DNA of 64,000 nt, from positions 1,302,001 to 1,366,000 of the forward strand of contig NZ_KV917372.1 of assembly GCF_002019635.1 (NCBI RefSeq), written 5' to 3'. A program made the position numbers and the translations under genes. Shown here one piece after another: positions 1 through 64,000 of this stretch (positions within the stretch are counted from its first letter, which is position 1; each line of letters opens with the position of its first letter). The stretch is from Metabacillus halosaccharovorans. Its GTDB lineage: Bacteria > Bacillota > Bacilli > Bacillales > Bacillaceae. Below the pieces are notes generated by a model that had not been told where the DNA came from, made no database searches, and was given only the letters and a program-made list of their open reading frames with translations.

Positions 1-1236
1 ATAGGAAGAAAAATGAGGACGAGAGATTGTATTAGCTACGCCCATGTCATGTGTAAAGCTTATGCCGCCCGGATACTCTGTTTCATCATTTGGAAAACGA
101 ACATTGTCTTCATAACTAAATCGCTTCACAAACATATCCAACTCGTTTTTTACTGTCCATGGGTTCATTTTCATTTCAAAAAACAGTTGGTCGACTGTTA
201 AATCAAAGGTATTCATCATGCGGTATTCACCTTCATTTACAATCCAAAAAGGCTGACCCTCCGTTTCAAGAAATTGTGTACATCCATAATAACTGCGGAT
301 GGAATGAGCCATCATAAACTTCTGATCTTCTGATAAATGTGTGGCATTATCTACTAAAGTGTTTGCTTTCTCAGCACGTTCAATAATAGCAGCTGTATTT
401 TCTAAAGCATATGCTGCGACGGACTCAATGTTTGAAAAATATTTTGTATAATAATATGAAGCATCGAGACCTGCTGTCACATATCCAGAACGGTGAAAAC
501 AAATAGCGAATTGATATGTACGGCTGGTCCCTGCTGGTACGTCCATAATCAGTGCCGCAATTGGCCCTAATCCAAATGTCCAGTTTTCCTCAAATGGTGT
601 TGTTAATATATTTTCCATACTGAAATGCATGGCTGACCTTACATCAGGACTTGCAGACACAATGCTAGTTATTCGACCTTGACCTACCCCTGAAATTCCT
701 TCACATGTATCATCCAATCGTCGCATCGAACTATATGGGTCATTTCCTTCATAACCAAAAAAGGCACGTCTTGTTTTTGTTCCTTTTGTATTATCGATTG
801 TTAGCTCAGCAATAACAGCAGGTACAATTGTTAATTTTATCTCTTCATCTTTAGCTTTTTGTGGATCTGGTACAGATTCTGCCTGAGAATACACCGTAAA
901 TGTAATATCTCCCGCTTTCCAAGTATCTGTTCCAAGCTTAAAATCACGAGTTACTTCATTTGTAGGAAATGGGAATATGATTTTAGGTTTATTTTGCTCC
1001 GGATCTGGGTTTTCAATATCATAACGCTTACTCTCATCGTCTCCAGCGTCGAAAAATGGCAGTGCATCATACAATCCCTCTTTTTCTTTTGACTCGACAC
1101 CGATAAATACACTTTTTCTTGGAGAACGTCCCAATTCAACGTCAAGTCCACCCCCACTGCCTGGAAAACCTAATGTAAAGCTGGAAAAAGACCCAATTGG
1201 TGAATGATGAGCATTAAAAAACTGATTTTTTGGCAT
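1..1236 (-). CDS. xynB: GH52 beta-xylosidase, 3' end cut by window start
   Basis: Cytoplasmic enzyme that releases xylose from short xylo-oligosaccharides. Only the first 412 codons are in the window; GH52 proteins are about 700 residues, so the C-terminal part with the acid/base Asp is missing. The N-terminus (MPKNQFFNAHHSPIGSF) and the block NEGEYRMMNTF at residues 334-344 match GH52 enzymes. Glu335 falls at the position of the known nucleophile of the Geobacillus enzyme. There is no signal peptide. I start at the ATG at 1236, preceded by a weak GCAGGG site. It follows the importer genes by 35 bases with no terminator, so it is probably the last or a late gene of the xyn operon. Family assignment is strong; the symbol is by analogy with Geobacillus. 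Confidence 0.9.
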   Translation of the reverse strand, partial: MPKNQFFNAHHSPIGSFSSFTLGFPGSGGGLDVELGRSPRKSVFIGVESKEKEGLYDALPFFDAGDDESKRYDIENPDPEQNKPKIIFPFPTNEVTRDFKLGTDTWKAGDITFTVYSQAESVPDPQKAKDEEIKLTIVPAVIAELTIDNTKGTKTRRAFFGYEGNDPYSSMRRLDDTCEGISGVGQGRITSIVSASPDVRSAMHFSMENILTTPFEENWTFGLGPIAALIMDVPAGTSRTYQFAICFHRSGYVTAGLDASYYYTKYFSNIESVAAYALENTAAIIERAEKANTLVDNATHLSEDQKFMMAHSIRSYYGCTQFLETEGQPFWIVNEGEYRMMNTFDLTVDQLFFEMKMNPWTVKNELDMFVKRFSYEDNVRFPNDETEYPGGISFTHDMGVANTISRPHFSSY

Positions 1237-1271
1237 AAAATCCCTGCTTTCTTAGTTATTAAAGATAAGAA

Positions 1272-2168
1272 TTATCCTTTCACAGAACCAGCAGCAATTC
1301 CTTCTACAATTCGATTACTAAAGAAGAAGAAGGCAATTAAAATTGGAATAATACTGATCATTAGTGTTGCACCGATTGCACCCCACTCTGTCATGTATTG
1401 CCCGATAAAGTTTTGAATTCCGACAGTTAATGTTTTATATTTATCAGAACTAATGAATGTGTTGATAAAAATAAACTCATTCCAGTTATATATCATATTG
1501 ATAATGACAGTAGTCGATAAAACAGGAGCTGTCATCGGTAATGTTATTTGAAAGAAAATACGATGAATGGAACAACCGTCAATAACAGCTGCCTCTTCTA
1601 CCTCACGTGGTAATGTGTAATAAAAGCCCATTAAAATCATGATTGTAATTGGCAGGTTAAAAGCTACATATGATAAAACAACTGACAATGGATGATCAAT
1701 TAAATTAAGCTTCAAGAAAAAATCAAAAAGCGGAATTAATGTTGAATGAACAGGAATCATCAACCCTACCATAAATAAACCTAATACTAATTTATTTAAC
1801 TTCCATTTCATTCTCGTAATCGCGAACGTAACGAAGCTCGCTAAAAGTACTGTTAAAACAACCGCTAATACGGTTATCCAAACACTATTAAAGAAATATA
1901 AACTAATATTCCCCTCTGTCCAAACGGTTGTGTAATTCTCCCATTTTGGATTTGTTGGGAGAGCAAATGGAGAGTTGCTAAAAACCTCTTGATTATCTTT
2001 TAACGAGAAGAAGAATAACCAAATAAGTGGATATACTTGAAAGACAGCAATAACTGCAAGAACAAGATATAGCAGTCCATATCCAATTCGCTTTCCTATC
2101 AAACTTTCTGACTTTTTGGTAGTGGCAGTAACATTTGAGTGTGTTTGTTGTTTCACTTCTATGCTCAT
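1272..2168 (-). CDS. xynG: ABC sugar importer permease, MalG type (XynG-like)
   Basis: Inner permease subunit of a carbohydrate ABC importer (298 residues) with about six membrane segments, the first near residues 30-50. The ATPase-contacting EAA loop is visible near residue 190 (EVEEAAVIDG followed by PMTAPV). It starts 18 bases after the upstream permease stop, with AAAGGAG in front of the ATG. Its place between a MalF-type permease and a GH52 xylosidase, downstream of a two-component system, matches the Geobacillus xynDCEFG xylo-oligosaccharide transporter. No ATP-binding subunit is encoded nearby, so it likely uses a shared MsmX-type ATPase encoded elsewhere. Substrate is inferred from context only. 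Confidence 0.85.
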   Translation of the reverse strand: MSIEVKQQTHSNVTATTKKSESLIGKRIGYGLLYLVLAVIAVFQVYPLIWLFFFSLKDNQEVFSNSPFALPTNPKWENYTTVWTEGNISLYFFNSVWITVLAVVLTVLLASFVTFAITRMKWKLNKLVLGLFMVGLMIPVHSTLIPLFDFFLKLNLIDHPLSVVLSYVAFNLPITIMILMGFYYTLPREVEEAAVIDGCSIHRIFFQITLPMTAPVLSTTVIINMIYNWNEFIFINTFISSDKYKTLTVGIQNFIGQYMTEWGAIGATLMISIIPILIAFFFFSNRIVEGIAAGSVKG

Positions 2169-2186
2169 GTGGATCCCGCTCCTTTC

Positions 2187-3065
2187 TTAATACTGAATTT
2201 CTTCGCCAGTGGCTGTTAGTTTTCGAATAATCCATGTTACGACTAAACAGATTAGTAGTAAGAAGAAGCCAACTGCGCTACCGTAGCCGAAGTCATATGT
2301 CCCAAATGCCTTTTGGTACATATAGGATGCCATAACCTCACTTGAACCATTAGGTCCCCCACCAGTCATAACATAGATAAGGTCAAAATATTTAAGTGAA
2401 CCAACAATCGCTAACACAATTGTTACCTTAATGACACCTGCAATAAGCGGAACTTTAATTTTATAAGCAATTTGAAAAGCATTTGCTCCATCAATTCTTG
2501 CTGCTTCAATGAGAGACTCAGGTATGTTCTTTAAAGCTGCATAATAGATTAAGATATAAAACCCTGCATATTGCCAAATAATCGGAACAAAAATAGCTCC
2601 CAGCACATACTTAGGTTCTGCAAGCCATGCAGGCGGGTTATCTATACCCAATGACATAAGTAAACTGTTCACCAATCCGTTTGAAGGATGATAGACCTTT
2701 AACCAAAGCTGAGCTATGGCAACTGAAGAAAGCAGCATTGGAATGAGATATATTTTCCTTAAAAAATTAGCTCCTTTAATCTTTCCGGCAAGTACTAATG
2801 AAATGATTAGATAGCCTACTAAACTTAAAGCTGAAAATAACGCTAGTAAAAAAGAATGATACGCACTAGTCCAGAACTCTCCATCTGATAATAATTTAAT
2901 ATAATTTTCAAGACCGATGAAGGTCATCTCTCCTATTCCATCCCATTTCATTAATCCATAGTAACCCGTTAAAGCGATTGGCACATAAATTAATACCAAA
3001 ATGAGTAGTAGTGCAGGTAAAACATATAGTGCAATAACTAATTTATTGGACATCACTTTATCCAT
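2187..3065 (-). CDS. xynF: ABC sugar importer permease, MalF type (XynF-like)
   Basis: First permease of the xylo-oligosaccharide importer, about 292 residues with six predicted membrane segments and the EAA loop IEAARIDGANAFQ in the C-terminal half. A start 13 codons upstream is possible in frame, but the ATG at 3065 (MDKVMSNK) has AAAGGTGAG at the right distance and is chosen. It is separated from the binding-protein gene by about 200 bases that hold a strong stem-loop (3205-3242), which probably lowers permease expression relative to the lipoprotein. It pairs with the MalG-type subunit just downstream. Family certain, sugar specificity inferred from the neighbours. Confidence 0.85.
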   Translation of the reverse strand: MDKVMSNKLVIALYVLPALLLILVLIYVPIALTGYYGLMKWDGIGEMTFIGLENYIKLLSDGEFWTSAYHSFLLALFSALSLVGYLIISLVLAGKIKGANFLRKIYLIPMLLSSVAIAQLWLKVYHPSNGLVNSLLMSLGIDNPPAWLAEPKYVLGAIFVPIIWQYAGFYILIYYAALKNIPESLIEAARIDGANAFQIAYKIKVPLIAGVIKVTIVLAIVGSLKYFDLIYVMTGGGPNGSSEVMASYMYQKAFGTYDFGYGSAVGFFLLLICLVVTWIIRKLTATGEEIQY

Positions 3066-3204
3066 TGTTTTCTCACCTTTCTTTTTAAAGGTTGGTATGA
3101 TCAAATCTTTTAGGGCTTACATCCCCGTCATTTATATTTCAAAAAAATGAAATTTGAAGTTTTGTTTTGCGGAGAGATTACTATATTGAGGCTATATGGG
3201 TATA

Positions 3205-3242
3205 AAAAAGGACATATCGATCAATATTGATATGTCCTTTTT
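3205..3242 (-). other. stem-loop between binding-protein and permease genes
   Basis: A perfect 14-base inverted repeat, AAAAAGGACATATC (3205-3218) and its complement (3229-3242), with a 10-base loop. It lies 29 bases after the xynE stop codon. On the minus strand the stem ends in a T run, so it can act as a partial terminator or as a 3' protector of the binding-protein mRNA. Genes on both sides run the same way, so full termination is unlikely. Confidence 0.75.
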
Positions 3243-3271
3243 CACTTCACATGCTTCTAAAAACCGTTAGC

Positions 3272-4591
3272 TTACTCTTCACTAGCAAGAGCTTCTTCAT
3301 GCGCTTTCGCAAATTCTTCCGGTTTTACTTCTCCACCAAATAATGCTTGAATCATATTTAAGTGCTCTTCTGCAACAGATGCACTCATTTGAACATCGGC
3401 GTATAATGTAATATTACTTGCATTGCTTAGCTCATCTAATACATCAATATACATTTGTGGTAAATCAACTGAAGCTGTGTCAACTTTTGTTGCAGGGATA
3501 ACACCAGCATCTGTTACTGAACGCTCACCCCATTTTTGCACAAAGAATTCCACGAATTTTTTCGCTTCTTCTTTCACTTCTGAATCTTCAGAAACGAACA
3601 AACCTACTCCAGGACCCCCAACAAAGCTGTTAATATCACCTTTTCCACCTTCAACAGTTGGGAATTTAAAGAATCCAACTGAATCTCTGAATTCCTGTGG
3701 AACATCTTCATTTGTAGTGTAGTTTGGTAATTCCCAAGAACCCATTAAGTACATAGCTGCTTGTTCATTCATAAACGGACCTTTTGCTTCATCATTGGAT
3801 AACCCGTTGAAACCCTTTACAAATGCATCCATACCAACTAAATTTTGAATTTCTTCCGCAGCTTTAACTAGAGCTGGATCTTCAAAAGTTCCAGAACGAT
3901 TGATAGCATTTGTTAAAGTTTCAGGACCACCAAGACGGTCAGCTAAATACATATACCATAAAGACCCAGTCCAACGATCTTTGTTTCCTAATGTAATTGG
4001 CGTCACACCATTGTCTGCAAGGGTCTTTACAATCTTTTTAAAGTCTTCGTAAGTTTCAGGTACTTCTAGATTGTATTTTTCAAAGATTTTCTTATTGTAA
4101 TACACAGGTGAAATGTTTAATTCAAGTGGTAAACCATATGTTTTTCCATCTACAGCATAAGCTTCAGTTGTTCCTGCGATAAAAGAATCTTTTAGACCAC
4201 CTTCTAAAATATCATCAAGTGGTGCAAATTTATTTCCCTTTACGTATGGATCTAAGAACCCTGCTGCCCATGTCATTCCGACATCTGGTAACTCATTTGA
4301 TGCTGACAGTACTTTTAGTTTTTCCTTGTATTGCTCATTACTTAAAATTTCTTGCTCAATTTTAACCCCTGGATTTGCTTTTTCATATTCGGCTGCAATG
4401 TCATTGACAATCATATTATGTTGTTTCGAGCTTCCCGAAGGCCAAAGGTGCATGAGTTTTACTGTAACATCATCTCCACCAGAGCTTCCTTCACTTGACT
4501 CTCCTGAGCTGGAGCTTGAACAACCTGTTAATGCGAGCCCTACAATCATTGTAAGGACAAAAAATATTGATATCGCTTTCTTTTTTAACAT
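3272..4591 (-). CDS. xynE: xylo-oligosaccharide-binding lipoprotein (XynE-like)
   Basis: Extracellular solute-binding protein of family 1, 439 residues. It has a lipoprotein signal peptide with the lipobox LTGC at residues 21-24, followed by a serine/glycine-rich linker typical of surface-anchored Bacillus lipoproteins. It would capture oligosaccharides at the membrane and hand them to the two permeases downstream. An extended -10 promoter lies directly upstream (4646-4654) with a cre-like sequence at the start point, so the gene can be transcribed apart from the two-component genes. Binding specificity for xylo-oligosaccharides is inferred from synteny with Geobacillus xynDCEFG and from the adjacent GH52 gene. 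Confidence 0.85.
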   Translation of the reverse strand: MLKKKAISIFFVLTMIVGLALTGCSSSSSGESSEGSSGGDDVTVKLMHLWPSGSSKQHNMIVNDIAAEYEKANPGVKIEQEILSNEQYKEKLKVLSASNELPDVGMTWAAGFLDPYVKGNKFAPLDDILEGGLKDSFIAGTTEAYAVDGKTYGLPLELNISPVYYNKKIFEKYNLEVPETYEDFKKIVKTLADNGVTPITLGNKDRWTGSLWYMYLADRLGGPETLTNAINRSGTFEDPALVKAAEEIQNLVGMDAFVKGFNGLSNDEAKGPFMNEQAAMYLMGSWELPNYTTNEDVPQEFRDSVGFFKFPTVEGGKGDINSFVGGPGVGLFVSEDSEVKEEAKKFVEFFVQKWGERSVTDAGVIPATKVDTASVDLPQMYIDVLDELSNASNITLYADVQMSASVAEEHLNMIQALFGGEVKPEEFAKAHEEALASEE

Positions 4592-4625
4592 GAATCTTTC
4601 CCCCTCTTACTTTTTATCATTCCTT

Positions 4626-4640
4626 TGTTATGCGCTTACA
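4626..4640 (-). promoter_or_regulatory. cre-like operator at the xynE start point
   Basis: On the minus strand this reads TGTAAGCGCATAACA. The left half fits the CcpA cre consensus and the right half is imperfect. It starts a few bases after the -10 hexamer, so a bound repressor would block transcription. CcpA binding is inferred. Confidence 0.45.
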
Positions 4641-4645
4641 ACGTA

Positions 4646-4654
4646 ATTATAGCA
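4646..4654 (-). promoter_or_regulatory. extended -10 promoter of xynE
   Basis: The minus strand reads TGCTATAAT, a perfect -10 hexamer with the TGn extension. The -35 region is poor (TTATTC at 17 bases), as is usual for extended -10 promoters. The predicted start point near 4639 is about 48 bases from the xynE ATG. Confidence 0.6.
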
Positions 4655-4706
4655 ACGTTTTTTCTGAAGAATAAGGTAACGATGGTTGGGGAAAATTCCA
4701 CTTATT

Positions 4707-5492
4707 TTAGAAATCCTTCATCATTGCCGTTTTTCGATATTTACTTGGGGTTTGTCCCTCGTATTCCTTAAAAATTTTAATAAAGTATTTAGCGGTATTA
4801 TATCCAACCGCTTCTGCAATCTCTGATACAGGCAAATTTGACTCTATTAAAAGGTTTTTTGCTTTCTGCAGACGGCTTCTCGTTACATATTCGCTAAAAG
4901 TCATTTTTGTTTGATCCTTAAAAAGCACGCTAAAATAACTGGAATTCAGGTGAACAAATGCTGCCACTTCTTTTAGTGTTAGTTGCTCATTAAGATGTTG
5001 ATCAACATAATTCATCGCTCTCTGAATATGGGAATCTTCCGCCTTTTCCTCTACCTTTACATCAACTAACCTCTCATCAATAATCCTTGTCAGTTTTCCT
5101 TCTCTTTCACGTTTCTTTTGAACTTCAACAGCTTTTTCAACGGCTTCTATTAATTTCTTTTTACTAAGAGGCTTTAATAAGTAATTTAGCACACCTAATT
5201 GAATAGCTTCTTGTGCGTAATCAAATTCTGAGTATGCAGAGATAATAATTACAACAGGGTAATGCTTTTGTACTTGAAGTCTTTTGAGCATTTCTATTCC
5301 ATTCATTTCAGGCATTGAAATATCTGTAATTAAAATATGGATTTCTTTTTGTTTTAAAATATCTATTGCTGCAGATGCTCCATCTGTGCTGATAATTTCA
5401 AACTGTCCATTTGCCCAATCTTCAAGAGTTTTCTTCAATCCTTGCCTTGTTTTAGGCTCATCATCCACGATTAAAATTGTTTTTTTCAGCAT
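4707..5492 (-). CDS. xynC: response regulator with AraC-type output (XynC-like)
   Basis: YesN-type response regulator of 261 residues. The N-terminal receiver domain shows the acidic pair in ILIVDDEP and the phospho-acceptor Asp57 in ITDISMPEMNG. The C-terminal 100 residues are an AraC helix-turn-helix pair (FVHLNSSYFSVLFK, then SEIAEAVGYNTAKYFIKIF). I choose the ATG at 5492, eight bases after AGAGG; a GTG three codons earlier is also in frame. The start lies inside the end of the histidine kinase gene (overlap 32 bases), so the two are translationally coupled. It likely activates the importer operon in response to external xylo-oligosaccharides; the signal is inferred. Confidence 0.85.
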   Translation of the reverse strand: MLKKTILIVDDEPKTRQGLKKTLEDWANGQFEIISTDGASAAIDILKQKEIHILITDISMPEMNGIEMLKRLQVQKHYPVVIIISAYSEFDYAQEAIQLGVLNYLLKPLSKKKLIEAVEKAVEVQKKREREGKLTRIIDERLVDVKVEEKAEDSHIQRAMNYVDQHLNEQLTLKEVAAFVHLNSSYFSVLFKDQTKMTFSEYVTRSRLQKAKNLLIESNLPVSEIAEAVGYNTAKYFIKIFKEYEGQTPSKYRKTAMMKDF

Positions 5493-7227
5493 ATGCCCCA
5501 CCTCTATTTATCGGAATTTGAAACGACACACATGTTCCTTCGTTTGGTTTGCTTGAAATGTTAATTCCATTTAATTCATGCTGTTTATAGTAAAGATTTA
5601 ACCGTTTATTCACATTACTAAGTGCCATACCATTCCCCTTTAATGATGATACCTTCCCTTTGTCCAGCAAGCCTTTAATTTTCTTTATGGTGTCAATCTC
5701 CATACCAGGACCTGTATCAAGGACTGAAATCATGATATAACCTGGATGAGAAGATAATTCCACAATGACATGTACAAAGCCACTTCCAACTTTATTGCCA
5801 ACTCCATGTAAAATAGCATTCTCTACAATCGGCTGAATGAGCAACTTAGGAATAGGAACAGTTTCCAATTCTGAAGGTATACTTACCTGCCAGGTAAATC
5901 GCTCTCCAAATCTCATTTTCATGAGCTGCATATACAATTCAACATGCTCTAACTCCTGATTAATGGTTACCCATTCATCTTGTTTTTGGTTACTGATGGT
6001 ATAACGAAATAATTCCGACATAGCTAATACCGTTTCCGCCAATTCATCTTCACCTTTTTCATCCAAAGACCAGTACATTGCATCCAATGTGTTGAAAAGA
6101 AAATGGGGATTTATTTGGGATTGCAAAGCTTTTAATTCTGCATGACTTTTTAATATTTCTTTTTCATAAACGACTTGAATTAGTTCATTCGTATTTTCGA
6201 CAAGCTGATTATACGATTCATTAAGTCTATTAATTTCAATTGTCGAAGAAATCTGCGGATTCAACGTAAGTTCTCCCTCACTTGCTTTCTTCATTGTTTT
6301 TGTTAATCGAAAAATCGGCTTCGTAATCATAGTAGATAAAAACACCGCAAAAAAGGAGAAAATTAAAAACCCGAAAACACCTGATAGAAGAATAGCTGCC
6401 CGCAATACAGTAATACCGCCCATGACCTCATTAACTGGTGTTAGAATATACAGTGTCCATCCTGTTATAGAAGATGTTTGTTTCACTAACATGAAATCGC
6501 TTCCATTTAATGTTAGTGTTTTTTCTTTTTCCTTAATAATCGGTGAAATATCTCCATTGTAATTACTAGAAATTTGCTTATTATTTTGATCCACCAGAAT
6601 CATATATTCATTGTTTAGACGGGTTTCACTGAATTCAAAATAATTAGGATTAATTTGTAATACGATATACCCACCATTTGAAAACCATCGATCGATTAAG
6701 CTAACTCTTCTTATTGCAAGGTAATAATACGGTTCATTGGGATCTTGTCCTATCCAGACCAATTTTCCTTCGGCCCTGTCAGCTTCTGAAATCCATCTCT
6801 GACTTATCCGCTTATTTAATGTTTCACCATCAAGAGGGATTAACTTTCGATTATCAGATGAGTAAATTTCTAAATTATTAATACCATTTGTATAGGTTAG
6901 ATATTCATTACTAAGCCGGACTAATGCTTGTCTTTGGTGAAAAGAAGCCAGTTTCCCCTGTGATTCATCTTGAAGCATCTGTTGTATGGTTGAATTTGTT
7001 GCAACTTGTCTTGTTAATAAATCAATTTGCTGGTGCAGAGATTCCATCCTTCCGTTAGCTTCGACTGCAGTCTGCTGAATTTGTTTTTCAGCATTGTCTT
7101 GTAATAATGTTGAAACAATAAAATACGTCATGATACCAACAAAACACAAAACAATTGTCATCACTGTAATAAAAACTAGTAATATTTGATTACGTAATGT
7201 ATTGTATCTACCTAATTTAATCCACAT
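5461..7227 (-). CDS. xynD: sensor histidine kinase, LytS/YesM type (XynD-like)
   Basis: Membrane sensor kinase of 588 residues. It has two membrane segments (about residues 15-40 and 275-300) flanking an extracellular sensing domain, a HAMP region, then a His_kinase domain with the phospho-acceptor His375 in QINPHFLFNTLDAMYW and a C-terminal ATPase domain (LDTGPGME, KGNGMALSNV). This is the family that controls carbohydrate importers through YesN-type partners, and its gene overlaps the partner regulator. Its place at the head of the xyn cluster matches XynD of Geobacillus. A GGGGATGGG stretch precedes the ATG; I do not see a convincing promoter upstream. Confidence 0.85.
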   Translation of the reverse strand: MWIKLGRYNTLRNQILLVFITVMTIVLCFVGIMTYFIVSTLLQDNAEKQIQQTAVEANGRMESLHQQIDLLTRQVATNSTIQQMLQDESQGKLASFHQRQALVRLSNEYLTYTNGINNLEIYSSDNRKLIPLDGETLNKRISQRWISEADRAEGKLVWIGQDPNEPYYYLAIRRVSLIDRWFSNGGYIVLQINPNYFEFSETRLNNEYMILVDQNNKQISSNYNGDISPIIKEKEKTLTLNGSDFMLVKQTSSITGWTLYILTPVNEVMGGITVLRAAILLSGVFGFLIFSFFAVFLSTMITKPIFRLTKTMKKASEGELTLNPQISSTIEINRLNESYNQLVENTNELIQVVYEKEILKSHAELKALQSQINPHFLFNTLDAMYWSLDEKGEDELAETVLAMSELFRYTISNQKQDEWVTINQELEHVELYMQLMKMRFGERFTWQVSIPSELETVPIPKLLIQPIVENAILHGVGNKVGSGFVHVIVELSSHPGYIMISVLDTGPGMEIDTIKKIKGLLDKGKVSSLKGNGMALSNVNKRLNLYYKQHELNGINISSKPNEGTCVSFQIPINRGGAYAEKNNFNRG

Positions 7228-7286
7228 TCAAGCCCATCCCCAAGCAATTAATGAAATAAACTGTTTTTGCATGTTTTGTTGTAATG

Positions 7287-7430
7287 TAAAGGTGAAAATT
7301 AGTTCGTTCCATTGCTCTCCAGACACTCGCTTTCCGCGGGGAGGAAGCTGAGCCTCCTCGGCTTCGCCTGTGGGGTCTCAGCCTTTCCTCTACTTCCCGC
7401 AGGAGTCGAGTGTCTTCCGCTCCATTCCAC
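7287..7430. repeat. GC-rich palindromic intergenic repeat (Bacillaceae type)
   Basis: A GC-rich block in AT-rich surroundings. AGACACTCG (7321-7329) pairs with CGAGTGTCT (7407-7415), and further short complementary stretches lie between (CCGCGGGGAGG, CCTCCTCGGCTTCG, TCCCGCAGGAG). From memory, very similar palindromic elements are scattered between genes in many Bacillus genomes; I could not check this. A second, truncated copy of its left end lies at 8725-8765. Confidence 0.7.
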
Positions 7431-7661
7431 TATAGAGTTAAAATAACTTTTATATACAACAAATTTTGCAAAAACAGCCATATAATAAAAATAGTAAAAT
7501 ACTACTTAAATACTTTATCATATCTTCATTTACTTTATCTACTGAATAAACTAAGTACAATTACTTATCGTTATTATTTTTTCGCCATAAGTAAGTTGAG
7601 TGGGAGGTCCTATTACTTAATTATGAATTTTAGATAGAATGATAAATATTTTTAAACATTA

Positions 7662-7707
7662 AAATAACCTTGTGCATGGAAAGAAAAATAATTGCACAAG
7701 GTTATTT
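7662..7707 (-). terminator. terminator of the endonuclease gene
   Basis: A perfect 15-base inverted repeat, AAATAACCTTGTGCA (7662-7676) and its complement (7693-7707), loop of 16 bases, 38 bases after the nuclease stop codon. On the minus strand a short T-rich stretch follows. Confidence 0.65.
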
Positions 7708-7744
7708 GCATAAAATTATTATCAAATTTGCATTACATTATTGT

Positions 7745-8665
7745 TTATTTTAACCCTACCGAAAAATCAATTTTTTCAGCAATTTGAGGTAAGTCTATTA
7801 ATGGGTTTCTATTCTTTTGCTTTTCAAATACAGCTTTGTTTCGATGCTTTTCATATGTTGTTACCGTAAACTCATTATGCCATTTTAAAAGCAATTTAAT
7901 ATCTCTTTGGTCATAATGATTAATTTCATTTGGATATCTCAATAAAAAATACAATGTTGCTCTTGCTACTTCCCCTTTTCCACTTTCAGGTTCAAACTTT
8001 TGTTCTTCATATTTCCCACATTCTGATGCAATTCCTTTTAACGAAAATTCAGGAGAATAGTCAGTAAAATCATGATAAGGATAATTAGATCTTAACGAGT
8101 TGCATGTTTTTTCACATGTAAATAAATGGTGTAAATCCCCTCTCATAGGATTATCTTTATCAAACCAAGATTGTGGGACAACGTGCTCACAATTATACAT
8201 ATTTTCCTTTTCTATGACCTTGATCATGTCCTGTATGACAACTTCATGTCCTAATGTCATTTTCTTTAGCTTTCTATAGGCCATCTCTCTACTCAACTCA
8301 GTCTCAAAGTCTTCTTTTATAAGCTGCTCAGGGTCCTTATTTTTTCCGGAATAGATGCTCCTTAACGTGCCATCCATTTGTAAATCTACCCAGGAGTATA
8401 GATAATTTCTAGTTGTTGAATTGTATGGAAGATGGATTTCATGTGTTTTAGTAATTAATTCACTTAATTGCAAAAACAATTCTTTTTTATCTGTGGTAAG
8501 GAATGAGATATCCCGATAGTATTGATTGATTATTTTTTGATCTTCTTCTTTATCGTAATACTCTTCTTCTTTATTATTAATTCTAATTTTATTATGCTTT
8601 ACTTCTACTAAAAGTTCGTCTAAATCTACTTCTTGATACAATAATTTATGATTTACCTGGTCCAT
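7745..8665 (-). CDS. endonuclease I (NucM/Bsn) family nuclease
   Basis: 306 residues. The central block EHVVPQSWF, then RGDLHHLFTCEKTCNSLRSN, is the His-Cys/Asn core of the endonuclease I family (PF04231), which includes E. coli EndA and the Bacillus extracellular ribonuclease Bsn/YurI. These enzymes cut DNA or RNA without sequence preference using one Mg ion. Unlike those secreted relatives, this protein starts with a charged, hydrophilic N-terminus (MDQVNHKLLYQEVDLDEL) and has no signal peptide, so it may act in the cytoplasm or be released by another route. GGAGGG precedes the ATG. It stands alone between two terminators. The exact substrate is unknown. Confidence 0.8.
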   Translation of the reverse strand: MDQVNHKLLYQEVDLDELLVEVKHNKIRINNKEEEYYDKEEDQKIINQYYRDISFLTTDKKELFLQLSELITKTHEIHLPYNSTTRNYLYSWVDLQMDGTLRSIYSGKNKDPEQLIKEDFETELSREMAYRKLKKMTLGHEVVIQDMIKVIEKENMYNCEHVVPQSWFDKDNPMRGDLHHLFTCEKTCNSLRSNYPYHDFTDYSPEFSLKGIASECGKYEEQKFEPESGKGEVARATLYFLLRYPNEINHYDQRDIKLLLKWHNEFTVTTYEKHRNKAVFEKQKNRNPLIDLPQIAEKIDFSVGLK

Positions 8666-8724
8666 GATTTTCCCTCCCTTAACATTAAAAGCAATATCGC
8701 AAACTTTGTTTTTTTATTAAGAGT

Positions 8725-8765
8725 TAAAGGTAATATTTAGTTCGTTTCATTGCGCTCCAGACACT
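8725..8765. repeat. truncated second copy of the hairpin repeat
   Basis: 36 of 41 bases match 7287-7327, ending exactly in GCTCCAGACACT where the stem of the full copy begins. The rest of the element is absent and the sequence runs on into the ISP terminator region. It lies upstream of the nuclease gene, 1.4 kb from the full copy. Confidence 0.7.
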
Positions 8766-8790
8766 ATGTGAAAATAGCCTAATAAAAAAA

Positions 8791-8830
8791 GCCCACACTT
8801 TAGAGTTTCATAAGGCTCTACTATGCGGGC
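8791..8830 (-). terminator. terminator of the serine protease gene
   Basis: GCCCACACTTTAGAG (8791-8805) pairs, with two mismatches, with CTCTACTATGCGGGC (8816-8830). On the minus strand the stem is followed by seven T residues. It lies 18 bases after the protease stop codon. Confidence 0.8.
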
Positions 8831-8848
8831 TAATTGATGTAAAACCAT

Positions 8849-9841
8849 TTACTTTTGTTGTAAAGGTATATTCAATCGTGCTACATTAATGATTTCATAA
8901 ATTTTATCTACTAAGTTAAGGACAATAAAACCATTGCCTTCTGAGCTTTTTCTGTAGCCTAATGGCAACGTTCTTCTAACGAGCTGGGCATATATTTCTG
9001 ATTCGATTAGTGATCGATTAAACTCTCTTTCACTTAAATTTATAAGTAAAGCGATTGCTCCTGCTACATGTGGGGTAGCCATTGAAGTGCCGGATAGAGA
9101 TGCGTATTTATTATCCGGGAATGTTGACACGACATCCACACCAGGTGCCACTAAATCTACTTCTGAATTTGTATTTGTAAATGGTGCAAGCTCTAAATTA
9201 TGAGTCACTGCACCTACCTGAATAACCTCGTTATAACTTCCGGGATAAGAATACTCAAATGTATCTTCTCTGTCGTCCCCTTCATTTCCTGCTGCAACTA
9301 CGACAGATATACCGTGATCTACCGCATTTTTTACCGCTTTATGAAGCTCAGGAACATCTTCAGGACCACCAAGTGACATAGAAATTACCCGAACTCGTTG
9401 ATTTTGAGGTCCCCGCCAATCGACAGCATAGTTAATTGCATTTATAATCCATTCATAATTACCCGATCCTTCACCAGATAACACTTTTAAACTTAATATT
9501 TTCGCCTTTGGTGCTACTCCTACAACACCATCATTATTTAAAGAAGCAGCAATTGTACCAGAAACATGTGTACCATGACCATTATTATCTTCAAACATGT
9601 CTGGATCGGCATTAAAATCAGTTGTAAAATTTCTTCCACCAATAATTTGATTCTTAAGATCGGGATGGTCTGTATCAACACCAGTATCAATGACAGCTAC
9701 TACAATACCTTCTCCTTGGTTGCTCTCCTCCCAAATCTCAGGAGCCTGAATTAAACTAACGCCCTTCGGAGTTTCATTTGTTTGATCCACAATTGAATTG
9801 ATTGTAAAAGGAACTAATTTAACTTGTGGTGTTTGAGCCAT
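8849..9841 (-). CDS. isp: intracellular subtilisin-like serine protease
   Basis: Cytoplasmic subtilase of 330 residues. The catalytic triad is Asp52 ([13 protein letters not shown]), His89 (NGHGTHVSG) and Ser253 (GTSMATPH). There is no signal peptide and no long propeptide. Instead a short N-terminal stretch holds KLVPF, a variant of the LIPY motif that blocks the active site of Bacillus ISPs until cleaved. The C-terminal part ([26 protein letters not shown]) also matches ISPs. ISP is the main intracellular protease in sporulating Bacillus cells. The ATG at 9841 follows GAGGAGG at six bases; an ATG five codons upstream lies on the ribosome binding site itself and is rejected. Single-gene unit with its own terminator. 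Confidence 0.93.
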
Positions 9842-10034
9842 TTTTTTCCTCCTCATTTAGTGAAATTAAAAACTGACCTACTTTATATATACTAAATTCC
9901 GGATACAATTAAAATGGAAATATTGGAAATTTTTATTTTTGATAGAAATGACTCATACCTATTTTAATAGAATAAGTAGATTGGCACGAATAAAATAGAG
10001 GACATATAACTAGCTCTTTTTATATCAATTTTCT

Positions 10035-10442
10035 TTATAAAAGTTTACGATCTTCCAGTGTTTCTTGATCAACATTAAATTCAATTAAATTGTGATCGGG
10101 ATCCATGCAAAATATTTGTGCAAATCCGCTTGTACTATTAGGATTTTCCTTTATTTCTATACCAACTTTTTTTAAGTAATGTAAAGTTTCCTTATAATCT
10201 TTTACTCTTATAGCAAAATGTCCATCTCTTGAGTCAATTTCATCAGTATTGCGAATTGTTGTGGAATTATTATGTACAATTAAATGCAACTGTTGATCTC
10301 CAATTTGATACCATGTCCCCGGAAAATCAAAAGGTGGCCTCTTTAATTCGTTAAATCCTAAAAGTGTCCCATAAAAGTGTTTAGCTTTTTGTAAATCTGT
10401 TACAGATAGACTAACATGATGAATACTTTCTACTTTGATCAT
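10035..10442 (-). CDS. VOC (glyoxalase/dioxygenase-like) family protein
   Basis: 135 residues with the vicinal-oxygen-chelate fold pattern: HHVSLSVTDLQKAKHFYGTLLGF at the start, QLHLIVHNN in the middle, HFAIRVKDYKETLHYLKKVGI and a closing DPDHNLIEFN. Possible metal ligands are His8 or His9, His53, His75 and the Glu in LIEFN. Such proteins include glyoxalases, dioxygenases and antibiotic-binding proteins, and the sequence alone does not say which. AAGGAGTTGG precedes the ATG. It is 14 bases downstream of the DUF2500 gene and on the same strand, so the two may be co-transcribed. Confidence 0.8.
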   Translation of the reverse strand: MIKVESIHHVSLSVTDLQKAKHFYGTLLGFNELKRPPFDFPGTWYQIGDQQLHLIVHNNSTTIRNTDEIDSRDGHFAIRVKDYKETLHYLKKVGIEIKENPNSTSGFAQIFCMDPDHNLIEFNVDQETLEDRKLL

Positions 10443-10456
10443 AAATCCAACTCCTT

Positions 10457-10846
10457 CTATAAAGTTTCATCTTCTACTTGTTGTTTTCGTTCAAACTCTA
10501 AAAATCTGGTACCTTGAAAAGTCAAGATTCCAACATCGCCTTCAACAAGATATCCAAATTCCTTGCCTGACATTTTTAATTCTGAACGATCACCACTGGA
10601 AAACTCAAATGTTACAAAATATGAAGTACTTGAATGACCATCTTGACCAACTCTCCTTACATGTGTACGCTTAGTCTTTACTTCCGCAGGAACAGATAAG
10701 CGTGGTGATTGCTCATTTTTCTTCCATTGACCAATTCCCTTAAACACTGTAAACAGAATACTTCCAAACACAATAATAAAAATAATACCAATGAATATTG
10801 GAACAATTTGAAATAAGACATCACCAGAATAATATGGATCTCCCAT
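10457..10846 (-). CDS. DUF2500 family membrane-anchored protein
   Basis: 129 residues: one membrane segment near residues 14-36 (FQIVPIFIGIIFIIVFGSI), then a cytoplasmic or external beta-rich domain with KTKRTHVRR, YFVTFEF, GDRSELKMSGKEFGYLVEGDVGILTFQGTRF. This pattern fits DUF2500 proteins, whose function is not known. The ATG at 10846 follows GAGGGGAATTG and gives a protein starting just before the membrane helix; longer in-frame extensions run through the upstream terminator and are rejected. Confidence 0.75.
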   Translation of the reverse strand: MGDPYYSGDVLFQIVPIFIGIIFIIVFGSILFTVFKGIGQWKKNEQSPRLSVPAEVKTKRTHVRRVGQDGHSSTSYFVTFEFSSGDRSELKMSGKEFGYLVEGDVGILTFQGTRFLEFERKQQVEDETL

Positions 10847-10915
10847 CAATTCCCCTCCTCTCTTTATATTATACGAAACTACTGAATAGAAAGTTTCAAT
10901 ACAATTTGTTATGCC

Positions 10916-10960
10916 AAAAAAGCGACCAACTTCTATTCTAAATAGAATTAGTCGCTTTTT
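10916..10960 (-). terminator. terminator of the mel operon
   Basis: AAAAAGCGAC (10916-10925) pairs with GTCGCTTTTT (10951-10960), and an inner stem TTCTATT/AATAGAA (10931-10947) extends it. It begins 2 bases after the melA stop codon and ends in a T run on the minus strand. Confidence 0.8.
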
Positions 10961-10962
10961 CT

Positions 10963-12285
10963 TTATTTTACTATTGCCTTCTGATTCGCAAACTGCGGCA
11001 ACCAATCTCCATGTGCTTCAATTAAGTCATCACACATTGCAATAATATCATCCATTGAAAGTTCTGCAGCAGTATGCGGATCAAGGAGGGCAGCCTGGTA
11101 AACCGCTTCTCGTTTTCCTGTCATCGCTGCTTCAATTGTTAACAGCTGTGTATTAATATTTGTTCTGTTAAGTGCTGCTAATTGCTCTGGCAGATCTCCT
11201 ACATAGGTTGGCATAATACCACTTCGATCAACCACACAAGGTACTTCAACACATGCATTTTCAGGCAAGTTGCTGATAAGACGGCCGGTATTTAGGACAT
11301 TGCCACCAAACTTAAAGGGAATGTTCGTTTCCATTGCTTCTAGTATACGAGAGCCATATTCATGTGAACGTGCATGAGAAAGCTGGCTATTGTTTACCAT
11401 ATCTTCTCGCATCGTTTCCCATCTTTCGATTTGTTCAACACAACGACGAGGATATTCATCTAATGGAATATTGAATCGGTCAATCAACTCCGGATAGTTA
11501 CGTTTAATAAAGTAAGGGTGATATTCCGCATTATGCTCAGAAGATTCCGTCACATAGTATCCGAATTTATCCATCAACTCATAACGGACCATATCATGAT
11601 GTTTTGTTTTCTGTCTTTCTTTTGCACGGCGCTTAATTTCCGGATATAGATCCTTGCCATCACGCTTCACTTCAAGAAGCCATGCCATGTGATTTATACC
11701 TGCAATTTTTTCTTCAATTCCTTCATGATCCATCCCTAAATCTTTGAATAGATGCTCGGTACATATTTGTACGCTGTGGCACAAACCTACTGTTTTAATA
11801 TTTGTAAAGCGAAGCATTGCACCTGTTAACGCTGCCATAGGATTTGTATAATTTAAAAATAAGGCATCAGGGCAAACTTCTTCCATATCTTTTGCAAAAT
11901 CCAACATAACAGGTATCGTCCGTAATGATCTAAAAATACCTCCAATTCCTATCGTATCTGCAATTGTTTGGCGTAACCCATATTTCTTAGGTATCTCAAA
12001 ATCAATGACCGTACTCGGCTTATACCCGCCTACCTGAATCGCATTAATCACATACTTTGCCCCTCTTAACGCTTCCTTTCGATCAGTATATGATTTGATC
12101 GTAACATTACTCTTGTAATTTTGTTTTAAGTTATTAAGCATATTCTCCGAATCTCTTAAACGCTGTTCATCAATATCAAACAATGCAAATTCAAATCCGG
12201 CTAAAGTAGGAACAAACATACAATCTCCTAATACATTTTTAGCAAATACTGTACTTCCTGCACCTATAAAAGTAATTTTTGACAT
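10963..12285 (-). CDS. melA: alpha-galactosidase, GH4 family
   Basis: Cytoplasmic enzyme of 440 residues that hydrolyses alpha-galactosides such as melibiose and raffinose through the NAD- and Mn-dependent GH4 redox mechanism. The NAD-binding motif FIGAGSTVFAKN is at residues 6-17, the metal ligands Cys169-His170 in GLCHSV and His199 in GINHMAW, and NYTNPM lies at 145-150. Length and sequence follow Bacillus MelA closely. It is the last gene of melR-melEDC-melA, the same order as in Bacillus subtilis. GAGGAAGA precedes the ATG. Confidence in the family is very high; alpha-galacturonidase-type GH4 relatives are less likely because the whole operon matches mel. Confidence 0.93.
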   Translation of the reverse strand: MSKITFIGAGSTVFAKNVLGDCMFVPTLAGFEFALFDIDEQRLRDSENMLNNLKQNYKSNVTIKSYTDRKEALRGAKYVINAIQVGGYKPSTVIDFEIPKKYGLRQTIADTIGIGGIFRSLRTIPVMLDFAKDMEEVCPDALFLNYTNPMAALTGAMLRFTNIKTVGLCHSVQICTEHLFKDLGMDHEGIEEKIAGINHMAWLLEVKRDGKDLYPEIKRRAKERQKTKHHDMVRYELMDKFGYYVTESSEHNAEYHPYFIKRNYPELIDRFNIPLDEYPRRCVEQIERWETMREDMVNNSQLSHARSHEYGSRILEAMETNIPFKFGGNVLNTGRLISNLPENACVEVPCVVDRSGIMPTYVGDLPEQLAALNRTNINTQLLTIEAAMTGKREAVYQAALLDPHTAAELSMDDIIAMCDDLIEAHGDWLPQFANQKAIVK

Positions 12286-12333
12286 TCTTCCTCATCCCTT
12301 CTTCAATATAAATATTCCATTCAATACAACTAG

Positions 12334-13221
12334 TTAGCTCTTTGAACCTGTTAATGCAATACCTTCAATAATTTGTCTTTGAGCAAAGATGTATACAAGG
12401 ATTACTGGTATGACGGAAATGGTTGTTCCTGCCATCATCAGTGACCAATCTGTGAAGTAAAGACCCTTAAATGTATTTAATAGTAAAGGAACAGTAAATT
12501 TCTCAGGTGATGATAAATAAATGAGAGGCTCTAAGAAACCATTCCAAATTCCCATGAAAGCAAAGATACCAAATGCCGCTAAAGCCGGTCGAATTAACGG
12601 CAGGATCACACTCCAGTAAATTCTAAGGGGGTTCGCCCCATCAATGACTGCTGCTTCTTCTAATTCATTTGGAATTCCTTTAATAAATTGCCTTAATAAA
12701 AACACACCGAATGCATTAAACAAGCCGGACGGTATAATTAGTGATAAGTGAGTATCGATCCATCCCAGGTTATCCATGATGATATAAAGAGGGACCATTG
12801 TTACTTGCTTCGGAATCATCATGGTTGCTAAAAACAAGATGAATAAAAGGTTTGAGCCGCGGAATCGAATCTTCGCAAAAGCATAGGCGGCCATTGAACA
12901 TGTTAATAAGTTTAATACAACCACAATGAAGGTAATATAAAAACTATTAAAGTACGCGACATCAAAAGGCATTGCTGTAAGAGAGTTAGGATAGTTTTGA
13001 AATGTTACTGGATCCGGCAACCATTTTGGAGGTATAAGAAAAATCTGTGACATATCCTTCAAGGAACTACTAACTGTCCATAAAAATGGAGCAACCATCA
13101 AAAATGCGCCAATAATTAATACAACATGGAGTAAAACTTTTGTTGGCTTTATTCGTTTCCCAATACTTAATGATACATTTTGATTAGGTACCGTTTTCGT
13201 TTGAACATCATTGATCTTCAT
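12334..13221 (-). CDS. melC: alpha-galactoside ABC importer permease MelC (AmyC)
   Basis: MalG-type permease, 295 residues, with six predicted membrane segments (the first near residues 28-50) and the EAA loop ELEEAAVIDGANPLRI near residue 195. It ends in IIEGIALTGSKS, typical of this subunit class. The start overlaps the end of melD by 14 bases, and GAGGTGGG lies in front of it. It forms the channel with MelD and receives alpha-galactosides from MelE. No ATPase is encoded in the operon; Bacillus Mel transport uses the multitask ATPase MsmX. Confidence 0.9.
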   Translation of the reverse strand: MKINDVQTKTVPNQNVSLSIGKRIKPTKVLLHVVLIIGAFLMVAPFLWTVSSSLKDMSQIFLIPPKWLPDPVTFQNYPNSLTAMPFDVAYFNSFYITFIVVVLNLLTCSMAAYAFAKIRFRGSNLLFILFLATMMIPKQVTMVPLYIIMDNLGWIDTHLSLIIPSGLFNAFGVFLLRQFIKGIPNELEEAAVIDGANPLRIYWSVILPLIRPALAAFGIFAFMGIWNGFLEPLIYLSSPEKFTVPLLLNTFKGLYFTDWSLMMAGTTISVIPVILVYIFAQRQIIEGIALTGSKS

Positions 13222-14092
13222 AATGAACCCACCTCTTTGACATCTTGAACTGGAATAGTGTAAACATTAAGATAATGACGAATAAAATCATTGCAGCAGC
13301 AGAGCTTACTCCCATATCAAAATCAACAAATGCCGCTTCGTAAATGTGATACACGAATGTATAGCTTGATTTTGCCGGTCCTCCACTCGTCATGACATAG
13401 GCTTGGTCAAAAACCTGAAAGGATGAAATGATTGCCATGATTGTAATAAAGAAAGTTGTTGGAGATAATAAAGGCAAAGTAATATGACGGAACTTCTGCC
13501 AGTTTGACGCACCGTCAATATCAGCTGCTTCATAATATGAGCGTGAAATTCCCTGCAGACCTGCTAAAAAGATAACCATATTGTACCCTAAGCCCCACCA
13601 AATACTTAGCATTGCAATAGATGGCATAACCCATTTTGTATCTGTTAACCACATCGGACCATCAATACCAACATTTGCAAGAACTTGGTTTAAGATTCCG
13701 AAGTCACCGTTTAAAATCCACATCCAAATGACACCGATTGATACAGAACTAGTGACCACAGGCATGAAGAAAAATAAACGATAAAAGTTTTTTCCTTTAA
13801 TCTTATTAAGTGCTATTGCTACCACAAGGGAAATAGCGATTTGAACAGGTATAACCAACACTGTGTAATAAGCTGTGTTCATAAGTGCTTTCCAGAAATC
13901 AGGATTTGTAAATTGATCCGTATAGTTTGCTAGACCAATAAACTCTTTTGTTCCGAATCCATCCCATTTCATAAAGCTTAAGGAAAATGTAAAAAGAACT
14001 GGAATTAATGAGAATGCAAGTAAACCAATTAATTGAGGAGTTAGAAAGATAAAACCCCACAGATTTTGCTGACGTCTATTCAATGTTTTCAC
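13208..14092 (-). CDS. melD: alpha-galactoside ABC importer permease MelD (AmyD)
   Basis: MalF-type permease, 294 residues, starting MKTLNRRQQNLWGFIFLTPQLIGLL and containing the EAA loop YYEAADIDGASNWQKF near residue 190. It has six predicted membrane segments. It ends with FKMSKRWVHYEDQ, typical of the family. The gene lies 72 bases after melE, separated by a stem-loop (14116-14147), and overlaps melC by 14 bases. Function as partner of MelC follows from the conserved operon order. Confidence 0.9.
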   Translation of the reverse strand: MKTLNRRQQNLWGFIFLTPQLIGLLAFSLIPVLFTFSLSFMKWDGFGTKEFIGLANYTDQFTNPDFWKALMNTAYYTVLVIPVQIAISLVVAIALNKIKGKNFYRLFFFMPVVTSSVSIGVIWMWILNGDFGILNQVLANVGIDGPMWLTDTKWVMPSIAMLSIWWGLGYNMVIFLAGLQGISRSYYEAADIDGASNWQKFRHITLPLLSPTTFFITIMAIISSFQVFDQAYVMTSGGPAKSSYTFVYHIYEAAFVDFDMGVSSAAAMILFVIILMFTLFQFKMSKRWVHYEDQ

Positions 14093-14115
14093 CTTCTTCT
14101 GCTAAAATGTAAGGA

Positions 14116-14147
14116 GGAGATAGGAAAAGCACATAACACCTATCCCC
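14116..14147 (-). other. stem-loop between melE and melD
   Basis: GGAGATAGG (14116-14124) pairs with CCTATCCCC (14139-14147) with one mismatch, 14-base loop, 17 bases after the melE stop. There is no T run on the minus strand, so it more likely protects the 3' end of the melE message than terminates transcription. Confidence 0.55.
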
Positions 14148-14164
14148 GCCCTTTTCTGAATTAG

Positions 14165-15493
14165 TTACTCACCTTTGTGCTCAGCGATCATTGCTTTTGC
14201 TTTTTCTGCGTATTTTTCAATTGTTGTCTCAGCATCGTCTTTTCCAAGATACAACAAGTCCATGATGTCATTAGCCTCTTTATCCAATCCTGGGATTGTT
14301 GATTGGATAGCGTTTGCATAACCTTGTTCACGCGCTTGAATGATATAATCAACATGTTCAGGAACATTTGATTCTGTTACAATTTCATCAATTCCACCAA
14401 TTGATGGAATGGCATTTCCAATTCCAGCTAAACGAGCTTCTTGTCCTAATGTAGAAGTGTAATAGGATGCAAATTTTTGAGCTGCTTCTTTATTCTTTGA
14501 GTCATTGTTTACAGCCATATATGCTGTAGGGATAGCAACTGGTTCTGTTTTATTTTCAGTATTTGAAGGCCAAGAAATGTAATCCCACTCTAATGCTTTA
14601 TTTTCATGAAATAATGGAGTAAACCATCTACCGGCACTTACCATTCCTACTTGACCTGACATAAACATTGCCTCAGCTCCCTGACCCTTAGGCAATGAAC
14701 CGGAATAAGTAAAGTTCTCATCCTTCACCATTTTCTCAAGGAATTTCATTGCCTCAATTCCTTTATCATTTTGGTCTAAAATGAAATCTCCAGTCTCTTT
14801 ATTATAAACATCTCCTCCATTTGCCCAAATCCAGCTGAAAAGGGTATTCCATGAGTTATCTACAATAAAGCCATACTTACCACCATCACGTAATTGATCT
14901 GTCACTTCTTCCATTGCAGCAAAGTTCCATTCACCAGCATCAAAATATTCCTGTGGAGATTTAATCCCCAGTTCAGCTAATAACTTTTTATTGTAGTAAA
15001 GTAACATAGGGTTACAATCCACTGTTATACCATAGATCTCATCATCTTTTTTTGCAGCACCCCATAGTCCTTCTGCAAACTCATCAGGTTTAGCATAGCT
15101 TTCAGAGCTATTCATGAATTCACTTAAAGGAGCGAGCTTTCCTGTTTCCACAAGTTTAGATATGTCTCCATCACCTACATAGAATACGTCAGGAGCCTGG
15201 CTGCCTTGAAGTTGCGTTTGAAGCTTTTGGATATAACCATCACTAGGAATCGGAACAAGTTTCACCTGTATATCCGGATTCTCTTTATTAAATCCATCCA
15301 CTGCTCGTTGGTATACTTTTATTTCAGCCGGATTCCCCCATGCGGAAAATGTTAAATTAATCTTCTCACCAGATCCGGAACTTCCCGAAGCACCAGAATC
15401 TGATGAACCTGAACTTGAATTGCTACAGGCTTGTAAAGCAGGAATCATGATAAGTAAAACGGCAAACAATAAAAATGCTAGCTTCTTTTTCAT
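14165..15493 (-). CDS. melE: alpha-galactoside-binding lipoprotein MelE (MsmE)
   Basis: Solute-binding lipoprotein, 442 residues. The signal peptide begins MKKKLAFLLFAVLLIMIPALQAC, with lipobox LQAC, and is followed by a Ser/Gly-rich linker. The mature part is a family 1 sugar-binding protein. It feeds the MelD-MelC channel. I start at the ATG at 15493 because GGGGG lies 8 bases upstream; a longer frame upstream would put a hydrophilic stretch before the signal peptide. The 5' region carries a cre/LacI-type operator (15656-15669) and an 11-base inverted repeat (15707-15735). Confidence 0.9.
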   Translation of the reverse strand: MKKKLAFLLFAVLLIMIPALQACSNSSSGSSDSGASGSSGSGEKINLTFSAWGNPAEIKVYQRAVDGFNKENPDIQVKLVPIPSDGYIQKLQTQLQGSQAPDVFYVGDGDISKLVETGKLAPLSEFMNSSESYAKPDEFAEGLWGAAKKDDEIYGITVDCNPMLLYYNKKLLAELGIKSPQEYFDAGEWNFAAMEEVTDQLRDGGKYGFIVDNSWNTLFSWIWANGGDVYNKETGDFILDQNDKGIEAMKFLEKMVKDENFTYSGSLPKGQGAEAMFMSGQVGMVSAGRWFTPLFHENKALEWDYISWPSNTENKTEPVAIPTAYMAVNNDSKNKEAAQKFASYYTSTLGQEARLAGIGNAIPSIGGIDEIVTESNVPEHVDYIIQAREQGYANAIQSTIPGLDKEANDIMDLLYLGKDDAETTIEKYAEKAKAMIAEHKGE

Positions 15494-15655
15494 TACATTT
15501 ACCCCCATTTTCTTAGTGAATGAAATCCTTTTGTTATGCTGATTGAAAGCACTATTAATCAACTGGTAAACATGTCTATGTAGAACATCACCTCCTTAAA
15601 ATCAACAAGTACGTCTTCAACATGTATCATCCTCACATCCAGCGCAAAGACGTTA

Positions 15656-15669
15656 AGCAAACGCTTTCA
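15656..15669 (-). promoter_or_regulatory. cre/LacI-family operator upstream of melE
   Basis: The minus strand reads TGAAAGCGTTTGCT, matching the cre consensus except in the last bases. It follows a weak -10 (TATATG) directly. Either CcpA or MelR, itself a LacI-family protein, could bind. Confidence 0.5.
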
Positions 15670-15706
15670 TATACACACCTGCAAATTATTAATGAATATA
15701 CTTGCA

Positions 15707-15735
15707 GTAAATCTGAATTTTGAGTTCAGATTTAC
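15707..15735. repeat. 11-base perfect inverted repeat upstream of melE
   Basis: GTAAATCTGAA (15707-15717) and TTCAGATTTAC (15725-15735) with a 7-base spacer. There is no T run on either side. It may be an operator or the end of melR transcription control; the binding protein is unknown. Confidence 0.5.
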
Positions 15736-15851
15736 CAAATGTATGATTCATTTTTTAGAAATTTAACATTTTTTGAACAAACGTTTTCTTTTTTAGCAAA
15801 ACGAGAATATATGAATCTAGCAATTCTAAGCAATATCTAATATTCTCATAT

Positions 15852-17254
<1,403 letters not shown>

Positions 17255-17707
17255 ATGAATCAACCAATTTTACTTTTCATAAAATTCATCACCTGTTTGA
17301 TTGCTTTTGGAATAGGACTGGATCTTTTTTTCGCTGCAAATTTTGTCGATATTTTATCGTTTAGCCTATTTGTTACTTTTGCCTCATATGCTGTAGGTGA
17401 ATTAGTCATATTACCACATCTAGGAAGAAGGGCTGCTGCGGTTGCGGATTTTTTTCTTAGTTACTTAAGTGTATGGATTTTTGGAAGTATTTTATTTGAG
17501 AACTATCTTCAAATTGCATGGGGAAGTATTATTTCTGCTATTATCATCACCGGAGCAGAAATAGTTATTCATCTTATGGTACAAAATCGAGATGAACATA
17601 CAACCTATAAAAGCAAAAGGAATTCTATACTGAATGCAAATTTAGCTTATGGAACAGAAATCTCTGAAGAAGAATATATAAAAGATGTTAATAAAATAAA
17701 AAAGTAG
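17255..17707 (+). CDS. YndM-like membrane protein (DUF2512)
   Basis: 150 residues with four predicted membrane segments in the first 110 residues (starting at about residues 7, 32, 61 and 88) and a hydrophilic tail. Motifs YAVGELVILPHLGRRAAAVADFFLSYLSVWIFG fit the DUF2512/YndM family of small Bacillus membrane proteins with no known function. GGAGGG lies before the ATG. It stands alone, followed by a stem-loop at 17720-17749. Confidence 0.75.
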   Translation: MNQPILLFIKFITCLIAFGIGLDLFFAANFVDILSFSLFVTFASYAVGELVILPHLGRRAAAVADFFLSYLSVWIFGSILFENYLQIAWGSIISAIIITGAEIVIHLMVQNRDEHTTYKSKRNSILNANLAYGTEISEEEYIKDVNKIKK

Positions 17708-17719
17708 CACAATATAAGC

Positions 17720-17749
17720 ATAAGGACAGTTTTTCTAAACTGTCCTTAT
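17720..17749 (+). terminator. stem-loop after the YndM-like gene
   Basis: A perfect 13-base inverted repeat, ATAAGGACAGTTT (17720-17732) and its complement (17737-17749), tetraloop TTCT. It is followed by a pyrimidine-rich rather than a pure T stretch. Confidence 0.7.
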
Positions 17750-17879
17750 CTTCTGTCTTCTCTCGTAAGTCTCAAGCCTTAGATAAAATAAAGCTTGAGT
17801 TCATTGTCGCGATCATTCTTTTTCTATAAGATAAAAGTAAGTTAAATGAACGCTATATGCGACGAAGAAGGAAGGGTTT

Positions 17880-18725
17880 ATGATGAAAAAACTGTTTTTA
17901 CTTTTATTTTTTATTGGTGGCTTGTTATTAATTATCAAGACAAATACTACATGGTTTGTATTTGGAGAAAATAAATCTTCTGCTGAAGTCACCGGCAATA
18001 CGGAGAAAATTGAACTACATGTTTCAGGTGCAAGTACAACAATTATTCCGGAAAATACAGATGAAGTCCGTGCTGAAATAAAAGGAAATGGAAAAGTAAA
18101 TGTCGAAAAAAACGGGGATACAATTCTAGTTGAATCTGAAACAAAACGTTGGTTTAACGCATTTTCATTCTTTAATAAAAGAGAAATCACCATATATATC
18201 CCAGATGATTTTAATCAGGAACTATTAATTGATAGTGGATCAGGAAGCATCGTATTTGACGGCGAATCAATGACCCTTGATGATTTATTAGTTGATATGA
18301 GCTCCGGAAATGTAAAATTAAATCAATTATCTATTAAAAACTTTATACTTGATGGTTCATCAGGTAATGTCTCTATTTCTTCTTTGACAACTGAAGAAAG
18401 TAAGTTTGATATGAGCTCCGGAAACCTGACAATTACGGATCATACCGGAAAGGTTATGGCTGATTTATCTTCTGGTAAGATAGACTTACAAATGGAAAAG
18501 GTAACCGATTCTCTTGAGATCAAATTAAATTCTGGATTTGGCACGGTAGAGTTGCCATCAGATGCGGATTTTACTCTCCGAGGAGAAGCAGGCAGCGGTA
18601 TTATTACATCTAATCTTACTTTAAAAGATCTTCAAAAAGATAAAAATAATATTTATGGTATTTCAGGCTCAGGAAAGCATGATGTAAAGATAGATGTCTC
18701 AAGTGGAAAAGTTGAAATTAAATAA
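17880..18725 (+). CDS. DUF4097 family beta-helix protein (LiaG/YvlB-like)
   Basis: 281 residues. An N-terminal membrane anchor or signal segment (residues 3-22) is followed by a long series of short beta strands with repeated SSGN and GSG turns (LLIDSGSGSIVF, LVDMSSGNVKL, ILDGSSGNVSI, FDMSSGNLTI, MADLSSGKIDL). This is the DUF4097 putative-adhesin pattern found in LiaG and YvlB, proteins linked to cell-envelope stress. There is no liaRS-type system next to it here. AAGGAAGGG precedes the start. A strong terminator follows, so it is a single-gene unit. Its function is unknown. Confidence 0.8.
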   Translation: MMKKLFLLLFFIGGLLLIIKTNTTWFVFGENKSSAEVTGNTEKIELHVSGASTTIIPENTDEVRAEIKGNGKVNVEKNGDTILVESETKRWFNAFSFFNKREITIYIPDDFNQELLIDSGSGSIVFDGESMTLDDLLVDMSSGNVKLNQLSIKNFILDGSSGNVSISSLTTEESKFDMSSGNLTITDHTGKVMADLSSGKIDLQMEKVTDSLEIKLNSGFGTVELPSDADFTLRGEAGSGIITSNLTLKDLQKDKNNIYGISGSGKHDVKIDVSSGKVEIK

Positions 18726-18734
18726 ATGACTATA

Positions 18735-18764
18735 AGCTCACCGGTAAATCTTTCGGTGAGCTTT
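18735..18764 (+). terminator. terminator of the DUF4097 gene
   Basis: AAGCTCACCG (18735-18744) pairs perfectly with CGGTGAGCTT (18755-18764), loop of 10, followed by a T run. Confidence 0.85.
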
Positions 18765-18771
18765 TTCATAT

Positions 18772-21291
18772 TTAGGACTGGTTTTGCCTCACCTTCCTTT
18801 TTTCCTTTCTTTTCTGTCTCTCAAAATGACACTCATTGCAAACATCAAATTTAAATTTATTAGCTAGTGTTTTTCCGCATACCTTGCAAGCTTTCCGTGT
18901 TATTTGCACACCTGATTTTAACTGTTCATGGATTTTGTCACTAATTTCTTCCCGCATTCTTTCCCAATAATGGGCTTCGGTATTTCTGCCTAATTTATAT
19001 AAAAATAATAAATGGAGACCAACCGATTTATATGATAATTCAAGTTCTTCAAGTCCTGCTTCCTTAATCAGCGGATCAGGTAGTTCTTCCCCCTCAACAA
19101 TAGCCTCAAGCTTTTGCTTCCACTGATTTCGTAAAGTTGGTTCATTCGTTGAAAAAGGCAGATGCAAAAAGCCGTATAAATCAGCCATCGAGAGTTTTGC
19201 TTCAATCATTGTATCTTCAATCATTTCATACAAAAGCTTTTCCTCTGCCAGTGAGGCTTTTTTTGTACCTTTAGGGCTTTTAAACTGTTCCCATAAATAA
19301 AAAAACAACCCTAGTTTACGAGAATATTTTTGAAATCGCTCAAGCACTCCTGTTGTCGGAGCAATGGCAAAACCTTGAAGTGGTTCATCCTCTTGGTCAA
19401 GCAGTCTTGCCATTGACTTGGGATTGTGTACAAATGCTACCTTCCCAATGTTATAAAGTCCTCTTCGACCAGCCCTGCCTGCGATTTGTTTGACTTCTTG
19501 TGATGTTAACCATCTTCTTCTTGTTCCATCAAATTTGTCGTTTTCTAAGAAAACAATTCTTCTTATCGGTAAATTCAACCCCATTCCGATCGCATCAGTT
19601 GCTACTATAACAGTTGCTTCACCACTAATAAATCGTTCCATCTGTTTCTTTCTTGTTTCAGGCGGCATACTCCCATAAATCATGCTCACTTTACGACCAG
19701 TTCTTTGTAGCTCTGCAGCAGTTTCAAGAACTCTTTTTCTTGAGAAACAAACAAGAGCATCACCTTTTCGGGTTTGATTTAATCGGAACAGCTGCGGTTC
19801 TACCTCTAAAGGAACCTCTCTAATATATTCATGGATCGTAATATTCGAATCCCCCAAAAGCTGCAGGATCATCTGTCTTGCATTAAAGCTGCAAATAATA
19901 TGAACTTCTTTTGCATTTGCTTTCGTTATGGCTTTATACCAGGAAAATCCTCTATCTTTATCTGCAATCATTTGAGATTCATCAATGACAACAACTTCAT
20001 GAAAGTCTTTCTCATAAAACATTTCAACTGTACAAGCAATATGATTAGCACCTGCTACAAGCTTTTCTTCTTCACCTGTTTTTAATGAGCAAGGGACACC
20101 TTCCTGATTTAACTTTTCATAAATCTCCAGGGCAAGCAATCGAAGTGGAGCTAAGTAAATACCACTGCCAGCTTCTTTCATACGTTGAATGGCATGAAAT
20201 GTTTTTCCTGTATTCGTTTCCCCAATATGCAAAACATATTCTATATTCCGTCCTCCCGGAGGATTATATTCTCGTCCGAAAACATCCTCTACCATTCGGG
20301 CTTCCTCTTCTTTACGACGCTTGATTTCCTCAAGCTCAGCAACTATTTTCCGCTCTCTTTCGGAAATATCTGTTTCATAAATCTTTTTATGTGTTTCAAG
20401 ATCGAACGGTGTATCTATTAGTTTTATTAAATCTGTGACAAATTCCTCAAGCAGGTCAGCAAAAAACTCATTAGATAAGTCCAAAAATAAATCATATGCA
20501 ATTTCTTTTATAAAGTTATCTGGCAATTTTTCATGAAATGTTTCAAGATATTCATCAAAAAGATGGGAAGAAAGTCGATCCTTAATCCAATTAGGACCAA
20601 AATCAAATAAATATCCAGATATTAATCTTTCATACATCTCAGTCATATCTTCTTCATATTGATATCTGTTATATGCAAAATGGGCTTCATCATATAAATA
20701 ATCAGAAAAAGTCATTTCATCCGTAGGAAGGACAACACCCTGTTGTTCGACTTCAATTGCAAGATGTGATCCGATTAAATATCGAATATATAAATAGAGA
20801 TCTTCATAATGGTCCCCAAGTAATTCTTCCATGTAAAACTCAAATTTCTGCATGAGCTTTCGCGTCTTCTCACGATGTTCCTGCATCTTAACTCGAGCCT
20901 CGAATAATTCCATTGATTTGTTATATTTTTCACTCCATACATCTTCTTTGCCCAAAAACATTTCGTCAAGCCAGTCCAACACATGGAAAGGAGTTACATT
21001 TCGTATTTCACTACGAAACATTTGATTGACCAGCTTTTTACTAACTCCTTCCAGATCATAGTCCTTCTCCAACAGATATTGTCTTTTTACTGTGTTTGAG
21101 GCATGGCTTGTGGCAGCATTTAACCATGAATTTAGCCATATCTGATCAATATATTCTCCTCTTTCTCTTACATATTGTTCATAAGTTGGTACATTATCTT
21201 TTCCTTCAAAATATCGATCTATATCCTCTAAAACCTTTGACTTTGTCCGGTCAATGGCTAACATATAATATTCTTCTAGTAAGTCACTCAT
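18772..21291 (-). CDS. Suv3-type DExH RNA helicase
   Basis: 839 residues. Residues 1-340 form a helical, acidic N-terminal region of no recognised family. The helicase core follows: Walker A GETNTGKT at about 357-364, DESQ Walker B at 437-440, and motif VI QIAGRAGRRG. These features and the order fit the SUV3 family of ATP-dependent RNA helicases, which in mitochondria work with RNases. The C-terminus carries a four-cysteine zinc ribbon (CKVCGKTLANKFKFDVCNECH) and a basic tail, fitting nucleic acid binding. I start at the ATG at 21291, seven bases after AAGGAG. It is transcribed convergently with the DUF4097 gene. RNA targets and partners in Bacillus are not known to me. Confidence 0.85.
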   Translation of the reverse strand: MSDLLEEYYMLAIDRTKSKVLEDIDRYFEGKDNVPTYEQYVRERGEYIDQIWLNSWLNAATSHASNTVKRQYLLEKDYDLEGVSKKLVNQMFRSEIRNVTPFHVLDWLDEMFLGKEDVWSEKYNKSMELFEARVKMQEHREKTRKLMQKFEFYMEELLGDHYEDLYLYIRYLIGSHLAIEVEQQGVVLPTDEMTFSDYLYDEAHFAYNRYQYEEDMTEMYERLISGYLFDFGPNWIKDRLSSHLFDEYLETFHEKLPDNFIKEIAYDLFLDLSNEFFADLLEEFVTDLIKLIDTPFDLETHKKIYETDISERERKIVAELEEIKRRKEEEARMVEDVFGREYNPPGGRNIEYVLHIGETNTGKTFHAIQRMKEAGSGIYLAPLRLLALEIYEKLNQEGVPCSLKTGEEEKLVAGANHIACTVEMFYEKDFHEVVVIDESQMIADKDRGFSWYKAITKANAKEVHIICSFNARQMILQLLGDSNITIHEYIREVPLEVEPQLFRLNQTRKGDALVCFSRKRVLETAAELQRTGRKVSMIYGSMPPETRKKQMERFISGEATVIVATDAIGMGLNLPIRRIVFLENDKFDGTRRRWLTSQEVKQIAGRAGRRGLYNIGKVAFVHNPKSMARLLDQEDEPLQGFAIAPTTGVLERFQKYSRKLGLFFYLWEQFKSPKGTKKASLAEEKLLYEMIEDTMIEAKLSMADLYGFLHLPFSTNEPTLRNQWKQKLEAIVEGEELPDPLIKEAGLEELELSYKSVGLHLLFLYKLGRNTEAHYWERMREEISDKIHEQLKSGVQITRKACKVCGKTLANKFKFDVCNECHFERQKRKEKRKVRQNQS

Positions 21292-21404
21292 GTACGCACT
21301 CCTTTTCACAATGGTTATACCTTAGTGTTTATTATTTATTTGTAAACATGTATCTTTCATTGTAGTTCATGTGAAGTAGGATGTGTTAATGTTATGAATT
21401 GAAA

Positions 21405-21428
21405 AATAGAGCTGATATCAGCTCTATT
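21405..21428 (-). terminator. terminator of the small membrane-protein gene
   Basis: A perfect 24-base palindrome around GCTGATATCAGC, 45 bases after the stop codon, followed on the minus strand by TTTTTC. Confidence 0.75.
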
Positions 21429-21473
21429 GGAGTAATTCGTGTACTATTGGACATTATGACGAAATCGATCTAT

Positions 21474-21977
21474 TTAAACTTCACTTGACTTGTTGTTACT
21501 CACTTCGGCTTCGTCTTTCTTTACAAAATATTCTTCCTTTACAAACTGAAATCCATACAATAGCACTGCTTTAAACATAAAGATAAGCAATAATTTCACC
21601 CTTGATAACCGAACTAATGAACCAAATCCCAATTTCTGAAAAAAGTTAAGTAATGGATAAGAAAAGAAAGCATCAATTATGAGGTTAAGCAACATATATA
21701 GATAGAATTTTCCATATGTAAATCTTAGTATCCACAATGAGCCAACAATAAATGGTCCCCACAAAACCGGTGTTTCCCCTCTCAATCTAGGGTGAAGCTT
21801 TTCATAAATCCACCACCACCTCCTACTTTCAGCAAGATAACTTTCTAATCTCACGACGAGTGAGATAAAAATACTTGCGGGTAAAAATCGTTTAAATGTT
21901 CTTCTATCCATTAATGGAATAGTAAACCACGGCAAAATCATCATGATTAATAGTAATATCTTCGAATATTTCAGCAA
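21474..21977 (-). CDS. small membrane protein of unknown function
   Basis: 167 residues with three or four hydrophobic segments (about residues 5-22, 75-90, 92-112 and 130-145). It contains RLESYLAESRRWWWIYEKLHP, a basic, tryptophan-rich cytoplasmic loop, and ends in a charged tail. I do not recognise a named family. The start used is the TTG at 21977, ten bases after AAGGAGG; an ATG at codon 12 is possible but would cut into the first membrane segment. It is monocistronic, with its own terminator. A conserved hypothetical protein of Bacillaceae is the most I can say. Confidence 0.6.
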   Translation of the reverse strand: MLKYSKILLLIMMILPWFTIPLMDRRTFKRFLPASIFISLVVRLESYLAESRRWWWIYEKLHPRLRGETPVLWGPFIVGSLWILRFTYGKFYLYMLLNLIIDAFFSYPLLNFFQKLGFGSLVRLSRVKLLLIFMFKAVLLYGFQFVKEEYFVKKDEAEVSNNKSSEV

Positions 21978-22074
21978 TTTACTATAACCTCCTTAATCAG
22001 AGAGTTTTTATAAAAGAATTAGGTACCTTGTTAGTATGTCAAAACCATGATATTTTTTACATTAACAGGAAAAT

Positions 22075-22107
22075 AAAAACTCGTTTCCGTCACGGAAACG
22101 AGTTTTT
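22075..22107 (-). terminator. terminator of the CE12-PL11 gene
   Basis: A 16-base perfect inverted repeat, AAAAACTCGTTTCCGT (22075-22090) and its complement (22092-22107), forming a tight hairpin 5 bases after the stop codon with T residues on the minus strand. Confidence 0.85.
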
Positions 22108-22112
22108 ATTAA

Positions 22113-25100
22113 CTATTTCTTTAGCTCTTCAACTAAACTGATAAGGATATCTGCTTGCTCATCAGAAAAAGATTTATTTTTTTGAGCCTTTACTTGATTA
22201 ATATATGCTCCAAGTTGGCCATCTCTTGCTTTCGTTTGACCTTTTTCCTGTGACTTTTTAGCTGATTCAAGTTTCTTTACAAATGATGTTGCTGCTTTTT
22301 CCTGACCTTTTTCAGCTAAAAACTTCTTTGTTAAGTTTGCCAGATGATCATAATCTACAAAGATCTGTACTGTAATTGTTTTTTCACTCTTATTTCCGGC
22401 TTTATCAATTGCTTCTGCTGTGAACTCTGTTGGACCAACACCTAATTCGTATGCATGTTTAGTTAAGTTCTCACATGTTGTTGAGTCTAAGCCTGATAAA
22501 GAATCATCAGCTTGACATGAAAGTGAAATGATCTCATCAATCCCAATTTCTGTTTTATCTTCTAGATTAAAAAGTATATCTGGACCTGATTTGTCAATAT
22601 TCACTTTTAATTCTTGCTTTTCTTCCACATTACCTGCAGTATCTTCACTCCAGTAATGTATACTATACTTTCCTTCGTTTTTCAGTTCGATAGATGTTCC
22701 GGACTTTATATCCCCGTTATTAATTGAAAAGTAAGTCCCTTCAATTTCCGATTCATTGTCAATAGAAGTGAAGCCTAATTTCACCGTTTCTCTATACCAT
22801 CCATTTTGAGCCTCACCATCAATGTTAAAAGATGTCTCAGGTGCTGTTTCATCAGGCTTTTGTGCTGAAACAAGATATATATTTGGAGCAGGAGGTTCTT
22901 CCATTCCTTCTCCTATAAAGAAACTAGGATGCGGCGGCTGGTTATAACCAACATTTTGCCATGCAATAGCTGTTCGGTATTGCGGGTCGTTCATCAGTGT
23001 ATAAATTTTATGTTCTGTTTCATTAGTAGTCATAAAGACACGTAGCGCACTGCTATCCTCTGTTCTCCATACAGCTTCCTCTCTCCAGTCTCCAAGTATA
23101 TCTGCTTGTAATGAAGGACTGCCTTTTGTTGAATTATTAGAGTAAGTTCCATCAGCAACTAAAAGATCTTTTAGTGTTTTACTCTTATAATCCCATTTTT
23201 CAATCGTCCCTGTTCCAACACCCTTGTTGGCATCCCAATTATGATCCAACAATTCTCTTAATAAATCTCCATCCCACCATATACCGAAATTTGAAGAAGG
23301 AATCGTATCAGCTATTTTTTCTCCTGTTGCAGAGTGTAATCCCCCAACTTTACTATTCCATTCACCTGAAATCGCCCAGGCTTCTGCACCTTCGTGGGTC
23401 GGATCGATATCAGCAGTCATACCTCTACCTGTATCTTCACCGGTTTTGACTCCCCAGATAACTTCTCCCGTTTCTGCATCTCTAAGATCATATCCAAATT
23501 CCTCATCTTTATGTTCTTGAACGGAAAAGATTTCCAGACCATCCCGATTAGGATTTAGATCTCCTACATGTAATGCATCACCATGTCCTAGACCGGTATT
23601 ATAGAGTCCTGATCCATCATCATCAATTGTGATCTGACCATAAACAATTTCATCTTTTCCATCATGATCCACATCCGCTACACTAAGGCTATGATATCCT
23701 TGACCAGCCCAGTCGCTATAGCCTTCGTTGTTAGTATCAAAGGTCCATTGCTTTGTTAACTTACCTTCTTTAAAGCTATAAGCAGAAACAACTGTTCTTG
23801 TATAATATCCGCGTGCCATAATGAAACTAGGCGTTTCTCCATCAAGGTACGCAACACCGGCCAGAAAGCGGTCCACACGGTTGCCGTATCCATCTCCCCA
23901 TGAAGAAACATCACCTCTAGGAGGCGTATAATCTGTTGTCACAAGTTCCTTGCCTGATTCTCCTTCGAAGATCGTTAAATACTCAGAACCTTGTAACACA
24001 TATCCTGACGAGTTTCTGTGATCTGCATCTTCTTTTCCTATGATTGTTCCTTTACCATCCTTTGTGCCATCTGCTGTTTTCATTGCTATTTCCGATTTAC
24101 CATCTCCATCAAAATCATAAACGATAAATTGGGTATAATGAGCACCTGCACGAATATTTTCACCTAAATCAATTCTCCACAATCTTGTTCCGTCTAACTT
24201 GTATGCATCAATATAGACATTTCCTGTATAGCCGGCTTGTGAGTTATCCTTAGAATTTGACGGGTCCCATTTAAGAATAATTTCATATTCTCCATCTCCA
24301 TCTAAATCTCCAACACTTGCATCATTTGCAGAATATGTGTAAGGATCTCCTAATGGTGTAACCCCATCTTTCGGCTTTTGGAGCGGGATATCAAAAAAGT
24401 TTTCGGCAATAACTGATGTCTGATCTTTTTGTTTCTTTTCTTTGCCATCAATAACAGCTCTTACCTCATACACATCGTCTACTTTTCCTTTAGAATCCAC
24501 ATAATTGGTGCTTGAAGTAATTGGACTAGAATTGATTTTTTCACTATTACGGTAAAGATTAAATGAAACATTTTTAGAATCTGTTCCTAAAAATCTCCAC
24601 CCTATATAAACACCATCTTCTGTCTTCATCGCCACTAGACCGCGATCAAGTGTTTCCATTTGCTTTTTTAATACTGTTACAGCCGGAGTTTCAAGGCTAG
24701 TTGAAAGCTCAGAAATGCCGCCTGCACTTACAGCCGCAACTTTATAATAGTACTTAATCGTTGTTAATACCGTTTCATCTTTGTAATTTAACTTATTTGT
24801 TTTACCTATATACTGGTATTCTCCATCTTTCTTTTTTGATCTGTACACATTGTATGTTTTTGCACCATCTGTTTTGTCCCAGCTAAATGAAACGTCGTTT
24901 TTGTTTACTTCTCCAAGTTTCAAATTTTCAGGTGCAGAAGGTACTGGAACAGACGAATCAATCATTGAAACCGTTAACGGCATAGACGGAACTGTTTCAA
25001 CATTTGAACGATCAACCGTAGTTGCTGTGTATTCGTACTCCATTCCAACATCAACGTTTGTATCTGTATAAGAATTTGTATTTGCAGTACCAATTAACTC

Positions 25101-27197
25101 ACTATGACTTGTACCTGCAACTTTACGGTAAATATTATATTTCACTGCATCCTCTACCGCTTTCCATGAAAGCTGTACAGAAGAGTTTTCCGGATCAGAA
25201 TTCACCTTGTCAGCCTTTAGTTCTGAAGGAGCAAGTAAAATAGGTGTGAGCTCAAGACCATTTGCAATACCTGTTGATCCTTTAAAATTCACATTCATTT
25301 GTCCATCCTTAACAGACACATCTGAAAAGACCTTAGATGTATAATTACGGTTAGAAGCGTTTACAGGTCCTAAATCCTTCCCTTCAATGGATACATCCGT
25401 TCTCGCACTCCCAAGAAAATCAGCAACATGAACTTTTACAGCATATAACCCATTTGGTACATCTACTTGAAATTCCCACCCTACATTAAAATAACCAAGC
25501 CAATCACGTGTTACATCTCTTAAAGGTGTATCACCGTCACCACGGTCACGAGTAATCATTCCTGTATTATCTTTTATTCCATAACCTTTTTCTTTTGTAT
25601 AAACAGTATTTAAATCAACATTTGTATACCCCTCTGCAACAGGGCTACCTACCGGTCCAAAATCAAACTTAAGATTCGCTTCTTTTGTTTTAATGACAAC
25701 AATTTCCGATTGTTCAGATTCTCCCTTTGCATTAACAGCAGTTACAACTACATCATAGGATTTTCCTTCTTCCATACCCATTAAACTTATTCTGGAAATA
25801 GTAGAAGTTCCTACTAATGTATAGTCTTCATTAGGTGAAGTTGAAAGCTTACGATAAATTTTGTAAATATCGGTATTCTCCACTTCATTCCATGTTAATA
25901 CAGCTCCAGCATTACTAATACTGCTTGCCGTGATACCTGTGGGCTTGTCAGGTACATTTGCCGGTGGCTCAACGTCTGTTACGTAAGAAGCCAATGAGCT
26001 ATCTAACTCTTTAATTCCGCTAGATAATAAACGAGCTATCTGAATAGCTCCATATTCTTGAAAATGGGTATCATCCTGAGAGCCATTTGGAAAAGCAGTA
26101 TATATTCCCGGTTCCGTATGAAGGAAAACTGCTTTAGTTCCAACTGGACCAATCGTGTCATAATATTCACGACTTAATGTGCTTAAATCAACTAATTCAA
26201 CATCTAGTTCTTCTGCTACTTCTTTCATTCCTTGAACATAATCAGGAAAGCTAACATTGAATACGCCTGTCTCAGCATTAAAATCCCGTCGTCCAACAGG
26301 TGTCACTAATATTGGTTCAGCACCACGTTGTCTAGCACCATTGATATAAGTTTTTAAATAGTTTTTATAATCTGGAACAGAGGCATATCGCTCAGGCCTG
26401 CTGATTGTTGCATCATTATGACCAAATTGAATAAGGAAAAAATCTCCTGGACGTATTTCAGTCAAAATATTATCTAATCGTCCTTCAAAAATAAAAGACT
26501 TAGAGCTTCTTCCACCAATCGCATGGTTATCAAATATTATTGATTCATTGAAAAAGCGAGGAATCATTTGTCCCCAGCCTGCTTCCGGTTTCCAATATTC
26601 ATCATATGTCTGGACAGTAGAATCACCTGCAAGATAAACTGTTGGTATCTCACCCGGAACCCGCTCTGCTAATTGTGTAATAATGAGTCCATTAATCTTT
26701 GGAGTTGTTCCAGTAAACTCAAACGTTAATTGTCCATCTACCAACGCTATCGAAAATGTCCGTTCAATAAATTGTCCTGGTGATACTGTCGTATCTTGAA
26801 TCTTTTGAATCGTCTCAGCAACGACACCGATATGTGCAGATTCATTGGCATCCCCTGCAATTACTGTTACCGAATAATCACCATTTGGTAAATCCACCTG
26901 GAAACTAGTCTCTTTTGCCACAATAAAATCAGATTTTAATGCATCAGCTGTTCCTTGATCTGCAGCCTCAACATTGGAAGAATCCTTAAAACCAAATCCC
27001 GTTTCCTCACTATAAACAGAGTCGGGTGAAACTTGGTCATATCCGTCTTCTAAGGCACTGGAAGAGGTACCAAAATCATACTTTTTTGTAATTAAACTCT
27101 CCTCAGCTTTTACATTTGTCGAATAAAATGGAAGACTTCCTGCAAATAACAAAACACTTAAAAAAACGGCAAATATTTTTTGACCATTTCTTTTCAT
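22113..27197 (-). CDS. secreted rhamnogalacturonan acetylesterase-lyase fusion (CE12 + PL11)
   Basis: 1694 residues with a Sec signal peptide (to about residue 31). Order: galactose-binding-like domain (38-178); SGNH acetylesterase of CE12/RhgT type (185-400) with Ser193 in AGDS, FGHND at 258-262 and the Asp375-His378 pair in DDTH; fibronectin III (415-505); second galactose-binding-like domain (508-655); two fibronectin III domains (656-842); PL11 rhamnogalacturonan lyase of YesW type (845-1450) with repeated Ca-binding DxDGDG motifs (DLDGDGEYEI, DFDGDGKSEI, DVDHDGKDEI); Ig-like domains (1450-1610); and a C-terminal helical FIMAH-like domain. It should deacetylate and cleave the rhamnogalacturonan I backbone outside the cell. 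In Bacillus subtilis these activities are separate proteins. It is monocistronic with its own terminator and a cre-like site upstream. Confidence 0.9.
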   Translation of the reverse strand: MKRNGQKIFAVFLSVLLFAGSLPFYSTNVKAEESLITKKYDFGTSSSALEDGYDQVSPDSVYSEETGFGFKDSSNVEAADQGTADALKSDFIVAKETSFQVDLPNGDYSVTVIAGDANESAHIGVVAETIQKIQDTTVSPGQFIERTFSIALVDGQLTFEFTGTTPKINGLIITQLAERVPGEIPTVYLAGDSTVQTYDEYWKPEAGWGQMIPRFFNESIIFDNHAIGGRSSKSFIFEGRLDNILTEIRPGDFFLIQFGHNDATISRPERYASVPDYKNYLKTYINGARQRGAEPILVTPVGRRDFNAETGVFNVSFPDYVQGMKEVAEELDVELVDLSTLSREYYDTIGPVGTKAVFLHTEPGIYTAFPNGSQDDTHFQEYGAIQIARLLSSGIKELDSSLASYVTDVEPPANVPDKPTGITASSISNAGAVLTWNEVENTDIYKIYRKLSTSPNEDYTLVGTSTISRISLMGMEEGKSYDVVVTAVNAKGESEQSEIVVIKTKEANLKFDFGPVGSPVAEGYTNVDLNTVYTKEKGYGIKDNTGMITRDRGDGDTPLRDVTRDWLGYFNVGWEFQVDVPNGLYAVKVHVADFLGSARTDVSIEGKDLGPVNASNRNYTSKVFSDVSVKDGQMNVNFKGSTGIANGLELTPILLAPSELKADKVNSDPENSSVQLSWKAVEDAVKYNIYRKVAGTSHSELIGTANTNSYTDTNVDVGMEYEYTATTVDRSNVETVPSMPLTVSMIDSSVPVPSAPENLKLGEVNKNDVSFSWDKTDGAKTYNVYRSKKKDGEYQYIGKTNKLNYKDETVLTTIKYYYKVAAVSAGGISELSTSLETPAVTVLKKQMETLDRGLVAMKTEDGVYIGWRFLGTDSKNVSFNLYRNSEKINSSPITSSTNYVDSKGKVDDVYEVRAVIDGKEKKQKDQTSVIAENFFDIPLQKPKDGVTPLGDPYTYSANDASVGDLDGDGEYEIILKWDPSNSKDNSQAGYTGNVYIDAYKLDGTRLWRIDLGENIRAGAHYTQFIVYDFDGDGKSEIAMKTADGTKDGKGTIIGKEDADHRNSSGYVLQGSEYLTIFEGESGKELVTTDYTPPRGDVSSWGDGYGNRVDRFLAGVAYLDGETPSFIMARGYYTRTVVSAYSFKEGKLTKQWTFDTNNEGYSDWAGQGYHSLSVADVDHDGKDEIVYGQITIDDDGSGLYNTGLGHGDALHVGDLNPNRDGLEIFSVQEHKDEEFGYDLRDAETGEVIWGVKTGEDTGRGMTADIDPTHEGAEAWAISGEWNSKVGGLHSATGEKIADTIPSSNFGIWWDGDLLRELLDHNWDANKGVGTGTIEKWDYKSKTLKDLLVADGTYSNNSTKGSPSLQADILGDWREEAVWRTEDSSALRVFMTTNETEHKIYTLMNDPQYRTAIAWQNVGYNQPPHPSFFIGEGMEEPPAPNIYLVSAQKPDETAPETSFNIDGEAQNGWYRETVKLGFTSIDNESEIEGTYFSINNGDIKSGTSIELKNEGKYSIHYWSEDTAGNVEEKQELKVNIDKSGPDILFNLEDKTEIGIDEIISLSCQADDSLSGLDSTTCENLTKHAYELGVGPTEFTAEAIDKAGNKSEKTITVQIFVDYDHLANLTKKFLAEKGQEKAATSFVKKLESAKKSQEKGQTKARDGQLGAYINQVKAQKNKSFSDEQADILISLVEELKK

Positions 27198-27275
27198 AAG
27201 TTTACTACCTCTCCTTCTCGATAATAGTCACCTTATGTTTCATCTTGATGAGAACCTTCCTCCTTTCTATCATTT

Positions 27276-27289
27276 TGAAAACCCTTACA
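27276..27289 (-). promoter_or_regulatory. cre-like site upstream of the CE12-PL11 gene
   Basis: The minus strand reads TGTAAGGGTTTTCA, one mismatch (central C to G) from the cre consensus. It lies about 80 bases upstream of the start codon. The mismatch is in the conserved CG core, so binding is uncertain. Confidence 0.4.
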
Positions 27290-27414
27290 AATTTAAATGA
27301 TAATATTTGTCAGAATTTTTAGATATATAAATATCAGACATAAACGTATAAAAAACCGATATTCGCTTCATATGAACGACATTTCCATTATTAATAGAGT
27401 TAAAAACAAAAAAT

Positions 27415-27431
27415 CCCACTACTAGAGTGGG
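27415..27431 (-). terminator. terminator of the hydrolase-GNAT operon
   Basis: CCCACT (27415-27420) and AGTGGG (27426-27431) with a 5-base loop, followed on the minus strand by ATTTTTTG. It lies 13 bases after the stop codon. Confidence 0.8.
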
Positions 27432-27444
27432 AAATTCTTTTCTT

Positions 27445-28116
27445 TTACATATTCATTAAAGCTAATTGATCCTTCGATTCTATGCCTTCAACCATTTTCA
27501 TCCAGGAATCAGGCTTATTTGGTAATACCGCATAATAACGGATTAAGAATTTAGCTACTAAATCAGCTTGTATCGTCGACTTATTGTTTTCCATGGGGAG
27601 GAAACAAAGATCTAGACCAGTAACAGCTTCACCATCGTTATTCCATGATGGATGGACATAATTGATATCGATTTTTTTATAACCTAAATGTGCCAATACT
27701 TCTCTGCGAACATATGGATCCATTGGTTTTACACCACCAAATTCATGGTGCTCAACTCGGTATGGATCATAAATTTCAGCAAACATTCCTGATAAGCTCT
27801 TGCCATTCGCAGCAGCAAGCTCATGTAAGTCTTGTTCCCTGTGGTTAGCTAGAAATGGTCCGATTCCTAAGCCCGGGTTTCCGATAATCGTGAAATCCGT
27901 CATCGCGACATTAAAATCTTCATAGTAACGATATTCTGTAGCACCAACAACTTTACCTTCGTGAACAGCAACAAAAACGCGTATACCCGGATCCTCTAAC
28001 GGCTCTTTCCAAAGATCAAATTCCAACACTTCCTCAGGAGGAAAGATCTCCTGCATAAGCTGGTGCATTTGTGTAAATAAAGGGTCTTCAATCTTCGTAA
28101 TACGATGATAATCCAT
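27445..28116 (-). CDS. GNAT family N-acetyltransferase-like protein
   Basis: 223 residues. The N-terminal two thirds resemble a GNAT fold (MHQLMQEIFPPEEV, VFVAVHEGKVVGATEYRYY, GIGPFLANHREQDLHELA), though the acetyl-CoA loop (usually Q/RxxGxG/A) appears here as NPGLGIGPFL, which is unusual. It is last in a three-gene operon with another GNAT protein and a nitrilase-family hydrolase, 12 bases downstream of the former. AAGGAG precedes the ATG. Acceptor unknown; the operon suggests making or breaking an amide bond on a small molecule. Confidence 0.65.
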   Translation of the reverse strand: MDYHRITKIEDPLFTQMHQLMQEIFPPEEVLEFDLWKEPLEDPGIRVFVAVHEGKVVGATEYRYYEDFNVAMTDFTIIGNPGLGIGPFLANHREQDLHELAAANGKSLSGMFAEIYDPYRVEHHEFGGVKPMDPYVRREVLAHLGYKKIDINYVHPSWNNDGEAVTGLDLCFLPMENNKSTIQADLVAKFLIRYYAVLPNKPDSWMKMVEGIESKDQLALMNM

Positions 28117-28128
28117 TCTTCATTCTCC

Positions 28129-28806
28129 TTACTTATGATTTTCATTTCGAAAAGGGTTTTTCCATTCCATCAACGTTCCATAATGACACGATTCTTGATC
28201 ATCCAAATAATGAGGAACAACTCCAATTGGTGTCCGACTACATCGAAGTAAAAACGTTAGAACAGGGTCTTTTAATGTCCCATTTACGACCGCTTCTACA
28301 TATTGCTCTGCTGACATATTTTCTGCTTTTTTATGATAGCCCGGCATGCGCCCTCCACCTAAAAGTCGATCTAATCCTAAGTGGATTACAACATCATACA
28401 TGGAAAGCATTAACCATTTTCCAAGACCAAATTTCCGATATGATGGCTTAACACAAATATCCACAACATAGAGTGTATTTCCGTAGGGATCATGATTTCC
28501 TATATAGCCGCCATCTGTTATCTCTTCCCAAGTGTGAGTAGGATGCTCAGGGTCAAAATGTACGATTAATCCGGTCATAGACCCTGCCATTTCTCCATCA
28601 ACTTCAATACATAGAGCTCCCTCCGGAAACAGATTGACATGATTTTTCAGCTGATCTCTATTCCACCATAAATCAGAAGGGAATGGGGGTGGAAAACTTT
28701 CTTGTTGAATTTGTATTAGTTTTTGAAAATCTTCCTTTTTATAATTGCGAATGACAGCTTTTATCGGTTTGTCTTGATCGAACACATAAAATTCTTTCCG
28801 ATACAT
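28129..28806 (-). CDS. GNAT family N-acetyltransferase
   Basis: 225 residues. The GNAT core is clear: IRNYKKEDFQKLIQIQQESFPPPFP, LCIEVDGEMAGSMTGLIV, and VVDICVKPSYRKFGLGKWLM, where RKFGLGKWL is the acetyl-CoA pyrophosphate-binding loop. It is the middle gene of the hydrolase-GNAT-GNAT operon, 12 bases from each neighbour. Fused GNAT-nitrilase proteins of about 513 residues (YhcX in Bacillus subtilis) combine the same two domains; here they are separate genes in the reverse order. AGGAGG precedes the ATG. Substrate unknown. Confidence 0.8.
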   Translation of the reverse strand: MYRKEFYVFDQDKPIKAVIRNYKKEDFQKLIQIQQESFPPPFPSDLWWNRDQLKNHVNLFPEGALCIEVDGEMAGSMTGLIVHFDPEHPTHTWEEITDGGYIGNHDPYGNTLYVVDICVKPSYRKFGLGKWLMLSMYDVVIHLGLDRLLGGGRMPGYHKKAENMSAEQYVEAVVNGTLKDPVLTFLLRCSRTPIGVVPHYLDDQESCHYGTLMEWKNPFRNENHK

Positions 28807-28818
28807 AGAAACCTCCTA

Positions 28819-29694
28819 TTAATACGTTAGTTTTTCAGGCTCCCAATCAGGATATAGATCTGTTCGTCTGTCTCTCCATGTTGTCACCGAACCACTTTGA
28901 CGCACTTTATATAAAAGCTCAAGATTCAAGTCCGCTGTCACAATCATATCTTGATTAATTTCCCCTTGTACCATGATTCCCTTTGGTGGAAACGGTACGT
29001 CATTTGGAGTAATAACTGCAGCCTGCCCAAAGTTCCCTCTCATAAAATCAACTGTTTGAAGGGAACCAACTGTACCAGTTGTGACAACATACACTTGATT
29101 CTCGATCGCTCTTGCATGACTTGTATAACGAACTCGGTGAAAGCCGTGACGATCATCAGTACATGATGGACAAAAGATCACATCAGCACCCTTTGCCTTA
29201 GCCATTCTCACAATCTCAGGAAATTCAATATCATAGCAGGTTAGCATTGCAACTGTACCTTTATCCGTTACAAAAACCTGCAGACTGTCACCAGCACTCA
29301 TATTCCATTCCTCTACTTCTGTTGGAGTAATATGAAGCTTCGCTTGCTCTGCAATTCTTCCGTCAGGATAAAACATATGGGCCACATTATACAGTTTGCC
29401 TTCTTTTTCTATAACATGTGTTCCTGCAATAATGTGCATTCCTGTTCTTATAGCATGCTCTACAAATAGTTCACGGTATCTATCTGTAAAATCTGGAAGG
29501 CGTTCTATAGGCAATGCTTTTCCGTTCTCATCTCCAATTGATAATAACTGGGTTGTAAAAAATTCTGGAAACAATATAAAATCCGATCCGAATTCTTCTG
29601 CTGTTTTAATATAATGTTCAACTTGACTAGCAAACTCTTCAAACGATCTTATTGTATGAAGGTGGTATTGAACGGCGGAAACTCTGATGTTCAT
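28819..29694 (-). CDS. carbon-nitrogen hydrolase (nitrilase superfamily)
   Basis: 291 residues with the nitrilase catalytic set: Glu in ILFPEFFTT, Lys in AKLHITPTE and Cys in LTCYDIEFPE. Members hydrolyse amides or nitriles, or transfer acyl groups. The start at 29694 (MNIRVSAVQYHLH) follows GAGGAATGTAC; upstream in-frame codons give only hydrophilic sequence and are rejected. It is the first gene of the operon with two GNAT proteins. The C-terminal half resembles the nitrilase part of YhcX-type fusion proteins. Substrate unknown. Confidence 0.85.
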   Translation of the reverse strand: MNIRVSAVQYHLHTIRSFEEFASQVEHYIKTAEEFGSDFILFPEFFTTQLLSIGDENGKALPIERLPDFTDRYRELFVEHAIRTGMHIIAGTHVIEKEGKLYNVAHMFYPDGRIAEQAKLHITPTEVEEWNMSAGDSLQVFVTDKGTVAMLTCYDIEFPEIVRMAKAKGADVIFCPSCTDDRHGFHRVRYTSHARAIENQVYVVTTGTVGSLQTVDFMRGNFGQAAVITPNDVPFPPKGIMVQGEINQDMIVTADLNLELLYKVRQSGSVTTWRDRRTDLYPDWEPEKLTY

Positions 29695-29902
29695 GTACAT
29701 TCCTCTTTCTATCATAATTATAAAAAGTTGTTTTCGTATAATTTGTTTTTTATTTATGCAATTCTTAAATACGTGTAAATTTAATCGTACTACCCACATT
29801 ATTCGATAACTTGAAACGAATCACAAGTACACACTTTCTTTTCACTAAGTATCAAAAAGTATACTATCGGATTTTACAAGGTTGGGAGAATATATTCAAT
29901 AA

Positions 29903-29933
29903 AAAAACCACAAAAAAATATAATGTGGTTTTT
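29903..29933 (-). terminator. terminator of the 87-residue protein gene
   Basis: AAAAACCACA (29903-29912) and TGTGGTTTTT (29924-29933), loop of 11, followed on the minus strand by T residues; 45 bases after the stop codon. Confidence 0.65.
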
Positions 29934-29978
29934 GAGTGTTTTCATATTAAATATTCCTATATTCAAAACATTTCTTTT

Positions 29979-30242
29979 TTAGTGATAAAGCTCTTTAACT
30001 TTCTTTAAATCATTTAATAATTGATAGATTTCATCTTGACTTAAGTGTACTGGTAACTGATCATACAATGTGATAAACTGTCCGCTTTCTTCGTGTTTAT
30101 GTTTCTCTAAATAATCATAAAGAAGGTTCAGTTGACTTTGTCTTAGCGTGGATTCAGTGTAAAATTGTTTTACTTTTTGAATTGAAAACTCATTCATTTC
30201 ATCATCAAAATCACCCGAAATAATGACACCATCTACCTTCAT
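29979..30242 (-). CDS. small hypothetical protein, 87 residues
   Basis: Hydrophilic, mostly helical protein (EFSIQKVKQFYTESTLRQSQLNLLYDYLEKHK, then DEIYQLLNDLKKVKELYH) with no signal or membrane segment. I do not recognise a family. GAGGTGAATTT stands before the ATG and terminators lie on both sides, so it is a real single-gene unit. Its function is unknown. Confidence 0.65.
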   Translation of the reverse strand: MKVDGVIISGDFDDEMNEFSIQKVKQFYTESTLRQSQLNLLYDYLEKHKHEESGQFITLYDQLPVHLSQDEIYQLLNDLKKVKELYH

Positions 30243-30307
30243 AAATTCACCTCATTTTTAGTAGTAGGATATCCTTATTTAAACTATATTACTAATGATT
30301 ATAAAAA

Positions 30308-30329
30308 AGAGGCTATAAACATAACCTCT
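30308..30329 (-). terminator. terminator of the arabinanase gene
   Basis: AGAGG-c-TAT and ATA-a-CCTCT form a stem with one mismatch and a 4-base loop, followed by TTTTTTAT on the minus strand. Confidence 0.7.
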
Positions 30330-30347
30330 CTCCCTAATACCTGCCAA

Positions 30348-32726
30348 CTATTTTGTTTTTGCTAATTCAACTATTTCATCTGCAGATATTGAACCTCTGT
30401 AAATTCTTAGTTCATCCATAAGCCCTTTATATGGCGTATCCCACCAATTGACTCCTAAACTGAATACTCCATTTGTTGTTGTGAACACATGTGGAAAATC
30501 AGTCCCTTTAAATGTTTCTTTTCCATTCACATAAACAGTAATTGTACCTTGCTTCACCGTAAATGCAAGATGTGCCCATTTATTTGGTTGAATTGACTGG
30601 CCTGTATTGGCATCATACCAATTTGTTCCTGCCCAAACCATCGTATGATGACTTACCCCGGAATGCCCCTTGGGTACCAGGCTGATCCAATGATTCGAAT
30701 CTCTTGCACCAAAAAATGCGGTTGTATATTCAGTTAGCGCATCGGGTTTTAACCATAGCGCAACCGAATATGAATCACTATCAATTAAACCATCTGGTAA
30801 TCGAATTCCTGATTGCCCATTAAACTTCACTGACCTTCCAAACTCAGTTTCAATATAATCGATAATGCCACCACTGTTGTCTACTCTGTCACCAGTTATG
30901 ATTCCTTCTTTATCTTTTTGTGTACTGTCCGATAAATTCCCTTCAAATTTATAATGTGCGACAATACCATTTGGTTTTTGGGGCAAAATTGTGATCGTGA
31001 ATTGTTTTTGAGTAGATACATCACCTTTTGCGATCGTTGCCGTCAAGGTCAGGGTTACCGGGTCTTTTCCAGCTTCTGGTCTTGTAATGACTCCTTTATC
31101 TGTCATTACATCATGATTCGATGATACCCATGTAATAGTCGTTCCTCTTGTTCCTTCAATTGGAAGAGTTACATTACTCATTATATTGCTTGTATCTCCC
31201 AAATTCAGATCTGCCTTTACATCCTCTATGATTTCCTGATCTGTTCTATCTTTCGTTTTACTTCCCCAAAGGGCTATACCCTCTTTTGAAAGGACACTAA
31301 ATGTCATCACATGATCTTGTGCTACTTCATCCCACTGACGTAAAAATATACCACTATACACTTTTCCACCTATTTTTAGCTCGGCATTGTAATGCCCTGT
31401 TTTCTTCCAAGTTCCATTTAAACTTCCGCTGATTTTGTTGTTTTTCTCAAGTGTTATAGACACCGGCTTTTTCACTTCAGCTGATATATCTTTTTCATGG
31501 TTAATCATTTGATAGGTTCCGATAACATTGTCCCTTTTTATCTTTTCAATTGTTTCCCCTGCAAAACGATACGGTGCGATAACAGGCCAGCCATTTTTAT
31601 TCATAAACATTTGGTGAACGCGAATTTCATGATGTTCACCTTTTTCTGGAAAACGTGTATGGAAGATGATAAATTGCTTGCCTGTTTTTGAATCATAGTA
31701 AGTTGAATTATGGCCTGGCGAGACATAGCCAGCACCAATCCCTTCTCCCGGATCCCCGATCTTTCGTTCGAACAAATGATTACCCATTAACTTAACGGCA
31801 TAGGGTTCAATTGATTTATCATCAAATAATGGTACAGTTGGATCTGCTTTTACATTGATCATCTCATTTCCTTCGGCATCATAATAAGGTCCATCCGGTT
31901 TTTTTGAACGAATGACTCTTACATTGTAACCACCAGTCGCGTCCAGCCCTCCAAAAGATAGGTACATATAATAATAGTTTGTATCAGGGTGATATTGAAT
32001 GTATGCCCCTTCAATTCTACTATGATTTCCACCTATCAGCTTCTTCCCATAACCTTGATCCGGTAACGGGAACCCTGTTTTTGGATCCATTTCTAAAATA
32101 AAAATTCCACCTGAGTATGATCCGTACAACATCCAAAGCTTCCCCTTTTCATCAAAAAATGTATCAGGGTCTACAACATTAGGATGCTTAGTAGCATCAT
32201 AGATTGTTCCGTCTTCACTCGGTTCTCCCCACATTCCTGATTTTAAGAAAATTCCTTTGTCCTTATACGGTCCTTCAATATTATCAGCAACCGCAATACC
32301 TAAAGCAGATCTTGGTGAATCTCCTTTACATGCATTGTAATACATATAAAACTTTCCATCCTCAAGCTGAATAACATCCGCTGCCCAAAGTGTATCTGTT
32401 TGTGCCCAATCAAATGTATCCTTTAATTCCTTTACTACATCCTCAAACAATGGATTTGTCACATTTGCACCAGAAGCTACAAGTTCCCAATTCATCAAGT
32501 CTTTGGATTTTGCTGCTGCTAAATGAGACCCGAACACATAGTAATCATTTTGTACTTTTATAATAGAAGGATCATGAACAGATGCATTTGTAAATTTAGG
32601 TTTATCTGCTGTATTCACCTTTTGATTCATCATTTTTTTCTCCTTGGTTGTATCTGCCTCCATGGCGATCACTAAGGTTGGAATCATAATCACAAACACT
32701 AGTAAAACTAGCCATTTTTTCACCAT
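30348..32726 (-). CDS. secreted GH43 endo-1,5-alpha-L-arabinanase
   Basis: 792 residues with a signal peptide (first 21 residues). Residues 45-400 are a GH43 five-bladed propeller, with catalytic Asp52 (VHDPSII), an Asp in VVDPDTF (186/188) and Glu239 (RIEGAYI). A beta domain (about 400-490), an Ig-like domain (about 500-590, TWVSSNHDVMTDKGVITRP), and a C-terminal LamG-like domain (about 595-790, VALWLKPDALTEYTT, ELRIYRGSISADEIVEL) follow. The arrangement resembles Abn2 (YxiA) of Bacillus subtilis with extra modules. It would cut arabinan side chains of pectin outside the cell and feed the arabino-oligosaccharide importer encoded upstream. A strong terminator separates it from that operon, so it is transcribed on its own. 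AGGAGAGGG precedes the ATG. Confidence 0.88.
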   Translation of the reverse strand: MVKKWLVLLVFVIMIPTLVIAMEADTTKEKKMMNQKVNTADKPKFTNASVHDPSIIKVQNDYYVFGSHLAAAKSKDLMNWELVASGANVTNPLFEDVVKELKDTFDWAQTDTLWAADVIQLEDGKFYMYYNACKGDSPRSALGIAVADNIEGPYKDKGIFLKSGMWGEPSEDGTIYDATKHPNVVDPDTFFDEKGKLWMLYGSYSGGIFILEMDPKTGFPLPDQGYGKKLIGGNHSRIEGAYIQYHPDTNYYYMYLSFGGLDATGGYNVRVIRSKKPDGPYYDAEGNEMINVKADPTVPLFDDKSIEPYAVKLMGNHLFERKIGDPGEGIGAGYVSPGHNSTYYDSKTGKQFIIFHTRFPEKGEHHEIRVHQMFMNKNGWPVIAPYRFAGETIEKIKRDNVIGTYQMINHEKDISAEVKKPVSITLEKNNKISGSLNGTWKKTGHYNAELKIGGKVYSGIFLRQWDEVAQDHVMTFSVLSKEGIALWGSKTKDRTDQEIIEDVKADLNLGDTSNIMSNVTLPIEGTRGTTITWVSSNHDVMTDKGVITRPEAGKDPVTLTLTATIAKGDVSTQKQFTITILPQKPNGIVAHYKFEGNLSDSTQKDKEGIITGDRVDNSGGIIDYIETEFGRSVKFNGQSGIRLPDGLIDSDSYSVALWLKPDALTEYTTAFFGARDSNHWISLVPKGHSGVSHHTMVWAGTNWYDANTGQSIQPNKWAHLAFTVKQGTITVYVNGKETFKGTDFPHVFTTTNGVFSLGVNWWDTPYKGLMDELRIYRGSISADEIVELAKTK

Positions 32727-32760
32727 ACATCCCTCTCCTATCTTTTAACTTCAAAAAAAA

Positions 32761-32813
32761 TAGAAGATCACTACGTTAAATCTTCATTAACATTCATAAG
32801 TAGTGATCTTCTA
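32761..32813 (-). terminator. terminator of the arabino-oligosaccharide operon
   Basis: A perfect 14-base inverted repeat, TAGAAGATCACTAC (32761-32774) and its complement (32800-32813), followed on the minus strand by eight T residues. Confidence 0.85.
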
Positions 32814-32819
32814 AAGTTG

Positions 32820-33089
32820 TTACCATTTTGGTCCATTTGGATGTGGACATTGTTTATATGATAGTTTTGTTCGAAATTCCACATAACACCCGCAATGTAA
32901 ACATGTTGTTTCACTTGAAAGAGAAGGACAGCTTAAACAGATGTCCATTCTCTTTTGATACAGCGAATCATTCACTAAATTGATTTCAAGCTCTAGTTGC
33001 TCTTGAACTAGCTTAGAAATTTGTGGTTTTGATCTATGTTCAACCTGGAAACAGCCTTTACAGTTTCTTTTTGATTCTATTTCTATCAT
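32820..33089 (-). CDS. small cysteine-rich protein (DUF6171-like)
   Basis: 89 residues with cysteines arranged as CKGC near the N-terminus, then [20 protein letters not shown] and a final CPHPNGPKW. The pattern suggests one or two zinc sites and matches small Bacillus proteins of the DUF6171 type, of unknown role. Its ATG overlaps the abfA stop codon by 4 bases (ATGA), so it is translationally coupled to abfA and closes the arabinan operon. It is not an obvious carbohydrate protein; the coupling is notable. Confidence 0.75.
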
Positions 33090-34576
33090 GATGCTGTTAT
33101 TAAAAGAACTGACATAGGCGGTATTTCAAATGACAGTTCATTCTCATTTACATTTAATCCTTCAAATACAGCAGGTTCTACAGCATTTGGATCTTCAAAT
33201 GTATTTCTGTCATTCATATTTTCAGATGTTAAAATTTTCCCTCTAACCTGTGTCACATTTTTATCTAGTAAACCTCTTAATTCAATTGTTACAGGTGCTG
33301 AGTCCTGATTGCTTACATTACATAATGTAATATTCACTTCACCTTTCGTATTTTTTGAAGCTGATAGATGAACAGAAGGGATTTCTTCTTCCTTCCCCTT
33401 AAATGTTGATGTTGCAGCTTCAACCGTTAGACAAGCAGCATCTTGATGAACCTTATACATATCAAAAACATGATAAGTCGGAGTTAAAATCATATTTTCT
33501 CCTTCTGTTAAGACCATTGCTTGAAGAACGTTTACTGTTTGGGCAATGTTAGCCATTTGGACACGATCACAATGGTTGTTAAAAATATTTAGGGTAATAC
33601 TCGCTACAAGCGCATCACGAATCGTATTTTGTTGATATAAAAACCCCGGATTTGTACCAGGCTCTACATCAAACCATGTGCCCCATTCATCTACAATCAT
33701 GCCCACTCGTTTTTCCGGATCATATTTATCCATGATCGTACCATGTTTTGTTACAAGCTCATCCATATGTAGAGCCTTTTTCATCGTAGTGAACCATTCA
33801 TCTTCAGTAAAGTCTGTTGCAGAGCCTTTCCCTAACCAAAAGTCACCTGGAATTGTATAGTAATGAAGGCTTAACCCATCCATAAAACGACCTGCAGTAC
33901 GCATTAACACTTCTGTCCAGTTATAGTCGTCTACATTTGCTCCTCCGGCAATTTTGTAAATTTTATTATCTCCATAGTTTCTTACATAGGTCTGGAATTG
34001 GCGATAAAGATCTGCATAATATTCGGGACGCATATTTCCACCACAGCCCCAGTTTTCATTACCTACTCCGAAATAAGTTAATTTCCATGGTTCTTCTCGG
34101 CCATTTTCACTTCTCCAGTTAGCCATTGGAGATTCTCCATCAAATGTCATATATTCAACCCATTCTGACATTTCCTGAACTGTTCCGCTTCCAACATTCC
34201 CGCAAATATATGGCTCACACTCCAGTAACTCACAAAGAAGCATAAATTCATGTGTACCGAAATGGTTGTTTTCTACAACTCCACCCCAGTGGGTATTAAC
34301 CATTCTTTTTCTGTTTTCTCGCGGACCAACACCATCTTTCCAATGATACTCATCAGCAAAACAGCCACCCGGCCAGCGTAGTACTGGAATATTTAAATTT
34401 TTTAGCGCTTGAAGAACATCATTCCGAATTCCTTTTGTGTTAGGAATAGCAGAATCTTCTCCCACCCAAATTCCTTCATAAATACAACGCCCAAGATGTT
34501 CTGCGAAGTGCCCGTAAATATTTTTATTTATTTTTCCCTTTTCAATATCTGCATTGATAATAATTGAATTACCCAT
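33086..34576 (-). CDS. abfA: intracellular alpha-L-arabinofuranosidase, GH51
   Basis: 496 residues, no signal peptide. The acid/base is Glu174 in GVGNENWG and the nucleophile is Glu297 in IVDEWGTW, at the positions expected for GH51 enzymes. It removes terminal arabinose from arabino-oligosaccharides taken up by the importer upstream. The ATG at 34576 lies eight bases after AGGAG; a GTG three codons upstream overlaps that site. It lies 28 bases after the GH43 gene. The closest known parallels are AbfA of Bacillus subtilis and Geobacillus. Confidence 0.93.
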
Positions 34577-34604
34577 TTCAATCACTCCTACACTATTAGT
34601 CTAT

Positions 34605-35573
34605 TTATTTTTTACTAACTTCACGATCCGGAACAGGGTTTCCGAATACAGGTAGTCCATCTTCTCTCCAAGTAAACACCTGTGCACGTGTATGACGATT
34701 TGGATCGTATAATGGATCACCTTCAATCTCTTTATAATTTCTTGCATGATACACCATTACATCTTCATTTCCATCCTCTGAAACCGTAAAACTATTATGC
34801 CCAGGGCCATATTGACCTGTTTGCTCATTTGTTTGGAAAACAGGTTCAGTTAATTTAGTCCATGAAGCCGGATTCAGTAAGTCTGCATCCGCAGAGGCAT
34901 ACAATAACCCCATACAATAATGATGATTTGTCGCACTAGCTGAAAAGGAAACAATAATTTTTCCATTTCGCTTTAATACAGCAGGACCTTCATTAACGAG
35001 GAATCCTATTTTTTCCCAATCATATTCAGGAGTTGTAATCATCACTTGTTCACCTGTAATTGTCCAAGGATTTTCCATCTTTGCGATATATAAATTAGAA
35101 TTACCTTTAATGCCCGGATCTTTCTGAGGCCAAATAAGATAACGCACGCCTTTATGCTCAAAGGTTGTTGCATCAAGAGCAAATGTTTCCCATTTTGTTT
35201 TAATCTGGCCTTTTTCTTCCCATGTTCCTTCTAAAGGATTTGCCGACTTATTTTCAAGCACATACATACGATGATCAAATAATCCTTCATTTGTTTCAGC
35301 TGTTCTAGCTGCGGCAAAATAAATGTACCAAGCTCCATCGATATAATGAATTTCAGGTGCCCAAATATTCGCACTCATCGGACCACGATCATATTTTCTC
35401 CAAGCCACAACAGGCTCTGCCTCTCCTAAACCTTGAATAGTGGTTGCTCTGCGAACTTCAATACGATCATATTCAGGGACAGATGCAGTAAAGTAATAAT
35501 AGCCATCAACATGCTTATATACCCAAGGGTCTGCACGCTGATCAATAATTGGATTTTGATACTTATTTGACAT
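34605..35573 (-). CDS. intracellular GH43 arabinosidase
   Basis: 322 residues without a signal peptide. It has the GH43 propeller start QNPIIDQRADPWVYKHVDGYYYFTAS, the second acidic site around ALDATTFEHKGVRYLIWP, and a catalytic Glu candidate in FLVNEGPAVLK. The pattern is nearest to GH43 exo-alpha-1,5-L-arabinofuranosidases. It would shorten imported arabino-oligosaccharides together with the GH51 enzyme encoded next. AAGGAGAG precedes the ATG. It is 28 bases downstream of the importer permease. Specificity (arabinose versus xylose) is inferred from the operon. Confidence 0.85.
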   Translation of the reverse strand: MSNKYQNPIIDQRADPWVYKHVDGYYYFTASVPEYDRIEVRRATTIQGLGEAEPVVAWRKYDRGPMSANIWAPEIHYIDGAWYIYFAAARTAETNEGLFDHRMYVLENKSANPLEGTWEEKGQIKTKWETFALDATTFEHKGVRYLIWPQKDPGIKGNSNLYIAKMENPWTITGEQVMITTPEYDWEKIGFLVNEGPAVLKRNGKIIVSFSASATNHHYCMGLLYASADADLLNPASWTKLTEPVFQTNEQTGQYGPGHNSFTVSEDGNEDVMVYHARNYKEIEGDPLYDPNRHTRAQVFTWREDGLPVFGNPVPDREVSKK

Positions 35574-35601
35574 AATAAACTCTCCTTTTCCGGAAAACTA
35601 T

Positions 35602-36465
35602 TTATCCTTTAATTCCAGTCATTGTAATCCCTTCTATAAATTGCTTTTGAGCAAAGAAGAACATAAGAATTGTTGGGATTAGCGCTAATACGGACCCGGC
35701 CATAATGAGTGTCCATTCTGATGTATAATAACCATTAAAGGATGCCAATACCAATTGAAGTGTAAACTTTTCAGGCGTATTAATGTAAATTAATGGTCCA
35801 AGGAAATCATTATATCCAGCCAAAAACCATAAAATAGCTTGTGTGACAATTGCCGGCTTTGCCAACGGTAAAATGATTCTGATAAAAATTCCAAAATAAC
35901 CTAAACCATCGATTTTCGCAGCCTCTATTAATTCATCAGGAATGGTCATAAAAAACTGTCTTAGAAAAAAGATTGCCATTGCCGTACCAAACATTCCCGG
36001 TATAATTAATGGCATCCACGTGTCCAGCCAACCTAAATCTCTAAAAATGATAAAAGTCGGTACCATCGTAACAACACCTGGCAGCATAATTGTCGCTAAA
36101 AGAACGAGAAATAACTTATCCCTTCCTGGAAACTTTAATTTCGAAAACCCAAATGCTGCTAATGAGCTTGTAAACACCCCGATTACAGTAGGCGGGATAA
36201 TGACCGCAAACGTATTCATAAAACCTCTTAACAAATTTGCTTCAGTTAAAACTGTCCAATAATTCTCCCAAACAAACTTTTCAGGAATCCATTGAGGAGG
36301 CATTGTAAAAACTGCCCCTTCCGGCTTTAGGGACGTTGATAACATCCAGAAAAATGGTATAGCCATAATAAAACCACCAATAATTAAAAACACATATGCA
36401 GCGATCTTTTGAATGAGTCGTATGTTCTTTACGTTTTTATTCCAAGCAACACTTGTCGCAGACAT
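35602..36465 (-). CDS. araQ: arabino-oligosaccharide ABC importer permease (AraQ-like)
   Basis: MalG-type permease, 287 residues, six predicted membrane segments, with the EAA loop ELIEAAKIDGLGYFGI near residue 185 and the C-terminal IEGITMTGIKG. I choose the ATG at 36465, nine bases after AAGGAA; a GTG three codons earlier would directly abut the ribosome site. It follows the partner permease by 16 bases. No ATPase gene is present in the operon. The substrate is inferred from the arabinosidase genes downstream; the symbol is by analogy with araNPQ. Confidence 0.82.
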   Translation of the reverse strand: MSATSVAWNKNVKNIRLIQKIAAYVFLIIGGFIMAIPFFWMLSTSLKPEGAVFTMPPQWIPEKFVWENYWTVLTEANLLRGFMNTFAVIIPPTVIGVFTSSLAAFGFSKLKFPGRDKLFLVLLATIMLPGVVTMVPTFIIFRDLGWLDTWMPLIIPGMFGTAMAIFFLRQFFMTIPDELIEAAKIDGLGYFGIFIRIILPLAKPAIVTQAILWFLAGYNDFLGPLIYINTPEKFTLQLVLASFNGYYTSEWTLIMAGSVLALIPTILMFFFAQKQFIEGITMTGIKG

Positions 36466-36481
36466 ATTCTTCACTTCCTTA

Positions 36482-37408
36482 TTAATAATGAACCCAACGT
36501 TTACTTAGTTTAAAATTAATTAATGTAATGATTAAGATAATAATTCCTAATACCCAAGCCATTGCTGATGCATAGCCCATTTCCATGTAACGGAATGCAT
36601 TTAGGAATAAGTAGTAAACAACAGTCGTTGTGGAATAATTCGGACCACCTTCAGTCATGATCATAAATCGTTGGAAATCCTGAAGAGCTCCAATGATAGA
36701 GGTAATCAGAATAAAGAATGTTGTCGGTGATATAGATGGAATCGTGACAAACCTTAACTTTTGCCAAATGTTAGCTCCATCGATATCTGCTGCTTCGTAA
36801 AGATTTTTTGGTACAGACTGAAGTGCTGCTAAATATAAAATCATATTGATTCCCAATCCGCCCCAAACACCTTGAATAATCATTGCAGGCATCGCCCAAT
36901 TTTCATCACTCAGCCAAGGCGGCCCTGTAATGCCGATATAACCAAGCAGGACATTTAATAATCCGAAATCCGAGTTAAAAATCCATTTCCACAGCAAAGA
37001 TATTGCAACGATGGAGCACACTGTTGGTAGAAAAAAGGCTGTTCGAAACAAAGATAGTCCCTTTACTTTCTGGTTTAAAGCTATGGCAATAAACAAAGCA
37101 ATCACCATACCAAAAGGAATTCCTAATGCAGCATAAAATGTATTAAAAACTGTCTTCCAAAACAAATCATCTTCAAAAAATAATCTCTTGTAGTTTTCTA
37201 AACCATTGAATTGAGCTGGTGTATATAAATCAAACTTTGTAAAACTGACGTAAACGGAAAATAACATTGGGATAAAAGCAAAGCAGAGAAATCCAATTAA
37301 AGGCGGGGCAACAAACAAGTATCCCCACATATATTCTGATTTGAATCTTCTTTTCTTCTTCACGTTTATCTCAGCTTTCTTCGTCTTTGTTGCTGTCTGC
37401 GTTATCAT
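36482..37408 (-). CDS. araP: arabino-oligosaccharide ABC importer permease (AraP-like)
   Basis: MalF-type permease, 308 residues, starting with a basic cytoplasmic tail (KKKRRFKSE) and containing six membrane segments and the EAA loop LYEAADIDGANIWQKL. The C-terminus FKLSKRWVHY is the same as in MelD-type permeases. AAAGGGTG lies before the ATG. A stem-loop separates it from the binding-protein gene. Forms the channel with the AraQ-like subunit. Confidence 0.82.
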   Translation of the reverse strand: MITQTATKTKKAEINVKKKRRFKSEYMWGYLFVAPPLIGFLCFAFIPMLFSVYVSFTKFDLYTPAQFNGLENYKRLFFEDDLFWKTVFNTFYAALGIPFGMVIALFIAIALNQKVKGLSLFRTAFFLPTVCSIVAISLLWKWIFNSDFGLLNVLLGYIGITGPPWLSDENWAMPAMIIQGVWGGLGINMILYLAALQSVPKNLYEAADIDGANIWQKLRFVTIPSISPTTFFILITSIIGALQDFQRFMIMTEGGPNYSTTTVVYYLFLNAFRYMEMGYASAMAWVLGIIILIITLINFKLSKRWVHY

Positions 37409-37442
37409 GTTATCACCCTTTCTATCACAGATATTTCAAACC

Positions 37443-37475
37443 TAGAGGGGAATGTACAAATTCATTTCCCCTCTA
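37443..37475 (-). other. stem-loop between araN-like and araP-like genes
   Basis: TAGAGGGGAA (37443-37452) pairs perfectly with TTCCCCTCTA (37466-37475), loop of 13 bases, 11 bases after the binding-protein stop codon. There is no long T run. This is the third sugar operon in the window with a hairpin in the same place. Confidence 0.7.
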
Positions 37476-37486
37476 TACGCAGTGTG

Positions 37487-38836
37487 TTACTCAAAAATTG
37501 CTGGATTACCCTCTTTTAAATGCTTATCTACCTCAGGCTTAATTTCATTTAATAGTTCTTCAGCTGATTTTTTTCCATTCCAAAGGTCAGCAAGCTTTTG
37601 ATTGACTGTATCAAGCCATTTGTTATTTGTCGTCATTGACCATGGACCCGGGCGCTGATTTTCTGCAGCTTGAATAAACACTTCAGGATTTTTAGGTTTT
37701 TGACCAGGCTGTAAGAATACATCTGTATTTGATAATGATTTATAAGTTGGAATAGCAAATCCTAATTCTGTTTGAATGGTTTGTCCTTCTTCACCAGCTA
37801 AATATTCTACTAATCTAAAGGACTCATCTACAAATTTTGTTTTCTTATTAATGGCGTATCCTACTGAACCTGACCAACCAGATGATTCACCGGTTTTTCC
37901 AGCTGGGAAAGGAGCAACATTCCAATCGAAGTTCAATTTACGATATGTTGGTACCATCCAGCGACCATTGAAGACCATTGCCACTTTACCTGATTCAAAC
38001 ATTTGATCTGCTGACATCGCTTCCAAAGCACGGGAATCAGGAGCGACATTGTGCTTATTTGACATATCTGCAACAAATTGCATCGCTTCAACTGCTTCCG
38101 GACTGTTTAACACAAATTCTTTTCGATCTTCACTTAAAACATTACCACCATTTGACCAAACAAATCCTTCCCACCATAGTGGCCCCATACCATATTGCTC
38201 AGGCTTGCCGTCACCATTTTCATCAATTGTTAATTTTTTCGCAATTTCTATATATTCCTCCCAGCTCATTGGTTTCTCAGGTGATGGATAAGGAATACCC
38301 GCTTTATCGAAAAGTTCTTTATTGTAATATAAAACAGAAGGTCCAATATCCTTAGGTAAAGCGTATAAGTCACCCTCTCCTAATGTTTTTCCATTGTATT
38401 TATATCGAACTAATGCTGATTCCCACATATCATCAGTGTTAATGTCACTGTTATCGATCAATTCCTGCATATTTAAAAATAAGTCTGCAGATACCCATCT
38501 ACCAAAGTCACCGTCACTAGCAAAAACAACATCAGGTGCTGTTCCACCAGCAAGCATTGTATTCATCTTTCCTGCATAATCATCTGGAATATGTGTAACT
38601 TTAACCTTAATATCCGGGTTATCTTCTTCGAAATTACTTACTAATTCTTTAAATACTTTCAATTCATCCGGAGATCCCCAAGTTGAAATCCCAATTGTTG
38701 TTGTGCCATCTTCATTTTTTCCGGATTGTGTTGCTGAATCGCCACCATTTTCAGAACCTGTAAATGCTGAACAGCCTATTAAACTACCAAATAGCATCAT
38801 AGCAATTCCTAAAGAAATCAATTTCTTAACAAACAT
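37487..38836 (-). CDS. araN: arabino-oligosaccharide-binding lipoprotein (AraN-like)
   Basis: Family 1 solute-binding lipoprotein, 449 residues, signal peptide with lipobox LIGC near residues 20-23. It captures oligosaccharides for the AraP/AraQ-like permeases. The ATG at 38836 follows AGGGGG; a TTG five codons upstream is inside the ribosome binding site. It is first in the operon binding protein - permease - permease - GH43 - GH51 - small cysteine protein, transcribed from a sigma-A promoter at 38871-38898 with a cre-like site over the start point. The divergent ArsR-type gene is the likely regulator. No araABD genes lie in the window. Confidence 0.85.
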   Translation of the reverse strand: MFVKKLISLGIAMMLFGSLIGCSAFTGSENGGDSATQSGKNEDGTTTIGISTWGSPDELKVFKELVSNFEEDNPDIKVKVTHIPDDYAGKMNTMLAGGTAPDVVFASDGDFGRWVSADLFLNMQELIDNSDINTDDMWESALVRYKYNGKTLGEGDLYALPKDIGPSVLYYNKELFDKAGIPYPSPEKPMSWEEYIEIAKKLTIDENGDGKPEQYGMGPLWWEGFVWSNGGNVLSEDRKEFVLNSPEAVEAMQFVADMSNKHNVAPDSRALEAMSADQMFESGKVAMVFNGRWMVPTYRKLNFDWNVAPFPAGKTGESSGWSGSVGYAINKKTKFVDESFRLVEYLAGEEGQTIQTELGFAIPTYKSLSNTDVFLQPGQKPKNPEVFIQAAENQRPGPWSMTTNNKWLDTVNQKLADLWNGKKSAEELLNEIKPEVDKHLKEGNPAIFE

Positions 38837-38856
38837 GTTAATCCCCCTCAATTTTT

Positions 38857-38870
38857 ATTAAGCGCTTTCA
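38857..38870 (-). promoter_or_regulatory. cre-like operator of the arabinan operon
   Basis: The minus strand reads TGAAAGCGCTTAAT, matching cre except the last two bases. It lies right after the -10 hexamer, over the predicted start point near 38864. Confidence 0.5.
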
Positions 38871-38898
38871 ATCATAGCCAAAAATTCCATCCTGACAA
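38871..38898 (-). promoter_or_regulatory. sigma-A promoter of the arabinan operon
   Basis: On the minus strand TTGTCA (38898-38893), a 16-base spacer and TATGAT (38876-38871). The start point would be near 38864, 28 bases from the araN-like ATG. Confidence 0.65.
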
Positions 38899-38967
38899 AC
38901 ACAATTAGTTAACTCCTAAATGTAAGTTCTAATCTTTACATCTCCTTTTTATCTTGATTGCTAATTC

Positions 38968-38988
38968 GATTAATAATATAAACATTAA
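38968..38988. repeat. 21-base direct repeat, copy 1
   Basis: 19 of 21 bases match 39245-39265; both start GATTAATAATATAA. This copy lies about 70 bases upstream of the operon -35 box. A candidate operator for the divergent ArsR-type regulator. Confidence 0.55.
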
Positions 38989-39244
38989 CATTTCATTGTT
39001 TTCGTTAATATTAATGTTATTAATGATTAGTATATTTATTAACTATATAACTGTCAACTATTTTTGAAAAAATAAATTTTATCCTTAATTTAACTATTAA
39101 ACTAAGCATTGTTGAATTCTTTGTTAGTTATTTATTGATTTATTGCAATCTTACCATGTTATCACTAATCATTAATAAATTTATTATTAAATTAAAAATA
39201 AACAAAATGGCTTCTTTGTTATGTTTTTCTCTTATAAAACAGTA

Positions 39245-39265
39245 GATTAATAATATAAGCATAAA
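39245..39265. repeat. 21-base direct repeat, copy 2
   Basis: Second copy of 38968-38988, 25 bases upstream of the regulator's -35 box. Confidence 0.55.
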
Positions 39266-39280
39266 ATAAAAATTGAAAGG

Positions 39281-39320
39281 TTAACATACTTGTATACTAA
39301 TTAACAAACGTGTATATTAT
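39281..39320. repeat. tandem 20-base repeat at the regulator promoter
   Basis: Two adjoining 20-base units, both starting TTAACA and containing TGTATA, identical at 16 of 20 positions. They overlap the predicted promoter of the ArsR-type gene and may be its autoregulatory operator. Confidence 0.55.
39290..39318 (+). promoter_or_regulatory. sigma-A promoter of the ArsR-type regulator
   Basis: TTGTAT (39290-39295), a 17-base spacer and TATATT (39313-39318). The start point would be about 30 bases upstream of the ATG. It overlaps the tandem repeat. Confidence 0.5.
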
Positions 39321-39355
39321 ATGTAAACTGCACGAAATGATGGAGGACTAATTTC

Positions 39356-40273
39356 ATGAAAATAGATACAACAGATGAATATTTACCTATATATGAAGCT
39401 TTAGCAAGCACAGTACGTTTAAAAATTATTCAATTACTATCACTACGCCCTATGAACATTAAAGAATTAGCAGAGGCCGCCGAACTAAGCAGTGCAATTA
39501 TGACCATGCATGTTAAAAAGTTAGAAAAAGCAGGAATAATTAGAACTGACATGGTTCCAGGGAAGGCCGGATTACAAAAATTGTGCGTACTTGATGTTGA
39601 TCAAATTGAAATAAATTTTCCGGCAGCACTTAGTCAAATTAAAGAATTTCATCAAACTGATGTTTCAGTAGGTCATTATACTGACTTTCAAATTGAACCA
39701 ACATGTGGTTTAGCAACACGGGAGAAAATAATAGGAGAGTTTGATGAGCCACGTTATTTTCTTGATCATGAACGGGTAAATGCGAATATTCTATGGTTCG
39801 GCCAAGGCTATGTTGAATATAAAATCCCTAACTTTCTGTTATCAAGCAACCGTCCCGAAGAACTTGAAATTTCTATGGAATTATCATCTGAAGCACCTGA
39901 CACAAATAACAATTGGCCATCAGACATTTCATTTTATTTGAATAATGTATTTTTAGGTATCTGGACAAGTCCCGGAGACTTTGGAGATAATAAAGGAAAA
40001 TATACTCCTTCCTGGTGGCCGAGTATCATTAACCAATACGGATTATTAAAATACCTCCGCATTACTTCTAACGGGACTTATATGGATGGTAATAAAATCT
40101 CAGATGTGACAATTCATGATGTGGGAATTCGTGATAAACAATGGACATTCAAAATCGCAGTTGAAAAAGATGCAGAGCATGTCGGAGGAGTTACCCTTTT
40201 CGGTTCAGGATTTGGAAACTATAACCAAGATATTATCTTTAGACTATATTATTCAAAGGAACAAAAGGCATAA
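39356..40273 (+). CDS. ArsR-type regulator with a beta-rich sensor domain
   Basis: 305 residues. Residues 1-95 are a winged helix-turn-helix of ArsR type (LASTVRLKIIQLLSLRPMNIKELAEAAELSSAIMTMHVKKLEKAGII). The remaining 200 residues are rich in aromatic residues and predicted beta strands (NANILWFGQGYVEYKIPNF, DISFYLNNVFLGIWTSPGDFG, YTPSWWPSIINQYG), suggesting a jelly-roll or galactose-binding-like domain that could sense a sugar. It lacks the usual ArsR metal-binding cysteines. It diverges from the arabinan operon and is its probable regulator, in place of the GntR-LacI type AraR of Bacillus subtilis. GGAGG lies before the ATG and a terminator follows. Confidence 0.75.
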   Translation: MKIDTTDEYLPIYEALASTVRLKIIQLLSLRPMNIKELAEAAELSSAIMTMHVKKLEKAGIIRTDMVPGKAGLQKLCVLDVDQIEINFPAALSQIKEFHQTDVSVGHYTDFQIEPTCGLATREKIIGEFDEPRYFLDHERVNANILWFGQGYVEYKIPNFLLSSNRPEELEISMELSSEAPDTNNNWPSDISFYLNNVFLGIWTSPGDFGDNKGKYTPSWWPSIINQYGLLKYLRITSNGTYMDGNKISDVTIHDVGIRDKQWTFKIAVEKDAEHVGGVTLFGSGFGNYNQDIIFRLYYSKEQKA

Positions 40274-40582
40274 AATGATTCCCACCTTTCAACAATAGTG
40301 AAGGGTGGGATTTTAAATGAGAAAAAATCGGCTTATCACCAAGTCTTAATGGCGAAAAAACCTTCGTTTTCCTTATTCTATCTGATAGTAAAATAAACTT
40401 TTCTACAAGGCATTGTACTTTTAAGCACCTCAAATATCCTCACTACATCTAATAAATTGACTTTTTCGATCTTACTTTGGAAAAAATTACCCTTAGCAAA
40501 TATCAACTACAACAAGTAAAATGATAGCTACTACATATCTTAAGATACTCTACTATTGCATATCATAAGAAAGGGGTTCACT
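40274..40582. other. intergenic region after the regulator
   Basis: 309 bases. It holds the terminator of the ArsR-type gene (40280-40310) and the leader of the next small gene. I see no other structured element and no credible small gene. Confidence 0.6.
40280..40310 (+). terminator. terminator of the ArsR-type regulator
   Basis: CCCACCTTT (40281-40289) pairs with AAGGGTGGG (40301-40309, one G-T pair), extended by T40280-A40310, then TTTT. Confidence 0.8.
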
Positions 40583-40798
40583 ATGGAAGAATTCTTTGCC
40601 CAAGTAGAAGTGTGGCGTCAAAATAATACACTTCTTCGTGTCGTTTTTACGAAAAGAAAAGTTGGAAGAGTAACCTTCTCCGGCCGAATTATCCAATTAT
40701 CACAAGATCAGTCACAACTTTTATTTTATAATGTCGATTCTAAATCTGTTTTTTCTCTTGAAGTTAATGAAATCGATGATATTAACGCTTTCTCTTAG
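40583..40798 (+). CDS. small hypothetical protein, 71 residues
   Basis: MEEFFAQVEVWRQNNTLLRV followed by a beta-rich part with basic residues (FTKRKVGRVTFSGRIIQL) and a closing VNEIDDINAFS. The second half resembles the small Sm-like beta barrel seen in YolD-like proteins, but the match is weak and I do not assign a family. The ATG at 40583 follows GAAAGGGG; an ATG nine codons upstream has no ribosome site. Confidence 0.6.
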   Translation: MEEFFAQVEVWRQNNTLLRVVFTKRKVGRVTFSGRIIQLSQDQSQLLFYNVDSKSVFSLEVNEIDDINAFS

Positions 40799-41049
40799 CT
40801 GTTAACTGCTTATATCCACAGTAAAAAATACCATTCAACTTTAATCTGCTTAACATCATTAATAAAATAAAAATCAACTCTTTTACCCTAACTCCACTAA
40901 TTGTTTTCCTTACTTTTTTACTAGTTTTCACTAGTTTTTTTACTTTTTTTGTCTAATTGTAGGATTGATCGTCGAAAGCCTTATCTTTTTCATGAGTTTT
41001 GGTTAAAATAATCTTTATGTTAGATACTTTACAAGGAGTTATTTGAACT

Positions 41050-41217
41050 ATGCCCTATCAAACTACCCTAAAACTAATCTCTAATTTGACACTTTATAAA
41101 GCCTACATAGATGCGCTTAAATTAAATGTATCAGAGGACTTTATGCAAATATTACTTGAAGAAATGAAATCCCGCTCTATGCCATTGCCTATTACATTAC
41201 AGGATAAATCGTTTTAA
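41050..41217 (+). CDS. sda: Sda-like sporulation checkpoint protein
   Basis: 55 residues, too short for routine gene finding. Residues 12-43 (NLTLYKAYIDALKLN followed by VSEDFMQILLEEMKSR) follow the helical-hairpin pattern of Sda, the inhibitor that binds sporulation histidine kinases such as KinA when DNA replication is disturbed (Bacillus subtilis Sda: SYFKATEMNLNRDFIELIE). The spacing of Tyr, Ala, Leu, Asp-Phe and Glu agrees. AAGGAG lies 12 bases before the ATG, slightly far, and a strong terminator follows at 41241. It might be a divergent Sda paralogue; the chromosome may encode another. Confidence 0.7.
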   Translation: MPYQTTLKLISNLTLYKAYIDALKLNVSEDFMQILLEEMKSRSMPLPITLQDKSF

Positions 41218-41240
41218 ATTATTTAGTTTTCCAGAAGTAC

Positions 41241-41279
41241 AAAAAGCACAAATCTATCATTATAAGATTTGTGCTTTTT
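41241..41279. terminator. bidirectional terminator
   Basis: A perfect 15-base inverted repeat, AAAAAGCACAAATCT (41241-41255) and its complement (41265-41279), loop of 9 bases, T runs on both strands. It serves the Sda-like gene and the converging hmoA-like gene. Confidence 0.85.
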
Positions 41280-41318
41280 GTTATTTATTAAGAAATAAAA
41301 CAAAACCCATGTATTATA

Positions 41319-41648
41319 TTATTCCTCCGAAGAATCATAAAGCTCATATGCTCTGAGTGTTTTTTTCATTTTTACTTGTTCAAGTTGCGGATTTTCTTTT
41401 CTTTTTTTATTCATTTCCTTATGCTCGTTTACATGATCCTCTCTTGAAATCCATGCTTTGAAATCTGCTTGAGATTCCCACTTTGAGACATAGACAAATT
41501 CTACAGTTTCTGTGTTTTCTCTTTTCCAGCATTCAAATGAAATCAGACCTTTTGCTCCAGCCAATTTATCTTTGTCTTTTTCTCTTTTCATTACTAATCT
41601 TTCTTCATACGCTTTTTCAATTTCAAACGTTGCAGTATTTACAAACAT
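41319..41648 (-). CDS. antibiotic-biosynthesis-monooxygenase fold protein (HmoA/IsdG-like)
   Basis: 109 residues: MFVNTATFEIEKAYEERL, GLISFECWKRENTETVEFVYVSKWESQADFKAWISREDHVNEHKEM. The ferredoxin-like ABM fold, the WES...F..W block and the conserved His in HVNEH fit the small haem-degrading monooxygenases HmoA and IsdG. The ATG at 41648 lies eight bases after AAAGGA, 16 bases downstream of the yfiC-like gene; longer starts would overlap that gene. Last gene of the exporter operon. Haem degradation is an inference. Confidence 0.75.
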   Translation of the reverse strand: MFVNTATFEIEKAYEERLVMKREKDKDKLAGAKGLISFECWKRENTETVEFVYVSKWESQADFKAWISREDHVNEHKEMNKKRKENPQLEQVKMKKTLRAYELYDSSEE

Positions 41649-41664
41649 TTCATTCATCCTTTCA

Positions 41665-43485
41665 TTAAATAGCCATTTGTTTTGAATATAGCTCATAGTA
41701 AAAACCGCGCTGATTTAATAATTCATGATGGTTCCCACTTTCTATAATCTCACCATCTTGTATAACTATAATTTGATTAGCTAGCTCAATTGTTTTTAAA
41801 CGATGAGCAATTACAAAGCTGGTTTTACCTTTTATTAAGTTGCGAATTCCTCTTTGAATATCAATTTCGGTTTTTGTATCTATATTTGATGTTGCTTCAT
41901 CTAAAATTAACAAATCAGGATTTGCTAATATGGCTCTAGCAATGGATAGAAGCTGTTTTTGACCTTGACTTATATTTTGACCACCAGAAGAAATGGTTGT
42001 TTGATATTGGTTAGGCAAATGCTTAATAAATCCATGTGCAGAGGCTGTTTTTGCTGCTTCAATCACTTCTTCATCTGTTGCATCAAGGCGGCCGTAGCGG
42101 ATATTTTCCATAATCGTTCCTGAAAATAAATAAGGATCTTGAAGGACAATACCAATTCTTTTCCGTAAATCTCGTAGTTTATAATCCTTTATATTTCTTC
42201 CGTCCAGTAAAAGTTCACCTGATCGGACATCATAAAACCTCATTAACAAGTTAATAATCGTTGTTTTACCAGAACCGGTTGGACCAATTATAGCAATCAT
42301 TTCCCCTGGTTTTGCTGAAAAATGTATATTTTTTAAAATAGGCTTGTTTTGTTCATATTGAAAATCAACATGTCGAAATTGTACCTCACCCTTCAATGAA
42401 CTAACTTGAAGCGCATCTCTTTTGTCTACTAAATCAGGGACTTCATCCATTGTTTCAAAAACCCGCTCTGCTCCGGCTAATGCTGCTTGTATTGAATTGA
42501 GCAATGTTGATAACTGATTAATCGGCCTTGTAAACTGCCTGGAATACGTAACAAAGGACGCGATAATTCCAATTGTTGTATGCCCATTAAGAGCCATTAA
42601 AGCACCGACAGCAATCACGATCGCAAGCCCCATATTACTTAAAAAGTTATTAAATGGACCGAGTGTTCCAGAAAACATATCGGCTTTAATCGCAGATTGG
42701 CGCAAACGTTCATTTACCTCATGGAATTGTCCGAAAGTATCTTCTTCCTTACCAAATAAAGCGATAACCTCTCCACCACTTATCGTTTCTTCGACAAAGC
42801 CATTTAACTCACCAACATCTTTCTGTCTTTGCGAAAAGTTTTTCCGACTAATACTTACAATTTTCTTCGTGACATAAAGCATAACCGGAATGATCAAAAA
42901 AGACACGATCGCCAATACCCAATTCAAGGAAAACATAGCGATGGTAACACCGATAATTGTTAGTAGTGAGGATACAAACTGAACCACACTTTGACTAAGG
43001 GCTTGATTTAATTGCTCAAGGTCATTTGTAAATCTACTCATTAGCTCACCATGTTTATGCTGGTCAAAAAAACGTAATGACAAAGTTTGTAATTTTGCAA
43101 ATAAATCCTCGCGTAATACTTTAATCGTATTTAATGAAATATCCACCATAATATAGCTTTGAAGCCAGGTAAGAATGGATGTACCGACATAAATCCCAAC
43201 AAGCAACCATATCATGCGTATGGTACCAGTTACATCTTTTGGAAGGATGTAATGGTCAATAATCACCCCAATAAAATATGGACCTAGAAGACTTAAGCTT
43301 GAAGATAAAATAACAAGAATAACTGAAGCAACTAAACTCTTTTTTTGTTTTTTCATATACAACCAAATTCTTAGCAAAGTTCCTTTAGGGTCCTTTGTTT
43401 TTTCAACAGGTCCTGACACCCTTCCCCCCGGACCCGCTCCTCTTGTTGTTTGCTGCATTCTTGCCACACTATTATTATTACTCAA
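41665..43485 (-). CDS. yfiC: ABC exporter half-transporter, YfiC-like
   Basis: 606 residues: a hydrophilic Gly/Arg-rich N-terminal tail (to about 40), six membrane helices (about 50-335) and an ATPase domain with Walker A GPTGSGKTT, signature SQGQKQ and Walker B LLILDEATSNID. Such proteins export drugs, lipids or peptides as heterodimers. The partner is the 578-residue protein encoded just upstream, overlapping by 8 bases. The sizes and order match YfiB-YfiC of Bacillus subtilis. The substrate is unknown. Confidence 0.82.
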   Translation of the reverse strand: MSNNNSVARMQQTTRGAGPGGRVSGPVEKTKDPKGTLLRIWLYMKKQKKSLVASVILVILSSSLSLLGPYFIGVIIDHYILPKDVTGTIRMIWLLVGIYVGTSILTWLQSYIMVDISLNTIKVLREDLFAKLQTLSLRFFDQHKHGELMSRFTNDLEQLNQALSQSVVQFVSSLLTIIGVTIAMFSLNWVLAIVSFLIIPVMLYVTKKIVSISRKNFSQRQKDVGELNGFVEETISGGEVIALFGKEEDTFGQFHEVNERLRQSAIKADMFSGTLGPFNNFLSNMGLAIVIAVGALMALNGHTTIGIIASFVTYSRQFTRPINQLSTLLNSIQAALAGAERVFETMDEVPDLVDKRDALQVSSLKGEVQFRHVDFQYEQNKPILKNIHFSAKPGEMIAIIGPTGSGKTTIINLLMRFYDVRSGELLLDGRNIKDYKLRDLRKRIGIVLQDPYLFSGTIMENIRYGRLDATDEEVIEAAKTASAHGFIKHLPNQYQTTISSGGQNISQGQKQLLSIARAILANPDLLILDEATSNIDTKTEIDIQRGIRNLIKGKTSFVIAHRLKTIELANQIIVIQDGEIIESGNHHELLNQRGFYYELYSKQMAI

Positions 43486-45214
43486 CCATTACACCTCCAG
43501 TCTGTACTTGAGTTTGATAGATTTCCTGATAAACAGTACACGACTCCAGTAATTCATCATGTGTTCCTACTCCCGCTATGGATCCTTCTTCCATAACAAG
43601 AATTTTATCTGCATCAAGAATGGAAGAAATCTTTGATGAAACCATAAAGATTGTTGTCTTTGGGTATGAGGATTTTAATGCATCAAGAATTATTGCTTCT
43701 GACCGAGCATCAACCGCAGATGTGGCATCATCCAAAATAAGGATAGACGGCTTTCGCACAAATGCTCTGGCAAGTGATAATCGTTGCTTTTGTCCTCCAG
43801 ATAAATTAGTAGCTTCTTGAGTTAAAGGATGTTCATACCGGGCATCAAGCTTCTGAATAAACTCTTCTGCACATGCATTCTTACTAGCCAATTGCATCTC
43901 GGTTTCTGACGCACCCTTTTTTCCATAGGTCAGGTTGGATTTAATGCTTCCTGAAAATAAAAATGGTTTTTGCGTAACATACCCTATGGATCCGCGAATA
44001 TGCTTTAAACTTATGTTTTTACTATTCTGTCCATCTATTAAAATCTCCCCGTGATCCACATCATATAATCTTGGAAACAATTTAACCAACGTTGTTTTCC
44101 CACTACCTGTTGCTCCAATAATGCCAATTTTCTCGCCGTGACTAGCAGAAAATGAGATAGAATTTAGTACATATTCACCGTTTTTACTATATGAAAACGA
44201 TACATTTCGAAATTCTACATCTCCTTTAATCGGCATTTCATCAATTGTACTTTCAACTCGGTCTGTACTAATTTCTAAAACTTCTTGAATTCGATCTGCT
44301 GAGGGTAGTGCTCTCATAAGCTGCATCAGAACCATACTACTTGAAGTGAGCGCCATTAAAATGATGTTTAGATAATTAATAAACGCCAGAATTACACCCA
44401 CTTGTATAGTGCTTCCGCCAATCGGAAAAACTCCAAAAAGAAGAGCAATAGCCATTCCAATATTTATCACAAAAAGTAAAACCGGCATAAGGATTGTAAT
44501 AATTTGTTCAGCAACTTTTGTTTTATTTGTTAGCGAAACGTTCACTTTATGAAATAAATTTATTTCATATTCCTTTCGTACAAAAGCTTTTACAACCCTA
44601 ATTCCTGCAATACTTTCCTGAAGCTTTGAATTTAGCTGATCTAACGCTTCTTGAACACGTTTAAACCAAATACCTGCTTTTCTCGAAAGAAGGATAATGA
44701 CAAAGAGAAGAATTGGAATAATTATAACTAAAATCGGAAACAGCTCTCTTGCTTGAAAAAAAACGATTATGACACTCCCAATAAAGAGTAGAGGCCCCCT
44801 TACAAATACACGAAGTGTCATCATAACCGCTTGCTGAACTGAATTAATATCACTCGTTACATTTGTAATTAGTTTACCAGTACCAATTCTGTCGCGATTC
44901 TCACTAGATAAATGTTCGATCTTATAAAATAAATCTCGTCGAATATCAGTAGCAATATTAATGGCAGATTTAGTGCTAAATATTGTACAACCTATTCCAC
45001 CAATCAAGCCAATAATTGCCGCAATGATCATAAACGTTCCCATTTGGATAACGTATGTTGTATCATTCTCAGCAATTCCGTAATCTATGATTTTTTGTAA
45101 AAGAAGAGGCTGTAACAAGTCCATTGTTACCTCTAAAGCCATTAATAAAGGAGCGAGGATAACAAATAGCTTGTATGGCGTCGCATAAGGTAAAAGTTTT
45201 TTAATAGATTTCAT
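43478..45214 (-). CDS. yfiB: ABC exporter half-transporter, YfiB-like
   Basis: 578 residues: six membrane helices (about 15-300) and an ATPase domain with Walker A GATGSGKTT, signature LSGGQKQ and Walker B ILILDDATSAVD. In the last, the catalytic Glu after the Walker B Asp is Asp (DDAT), the usual sign of a degenerate site in a heterodimeric exporter. It pairs with the YfiC-like subunit. The ATG overlaps the stop codon of the upstream PadR gene (TAATG), so expression is coupled to the regulator. Confidence 0.82.
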   Translation of the reverse strand: MKSIKKLLPYATPYKLFVILAPLLMALEVTMDLLQPLLLQKIIDYGIAENDTTYVIQMGTFMIIAAIIGLIGGIGCTIFSTKSAINIATDIRRDLFYKIEHLSSENRDRIGTGKLITNVTSDINSVQQAVMMTLRVFVRGPLLFIGSVIIVFFQARELFPILVIIIPILLFVIILLSRKAGIWFKRVQEALDQLNSKLQESIAGIRVVKAFVRKEYEINLFHKVNVSLTNKTKVAEQIITILMPVLLFVINIGMAIALLFGVFPIGGSTIQVGVILAFINYLNIILMALTSSSMVLMQLMRALPSADRIQEVLEISTDRVESTIDEMPIKGDVEFRNVSFSYSKNGEYVLNSISFSASHGEKIGIIGATGSGKTTLVKLFPRLYDVDHGEILIDGQNSKNISLKHIRGSIGYVTQKPFLFSGSIKSNLTYGKKGASETEMQLASKNACAEEFIQKLDARYEHPLTQEATNLSGGQKQRLSLARAFVRKPSILILDDATSAVDARSEAIILDALKSSYPKTTIFMVSSKISSILDADKILVMEEGSIAGVGTHDELLESCTVYQEIYQTQVQTGGVMVE

Positions 45215-45957
45215 TACATCTCACCTTTACTTTTTCCTTTTTTATCAGACCAATTAATAAGCTCATCCCTGCAACTATTCAGAATAGATAGAACATCCTT
45301 TGCAAGGTCCGGTTCAGAAAGTACTCTTTTCATTGCATAATGAAATTCAAGCTGAAGCTTACCCATTTCTTCCCGAACAAGTGAAGCTTCTTCAGACTGC
45401 TTCCAACGCAACCTCATTGCCCATTCCTGCCAAAAGATATCGTCTTCTTCACTTATTAAATCATTTATAAATTCTAACCCCTCCTCATTTAAAGCATATA
45501 TTTTTTTATCTTCATCTACTTTAACTTCAATCAGTTTCTTTTCAACCAAATCCTGTAATGCAGGATAAATGGTTCCTGCACTGGGAGAATAATAGCCGCC
45601 ACTTCTCTCCTCCAGTTGCTTCATTACCTGATAGCCATGTCTCGGTTCTTCTTTTAATAGCTGTAAAATCGCAAGCTGAATAATACCTCTACGTTTTGTA
45701 AATTTAGACTTCATTTTCTCTCTTAAATGTGGCTGTTTATCAAAAAATTTTAGTGCTGTTTTTAACCCTTTATGTGTTATCGATAGAACTTCCTGTTCAT
45801 CTTTTTGTACAAAACCTTTTTCTATTGCTTCAAAAAGACAACTACTAGAATCGGTTAATTCATTTCTAAGAGATAGAAATAGTTCTCCTTGCTTTATTGG
45901 TTTTCTGCTTATAAATGTAAGCAATGTCAACATTTCCTGGCTAATATTACCTAACAT
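45214..45957 (-). CDS. PadR-family regulator of the exporter operon
   Basis: 247 residues. A PadR winged helix-turn-helix lies at about 85-165 (IIQLAILQLLKEEPRHGYQVMKQLEER, then YYSPSAGTIYPALQDLVEKKLI), with a C-terminal helical dimerisation part (WAMRLRWKQSEEASLVREE). The first 80 residues are an extra helical domain. The ATG at 45957 follows GGAGGG; upstream codons would only extend a basic tail. It is the first gene of padR-yfiB-yfiC-hmoA, so it probably represses its own operon until a drug-like ligand binds. Confidence 0.82.
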   Translation of the reverse strand: MLGNISQEMLTLLTFISRKPIKQGELFLSLRNELTDSSSCLFEAIEKGFVQKDEQEVLSITHKGLKTALKFFDKQPHLREKMKSKFTKRRGIIQLAILQLLKEEPRHGYQVMKQLEERSGGYYSPSAGTIYPALQDLVEKKLIEVKVDEDKKIYALNEEGLEFINDLISEEDDIFWQEWAMRLRWKQSEEASLVREEMGKLQLEFHYAMKRVLSEPDLAKDVLSILNSCRDELINWSDKKGKSKGEM

Positions 45958-46083
45958 ACTAACCCTCCATCCATTTCGACTATTACGATAAATTTTAATC
46001 GATATAGTTTCGAAATACAACAAAAAAGAATGAAGCCAACTGAATTATTTAATGAAGCAACAGATTATTTTTGCTAAAAACAC

Positions 46084-46119
46084 AAAAAGGTTAGTTTCAT
46101 AATTGAAACTAACCTTTTT
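46084..46119 (-). terminator. terminator of the 5S-tRNA operon
   Basis: A perfect 16-base inverted repeat, AAAAAGGTTAGTTTCA (46084-46099) and its complement (46104-46119), with a tetraloop, five bases after the last tRNA and with a T run on the minus strand. Confidence 0.9.
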
Positions 46120-46124
46120 ACTGA

Positions 46125-46198
<74 letters not shown>

Positions 46199-46230
46199 AT
46201 ATTTTGTTATTCCTTGCATTTCCATAAGAA

Positions 46231-46305
46231 TGGCTCCGCAGGCAGGACTCGAACCTGCGACCGATCGGTTAACAGCCGATAGCTCTACCACTGAGCTACT
46301 GCGGA
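46231..46305 (-). tRNA. tRNA-Asn (GTT)
   Basis: Acceptor TCCGCAG, anticodon loop CTGTTAA, T loop GTTCGAG; CCA encoded. Confidence 0.93.
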
Positions 46306-46314
46306 ACACTATCA

Positions 46315-46391
<77 letters not shown>

Positions 46392-46416
46392 ATTTTTTTA
46401 TCGAAATATGTATGTA

Positions 46417-46490
46417 TGGAGCGGGTGAAGGGAATCGAACCCTCATCATCAGCTTGGAAGGCTGAGGTTTTACCACTAAACTACACCCGC
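46417..46490 (-). tRNA. tRNA-Gly (TCC)
   Basis: Acceptor GCGGGTG/CACCCGC, anticodon loop CTTCCAA; CCA encoded. Confidence 0.93.
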
Positions 46491-46503
46491 ATATTAAATG
46501 TTT

Positions 46504-46577
46504 TGGAGGCACCACCCGGATTTGAACCGGGGATAGAGGTTTTGCAGACCTCGGCCTTACCACTTGGCTATGATGCC
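46504..46577 (-). tRNA. tRNA-Cys (GCA)
   Basis: Acceptor GGCATCA/TGGTGCC with one G-T pair, anticodon loop CTGCAAA; CCA encoded. Confidence 0.92.
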
Positions 46578-46583
46578 TCAAAA

Positions 46584-46658
46584 TGGCTGGGCTAGCTGGA
46601 TTCGAACCAACGCATGTCGCAGTCAAAGTGCGATGCCTTACCGCTTGGCTATAGCCCA
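46584..46658 (-). tRNA. tRNA-Gln (TTG)
   Basis: Acceptor TGGGCTA/TAGCCCA, anticodon loop CTTTGAC; CCA encoded. Confidence 0.93.
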
Positions 46659-46839
46659 TTGAATAATCTTCATAAATAAGCTTCTTTCGAATCTTCTTCA
46701 TGAAATCTCATCGCAAGAGGTTATTTTGTGTTATTCCAGACAGGAAATAACGCGAAATATCGTCGACAACCAAGTGCTTTTTTGGATCTAAATTTAAAGA
46801 TCAACTGATCTAATGTATCCTAGTTATTAGCTATATAAT

Positions 46840-46916
46840 TGGGGCGGCTGATGGGAATCGAACCCACGAATGTCGGAACCACAATCCGATGCGTTAACCA
46901 CTTCGCCACAACCGCC
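46840..46916 (-). tRNA. tRNA-His (GTG)
   Basis: Acceptor GCGGTTG/CAGCCGC with the extra 5' G opposite discriminator C, anticodon loop TTGTGGT; CCA encoded. A 181-base spacer separates it from tRNA-Gln. Confidence 0.93.
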
Positions 46917-46926
46917 ATGGTTTTCT

Positions 46927-47000
46927 TGGCAGGGGCAGTAGGAATCGAACCCACACCAAAGGTTTTGGAGACCTCTATTCTACCGTTAAACTATGCCCCT
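46927..47000 (-). tRNA. tRNA-Trp (CCA)
   Basis: Acceptor AGGGGCA/TGCCCCT, anticodon loop CTCCAAA; 3' CCA encoded. Confidence 0.93.
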
Positions 47001-47012
47001 ATTTTAACAAAA

Positions 47013-47096
47013 TGGTGGAGGGGGGCAGATTCGAACTGCCGAACCCTAAGGAGCGGATTTACAGTCCGCCGCGTTTAGCCACTTCGCTACCCCTCC
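47013..47096 (-). tRNA. tRNA-Tyr (GTA)
   Basis: Acceptor GGAGGGG/CCCCTCC, anticodon loop CTGTAAA, long variable arm; CCA encoded. Confidence 0.93.
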
Positions 47097-47105
47097 ACAT
47101 AAAGG

Positions 47106-47178
47106 TGGCTCGGGACGGAATCGAACCGCCGACACATGGATTTTCAGTCCATTGCTCTACCAACTGAGCTACCGAGCC
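47106..47178 (-). tRNA. tRNA-Phe (GAA)
   Basis: Acceptor GGCTCGG/CCGAGCC, anticodon loop CTGAAAA. The 3' end reads CCT rather than CCA. Its 5' half is repeated at 47359-47385. Confidence 0.93.
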
Positions 47179-47358
47179 ATAATTAATGTGTATTTGAAAA
47201 AAGATGCAAATTCACTTTTCAAGTACCTATTTTAAGATCTAATACTTTTTAAGTATTAGTGCTTTAACAATTTGTATATCGTACTCATCTCAGGATGATT
47301 ATTCAAGAAGCAGCTCGATGAGTACGCTGAAGTATATTCAGGGTAGCTTATTCGGGCG

Positions 47359-47385
47359 TGCTCTACCAACTGAGCTACCGAGCCA
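47359..47385 (-). pseudogene. tRNA-Phe 5' half remnant
   Basis: 27 bases identical to the 5' half (acceptor strand and D arm) of tRNA-Phe at 47153-47179. The anticodon arm and 3' half are missing, so it cannot be a working tRNA. Confidence 0.75.
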
Positions 47386-47390
47386 ATATA

Positions 47391-47515
47391 GTTTTCGGCT
47401 TCCACTAAGCTTCGAATCTCTTCGTCAGCTCCCTCACTCACATCCTCACGTATTTTCATACGCTCCGGTGTTCATTCAGTCGCTTCCTCGACCTTCTCGC
47501 TTATTGAAACCCTCT
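47391..47515 (-). ncRNA. candidate structured RNA in the tRNA spacer
   Basis: On the minus strand this is purine-rich and folds into several short hairpins: GTCG-AGGAAG-CGAC (47492-47479), CGTAT-GAAA-ATACG with a GNRA-type tetraloop (47462-47449), and a nested stem GCTT/AAGC near 47400. It has stop codons in useful frames and no ribosome site of note. Family unknown to me; may be a processing element or a remnant. Confidence 0.35.
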
Positions 47516-47567
47516 TACTCTGAATTAAGGCTATAAGAAATATTTATTAAAGATGTAGTAATAAAAA

Positions 47568-47644
47568 TGGCGGTCCGGACGGGACTCGAACCCGCGACCT
47601 CCTGCGTGACAGGCAGGCATTCTAACCAACTGAACTACCGGACC
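47568..47644 (-). tRNA. tRNA-Asp (GTC)
   Basis: Acceptor GGTCCGG/CCGGACC, anticodon loop CTGTCAC; CCA encoded. Confidence 0.93.
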
Positions 47645-47693
47645 TTTATTTGATCTTAAAGATATTAATTGACGTTATATCTATCACTTTAAT

Positions 47694-47770
<77 letters not shown>

Positions 47771-47887
47771 GTAATAATAATTACTTAGAAATCGTATGCT
47801 TTTTTATACTGCTATAACGGACCGTCCCAATTGATCCAATCGGTACGCTGATGTAAATCAATGAAGCAGATTAGATAAAAAAACATA

Positions 47888-47980
47888 TGGAGGAGGAAAG
47901 GGGATTCGAACCCCTGCGGGCTTTGACACCCCTGTCGGTTTTCAAGACCGATCCCTTCAGCCGGACTTGGGTATTCCTCC
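47888..47980 (-). tRNA. tRNA-Ser (TGA)
   Basis: Acceptor GGAGGAA/TTCCTCC, anticodon loop CTTGAAA, long variable arm; CCA encoded. Confidence 0.93.
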
Positions 47981-47998
47981 AATATTCATATGTGAAAA

Positions 47999-48075
47999 TG
48001 GTAGCGGCGGAGGGAATCGAACCCACGACCTCACGGGTATGAACCGTACGCTCTAGCCAGCTGAGCTACACCGCC
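47999..48075 (-). tRNA. tRNA-Met (CAT), elongator
   Basis: Acceptor begins GGCGGTG, anticodon loop TTCATAC; CCA encoded. The sequence is nearest to elongator tRNA-Met; an Ile-CAT role is less likely. Confidence 0.9.
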
Positions 48076-48098
48076 ATAATTAGATGAAAAATTAAAAT

Positions 48099-48174
48099 TG
48101 GTGGAGCCTAGCGGGATCGAACCGCTGACCTCCTGCGTGCAAAGCAGGCGCTCTCCCAGCTGAGCTAAGGCCCC
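48099..48174 (-). tRNA. tRNA-Ala (TGC)
   Basis: Acceptor begins GGGGCCT and the 3' strand ends GGCTCC-A; anticodon loop TTTGCAC; CCA encoded. Confidence 0.93.
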
Positions 48175-48182
48175 AATTTAAA

Positions 48183-48259
48183 TGGTCGGGAAGACAGGAT
48201 TCGAACCTGCGACCCCTTGGTCCCAAACCAAGTGCTCTACCAAGCTGAGCTACTTCCCG
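48183..48259 (-). tRNA. tRNA-Pro (TGG)
   Basis: Acceptor CGGGAAG/CTTCCCG, anticodon loop TTTGGGA; CCA encoded. Confidence 0.93.
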
Positions 48260-48264
48260 TACTA

Positions 48265-48341
48265 TGGCGCGCCCGAGAGGAGTCGAACCCCTAACCTTTT
48301 GATCCGTAGTCAAACGCTCTATCCAATTGAGCTACGGGCGC
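48265..48341 (-). tRNA. tRNA-Arg (ACG)
   Basis: Acceptor GCGCCCG/CGGGCGC, anticodon loop CTACGGA; CCA encoded. Confidence 0.93.
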
Positions 48342-48350
48342 TAAATTTCT

Positions 48351-48439
48351 TGGTGCCGAGGACCGGAATCGAACCGGTACGGTAGTCACCTACCGCAGGA
48401 TTTTAAGTCCTGTGCGTCTGCCAGTTCCGCCACCCCGGC
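48351..48439 (-). tRNA. tRNA-Leu (TAA)
   Basis: Acceptor GCCGGGG/CCTCGGC with a G-T pair, anticodon loop CTTAAAA, long variable arm; CCA encoded. Confidence 0.93.
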
Positions 48440-48445
48440 ACTTAC

Positions 48446-48520
48446 TGGAGCGGAAGACGGGATTCGAACCCGCGACCCCCACCTTGGCAAGGTGGTGTTC
48501 TACCACTGAACTACTTCCGC
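48446..48520 (-). tRNA. tRNA-Gly (GCC)
   Basis: Acceptor GCGGAAG/CTTCCGC, anticodon loop TTGCCAA; CCA encoded. Confidence 0.93.
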
Positions 48521-48533
48521 TTAACTTTAATGA

Positions 48534-48616
48534 TGCGGGTGAAGGGACTTGAACCCCCACGTCACAAGGACACTAGATCCTAAGTCTAGCGCGTCTGCCA
48601 ATTCCGCCACACCCGC
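48534..48616 (-). tRNA. tRNA-Leu (TAG)
   Basis: Acceptor GCGGGTG/CACCCGC, anticodon loop CTTAGGA, long variable arm. The 3' end reads TCA, so CCA must be added. Confidence 0.93.
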
Positions 48617-48637
48617 ATGGTGTGTATTTCCAAATAA

Positions 48638-48713
48638 TGGTGGAGGATGACGGGATCGAACCGCCGACCCCCTGCTTGTAAGGCAGGTGCTCTCCCAGCT
48701 GAGCTAATCCTCC
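48638..48713 (-). tRNA. tRNA-Val (TAC)
   Basis: Acceptor GGAGGAT/ATCCTCC, anticodon loop CTTACAA; CCA encoded. Confidence 0.93.
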
Positions 48714-48777
48714 GAAGTATGATGTACAAGTAGAAATGTTTCGACAACAGATCTTGTACTTAAGATATAAAATAACC

Positions 48778-48852
48778 TGGTGACCCATACGGGATTCGAA
48801 CCCGTGTTACCGCCGTGAAAGGGCGGTGTCTTAACCGCTTGACCAATGGGCC
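48778..48852 (-). tRNA. tRNA-Glu (TTC)
   Basis: Acceptor GGCCCAT/ATGGGTC, anticodon loop CTTTCAC; CCA encoded. First tRNA after the 5S gene. Confidence 0.93.
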
Positions 48853-48881
48853 AACTATCTTATTTCAACCAAATATGGTCT

Positions 48882-48997
<116 letters not shown>

Positions 48998-49331
48998 CAA
49001 TTTAGGACAACTTTTATTATAGTAAGTTTTTCTAAAAAAGCAAGAACTTTTTTATTTCATTTCAACCACTACAATTTTCTAGTTGATGACACAGGATTTA
49101 TAATGTATCACATCATAAAATATAGTGTCAATCCTTTTTTTCACCAATTTATCAAGTTACCTTCTCTTGAAGACAAAAAATATAATAACATCCTTTTCAA
49201 AAAAATAAAAGACCTATTTTAACTTTTTTTAAAAAAGCTTTTAATAGTGATAGAAACAAAAGCTCTCTCTTTGGACATAAACTCCTTATTAAAGGAAACA
49301 CTAACAATGAAAATTATAGGGAGTGATTCAA
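48998..49331. other. region between the 5S gene and a plus-strand gene
   Basis: 334 AT-rich bases without a gene or 23S/16S sequence. It contains a candidate sigma-A promoter facing the 5S gene (49102-49131) and the leader of the gene at 49332. Confidence 0.6.
49102..49131 (-). promoter_or_regulatory. candidate promoter of the 5S-tRNA operon
   Basis: On the minus strand a perfect TTGACA (49131-49126), an 18-base spacer and TACATT (49107-49102). The start point would be near 49095, about 98 bases before the 5S gene. Confidence 0.5.
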
Positions 49332-49586
49332 ATGAGAGAACGCGATTTAATTACAGTTCTTGATGAATATAAACAAGAAAAACAGCTTTCAGTAGAAGCT
49401 TTAATTGTTATAAATTCTGAAACTTTCGCCCTATTAACACCGAAAGAAGATATTTCTGTCACCTTCGTTATGCAAGTTAAGGATGAGTTAGATGGTCAAT
49501 ATCTATTCGGGATTGATGACCCCGCAATGACAAATATGGTTTTAGATGCTTATGAAATAGCTGTCGATGCAAACCCTGCTGATTAA
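49332..49586 (+). CDS. small hypothetical acidic protein, 84 residues
   Basis: MRERDLITVLDEYKQEKQLSVEALIVINSETFALLTPKEDISVTFVMQVKDELDG. The pattern of a short acidic protein with LITVLDE at the start faintly recalls DUF1292 (YrzB-like) proteins, but I would not assign it. The ATG at 49332 follows GGGAG; an ATG three codons earlier has no suitable site. It is 17 bases upstream of the next unknown gene and probably co-transcribed. Confidence 0.65.
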   Translation: MRERDLITVLDEYKQEKQLSVEALIVINSETFALLTPKEDISVTFVMQVKDELDGQYLFGIDDPAMTNMVLDAYEIAVDANPAD

Positions 49587-49603
49587 GTTCCGGAGGTGCC
49601 CGT

Positions 49604-49984
49604 TTGTCGAACAAAAAAGTTATAGAAGGTATAAACGAAAATCTTAAACACAAAATTGACCTTGAAATTAAAGGAATGACGTTCACCAAAAATTTTCGAT
49701 CCCCGACTGCTGAAGAGTGGTATATTTTTTTACCCTCATATAAGGATCCAGTAACAGGTGGTGCACCTGGAAAGGCAATTATTCATTACAACTTGTATGA
49801 CACGAAGCACATCTTTATTAATACAACAATTATTTTTGATGATCCTGAATTACATAATAGCAAGAATCACCAGCTTGTTTATTTCATTGCAGATGAAATT
49901 GTCAACCGACTTGTAGGATATGCTGACACCTTATTATCAGTACATTCAGGTGATAACTCCTACAATGCAGAATACAAACAATAA
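49604..49984 (+). CDS. hypothetical protein, 126 residues
   Basis: No signal or membrane segment; beta-rich centre (GMTFTKNFRSPTAEEWYIFLPSY, GKAIIHYNLYDTKHIFINTTIIFDD) and a helical end. I do not recognise a family. The start is the TTG at 49604, seven bases after a GGAGG. It sits between the 84-residue gene and the broken erythromycin esterase gene, all on the plus strand with gaps under 20 bases, suggesting one transcript. Confidence 0.65.
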   Translation: MSNKKVIEGINENLKHKIDLEIKGMTFTKNFRSPTAEEWYIFLPSYKDPVTGGAPGKAIIHYNLYDTKHIFINTTIIFDDPELHNSKNHQLVYFIADEIVNRLVGYADTLLSVHSGDNSYNAEYKQ

Positions 49985-49997
49985 TTGAGGGATGAAA

Positions 49998-51262
49998 ATG
50001 AGCGTAAACCTAATTCAATCTATTAAAGAAGAATCACACCCTTTCCACAAGCAGGAAGGTGTTGATGCCTTAGTTAGTAAAGTAAAAAACGAAACGCTTG
50101 TTCTGCTAGGTGAATCTTCACATGGTACATCAGAATTTTACAAGATAAGAGCAGAGCTCTCGAAAAAGCTAATTACAGAAAAAGGGTTTATGTATATAGC
50201 TGTAGAAGGAGATTGGCCAGCTTGTCATCAAATTAATAACTATATTAAAGGTTATGACGACACTTTTTCCAACACAAGAGAAGTCTTGGCATCTTTTCAC
50301 CGCTGGCCAACATGGATGTGGGCCAATGAGGAAATGATTGAGTTAATCGATTGGTTAAAAGATTACAATAGCAACAAGCCAAATGATAAAAAGGTAGGAT
50401 TTTACGGTATTGACGTCTATTCATTATGGGAATCAATTGATGAGATTATCGCTTATTTAGAAAAAATTCAATCCCCACAAATCGAAATAGCAAAAAAGGC
50501 ATTTTCATGTTTCGAACCTTTTAATCGTCGCCCTGAAAAATACGGTCTATCTGCTTCCTTCTATGGTGAAGACTGTTTGAACGAAGTGACCAAGCTATTA
50601 ACTGAGATCATATTAAATAAACTGACGATATCTGACTCTGAAGATAGTTTAAACCTTGAAGTTAATACAATGATCACAGCCAATGCTGAGAATTACTACA
50701 GAACGATGGTCGTTAATGATAATGAGTCATGGAATATTCGAGAGACAGGCATATGGTAGAAGTCTTAAATAAAATACACGAATTCTATGGTGCACATGCA
50801 AAAGGAATCGTATGGGAGCATAACACTCATGTTGGTGATGCGCGGGCAACAGATATGGCCAATGAAGGGGTTGTCAATGTGGGTCAATTGCTCAGAGAGG
50901 AAAAAGGAGCTGAGACCATCTTCATTATTGGATTTGGTACACATAGAGGCACAGTTATCGCTGCTGACGAGTGGGGAGTTGCCCCTGAACAAATGCTCAT
51001 TCCTCCCGCTCAAACAGGTAGTTGGGAGGATGCTATGCACAAAGCTGGCCCCCATGATAAATTCATTCATTTTACTAAACATAACCGTCATTTATTTCAA
51101 AAACCTATAGGACATCGTGCCATTGGAGTAGTCTATAACCCAGCTTACGAGCAATACGGAAATTATGTCCCTTCCGCCATGTCAAATCGATATGATGTCT
51201 TTATTTATATAAATGTGACGAACGCTCTCCATCCACTAACGGTTGAAGAAGTGATTTTATAA
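49998..51262 (+). pseudogene. erythromycin esterase family gene broken by a frameshift
   Basis: Two adjoining frames together make one protein of the erythromycin esterase family (PF05139): the first part has LLGESSHGTSEFYKIRAEL and VAVEGDWPACHQIN, the second EHNTHVGDARATDM and IIGFGTHRGTVIAADEWG, which together supply the Glu and His residues expected in the active site. The break is at 50740-50745, where GAGAGA stands and four bases (GAGA) would keep the frame (ESWNIR then DRHMVEVL). The first frame then ends at a TAG at 50757. The two-base gain could be real, a slippage site or a sequencing error. I start at the ATG at 49998, seven bases after GAGG. A terminator follows. Confidence 0.82.
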
Positions 51263-51298
51263 AATGTAAAAACACTTCTTCTTGGTCCATAAAAAAAG

Positions 51299-51346
51299 AT
51301 GAATTTCAATTGGTTACTCCAACCTTTGAATTCAACTTTTTTCTTT
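51299..51346 (+). terminator. terminator after the esterase gene
   Basis: An imperfect stem, TGAATTTCAATTGGTT against AACCTTTGAATTCA, 5-base loop, followed by a T-rich run. Confidence 0.65.
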
Positions 51347-51397
51347 TATTCGAATTGAATTAACCCAGCTTAATCCTTCCCTTTTCACATAAAAGTT

Positions 51398-51796
51398 TCA
51401 CCTTTTATTTATCTTCCTCGACAGCTCATTACCAGTAAATTCTTCTATACCTTGAATTGCTAATGTTACATGTTTTTCGATGTAATTTGCCAATACCACT
51501 CTTTGAAAAATCACTTGTTTTTTTGCCGGTTCATTCACATTTGCATTTTTCGCCCATTCATTAAAGGCATTTTTGAACGCAACATAACTTCTAAATAAAA
51601 CTGTTAATGCATGACGCAAACGCCGCTTCGCAACCACTTCCTGTTGAGATATCATGATTGTTGACCTTGTTAAAGAGACAAGTTCCATTAATAGAGATGA
51701 AATATATAAGTCATTAGGATGTTGACTATAAGAGTAATGCTTTAATAACCTTTTCATATATTTGTAGCTATTAATAAGTTCATCTTTCACGTTCAT
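51398..51796 (-). CDS. hypothetical helical protein, 132 residues
   Basis: Basic, mostly helical (MNVKDELINSYKYMKRLLKHYSYS, VVAKRRLRHALTVLFRSYVAF, FTGNELSRKINKR), no membrane segment. No family recognised. GAGGAG lies just before the ATG (only three bases), so a GTG two codons in may be the true start. It converges on the esterase pseudogene. Confidence 0.55.
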   Translation of the reverse strand: MNVKDELINSYKYMKRLLKHYSYSQHPNDLYISSLLMELVSLTRSTIMISQQEVVAKRRLRHALTVLFRSYVAFKNAFNEWAKNANVNEPAKKQVIFQRVVLANYIEKHVTLAIQGIEEFTGNELSRKINKR

Positions 51797-51937
51797 CTAC
51801 TCCTCTCACACTATAATTATGCTTAGATTAAAGGAGACATGTTGCTACTGGAAAACTTGCAAAACATTTAACAATATTTGTATCTACCAATTCCTTCACA
51901 AGCCACATATAATTACCTGTTGAGAGGGGGAATATGA

Positions 51938-52894
51938 ATGGCGGACATCAAGCAATTTGTTTTTTTTGACTTTGAAATGTTGTGCTCGGATACAGGGATG
52001 GCTTTCGAAGCGATGGAGGCCATTCGTTTAGGTGCAGTTAAATATGAACTTGAGACAGAGGAAGTATCATATTTTGATCAATTTATTCGTCCCCAAAGCA
52101 CCGAGCCACTAACTGACTTTTGCAAGACCCTGACAGGAATAAATGATCATGACTTAACTGATGCAGCTAATTTTATCGAAGTTTTTATCGAGTTTCTTGA
52201 GTGGATTGGCGGAATTAAGAAAACAAAGTATTTTTCATGGTCTCCAAGTGATCTCTTTCGCTTAAAAATGGATGCAATAAGACATGATATCCCCGAAAGA
52301 ACGCTAAAAAAGATTGAGCAACGGTACACCGATTTTCAGAAGGTATTCACAAATCGGGTTACCAAAAATCCAGTATCAGTTGAAGATGCTCTAAACCTTT
52401 ATGATTTAGAATTTATAGGTGACATGCATAATCCAATGTATGATGCTTTTAATACTTTCCGTATCTTTCAAACCTTTATGAATGAACCTATTCAGTCTGA
52501 TCTGATTATGGTTCAAAAAATTATACTAGAAGATACAATGCCTGTTACTATCAAAAATGTTAATGATAAAATACAATACCAACTACACAATGATGCCAAA
52601 CAATTAACTGAGCAACTTCGCCATACTTATCGTTTGCGTGATATAAAAAAACTGCTTAAACCAATTAGACGAACTGCATTAAAGTATAAAAATTTGATCT
52701 TCAACCGCTCCGGCATTTTTTCAGAGAGTAATATTCATCACGCACGATGCTTTCTCGCCTTTTATCAGGATTTCGTTCAGACTTGTGAAGAACATATTGC
52801 TTATTCTTCTAAAACAGTAATACTGCATGAACATCTGCTTCGTCCTATAGAGCAGATTACCTTATACGAAAAAGCGAAAATAACAGCTAGTTAA
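51938..52894 (+). CDS. DEDDh 3'-5' exonuclease-domain protein
   Basis: 318 residues. Residues 1-185 are an exonuclease of the ERI1/KapD type: FFDFEMLC gives the first Asp and Glu, DFCKTLTGINDHDL the usual middle block, and GDMHNPMYDAFNTFRIFQ the last His-Asp pair. The remaining 130 residues are helical and basic (YRLRDIKKLLKPIRRTALKYKN) and may bind nucleic acid. It could degrade RNA or DNA ends; the closest Bacillus relative I know, KapD, is shorter (about 205 residues) and affects sporulation kinase signalling. Substrate unknown. GAGAGGGGG lies before the ATG. Confidence 0.8.
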   Translation: MADIKQFVFFDFEMLCSDTGMAFEAMEAIRLGAVKYELETEEVSYFDQFIRPQSTEPLTDFCKTLTGINDHDLTDAANFIEVFIEFLEWIGGIKKTKYFSWSPSDLFRLKMDAIRHDIPERTLKKIEQRYTDFQKVFTNRVTKNPVSVEDALNLYDLEFIGDMHNPMYDAFNTFRIFQTFMNEPIQSDLIMVQKIILEDTMPVTIKNVNDKIQYQLHNDAKQLTEQLRHTYRLRDIKKLLKPIRRTALKYKNLIFNRSGIFSESNIHHARCFLAFYQDFVQTCEEHIAYSSKTVILHEHLLRPIEQITLYEKAKITAS

Positions 52895-52925
52895 TATACT
52901 TATGCTAAAGGGAATGTCCTTAGAT

Positions 52926-52984
52926 GGAGCTGTTGACAAAAGGGATTAGAAACATTTTCTATTCCCCTTTTATAGACAGCTCCT
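52926..52984 (+). terminator. terminator of the exonuclease gene
   Basis: GGAGCTGT...AAAAGGG pairs with CCCTTTT...ACAGCTCC, then TTTGTTTT. A long stem with internal bulges between converging genes. Confidence 0.75.
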
Positions 52985-52989
52985 TTGTT

Positions 52990-54060
52990 TTATCCAAAAT
53001 CCCCCATTCTCGTTACTAGCATTTCATAAAACCTTTCCGGTTCGTCCGGTGAAAGATGAACTTTTGTTACTTTTTTCTTAAAACCGTACATAAAGCCTAC
53101 TTCTTGAGGGTGATAAAATTCAATTTCAAAAATAGGTTTTTCTTTCATAAAATCTGCTAATACTGCATCAAATACTTGTTTACTTTCTTCCTTCGACAAT
53201 TTCTCAGGACCTTTGTAATAGCAAATCTCTTTTATCTCTTCAAACGGTACGACCAACTTCGCTTTAATTCCAACCTGTATATAAAGGAGATTTTTTGTTA
53301 GTATAAACGGACTAAGTCGAATAGCTTGAATATCAGCAATCAAATATACAAGCGTGTAAAGATTCATCACAAGCAAAACGTAGCTTATCATCTCATTCCA
53401 AGAATGCAGCAAAAAATGAAACCCTACCGATTCAAGTATTAAAGCATGAATAAGCATGACTGAGAAAGCAATATTACTCGTTTTTTTATGATAGGTAAAC
53501 ACGTTTGAATCATTAGCATTCGGAAGCCCCTTTTTATTCCAGGTAATGAAGCTATAATAAAACATTGTTAACTCAGATGTAATGACATCTAAAAAACGAG
53601 ATGGCTTTAATTTTCTTTTCAACTCGATTTCAAATCTATATGAAAATGCAGGAATTTCTGTCGATTTATCTAGTTTTAAGCCCTTAATGATAGAAGGAAA
53701 TTTGGTCACAATTTTATAGACAACAAACAACTCAAGAAGGATGAATGCCCCCTCTCCTGCAAAGAGAATATATTTGATAAATGAATATGATGACAATAAA
53801 CCATTTGGGACAATGAGGAGTGCTACACCATAACCTGCTAATGCAACTGGAAGTATATATTTTAAAGAGTAGCGCTTTCTAAGAATGAATAGATATGTTA
53901 TAAGAGGAATAATAATCATACAATCAAATAAAGTTGCCAAAGCAATCCCATCAGGAAGCGGTTGCGCAATGGGTACACGGTAAAGAAGTGTATTGGAGGC
54001 AATAATGAAAAACAATAGAAAACTAAATATGATCAAATTTCTTTTGGATATTATACTCAT
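52990..54060 (-). CDS. multi-pass membrane protein of unknown function
   Basis: 356 residues with about eight hydrophobic segments (near residues 9-25, 42-60, 70-88, 95-115, 195-215, 220-240 in the chosen frame) and a cytoplasmic C-terminal domain (VPFEEIKEICYYKGPEKL, IFEIEFYHPQEVGFMYGFKKKVTKVHLSPDEPERFYEML) that resembles a membrane-associated PH-like fold. I do not recognise a named family. The ATG at 54060 follows GGAGGG; a GTG three codons upstream lies within the ribosome site. Confidence 0.65.
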   Translation of the reverse strand: MSIISKRNLIIFSFLLFFIIASNTLLYRVPIAQPLPDGIALATLFDCMIIIPLITYLFILRKRYSLKYILPVALAGYGVALLIVPNGLLSSYSFIKYILFAGEGAFILLELFVVYKIVTKFPSIIKGLKLDKSTEIPAFSYRFEIELKRKLKPSRFLDVITSELTMFYYSFITWNKKGLPNANDSNVFTYHKKTSNIAFSVMLIHALILESVGFHFLLHSWNEMISYVLLVMNLYTLVYLIADIQAIRLSPFILTKNLLYIQVGIKAKLVVPFEEIKEICYYKGPEKLSKEESKQVFDAVLADFMKEKPIFEIEFYHPQEVGFMYGFKKKVTKVHLSPDEPERFYEMLVTRMGDFG

Positions 54061-54255
54061 CAGATACACCCTCCTTTACTTATAATTATACCTTTCACCA
54101 GAGGGAAAAGGAGGTGATTCCACAGGATAATTTTGACAAATTAGTGTAGTTCATTATTGAGGATTGACAAGAAGAGTCGAATTCAACAAGTTTCATGTTT
54201 ATTAAAAATTCAAGAGACCGACACTGTACAGTCCGCCTCTATCAAATGTTTTTTA

Positions 54256-55536
54256 CTAACGCTCTACTCCGCACCAGTCAACAACCGTTAATGCAATAAT
54301 TTCTGCTGCTTCAAACACTTTGTCTATTTCAATATATTCATTTGGAAAATGGGCTTTTTCTGTCACACCAGGGCCAAAGACAATTGTCGGAGTTGACCCT
54401 ACCTGTGTTAACAAACCACCATCAGTCCCCCATGGTGATGCTTCAATGACAGGCTCTTTCCCTATTACTTCAGAGTAACTAGCTGATAATGTTTTGATCA
54501 TTTCATGACTAAGGTCTACCGCGCCTGGTACCCACCGTGCACCAAACCATTCGAGTGAAACCGGGAAATCATAAAACCATTGATCAATATTCTTAAGCTC
54601 CTTGATCCAGGTCTCTAGTTCCATCTTAGCATGATTCATTGTTTCATCTGGAGAAATGCCCATTCTTCCTTCTAATTTCACAAGGTCAGCAACAGAGGAT
54701 GGCCAATCACCTCCTACTATCTTTCCGATATTGATTGGAATTGGGATTGGAATTTTTTCATATAGAGGATCATGTATTCTCTTATTTCTTCGTTTCTCCA
54801 ACTCTCTTATATGTTCCACAACAAGCATAGCTTTCTCAATTGCACAAACTCCCTCGTAACGTGTTCCCCCATGTGCAGATCTTCCCTTAACGGTTAACCG
54901 AAACCACATAGACCCTTGTTGTTTTGGGAAAATCTTCATATTAGTCGGTTCCGGAATAATCGCTGCATCTGCTTTATATCCCTTTAAAATAGCAGCAAGT
55001 GTCCCAGCCCCTCCACTTTCTTCTTCAATGACACTCTGAAATATAACATCTCCTTTTAAAGGTATTCCAAGAGCCCGAATGGCTGATAAGGCTAAAAGGA
55101 GAGAAACATTCCCCCCCTTCATATCTGTTGCACCACGTCCGTAAAGTTTTCCTGCTATCACTTTCCCGCTATATGGTTGATGATCCCACTGTGCATTATC
55201 TCCCTCAGGCACAACATCAATATGACCATTTAATATAATTGAGCGGCCCTCACCCGTGCCTTTTAATATACCGACAACATTGGGACTGCCTTTAAAATCC
55301 TTCCGGGGTGAAGCAAAGTACGGATGTGTAGCTAGAAATTTCCCATCAGGCTCCCACACTTCCACTTTTAACCCAATCTTTCTAAGTTTTTCAATGACAA
55401 TGGTTTGCGCATATTGCTCATTTCCTTGTGTACTGTTGGCTTGAACGAGCTTTTGCAGCAATTCTATTCCATGGTCACGGTTATGTTGCAGCCAATGATG
55501 AATTTGTTCTCGAAGCATATGCTTTTCATCAGTCAC
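54256..55536 (-). CDS. yodQ: M20 deacylase of the lysine catabolic operon (YodQ)
   Basis: 426 residues, M20 metallopeptidase family (acetylornithine deacetylase type). Metal ligands visible are His105 in NGHIDVVP, Asp138 in GRGATDMKGG and the Glu pair 171-172 in IEEESGG. In the proposed pathway it removes an acyl or acetyl group from an intermediate after lysine has been turned into beta-lysine and acetylated. It is the last gene of kamA-yokU-yodT-yodS-yodR-yodQ, 19 bases after yodR. The start is a GTG at 55536 and is uncertain; an ATG at codon 7 is possible. A weak stem (54212-54241) downstream may terminate the operon. Confidence 0.88.
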   Translation of the reverse strand: MTDEKHMLREQIHHWLQHNRDHGIELLQKLVQANSTQGNEQYAQTIVIEKLRKIGLKVEVWEPDGKFLATHPYFASPRKDFKGSPNVVGILKGTGEGRSIILNGHIDVVPEGDNAQWDHQPYSGKVIAGKLYGRGATDMKGGNVSLLLALSAIRALGIPLKGDVIFQSVIEEESGGAGTLAAILKGYKADAAIIPEPTNMKIFPKQQGSMWFRLTVKGRSAHGGTRYEGVCAIEKAMLVVEHIRELEKRRNKRIHDPLYEKIPIPIPINIGKIVGGDWPSSVADLVKLEGRMGISPDETMNHAKMELETWIKELKNIDQWFYDFPVSLEWFGARWVPGAVDLSHEMIKTLSASYSEVIGKEPVIEASPWGTDGGLLTQVGSTPTIVFGPGVTEKAHFPNEYIEIDKVFEAAEIIALTVVDWCGVER

Positions 55537-55555
55537 CCTTCATCCCTCATCTCTT

Positions 55556-56218
55556 TTATATACCAATAACCTTTATTTCGTCTGAGATTTGCAGAGGTGC
55601 ATTTGTTTTTGACATCACATCATGAACTGTAAATGGCGCCATGACTTCTGTTAATCGTAACCCTTGTTCTGTTACTTCCATTACTCCCATTTCTGTAATG
55701 ATTAAGCTGACACACTCTTTAGCAGTTAATGGTAAAGTACATTCTTTCACAATTTTCGATTCACCTTTTTTATTACAATGATTCATTAATACAATGACAC
55801 GCTTTGCCTTTTTCGCAAGTTCCATTGCTCCACCAATTCCTGGAACTCTTTTTCCTGGGACAATCCAGTTAGCTAAATCTCCTTTCTGACTAACTTCAAG
55901 TCCTCCTAAAATCGTAATATCTAAATATCCTGACCGAATCATGCCAAAAGCTGTTGAACTATCAAAATAGGAAGCTCCTGAAACAACGGTAACCGGAAAG
56001 CCTCCTGCATTACATAATGTTGGATTTTCCATACCCTTTTCAGGTGATCCACCCATGCCGAGAATTCCATTTTCCGCATGAAACATAACTTGGAGGTGCG
56101 GTGATAGATGATTCGGTACAAGGGACGGGATACCAATCCCTAAGTTGACAATCATACCCTCTTTAATTTCCTGAGCTGCCCTCTTTGCCAAGCGATTCCG
56201 TTCATCAAGTGAATTCAC
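55556..56218 (-). CDS. yodR: CoA-transferase subunit B (YodR)
   Basis: 220 residues, beta subunit of a 3-oxoacid/butyrate-acetoacetate CoA-transferase type enzyme. The nucleotide- and CoA-binding pattern NLGIGIPSL, the catalytic Glu in FHAENGILGMG and GGLEVSQKGDLANW are visible. Works with YodS. The GTG at 56218 gives the family's usual length; a longer frame from a TTG at 56263 overlaps yodS by 26 bases and is less likely, though the AGGGAG site is 12 bases from the GTG. Confidence 0.85.
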   Translation of the reverse strand: MNSLDERNRLAKRAAQEIKEGMIVNLGIGIPSLVPNHLSPHLQVMFHAENGILGMGGSPEKGMENPTLCNAGGFPVTVVSGASYFDSSTAFGMIRSGYLDITILGGLEVSQKGDLANWIVPGKRVPGIGGAMELAKKAKRVIVLMNHCNKKGESKIVKECTLPLTAKECVSLIITEMGVMEVTEQGLRLTEVMAPFTVHDVMSKTNAPLQISDEIKVIGI

Positions 56219-56237
56219 AATTCCATCACTCTCCCTA

Positions 56238-56945
56238 TCATTCCCAGGCCCATTTCCAATCAATTCCCTGGCTATTTATCACCATATCTACATAAATACC
56301 CGGGGTTATAATATGTTCCGGATCTAGTTCACCACGTTCGACAATTTCTTCTGCTTCAACAATCGTATACTGACCCGCCATAGCTACTAAAGGATTTGTG
56401 TTTCTCGCACTCGTTTCATAGAGAACGTTTCCGAAAGTATCGGCTTTTTTTGCATAAACAATAGAAATATCGGCAGTTAGTGCAGTTTCTACTAAAAATT
56501 CCTTTCCATCGACTAAGATTTTTTGCTTTCCTGTTTCGATCATACTATCAAGCCCTATGTCTGTTAAAATCCCTACTAGACCAACTCCTCCTGCACGAAT
56601 CCTCTCGGCGAGTGTTCCCTGTGGCGAAAACTCCACTTCCATTTTCCCTTCCATCATGAGCTGACCTGCAATAGGATTTGAACCAATATGAGAAACGATT
56701 AGCTTTTTAGCTTTTCCCTGACTAACCAATTTTCCAATCCCAATAGTAGGAAAACCCGCATCATTTCCAATTAATGTTAGGTCCTTTACACCTTTCTGAA
56801 GTATGCCATTAATTAAAGTCGGGGGATTACCAACACCGCCAAAGCCTCCAAACATGAGGGAACAGCCACTGTGAATATAGGATAAAGCTTCATCTAAGGT
56901 GCCTACTTTATTCATTCTTTTCATCTGGTGTGTTTGTTCCGTCAT
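56238..56945 (-). CDS. yodS: CoA-transferase subunit A (YodS)
   Basis: 235 residues, alpha subunit of the CoA-transferase. It contains GGFGGVGNPPTLI (CoA site), SPQGTLAERIRAGG and ITPGIYVDMVI, all characteristic. Together with YodR it would move CoA onto a carboxylic acid derived from beta-lysine. The ATG at 56945 lies eight bases after GGAGG and overlaps the end of yodT. Confidence 0.88.
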   Translation of the reverse strand: MTEQTHQMKRMNKVGTLDEALSYIHSGCSLMFGGFGGVGNPPTLINGILQKGVKDLTLIGNDAGFPTIGIGKLVSQGKAKKLIVSHIGSNPIAGQLMMEGKMEVEFSPQGTLAERIRAGGVGLVGILTDIGLDSMIETGKQKILVDGKEFLVETALTADISIVYAKKADTFGNVLYETSARNTNPLVAMAGQYTIVEAEEIVERGELDPEHIITPGIYVDMVINSQGIDWKWAWE

Positions 56946-58290
56946 GTCCGACACCTCCTACTTCTTTTTGAATCTCTAATACTACTTCCTTTAATATGGA
57001 AACAAGTTCATCCATTTGACTTTTCGTAATAATAAACGGTGGTGAAATAATAATGGCATCACCATGGGCACCTTCTTGGCCGGCTGAGGATGGATAAACG
57101 AGCAAGCCTTTTTCTCTTGCCTTTCCTACGATCTTATTAGTTATCATGAGCTTTTTATCAAATGGTCGTTTTGTTGACTTATCGGATACAAATTCAACAC
57201 CAATCATAAGACCTATCCCACGAATATCCCCTATAATCTTCGACTCTCCTAATTCAAAAAGTAGCTTTTGAAGCAAATACTCTCCCTGAACCTTCACATT
57301 TTGAACTAATTGATATTTTTCAATGTATTGAAGAACAGCCAAGGCTGTAGCGGCAGATTGAGGATTTGCACTATACGTATGACCGCTCATGACAGAGTTT
57401 GAGCCTTGCAGAATTGGTTTCATTACTTTTTCACTAGCTAAAGTGGCCGCAATAGCTGTATAGCCTGCACTCATCCCCTTCCCCAAAGCGATAATATCCG
57501 CTTGTACTCCCCAATGATGTAAACCAAACATTTCACCTGTTCGCCCTATTCCTGTCATAACTTCATCGGCAATAAAGAGGATGTTATACTTGTTGCAAAT
57601 TTCTTTAACTTGCTGATAATATCCATCCGGAGGAATGATCACACCACCTGCCGCCCCAATAATCGGCTCCGCAATAAATGCCGCGATCTGCCCGGGACCA
57701 ATTCTTTTTATCGCAGTTTCAATTTCATTTGCACAGGCTAGCTGACAAGAGGGATATGTTTTCTTTAATGAGCATTGATAGCAATATGGTGCTGAGACTG
57801 CGGGATAATCTTCAAGTATAGATACAAATCGTTCACGACGACTCACATGTCCGGACATTGATAAAGCACCAAGTGTAATTCCGTGGTAACTCACCCATCT
57901 GGACAATATTTTATTTTTCTTTAAATACCCTTGCTCCTGCCAGTGTTGAATCGCGATTTTCATCGCTGTTTCTGTAGCTTCCGACCCGCTGTTCACAAAA
58001 AAGGACCAATAATCCTCATCAGCATTCAAAAGTTCATTTAATTTTACTGCAAGCTTTTCTGCCGGTTCTGATGTGAATTGTGAGCGATAAACAAATGAAA
58101 CTTTGTTTGCTTGCTCATGCATAGCCTCTATTATCTCAGATACTCCATGACCAATACTTGTTGTCACGGCTCCTGAAGATCCATCTATATACCGCTTGCC
58201 ATCTTTGTCATACAAATAGATTCCTTCACCATGTGTCACAGTAGGATACTCTTCCTTCATACTCGGCTTGATTAACAAAGATCGATTCAT
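56908..58290 (-). CDS. yodT: class III PLP aminotransferase (YodT)
   Basis: 460 residues. Class III (omega) aminotransferase with NSGSEATETAMK near residue 99, IADEVMTGIGRTG near 226, and the PLP lysine in ALGKGMSAGY near 258. It should transfer the amino group of (acetyl-)beta-lysine to an oxoacid. It contains an unusual pair of cysteine motifs (APYCYQCSLKKTYPSCQLAC, around residues 166-185) which may bind a metal. The gene starts 29 bases after yokU; GTGAGG precedes the ATG. Confidence 0.88.
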   Translation of the reverse strand: MNRSLLIKPSMKEEYPTVTHGEGIYLYDKDGKRYIDGSSGAVTTSIGHGVSEIIEAMHEQANKVSFVYRSQFTSEPAEKLAVKLNELLNADEDYWSFFVNSGSEATETAMKIAIQHWQEQGYLKKNKILSRWVSYHGITLGALSMSGHVSRRERFVSILEDYPAVSAPYCYQCSLKKTYPSCQLACANEIETAIKRIGPGQIAAFIAEPIIGAAGGVIIPPDGYYQQVKEICNKYNILFIADEVMTGIGRTGEMFGLHHWGVQADIIALGKGMSAGYTAIAATLASEKVMKPILQGSNSVMSGHTYSANPQSAATALAVLQYIEKYQLVQNVKVQGEYLLQKLLFELGESKIIGDIRGIGLMIGVEFVSDKSTKRPFDKKLMITNKIVGKAREKGLLVYPSSAGQEGAHGDAIIISPPFIITKSQMDELVSILKEVVLEIQKEVGGVGHDGTNTPDEKNE

Positions 58291-58319
58291 ACAATCGCCT
58301 CACTCTCTTGCTGACAAGC

Positions 58320-58592
58320 TTAAAATTTAAAGTAATTCCTTTTTAGTAATCTAGGTTGTGACATTAAGACATCAAATTCAATTGTATGTTTTAATCTCTT
58401 TGTATCTATTAACATAAGCTGGTCTTCAAGTTCTTCAATCGTTTTCTCTGTTTGATATTCCATCCCACATAATGAACAATAGACACCAGGTGTGTTAGTT
58501 ATTTCAATCGCTCTTGTTCCATCCGGCAACTCCCAGTAAACCGTACATGCTTTCTCTTTGGCTCCTTCAGCTTCACACCATTCACATTTCAT
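58320..58592 (-). CDS. yokU: YokU family zinc-finger protein
   Basis: 90 residues with a C-x2-C pair at the start (MKCEWCEAEGAKEK) and a second C-x2-C (GVYCSLCGMEYQ), giving a YgiT-type zinc finger. YokU is encoded beside kamA in several Bacillus species; its role in the pathway is unknown. I use the ATG at 58592, 11 bases after GAGGTGA; a longer start overlaps the kamA stop codon. Confidence 0.8.
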   Translation of the reverse strand: MKCEWCEAEGAKEKACTVYWELPDGTRAIEITNTPGVYCSLCGMEYQTEKTIEELEDQLMLIDTKRLKHTIEFDVLMSQPRLLKRNYFKF

Positions 58593-58608
58593 CTGTAAAG
58601 ATTTCACC

Positions 58609-60009
58609 TCACGTTTCATCCTGAGCTGTCTTCTTTTGCTGTGCCAAATACTTCTTTTCCTTTAATTCATCGCGTTTTTCACGCTTATCTTTTAATGTTG
58701 AATATGCAGGGTTTTGTTGAAAGCTTTGTCTGCGGTTATAACGCTCAAGTGAATTCGGGACAAGATTAAATTGTTCATCATTTAATAATGATGTAATCCC
58801 TGTTTTTGAAGGCTTTAAATCATGGCCAGAATAAATTTCTCTAAAATAATCATCAGCTCGGCCTGCGATATAATTTTCCGGTTCCGGATATGTTGTAATG
58901 ACTCCTTCAAAATTTCGTAGTACTGTTTTCGTTGGACTTTGTGAAATTAAATAGTTTGGCTGCAAGGTGATTTTTCCACCTCCACCAGGAGCATCGACAA
59001 CAAAGGTTGGTACAGCATATCCACTTGTGTGACCTCGCAGCCCTTCTATAATTTCCAACCCTTTTGAAATAGGTGCCCGGAAGTGACCAATTCCCTCCGA
59101 AAGATCGCATTGATAAATATAATAAGGACGAACTCTGATTTTCACTAGATCATGCATAAGCTTTTTCATGATCGGTACACTGTCATTAATACCGGCTAAA
59201 ATAACAGCCTGGTTGCCAACCGGTACACCGGCATTAACCAACATTTCACATGCACGCTTTGATTCTTCAGTAATTTCAATTGATGTATTGAAATGAGTAT
59301 TCAGCCACACCGGATGATACTTTTTTAAAATCTTGCAAAGATTTTCTGTAATTCGTTGTGGAAACACTACAGGAGCTCTCGTACCAATTCGAATGATTTC
59401 CACATGTGGAATTTCGCGTAAATTTTTTAATATATATTCAAGTATATTGTCATTTATTAGTAGGCCATCACCGCCCGAGAGCAGAACATCACGTACCTCA
59501 GGTGTATGTCTAACATATTCAATTGCCGCATCTAATTGTTTTTTTGGTACACCCATGCCGATTTGTCCTGAGAATCTTCGACGAGTACAATAACGGCAAT
59601 ACATTGAGCATTGATTGGTCACGAGGAAAAGAACGCGATCAGGATAACGGTGGGTTAACCCGGCTACAGGTGAATCTTCATCCTCTTCCAAAGGATCTTC
59701 TAGATCATATTTCGTTTTATGAATTTCTTCGCCAATTGGGACAGATTGCATCCGAATTGGACATCTTGTATCTGTAGGGTTCATAAGAGCAGCATAATAT
59801 GGAGTAATATTTAATGGGATCGTTTTCGTGGAGATTTTAACTCCTTCTTCTTCTTCAGGAGTAAGATCAATGACTTTTTTCAAATCATCAAGTGTACGAA
59901 TAGTATTTGTTAATTGCCAAATCCAATCATTCCATTTTTCTTCCGGTACATCCTTCCACAACTCAATGTCCTTCCAATGACGCTTTGGTTTATATAAATC
60001 ATATAACAT
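58609..60009 (-). CDS. kamA: L-lysine 2,3-aminomutase
   Basis: 466 residues. Radical-SAM enzyme that moves the alpha-amino group of lysine to the beta carbon, using PLP, a [4Fe-4S] cluster and S-adenosylmethionine. The cluster cysteines are Cys134, Cys138 and Cys141 in CSMYCRYCTRR; LSGGDGLL contacts SAM; the PLP lysine is Lys346 in PGGGGKITLQP. The C-terminal 50 residues are a charged tail (DKREKRDELKEKKYLAQQKK) not needed for the core. First gene of its operon; a strong sigma-54 promoter lies 39-55 bases upstream, and AAGGGGG precedes the ATG. Confidence 0.95.
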   Translation of the reverse strand: MLYDLYKPKRHWKDIELWKDVPEEKWNDWIWQLTNTIRTLDDLKKVIDLTPEEEEGVKISTKTIPLNITPYYAALMNPTDTRCPIRMQSVPIGEEIHKTKYDLEDPLEEDEDSPVAGLTHRYPDRVLFLVTNQCSMYCRYCTRRRFSGQIGMGVPKKQLDAAIEYVRHTPEVRDVLLSGGDGLLINDNILEYILKNLREIPHVEIIRIGTRAPVVFPQRITENLCKILKKYHPVWLNTHFNTSIEITEESKRACEMLVNAGVPVGNQAVILAGINDSVPIMKKLMHDLVKIRVRPYYIYQCDLSEGIGHFRAPISKGLEIIEGLRGHTSGYAVPTFVVDAPGGGGKITLQPNYLISQSPTKTVLRNFEGVITTYPEPENYIAGRADDYFREIYSGHDLKPSKTGITSLLNDEQFNLVPNSLERYNRRQSFQQNPAYSTLKDKREKRDELKEKKYLAQQKKTAQDET

Positions 60010-60047
60010 GATTCTTTCCCCCTTACTTTTGCTATCAACAATAGATA

Positions 60048-60064
60048 TGCAAATTCTATGCCAA
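60048..60064 (-). promoter_or_regulatory. sigma-54 (SigL) promoter of the kamA operon
   Basis: The minus strand reads TTGGCATAGAATTTGCA: the -24 GG and -12 GC elements with the exact spacing (TGGCA, then TTGCA after 6 bases). The start point would be near 60037, 28 bases before the kamA ATG. An activator of sigma-54 is encoded 1.1 kb upstream (kamR). Confidence 0.88.
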
Positions 60065-60192
60065 AAACGAAAGTGAGGGGTGACTTTTTAAATTTTTTCG
60101 TACCATTAGCTATTTTCTGCAAAAAAAGAATGATATTAGGACATTATGATATTATGCGAAGATTGTAATAAGAATTTCGAATCGAATATTTC

Positions 60193-60241
60193 GCCAAAAT
60201 TTCAGCAGCTTTTAGTAGATTGCAACTGCTGAATTTTCGGC
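60193..60241. promoter_or_regulatory. inverted repeat, candidate enhancer for the kamA promoter
   Basis: Left arm 60193-60208 (GCCAAAATTTCAGCAG) and right arm 60226-60241 (CTGCTGAATTTTCGGC), complementary apart from one base gap on each side, with a 17-base spacer. Its centre is about 180 bases upstream of the predicted start point, the usual place for binding sites of sigma-54 activators. It has no T run and is not a good terminator. Binding by KamR is inferred. Confidence 0.6.
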
Positions 60242-60271
60242 AATAAGAAGAAAATTTGGCATCTTCTTTTG

Positions 60272-61123
60272 CTAAGATGATAAATCCTTCCCCCAGATAT
60301 TCATATCTTCAAGCTTATCGTATATATAGCAATTATTTATGAGTCTTCCATGATATTGATATCCAAGTTGATAAAAAGCATAATTCATCCCGAATGATAA
60401 AGCTCGTGCCAAAGAGTAAGTATAATATATTCCATTTTTTCTCAAATCTTGTTCTAAATACATAAGCAACTTTTTCATGAGCCCATGTTTGCGGTGAACT
60501 TTTAATGTTGCACAATCTGTAAGCTCAGCATTATGATAAATAGAGTTTACATCAGCAGAGGCAGCACTAACAATTTCATTTTGATACTCAACAAGGTAAA
60601 AATAAGTTCCACCTTCAATCATGGTTTTAACATATTGTTGATCATTCATTGGCGTTGGATAAACTTGAAAGACCTTTCCGTATAATTCAGCAAGCTGCCG
60701 GGTATCACCCACTTCTGCTTTCCGGAAACTATAATCAGTTGGTACTAACTTATCATTCATGTTACGCCCTTTATTTTTAATATCCTGAAGAATTTCATTT
60801 TCTTTCACCCAGTATTGACTTGTTCTTCGTTCATTTTTGGTATATAAAGTCATAACATAATTGTGCGTCCCACTAAAATATCCAGGAATCACTCCTTCGA
60901 GTTCATATCCATGACTTAATAATTCTCGCCAATGCTCGGGATGTGAATAAAATAGTACTTTTTCACAGAAATCTTCATTAGAAATATGACTAATTTCCTG
61001 CAAAATTTGTGTCATATTTCCCCGGTAATGATCAATTCTAATTCTTTTGTTAAAATAATCCAGAAAGAGCTCAAGTTGATAATCAGAAGTTGATAATTTT
61101 ACGGTCTTATAAGGTTTTGCCAT
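60272..61123 (-). CDS. ablB: beta-lysine N6-acetyltransferase
   Basis: 283 residues: an N-terminal segment (LSTSDYQLELFLDYFNKRIRID, EKVLFYSHPEHWRELLSHGYELEGVIPGYF) typical of AblB/YodP and a C-terminal GNAT domain (YSFRKAEVGDTRQLAELYGKVFQ, EIVSAASADV, LKVHRKHGLMKKLLMYLE). It acetylates beta-lysine made by KamA; N6-acetyl-beta-lysine serves as an osmolyte in archaea and as a catabolic intermediate in Bacillus. Here it lies upstream of the kamA promoter and 35 bases after kamR, so it is probably read with kamR, unlike in Bacillus subtilis where yodP lies inside the kamA operon. GGGAGGG precedes the ATG. Confidence 0.9.
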   Translation of the reverse strand: MAKPYKTVKLSTSDYQLELFLDYFNKRIRIDHYRGNMTQILQEISHISNEDFCEKVLFYSHPEHWRELLSHGYELEGVIPGYFSGTHNYVMTLYTKNERRTSQYWVKENEILQDIKNKGRNMNDKLVPTDYSFRKAEVGDTRQLAELYGKVFQVYPTPMNDQQYVKTMIEGGTYFYLVEYQNEIVSAASADVNSIYHNAELTDCATLKVHRKHGLMKKLLMYLEQDLRKNGIYYTYSLARALSFGMNYAFYQLGYQYHGRLINNCYIYDKLEDMNIWGKDLSS

Positions 61124-61158
61124 CTCTGGATCCCTCCCTTTCTTTCAAATAAACCCTT

Positions 61159-62547
61159 TTACAAAAGCCTGTATTTCTTCATCTTATATTGTAATGTTTG
61201 CCTGGGAATTTCCAGAAGAATCGACGCCTTTAGTACATTACCTTTAGTTGTGTTTAATGCCTGTTTAATCATATTTTTTTCGGTTTGTTCTACGATTTTC
61301 CTCAAAGGTTGAATACTTACTTTCTCCATCAATTTTTCTTTTTTCATAAATGAAGGTAAATGTCTAACAGTTAATAAATCTTCTTTTTCGACCATATTCA
61401 TCGCAAACTCAATGGTATGTTCAAGTTCCCTTACATTGCCCGGCCAATCATGTTGATTTAATGTATCTAGTACATGCTCTTCAACACCTATCACAAGTTT
61501 ATTAAAGAGGTAGTTATATTTTTGAATAAAGTGATGTGTTAATAAAGCTATATCCCCTTTACGATCTCGTAGTGGTGGAAGCTCCAGAAAAAACACATTT
61601 AGTCGATAATATAAATCTGTACGCAAAGCTTTCTTTTCTATGAGTATGGAAGGATGTTCATTCATAGCCACGATAATTCGTACATCAACTGCATATGAGT
61701 CTGTTCCGCCTACTCGACGTATGATGCCATCTTCCAATACACGCAAAAGCTTTGTTTGAAATTCAAGTGGCATTGTGTGAATTTCATCTAGAAATAATGT
61801 TCCACCGTGAGCCAGTTCAAATAATCCCGCTCGATCAACTGATCCGGTAAAACTACCTTTCTTTGTTCCAAATAAGATGCTTTCAAGTAAAGAGTCTGGC
61901 AAAGATGAACAGTTTTGGGCTATGAATGGACCATTTTGTCTTGAGGATGCTTGATGGATAGATTGGACAAGCAGTTCTTTTCCGGTACCTGTTTCTCCAA
62001 ATATCATCACAGGTGATGAACTATTGCCTGCTTTCTTGGCAAGAGTAATGACATCTCTCATGGCATCCGACGCAGTAATAATATCATCCCAATTGTACTT
62101 TGCACCTGTATTTTTTACAGGCTTAGATTGTTGTCCATTTACTTTTTCCTGAAGCTCAAGGAGCTTTTGTGACAGCTGCTTAACCTTTGTGAAATCCTTC
62201 GCAATCTCGATTGCTCCAACTATTTTATCGCCAACTTTAATCGGCAGTGTCGTATTAACTGTATCAATTAGCAATCCTTTATTATTTTTATAGGTTTGGG
62301 ATTGCTGATAAATAGGTCTTCCTGTTTCGATAACCTTTAATAAAGTACTTGTTTGTTTACTTAATGAAGGAAACACATCTAACACATGCAATCCAAGAAC
62401 TTCATCAATCTCAACACCATCGTGTTCTGCAGCCACCTGATTATAAAATATCGTTATTCCTTCGTAATTTACGGCATGAATGGCTTCATCTATGCTACTT
62501 AAAATGGCTTCAAGCATTTGCTTCGTTTCAAACGTTTTTAATATCAC
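61159..62547 (-). CDS. kamR: sigma-54-dependent activator of the kam locus
   Basis: 462 residues: PAS sensor domain (about 10-120), AAA+ domain with Walker A GETGTGKE (184-191) and Walker B LFLDEIH (about 251-257), and a C-terminal Fis helix-turn-helix (NTTKGNVLKASILLEIPRQTLQYKMKKYRLL). The sigma-54-contacting loop reads GSFTGS instead of the usual GAFTGA. Adjacent to kamA and ablB, it most likely drives the SigL promoter in front of kamA; from memory the Bacillus thuringiensis kam locus is controlled this way. The start is a GTG at 62547, nine bases after AGAGG; an ATG two bases upstream is out of frame and meets TGA at once. Confidence 0.88.
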   Translation of the reverse strand: MILKTFETKQMLEAILSSIDEAIHAVNYEGITIFYNQVAAEHDGVEIDEVLGLHVLDVFPSLSKQTSTLLKVIETGRPIYQQSQTYKNNKGLLIDTVNTTLPIKVGDKIVGAIEIAKDFTKVKQLSQKLLELQEKVNGQQSKPVKNTGAKYNWDDIITASDAMRDVITLAKKAGNSSSPVMIFGETGTGKELLVQSIHQASSRQNGPFIAQNCSSLPDSLLESILFGTKKGSFTGSVDRAGLFELAHGGTLFLDEIHTMPLEFQTKLLRVLEDGIIRRVGGTDSYAVDVRIIVAMNEHPSILIEKKALRTDLYYRLNVFFLELPPLRDRKGDIALLTHHFIQKYNYLFNKLVIGVEEHVLDTLNQHDWPGNVRELEHTIEFAMNMVEKEDLLTVRHLPSFMKKEKLMEKVSIQPLRKIVEQTEKNMIKQALNTTKGNVLKASILLEIPRQTLQYKMKKYRLL

Positions 62548-62738
62548 ATGAAACCACCTCTATTCCAGCCAAACTATGGAGTTAATCGGTCCATATTCCC
62601 ATTTTATTAAATGAAGGAAAGATGTATGCTGTGTCCTGAGAGCCCTCTATTACCAAAAATATCTTTTATCGTACCCTTATGTGAAATGAAATGACCTTAA
62701 TCTAATATCCGCTTGAAAAAAGCAAATTTAAGCAATAT

Positions 62739-63521
62739 TTATTTCTTTCTTAAACTTGCCCTTCCATTTTCCCATGTAACTGATACTTTACATTCAAAGA
62801 GCTCAGTAAGCTTCTCATCTGAAAGCATATCTTTTGTTAGACCAGAATCAAATACCTGACCATTTTTTAATAAAAGTGTGTGTGTAAAGATTGGTAAAAT
62901 TTCTTCGACATGGTGTGTAACATAAAGAAGAGTTGGCGCAGTGCTCTTTTCTGATATGTGAGTTAATGCGTCCAATAACTGCTCACGGGCTAAAAAATCC
63001 AACCCTGTAGTCGGCTCATCAAGAATGAGTAATTCAGGGTCTGCCATTAGCGCGCGGGCAATAAGTACCCTTTGTCTCTCTCCTTGGGAAAGAGTTTCAT
63101 ATGGCCTATCAGCATAAGAAAGACAATGTAGTTCCTCTAATAATCCAATTGCTTTTTCTCTTATTTCTTCAGTCGGCTTTTCATATAAGCCGATCGATGC
63201 ATAAGCTCCACTTAATACAATTTCAAAAGCACTGTCAGAAGGATAGAATTTTTGTTGGAGTCTAGAAGAAACGAGACCAATCTTTTGGCGAAGCTTTTCT
63301 GCTAAATAATCGCGGCCAAAGACCTTATCTAATACCTTTATAGAACCTTGTGTTGGAAAATAATAAGCACATAGCATGTTTAATAGCGCCGTTTTCCCAG
63401 CCCCATTCAATCCATATAACACCCAATTCTCATGTTGGTTAATGTGCCAATTGATATTTTGCAATATCCACTGTCCATTTCTTTTTAATGAAACCTGATC
63501 TAACTCAATTATTTTCTCCAT
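62739..63521 (-). CDS. ABC transporter ATP-binding protein (YlmA-like)
   Basis: 260 residues, a single ATPase domain: Walker A LNGAGKTAL near 40, signature LSQGERQRVLIARA near 144, Walker B LLILDEPTTGLD and the H-loop YVTHHVEEI. It resembles YlmA and the molybdate-type ATPase group; no permease or binding-protein gene lies next to it. It could serve a transporter encoded elsewhere or have a non-transport role. GGAGAG precedes the ATG. It lies on the same strand as the LysE-family gene upstream but after its terminator. Confidence 0.78.
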   Translation of the reverse strand: MEKIIELDQVSLKRNGQWILQNINWHINQHENWVLYGLNGAGKTALLNMLCAYYFPTQGSIKVLDKVFGRDYLAEKLRQKIGLVSSRLQQKFYPSDSAFEIVLSGAYASIGLYEKPTEEIREKAIGLLEELHCLSYADRPYETLSQGERQRVLIARALMADPELLILDEPTTGLDFLAREQLLDALTHISEKSTAPTLLYVTHHVEEILPIFTHTLLLKNGQVFDSGLTKDMLSDEKLTELFECKVSVTWENGRASLRKK

Positions 63522-63590
63522 AAGTACTCTCCTGAATTTTTTGATTATTTTGATCGTACCATAGATATTTGGGCTAGAAAAAGAAAAATA

Positions 63591-63608
63591 GACGATTTAA
63601 TAATCGTC
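63591..63608 (-). terminator. terminator of the LysE-family gene
   Basis: GACGATT (63591-63597) and AATCGTC (63602-63608) form a hairpin five bases after the stop codon, followed on the minus strand by TATTTTTC. Confidence 0.7.
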
Positions 63609-63612
63609 TTCA

Positions 63613-64000
63613 TTAAAAACCAAATAACGCTTTTAAGCCTTGATATCCAAAATATCCACCAAACCCTAACAAAGATAATCCTGAAATAATGGATATGATT
63701 TTTAAGCTTGTATCATTTAAAAGTTTTCGAAAGCCTGTTGTCAGTCCCGCAACAAATATATCCCATAACGTAAGCCCTACAAATATCATACAACTATAAA
63801 TAAGAAGCTGGCTTGTACCGCTTTCATGTGCTGTTTTCGCCAAAACTGAACCATATATCCCAAGCCAAAATAAAATTGATAAAGGACTTGTTATCGACAT
63901 CATAAATCCAGTAAAAAAACATTTACTCAGTGAATCTTTTTTTCTGCTGTATGTAAGATTAACGCGATTAACACCTAAAATACTTTCAAACCCTGAATAT
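63613..64000 (-). CDS. LysE/RhtB-family exporter, 5' end cut by window end
   Basis: The visible 129 residues are the C-terminal part of a LysE-type amino-acid exporter. The block MMSITSPLSILFWLGIYGSVL with the Pro and Trp after a short helix is typical of the family, followed by two membrane segments (LIYSCMIFVGLTLWDIFVAGL, ISIISGLSLLGFGGYFGYQGL). The frame stays open to base 64000, so the true start lies beyond. An internal ATG at 63903 is not the start, because the membrane-protein pattern continues upstream. Near a lysine catabolic locus, a basic amino-acid substrate would make sense, but this is not shown. Confidence 0.8.
   Translation of the reverse strand, partial: YSGFESILGVNRVNLTYSRKKDSLSKCFFTGFMMSITSPLSILFWLGIYGSVLAKTAHESGTSQLLIYSCMIFVGLTLWDIFVAGLTTGFRKLLNDTSLKIISIISGLSLLGFGGYFGYQGLKALFGF

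What the first reader, a model, noticed from the sequence alone, without database searches (positions are those of the whole stretch)
22113..27197. One secreted polypeptide carries both rhamnogalacturonan acetylesterase and lyase
The sequence shows an SGNH/CE12 domain with a complete Ser193, Asn261, Asp375, His378 set, and a full PL11 lyase with its DxDGDG calcium motifs, in one 1694-residue protein with two galactose-binding-like, three fibronectin III, Ig-like and FIMAH-like modules. In Bacillus subtilis these are separate proteins (YesT and YesW/YesX). Removing acetyl groups and cutting the backbone in one protein may let it process acetylated pectin without a separate esterase. That no other rhamnogalacturonan genes lie nearby suggests it stands alone, or feeds genes elsewhere.
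Basis: partly seen in the sequence, partly recalled or inferred. Interest (0 to 1): 0.72.

Follow-up and report, generated by a model that had tools for sequence, protein, structure and literature searches.

The report
Secreted pectin esterase-lyase fusion enzyme
This bacterium encodes one large secreted enzyme that should both strip acetyl groups from, and cut, the rhamnose-rich backbone of plant pectin; such fusions are already described in print, but this one looks like a chain-end cutter controlled together with the main pectin-uptake genes.

Summary
Window 22113-27197 (-) is one intact 1694-residue ORF: GBD, SGNH/CE12, FN3, GBD, FN3, FN3, PL11, OmpL47-type and Ig-like modules, weak FIMAH. 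The esterase residues S193, N261, D375, H378 and the PL11 residues checked are intact. The fusion is neither new nor rare: it is in print as a prediction (50 CE12:PL11 proteins including a Metabacillus one; Paenibacillus and ruminococcal ones), and I found it in 14 of 21 genomes of the genus and in other Bacillaceae, Paenibacillaceae, Nonomuraea and Lachnospiraceae. It does not stand alone. Arabinan genes lie 3 kb upstream, and the same genome has a yes-type RG-I locus with separate CE12 and PL11 genes. A promoter repeat found three times in the genome (pattern search, up to 3 mismatches) lies before the fusion and twice at that locus, so I place it in the same regulon. The PL11 domain carries the insertion seen in YesX and absent from YesW; all 64 fusion rows scored (63 distinct) have it, against 22 of 55 PL11s without CE12. 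I therefore expect an exo-acting lyase whose tethered esterase clears acetyl groups. Activity is untested, and the loop association is not significant after allowing for relatedness. Verdict: new member of a known kind.

The parts
22113..27197 (-). CE12-PL11 fusion gene, 1694 aa
27102..27197 (-). signal peptide, about residues 1-32 (judged by eye)
   Evidence: positive start, hydrophobic core, VKA/EE; no predictor run
26721..27083 (-). GBD1, galactose-binding-like (PF21254), residues 39-159
26028..26639 (-). SGNH/CE12 acetylesterase domain, residues 187-390; S193, N261, D375, H378
25695..25949 (-). FN3-1, residues 417-501
25233..25682 (-). GBD2, about residues 506-655, YxiM-type
   Evidence: (second PF21254 stretch)
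24954..25232 (-). FN3-2, about residues 656-748
24684..24947 (-). FN3-3, about residues 751-838
22884..24665 (-). PL11 rhamnogalacturonan lyase domain, residues 845-1438
23337..23378 (-). insertion loop at the YesX position, residues 1274-1287 (WAISGEWNSKVGGL)
22596..22784 (-). OmpL47-type domain, residues 1472-1534
22314..22577 (-). Ig/HYR-like module, about residues 1541-1628
   Evidence: HYR below cut-off here; 17 of 18 tails match at E<=0.1
22122..22298 (-). FIMAH-like tail, residues 1634-1692 (weak)
27320..27359 (-). tandem direct repeat, candidate operator shared with the yes-type locus
27276..27289 (-). cre-like site TGTAAGGGTTTTCA, one mismatch to the consensus used (consensus recalled)
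27205..27243 (-). 12-codon leader ORF (MKHKVTIIEKER) just before the gene
   Evidence: also in near-identical L005; not looked for systematically elsewhere
27414..27432 (-). terminator-like hairpin upstream of the gene
   Evidence: consensus match
22072..22110 (-). terminator-like hairpin after the gene, 18 pairs
   Evidence: consensus match
30348..38851 (-). arabinan cluster: AbnB-type GH43, GH51-type arabinofuranosidase, GH43, two permeases, solute-binding protein (neighbour; not conserved beside other fusions)

Best explanation
A secreted two-enzyme chain for acetylated rhamnogalacturonan I, with no wall-anchor domain recognised. The N-terminal CE12 domain removes acetyl esters from the backbone; the C-terminal PL11 propeller cuts the Rha-GalA backbone by beta-elimination, most likely working from a chain end (YesX-like) rather than at random; the galactose-binding-like and FN3 modules hold both on the same chain. 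Products go to the yes-type ABC uptake system encoded elsewhere in the genome, with which the gene shares a promoter repeat. Shown: intact ORF, domains, invariant residues, predicted fold, shared repeat, loop length. Inferred: both activities, secretion, exo mode, the activator and the order of action.
For: Domains and homologues. CE12 residues S, N, D, H in 60 of 60 fused rows and 24 of 24 rows without PL11. Seven PL11 residues, matched by motif to those PMC8787155 names for carboxyl, ring or Ca contacts, invariant in 59 of 59 fused and 35 of 35 PL11-only rows. AlphaFold2 model of residues 28-842, pLDDT 90.7, pTM 0.74; best PDB match YxiM 2o14, and 1deo with TM 0.80 by target length. Promoter repeat: one matrix hit in the window; three pattern hits in the whole genome, the other two at the yes-type locus. 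In 21 genus genomes 13 of 14 fusion genes have the repeat 126-162 nt before the match start, and the 14th is cut off by a contig end. YesX-type loop in 64 of 64 fusion rows scored (59, 5; 63 distinct) against 22 of 55 PL11-only rows.
Against: No activity data. The loop is matched by position and length; its sequence differs from YesX, and 15 of the 64 fusion rows lack the second YesX insertion (13, 2). The loop-fusion association is not significant once relatedness is counted: 4 independent pairs on supported branches, on average 2.6 the same way, 0 opposite, 1.4 without difference. That the YesX loop causes exo cutting is recalled (Ochiai et al. 2009, not held). CE12 also contains enzymes acting on other pectins or xylan (PMC10483417 passage). 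Seventeen of the 55 genus sites of the repeat are not near a listed PL11 gene.
Confidence: 0.72

Rival explanations
1. The PL11 domain is an endo-lyase like YesW, and the fusion simply raises the local concentration of two generic pectin activities.
For: Nearly equal scores to 4cag, YesX and YesW (874.5, 874.2, 851.4 bits); 4cag has the short loop; loop sequence differs from YesX.
Against: The window has both YesX insertions (14 and 18 residues between anchors; YesX 15 and 16, YesW 6 and 8). The genome already has a short-loop PL11 in its yes-type locus.
Confidence: 0.3
2. The CE12 domain deacetylates another wall polymer (homogalacturonan, xylan) rather than RG-I, and the chain is a general wall-loosening enzyme.
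For: The only NCBIfam esterase hit is pectin acetylesterase PaeY, far below its cut-off (61.3 bits against 1000); CE12 substrates vary.
Against: Match to RG acetylesterase 1deo; the fused CE12s form their own lineage tied to PL11.
Confidence: 0.15
3. The esterase half is a vestige kept only as a spacer.
For: Some PL11 relatives nested among the fusions lack CE12.
Against: S, N, D, H invariant in 60 of 60 fused rows.
Confidence: 0.04

Closest known systems
HUW50_16055 of Metabacillus sp. KUDC1714, one of 50 CE12:PL11_1 proteins (PMC10483417, passages read)
   Same: Same order CE12 - beta-sandwich module - PL11; conserved triad and Ca sites reported there; probably the same genus (G002 has the coordinates of Metabacillus crassostreae L006)
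   Different: The paper calls the middle module CBM35; at roughly that place the window has a YxiM-type GBD. The passages read hold no promoter or loop analysis. Uncharacterised there too.
Pamy_4308 of Paenibacillus amylolyticus 27C64, PL11|CE12|CBM37 (PMC6339884, passages read)
   Same: 5.2 kb gene, both catalytic families, signal peptide
   Different: CBM37 call; predicted only
PL11-Doc-CBM35-CE12 (R. flavefaciens) and PL11-CE12-CBM13-CBM13-CBM37 (R. albus) (PMC4081043, table passages)
   Same: Both activities in one chain
   Different: Opposite order, dockerin or CBM37
YesX and YesW of Bacillus subtilis (PDB 2zuy, 2z8r)
   Same: PL11 over the whole domain; YesX shares the insertion position
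   Different: Stand-alone lyases
YxiM of B. subtilis (2o14) and fungal RG acetylesterase (1deo)
   Same: GBD+SGNH architecture; catalytic blocks
   Different: No lyase attached

Membership tests
PL11 rhamnogalacturonan lyase | N-terminal beta-sheet and RGL11 propeller domains above curated cut-offs | tested here: met
   PF18370 118.4 bits (cut-off 27.8), PF21348 841.3 bits (cut-off 27)
PL11 rhamnogalacturonan lyase | Substrate and Ca residues named in PMC8787155 (two His, Asp, Glu, Arg, Lys, Tyr) | tested here: met
   H1169, H1205, D1207, E1222, R1258, K1358, Y1418; 59 of 59 fused rows; equivalence assigned by motif
PL11 rhamnogalacturonan lyase | Unsaturated product formation | not testable with these tools
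   needs assay
Exo-acting PL11 (YesX type) | Insertion at YesX 439-447 | tested here: met
   14 residues between anchors against YesX 15, YesW 6; role of the loop recalled
Exo-acting PL11 (YesX type) | Chain-end mode of cutting | not testable with these tools
   needs assay
CE12 rhamnogalacturonan acetylesterase | SGNH Ser, Asn, Asp, His | tested here: met
   60 of 60 fused rows
CE12 rhamnogalacturonan acetylesterase | SGNH block II Gly | tested here: met
   G228 and G229 present and invariant in fused rows or in alignment A1; which of the two acts was not determined, and the G228 column is Gly in only 8 of 24 CE12-only rows
CE12 rhamnogalacturonan acetylesterase | Fold like 1deo / 2o14 | tested here: met
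CE12 rhamnogalacturonan acetylesterase | Acetyl release from RG-I | not testable with these tools
   needs assay
PaeY pectin acetylesterase | NCBIfam equivalog cut-off (1000 bits) | tested here: not met
   61.3 bits
FIMAH domain | Pfam cut-off 24.8 bits | tested here: not met
   11.2 bits whole protein, 15.1 bits tail alone; 15 of 18 tails of A2 match at E<=0.1
yes-type RG-I regulon | Shared promoter repeat | tested here: met
yes-type RG-I regulon | Binding and activation by the regulator | not testable with these tools
   needs gel shift and expression data

The most novel reading that the evidence does not exclude
CE12 is joined in one chain to chain-end-acting PL11 lyases and not to endo ones: an exo-lyase that walks along RG-I stalls at each acetylated galacturonate, so it carries its own esterase to clear the path, a coupling that an endo enzyme does not need. 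The same rule would hold in both fusion layouts (CE12 first; PL11 first).
Probability: 0.35. Interest if true: 0.6.

Novelty: new member of a known kind. Interest (0 to 1): 0.33.

Why it matters
RG-I is a poorly understood part of pectin and its acetylation limits enzymatic breakdown (general knowledge). I found no assay of a CE12-PL11 fusion in searches of the open library, and PMC10483417 says that none is characterised. The loop pattern turns 'why fuse them?' into a direct test: remove the loop or the esterase and follow chain-end release on acetylated and deacetylated RG-I. The promoter repeat gives a handle for finding other RG-I genes in Bacillales.

Tried and rejected
Sequencing error or joined frames: rejected. 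Rare or unique fusion: rejected. Operon with the arabinan genes: not supported; terminator-like hairpins bound the gene, and outside the near-identical L005 only single arabinan-type genes were found in the flanks of other fusions, in L014, L026 and L038 (flanks of at most 10 kb). Separate origin of the canonical fusion in Lachnospiraceae: not supported, since their CE12 joins the other fused CE12s; these trees are quick searches on a sample chosen by similarity to the window protein, drawn from the midpoint. One clade of fused PL11s: rejected by the AU test (p 1.3e-05). Significance of the loop-fusion association after relatedness: not reached. CBM35 identity of the middle module: by sequence its only PDB match below E 0.01 is YxiM; no CBM35 profile was tested. 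Literature search listed 20 of 1,090 papers, none on this enzyme. The second structure job was not used.

Full report
What is there. The reverse strand of 22113-27197 encodes one 1694-residue protein without a stop. Pfam and NCBIfam give, in order, a galactose-binding-like domain (PF21254), an SGNH esterase, an FN3 domain, a second PF21254-type domain, two more FN3-like domains, a complete PL11 lyase, an OmpL47-type domain, and an Ig/HYR-like plus FIMAH-like tail that are weak in this protein. The signal peptide was judged by eye. A model of residues 28-842 from 38 aligned relatives reached pLDDT 90.7 and pTM 0.74; its best solved match is YxiM, and the fungal RG acetylesterase matches with TM 0.80 by target length. 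The PL11 part matches YesX, YesW and 4cag over its whole length.

How common it is. A scan of bacterial genomes found at least 558 relatives of the query and kept the best 79 loci. With single-sequence domain searches, which can miss divergent domains, I counted 60 fused ORFs, 35 PL11-only and 24 CE12-only in the window, these 79 loci and 13 further stretches of its own and genus genomes; 54 of the 60 are in the 79 loci. They come from Bacillaceae, Paenibacillaceae, Nonomuraea, Clostridium, Lachnospiraceae and one MAG labelled Gastranaerophilales. In the window's own genus 14 of 21 genomes hold the fusion, one of them (G016) with a TGA inside the match. In an even draw of 398 genomes of the phylum, 26 hold PL11 by the Pfam profile. 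I searched 19 of the other 25 with the whole protein and read 20 stretches from 16 of these 19. Fusions were seen in six of the 20 genomes so examined: the window's own and two more in the canonical order, and three Paenibacillaceae-type genomes (coded f4) in the opposite order, PL11-GBD-CE12-GBD-CE12-OmpL47. The six genomes not followed up had only weak matches.

What is already in print. PMC10483417 (passages read) reports 50 CE12:PL11 proteins, models a Metabacillus one, notes its conserved triad and Ca sites, speculates on synergy and says none is characterised. PMC6339884 (passages) lists a PL11|CE12|CBM37 protein. PMC4081043 (table passages) lists PL11-Doc-CBM35-CE12 and PL11-CE12-CBM13-CBM13-CBM37. 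So both orders are published as predictions. Searches found no assay of such a fusion in the open library; most subscription papers are not covered.

Where it belongs. The gene is bounded by terminator-like hairpins at 27432-27414 and 22110-22072, so it is probably transcribed alone. An arabinan cluster begins 3.15 kb upstream (AbnB-type GH43 at 806 bits against a cut-off of 750, a GH51-type arabinofuranosidase, GH43, ABC transporter), but this neighbourhood is not conserved next to other fusions. The same genome carries, about 180-200 kb away, a yes-type locus with two PL11 genes, a CE12 gene, GH42, a GH88-family (PF07470) hydrolase, DUF624, two solute-binding proteins, two permeases, an AraC-type response regulator and a histidine kinase. 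Aligning the leaders of 21 fusion genes showed a tandem repeat of about CTGTTTTTTAAAC spaced 21 nt; 19 of the 21 also have a cre-like match with at most two mismatches, whose chance rate was not tested. A matrix trained on 15 of them, chosen by eye and without the window, scores the window promoter 35.1 bits; no other site in the window reached 12, and four random 64-kb sequences gave at most 11.3. The same matrix hits the yes-type locus at 29.1, 25.2 and 16.6 bits and, in the next stretch, 23.9 bits. A pattern search of the whole genome with up to three mismatches gave three sites (one match for the reversed control pattern): this promoter and two at the yes-type locus; one of these two lies before a 124-aa ORF of unknown role next to the kinase gene.

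Over 1.97 Mb of loci the matrix gave 52 hits at 15 bits or more. The site lies within about 430 nt before the fusion ORF in 32 of 54 fused genome-contig loci; 15 of these are training loci, so 17 of 39 held out (some of them near copies of training loci or of the window), or 17 of 26 if the 13 non-Bacillales loci, none of them hit, are left out. In the 21 genus genomes the pattern gave 55 sites against 5 for the reversed control: 13 before fusion genes at 126-162 nt, 12 within 600 nt before other PL11 matches, 13 within 20 kb of a PL11 match, 17 with no listed PL11 match within 20 kb. Several of these genomes supplied training leaders, so the fusion hits are partly by construction; the other PL11 hits are not. 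The one fusion without a site, in G018, starts 55 nt from the end of its contig, and a site pointing off the start of another contig (C111:342-376) may be its missing promoter. PMC3870299 (passages) says RhgR controls rhamnogalacturonan genes in Bacillales; that this repeat is the operator of RhgR or of the YesN-like regulator is my inference.

Endo or exo. In the alignment to solved enzymes the window has AISGEWNSKVGG where YesX has its PPGNDGMSY stretch, by count at chain positions 439-447, and YesW and 4cag have a gap. I recall from Ochiai et al. 2009 that this loop blocks one side of the YesX cleft and makes it exo; the paper could not be read. Measured between fixed anchors, the window has 14 residues, YesX 15, YesW and 4cag 6. 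All 59 fused rows scored (58 distinct) have 13-26; of 35 PL11-only rows 17 are long and 18 short. Five further fusions, three in opposite order, all have 16; of 20 further PL11-only rows 5 are long and 15 short. Total 64 of 64 against 22 of 55. Against this: relatedness leaves only four supported independent pairs, on average 2.6 agreeing and none opposing, the 35 PL11-only rows were picked by similarity to the fusion, and 15 of the 64 fusions lack the second YesX insertion.

History. Fused CE12 domains and five stand-alone rows (four distinct proteins) nested among them form one set (SH-aLRT 95; with the opposite-order proteins, 97). The nested stand-alone copies lie directly upstream of the fusion in L011/L087, L086 and L088 and have their own hydrophobic N-terminus: the esterase domain seems to have been copied out. 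On the PL11 tree fused and unfused are mixed (six changes; one clade rejected), which fits repeated loss of the esterase part or exchange. The opposite-order PL11s form their own fully supported group outside the set that holds the Bacillales and Nonomuraea fusions (96); their place relative to the Lachnospiraceae fusions is unresolved. This suggests, but does not prove, a separate joining event.

Conclusion. A member of a published but, as far as I could search, uncharacterised enzyme type. New here, as far as searches show, are its placement in the RG-I regulon and the observation that every fusion scored carries the YesX-type loop, which gives a concrete, unproven reason for the fusion.

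Noticed in passing
27205-27243 (-): A 12-codon leader ORF after a strong-looking ribosome site ends just before the fusion start; also in near-identical L005; not looked for systematically elsewhere.
   Followed up: partly
L089 (G015:C128:98000-104500): A genome without the fusion keeps a fusion-type stand-alone CE12 close to an ORF that matches only the fusion's C-terminal 1467-1694: looks like a deletion remnant.
   Followed up: no
L094 (G016): The fusion match in this genome holds one in-frame TGA; the open ORF begins inside GBD1. Not examined further.
   Followed up: no
L100, L101, L102: Proteins of 2132-2150 aa with PL11 first and two CE12 domains after it, same OmpL47-type tail module.
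   Followed up: partly
10963-16916: GH4 protein (alpha-galactosidase-type model above cut-off), ABC transporter and a LacI-family regulator nearest EbgR but below its cut-off: another sugar-use unit.
   Followed up: no
46123-48852: Cluster of 22 tRNA genes, all on the minus strand.
   Followed up: no
49992-50759: Erythromycin-esterase family protein (PF05139), matching only the first 201 of 358 profile positions.
   Followed up: no
own genome C1:1056045-1056827 and C2:1876868-1877518: The fusion's C-terminal module recurs at about 36% identity in two other large ORFs of the same genome (1214 and 2040 aa): a shared tail module.
   Followed up: no
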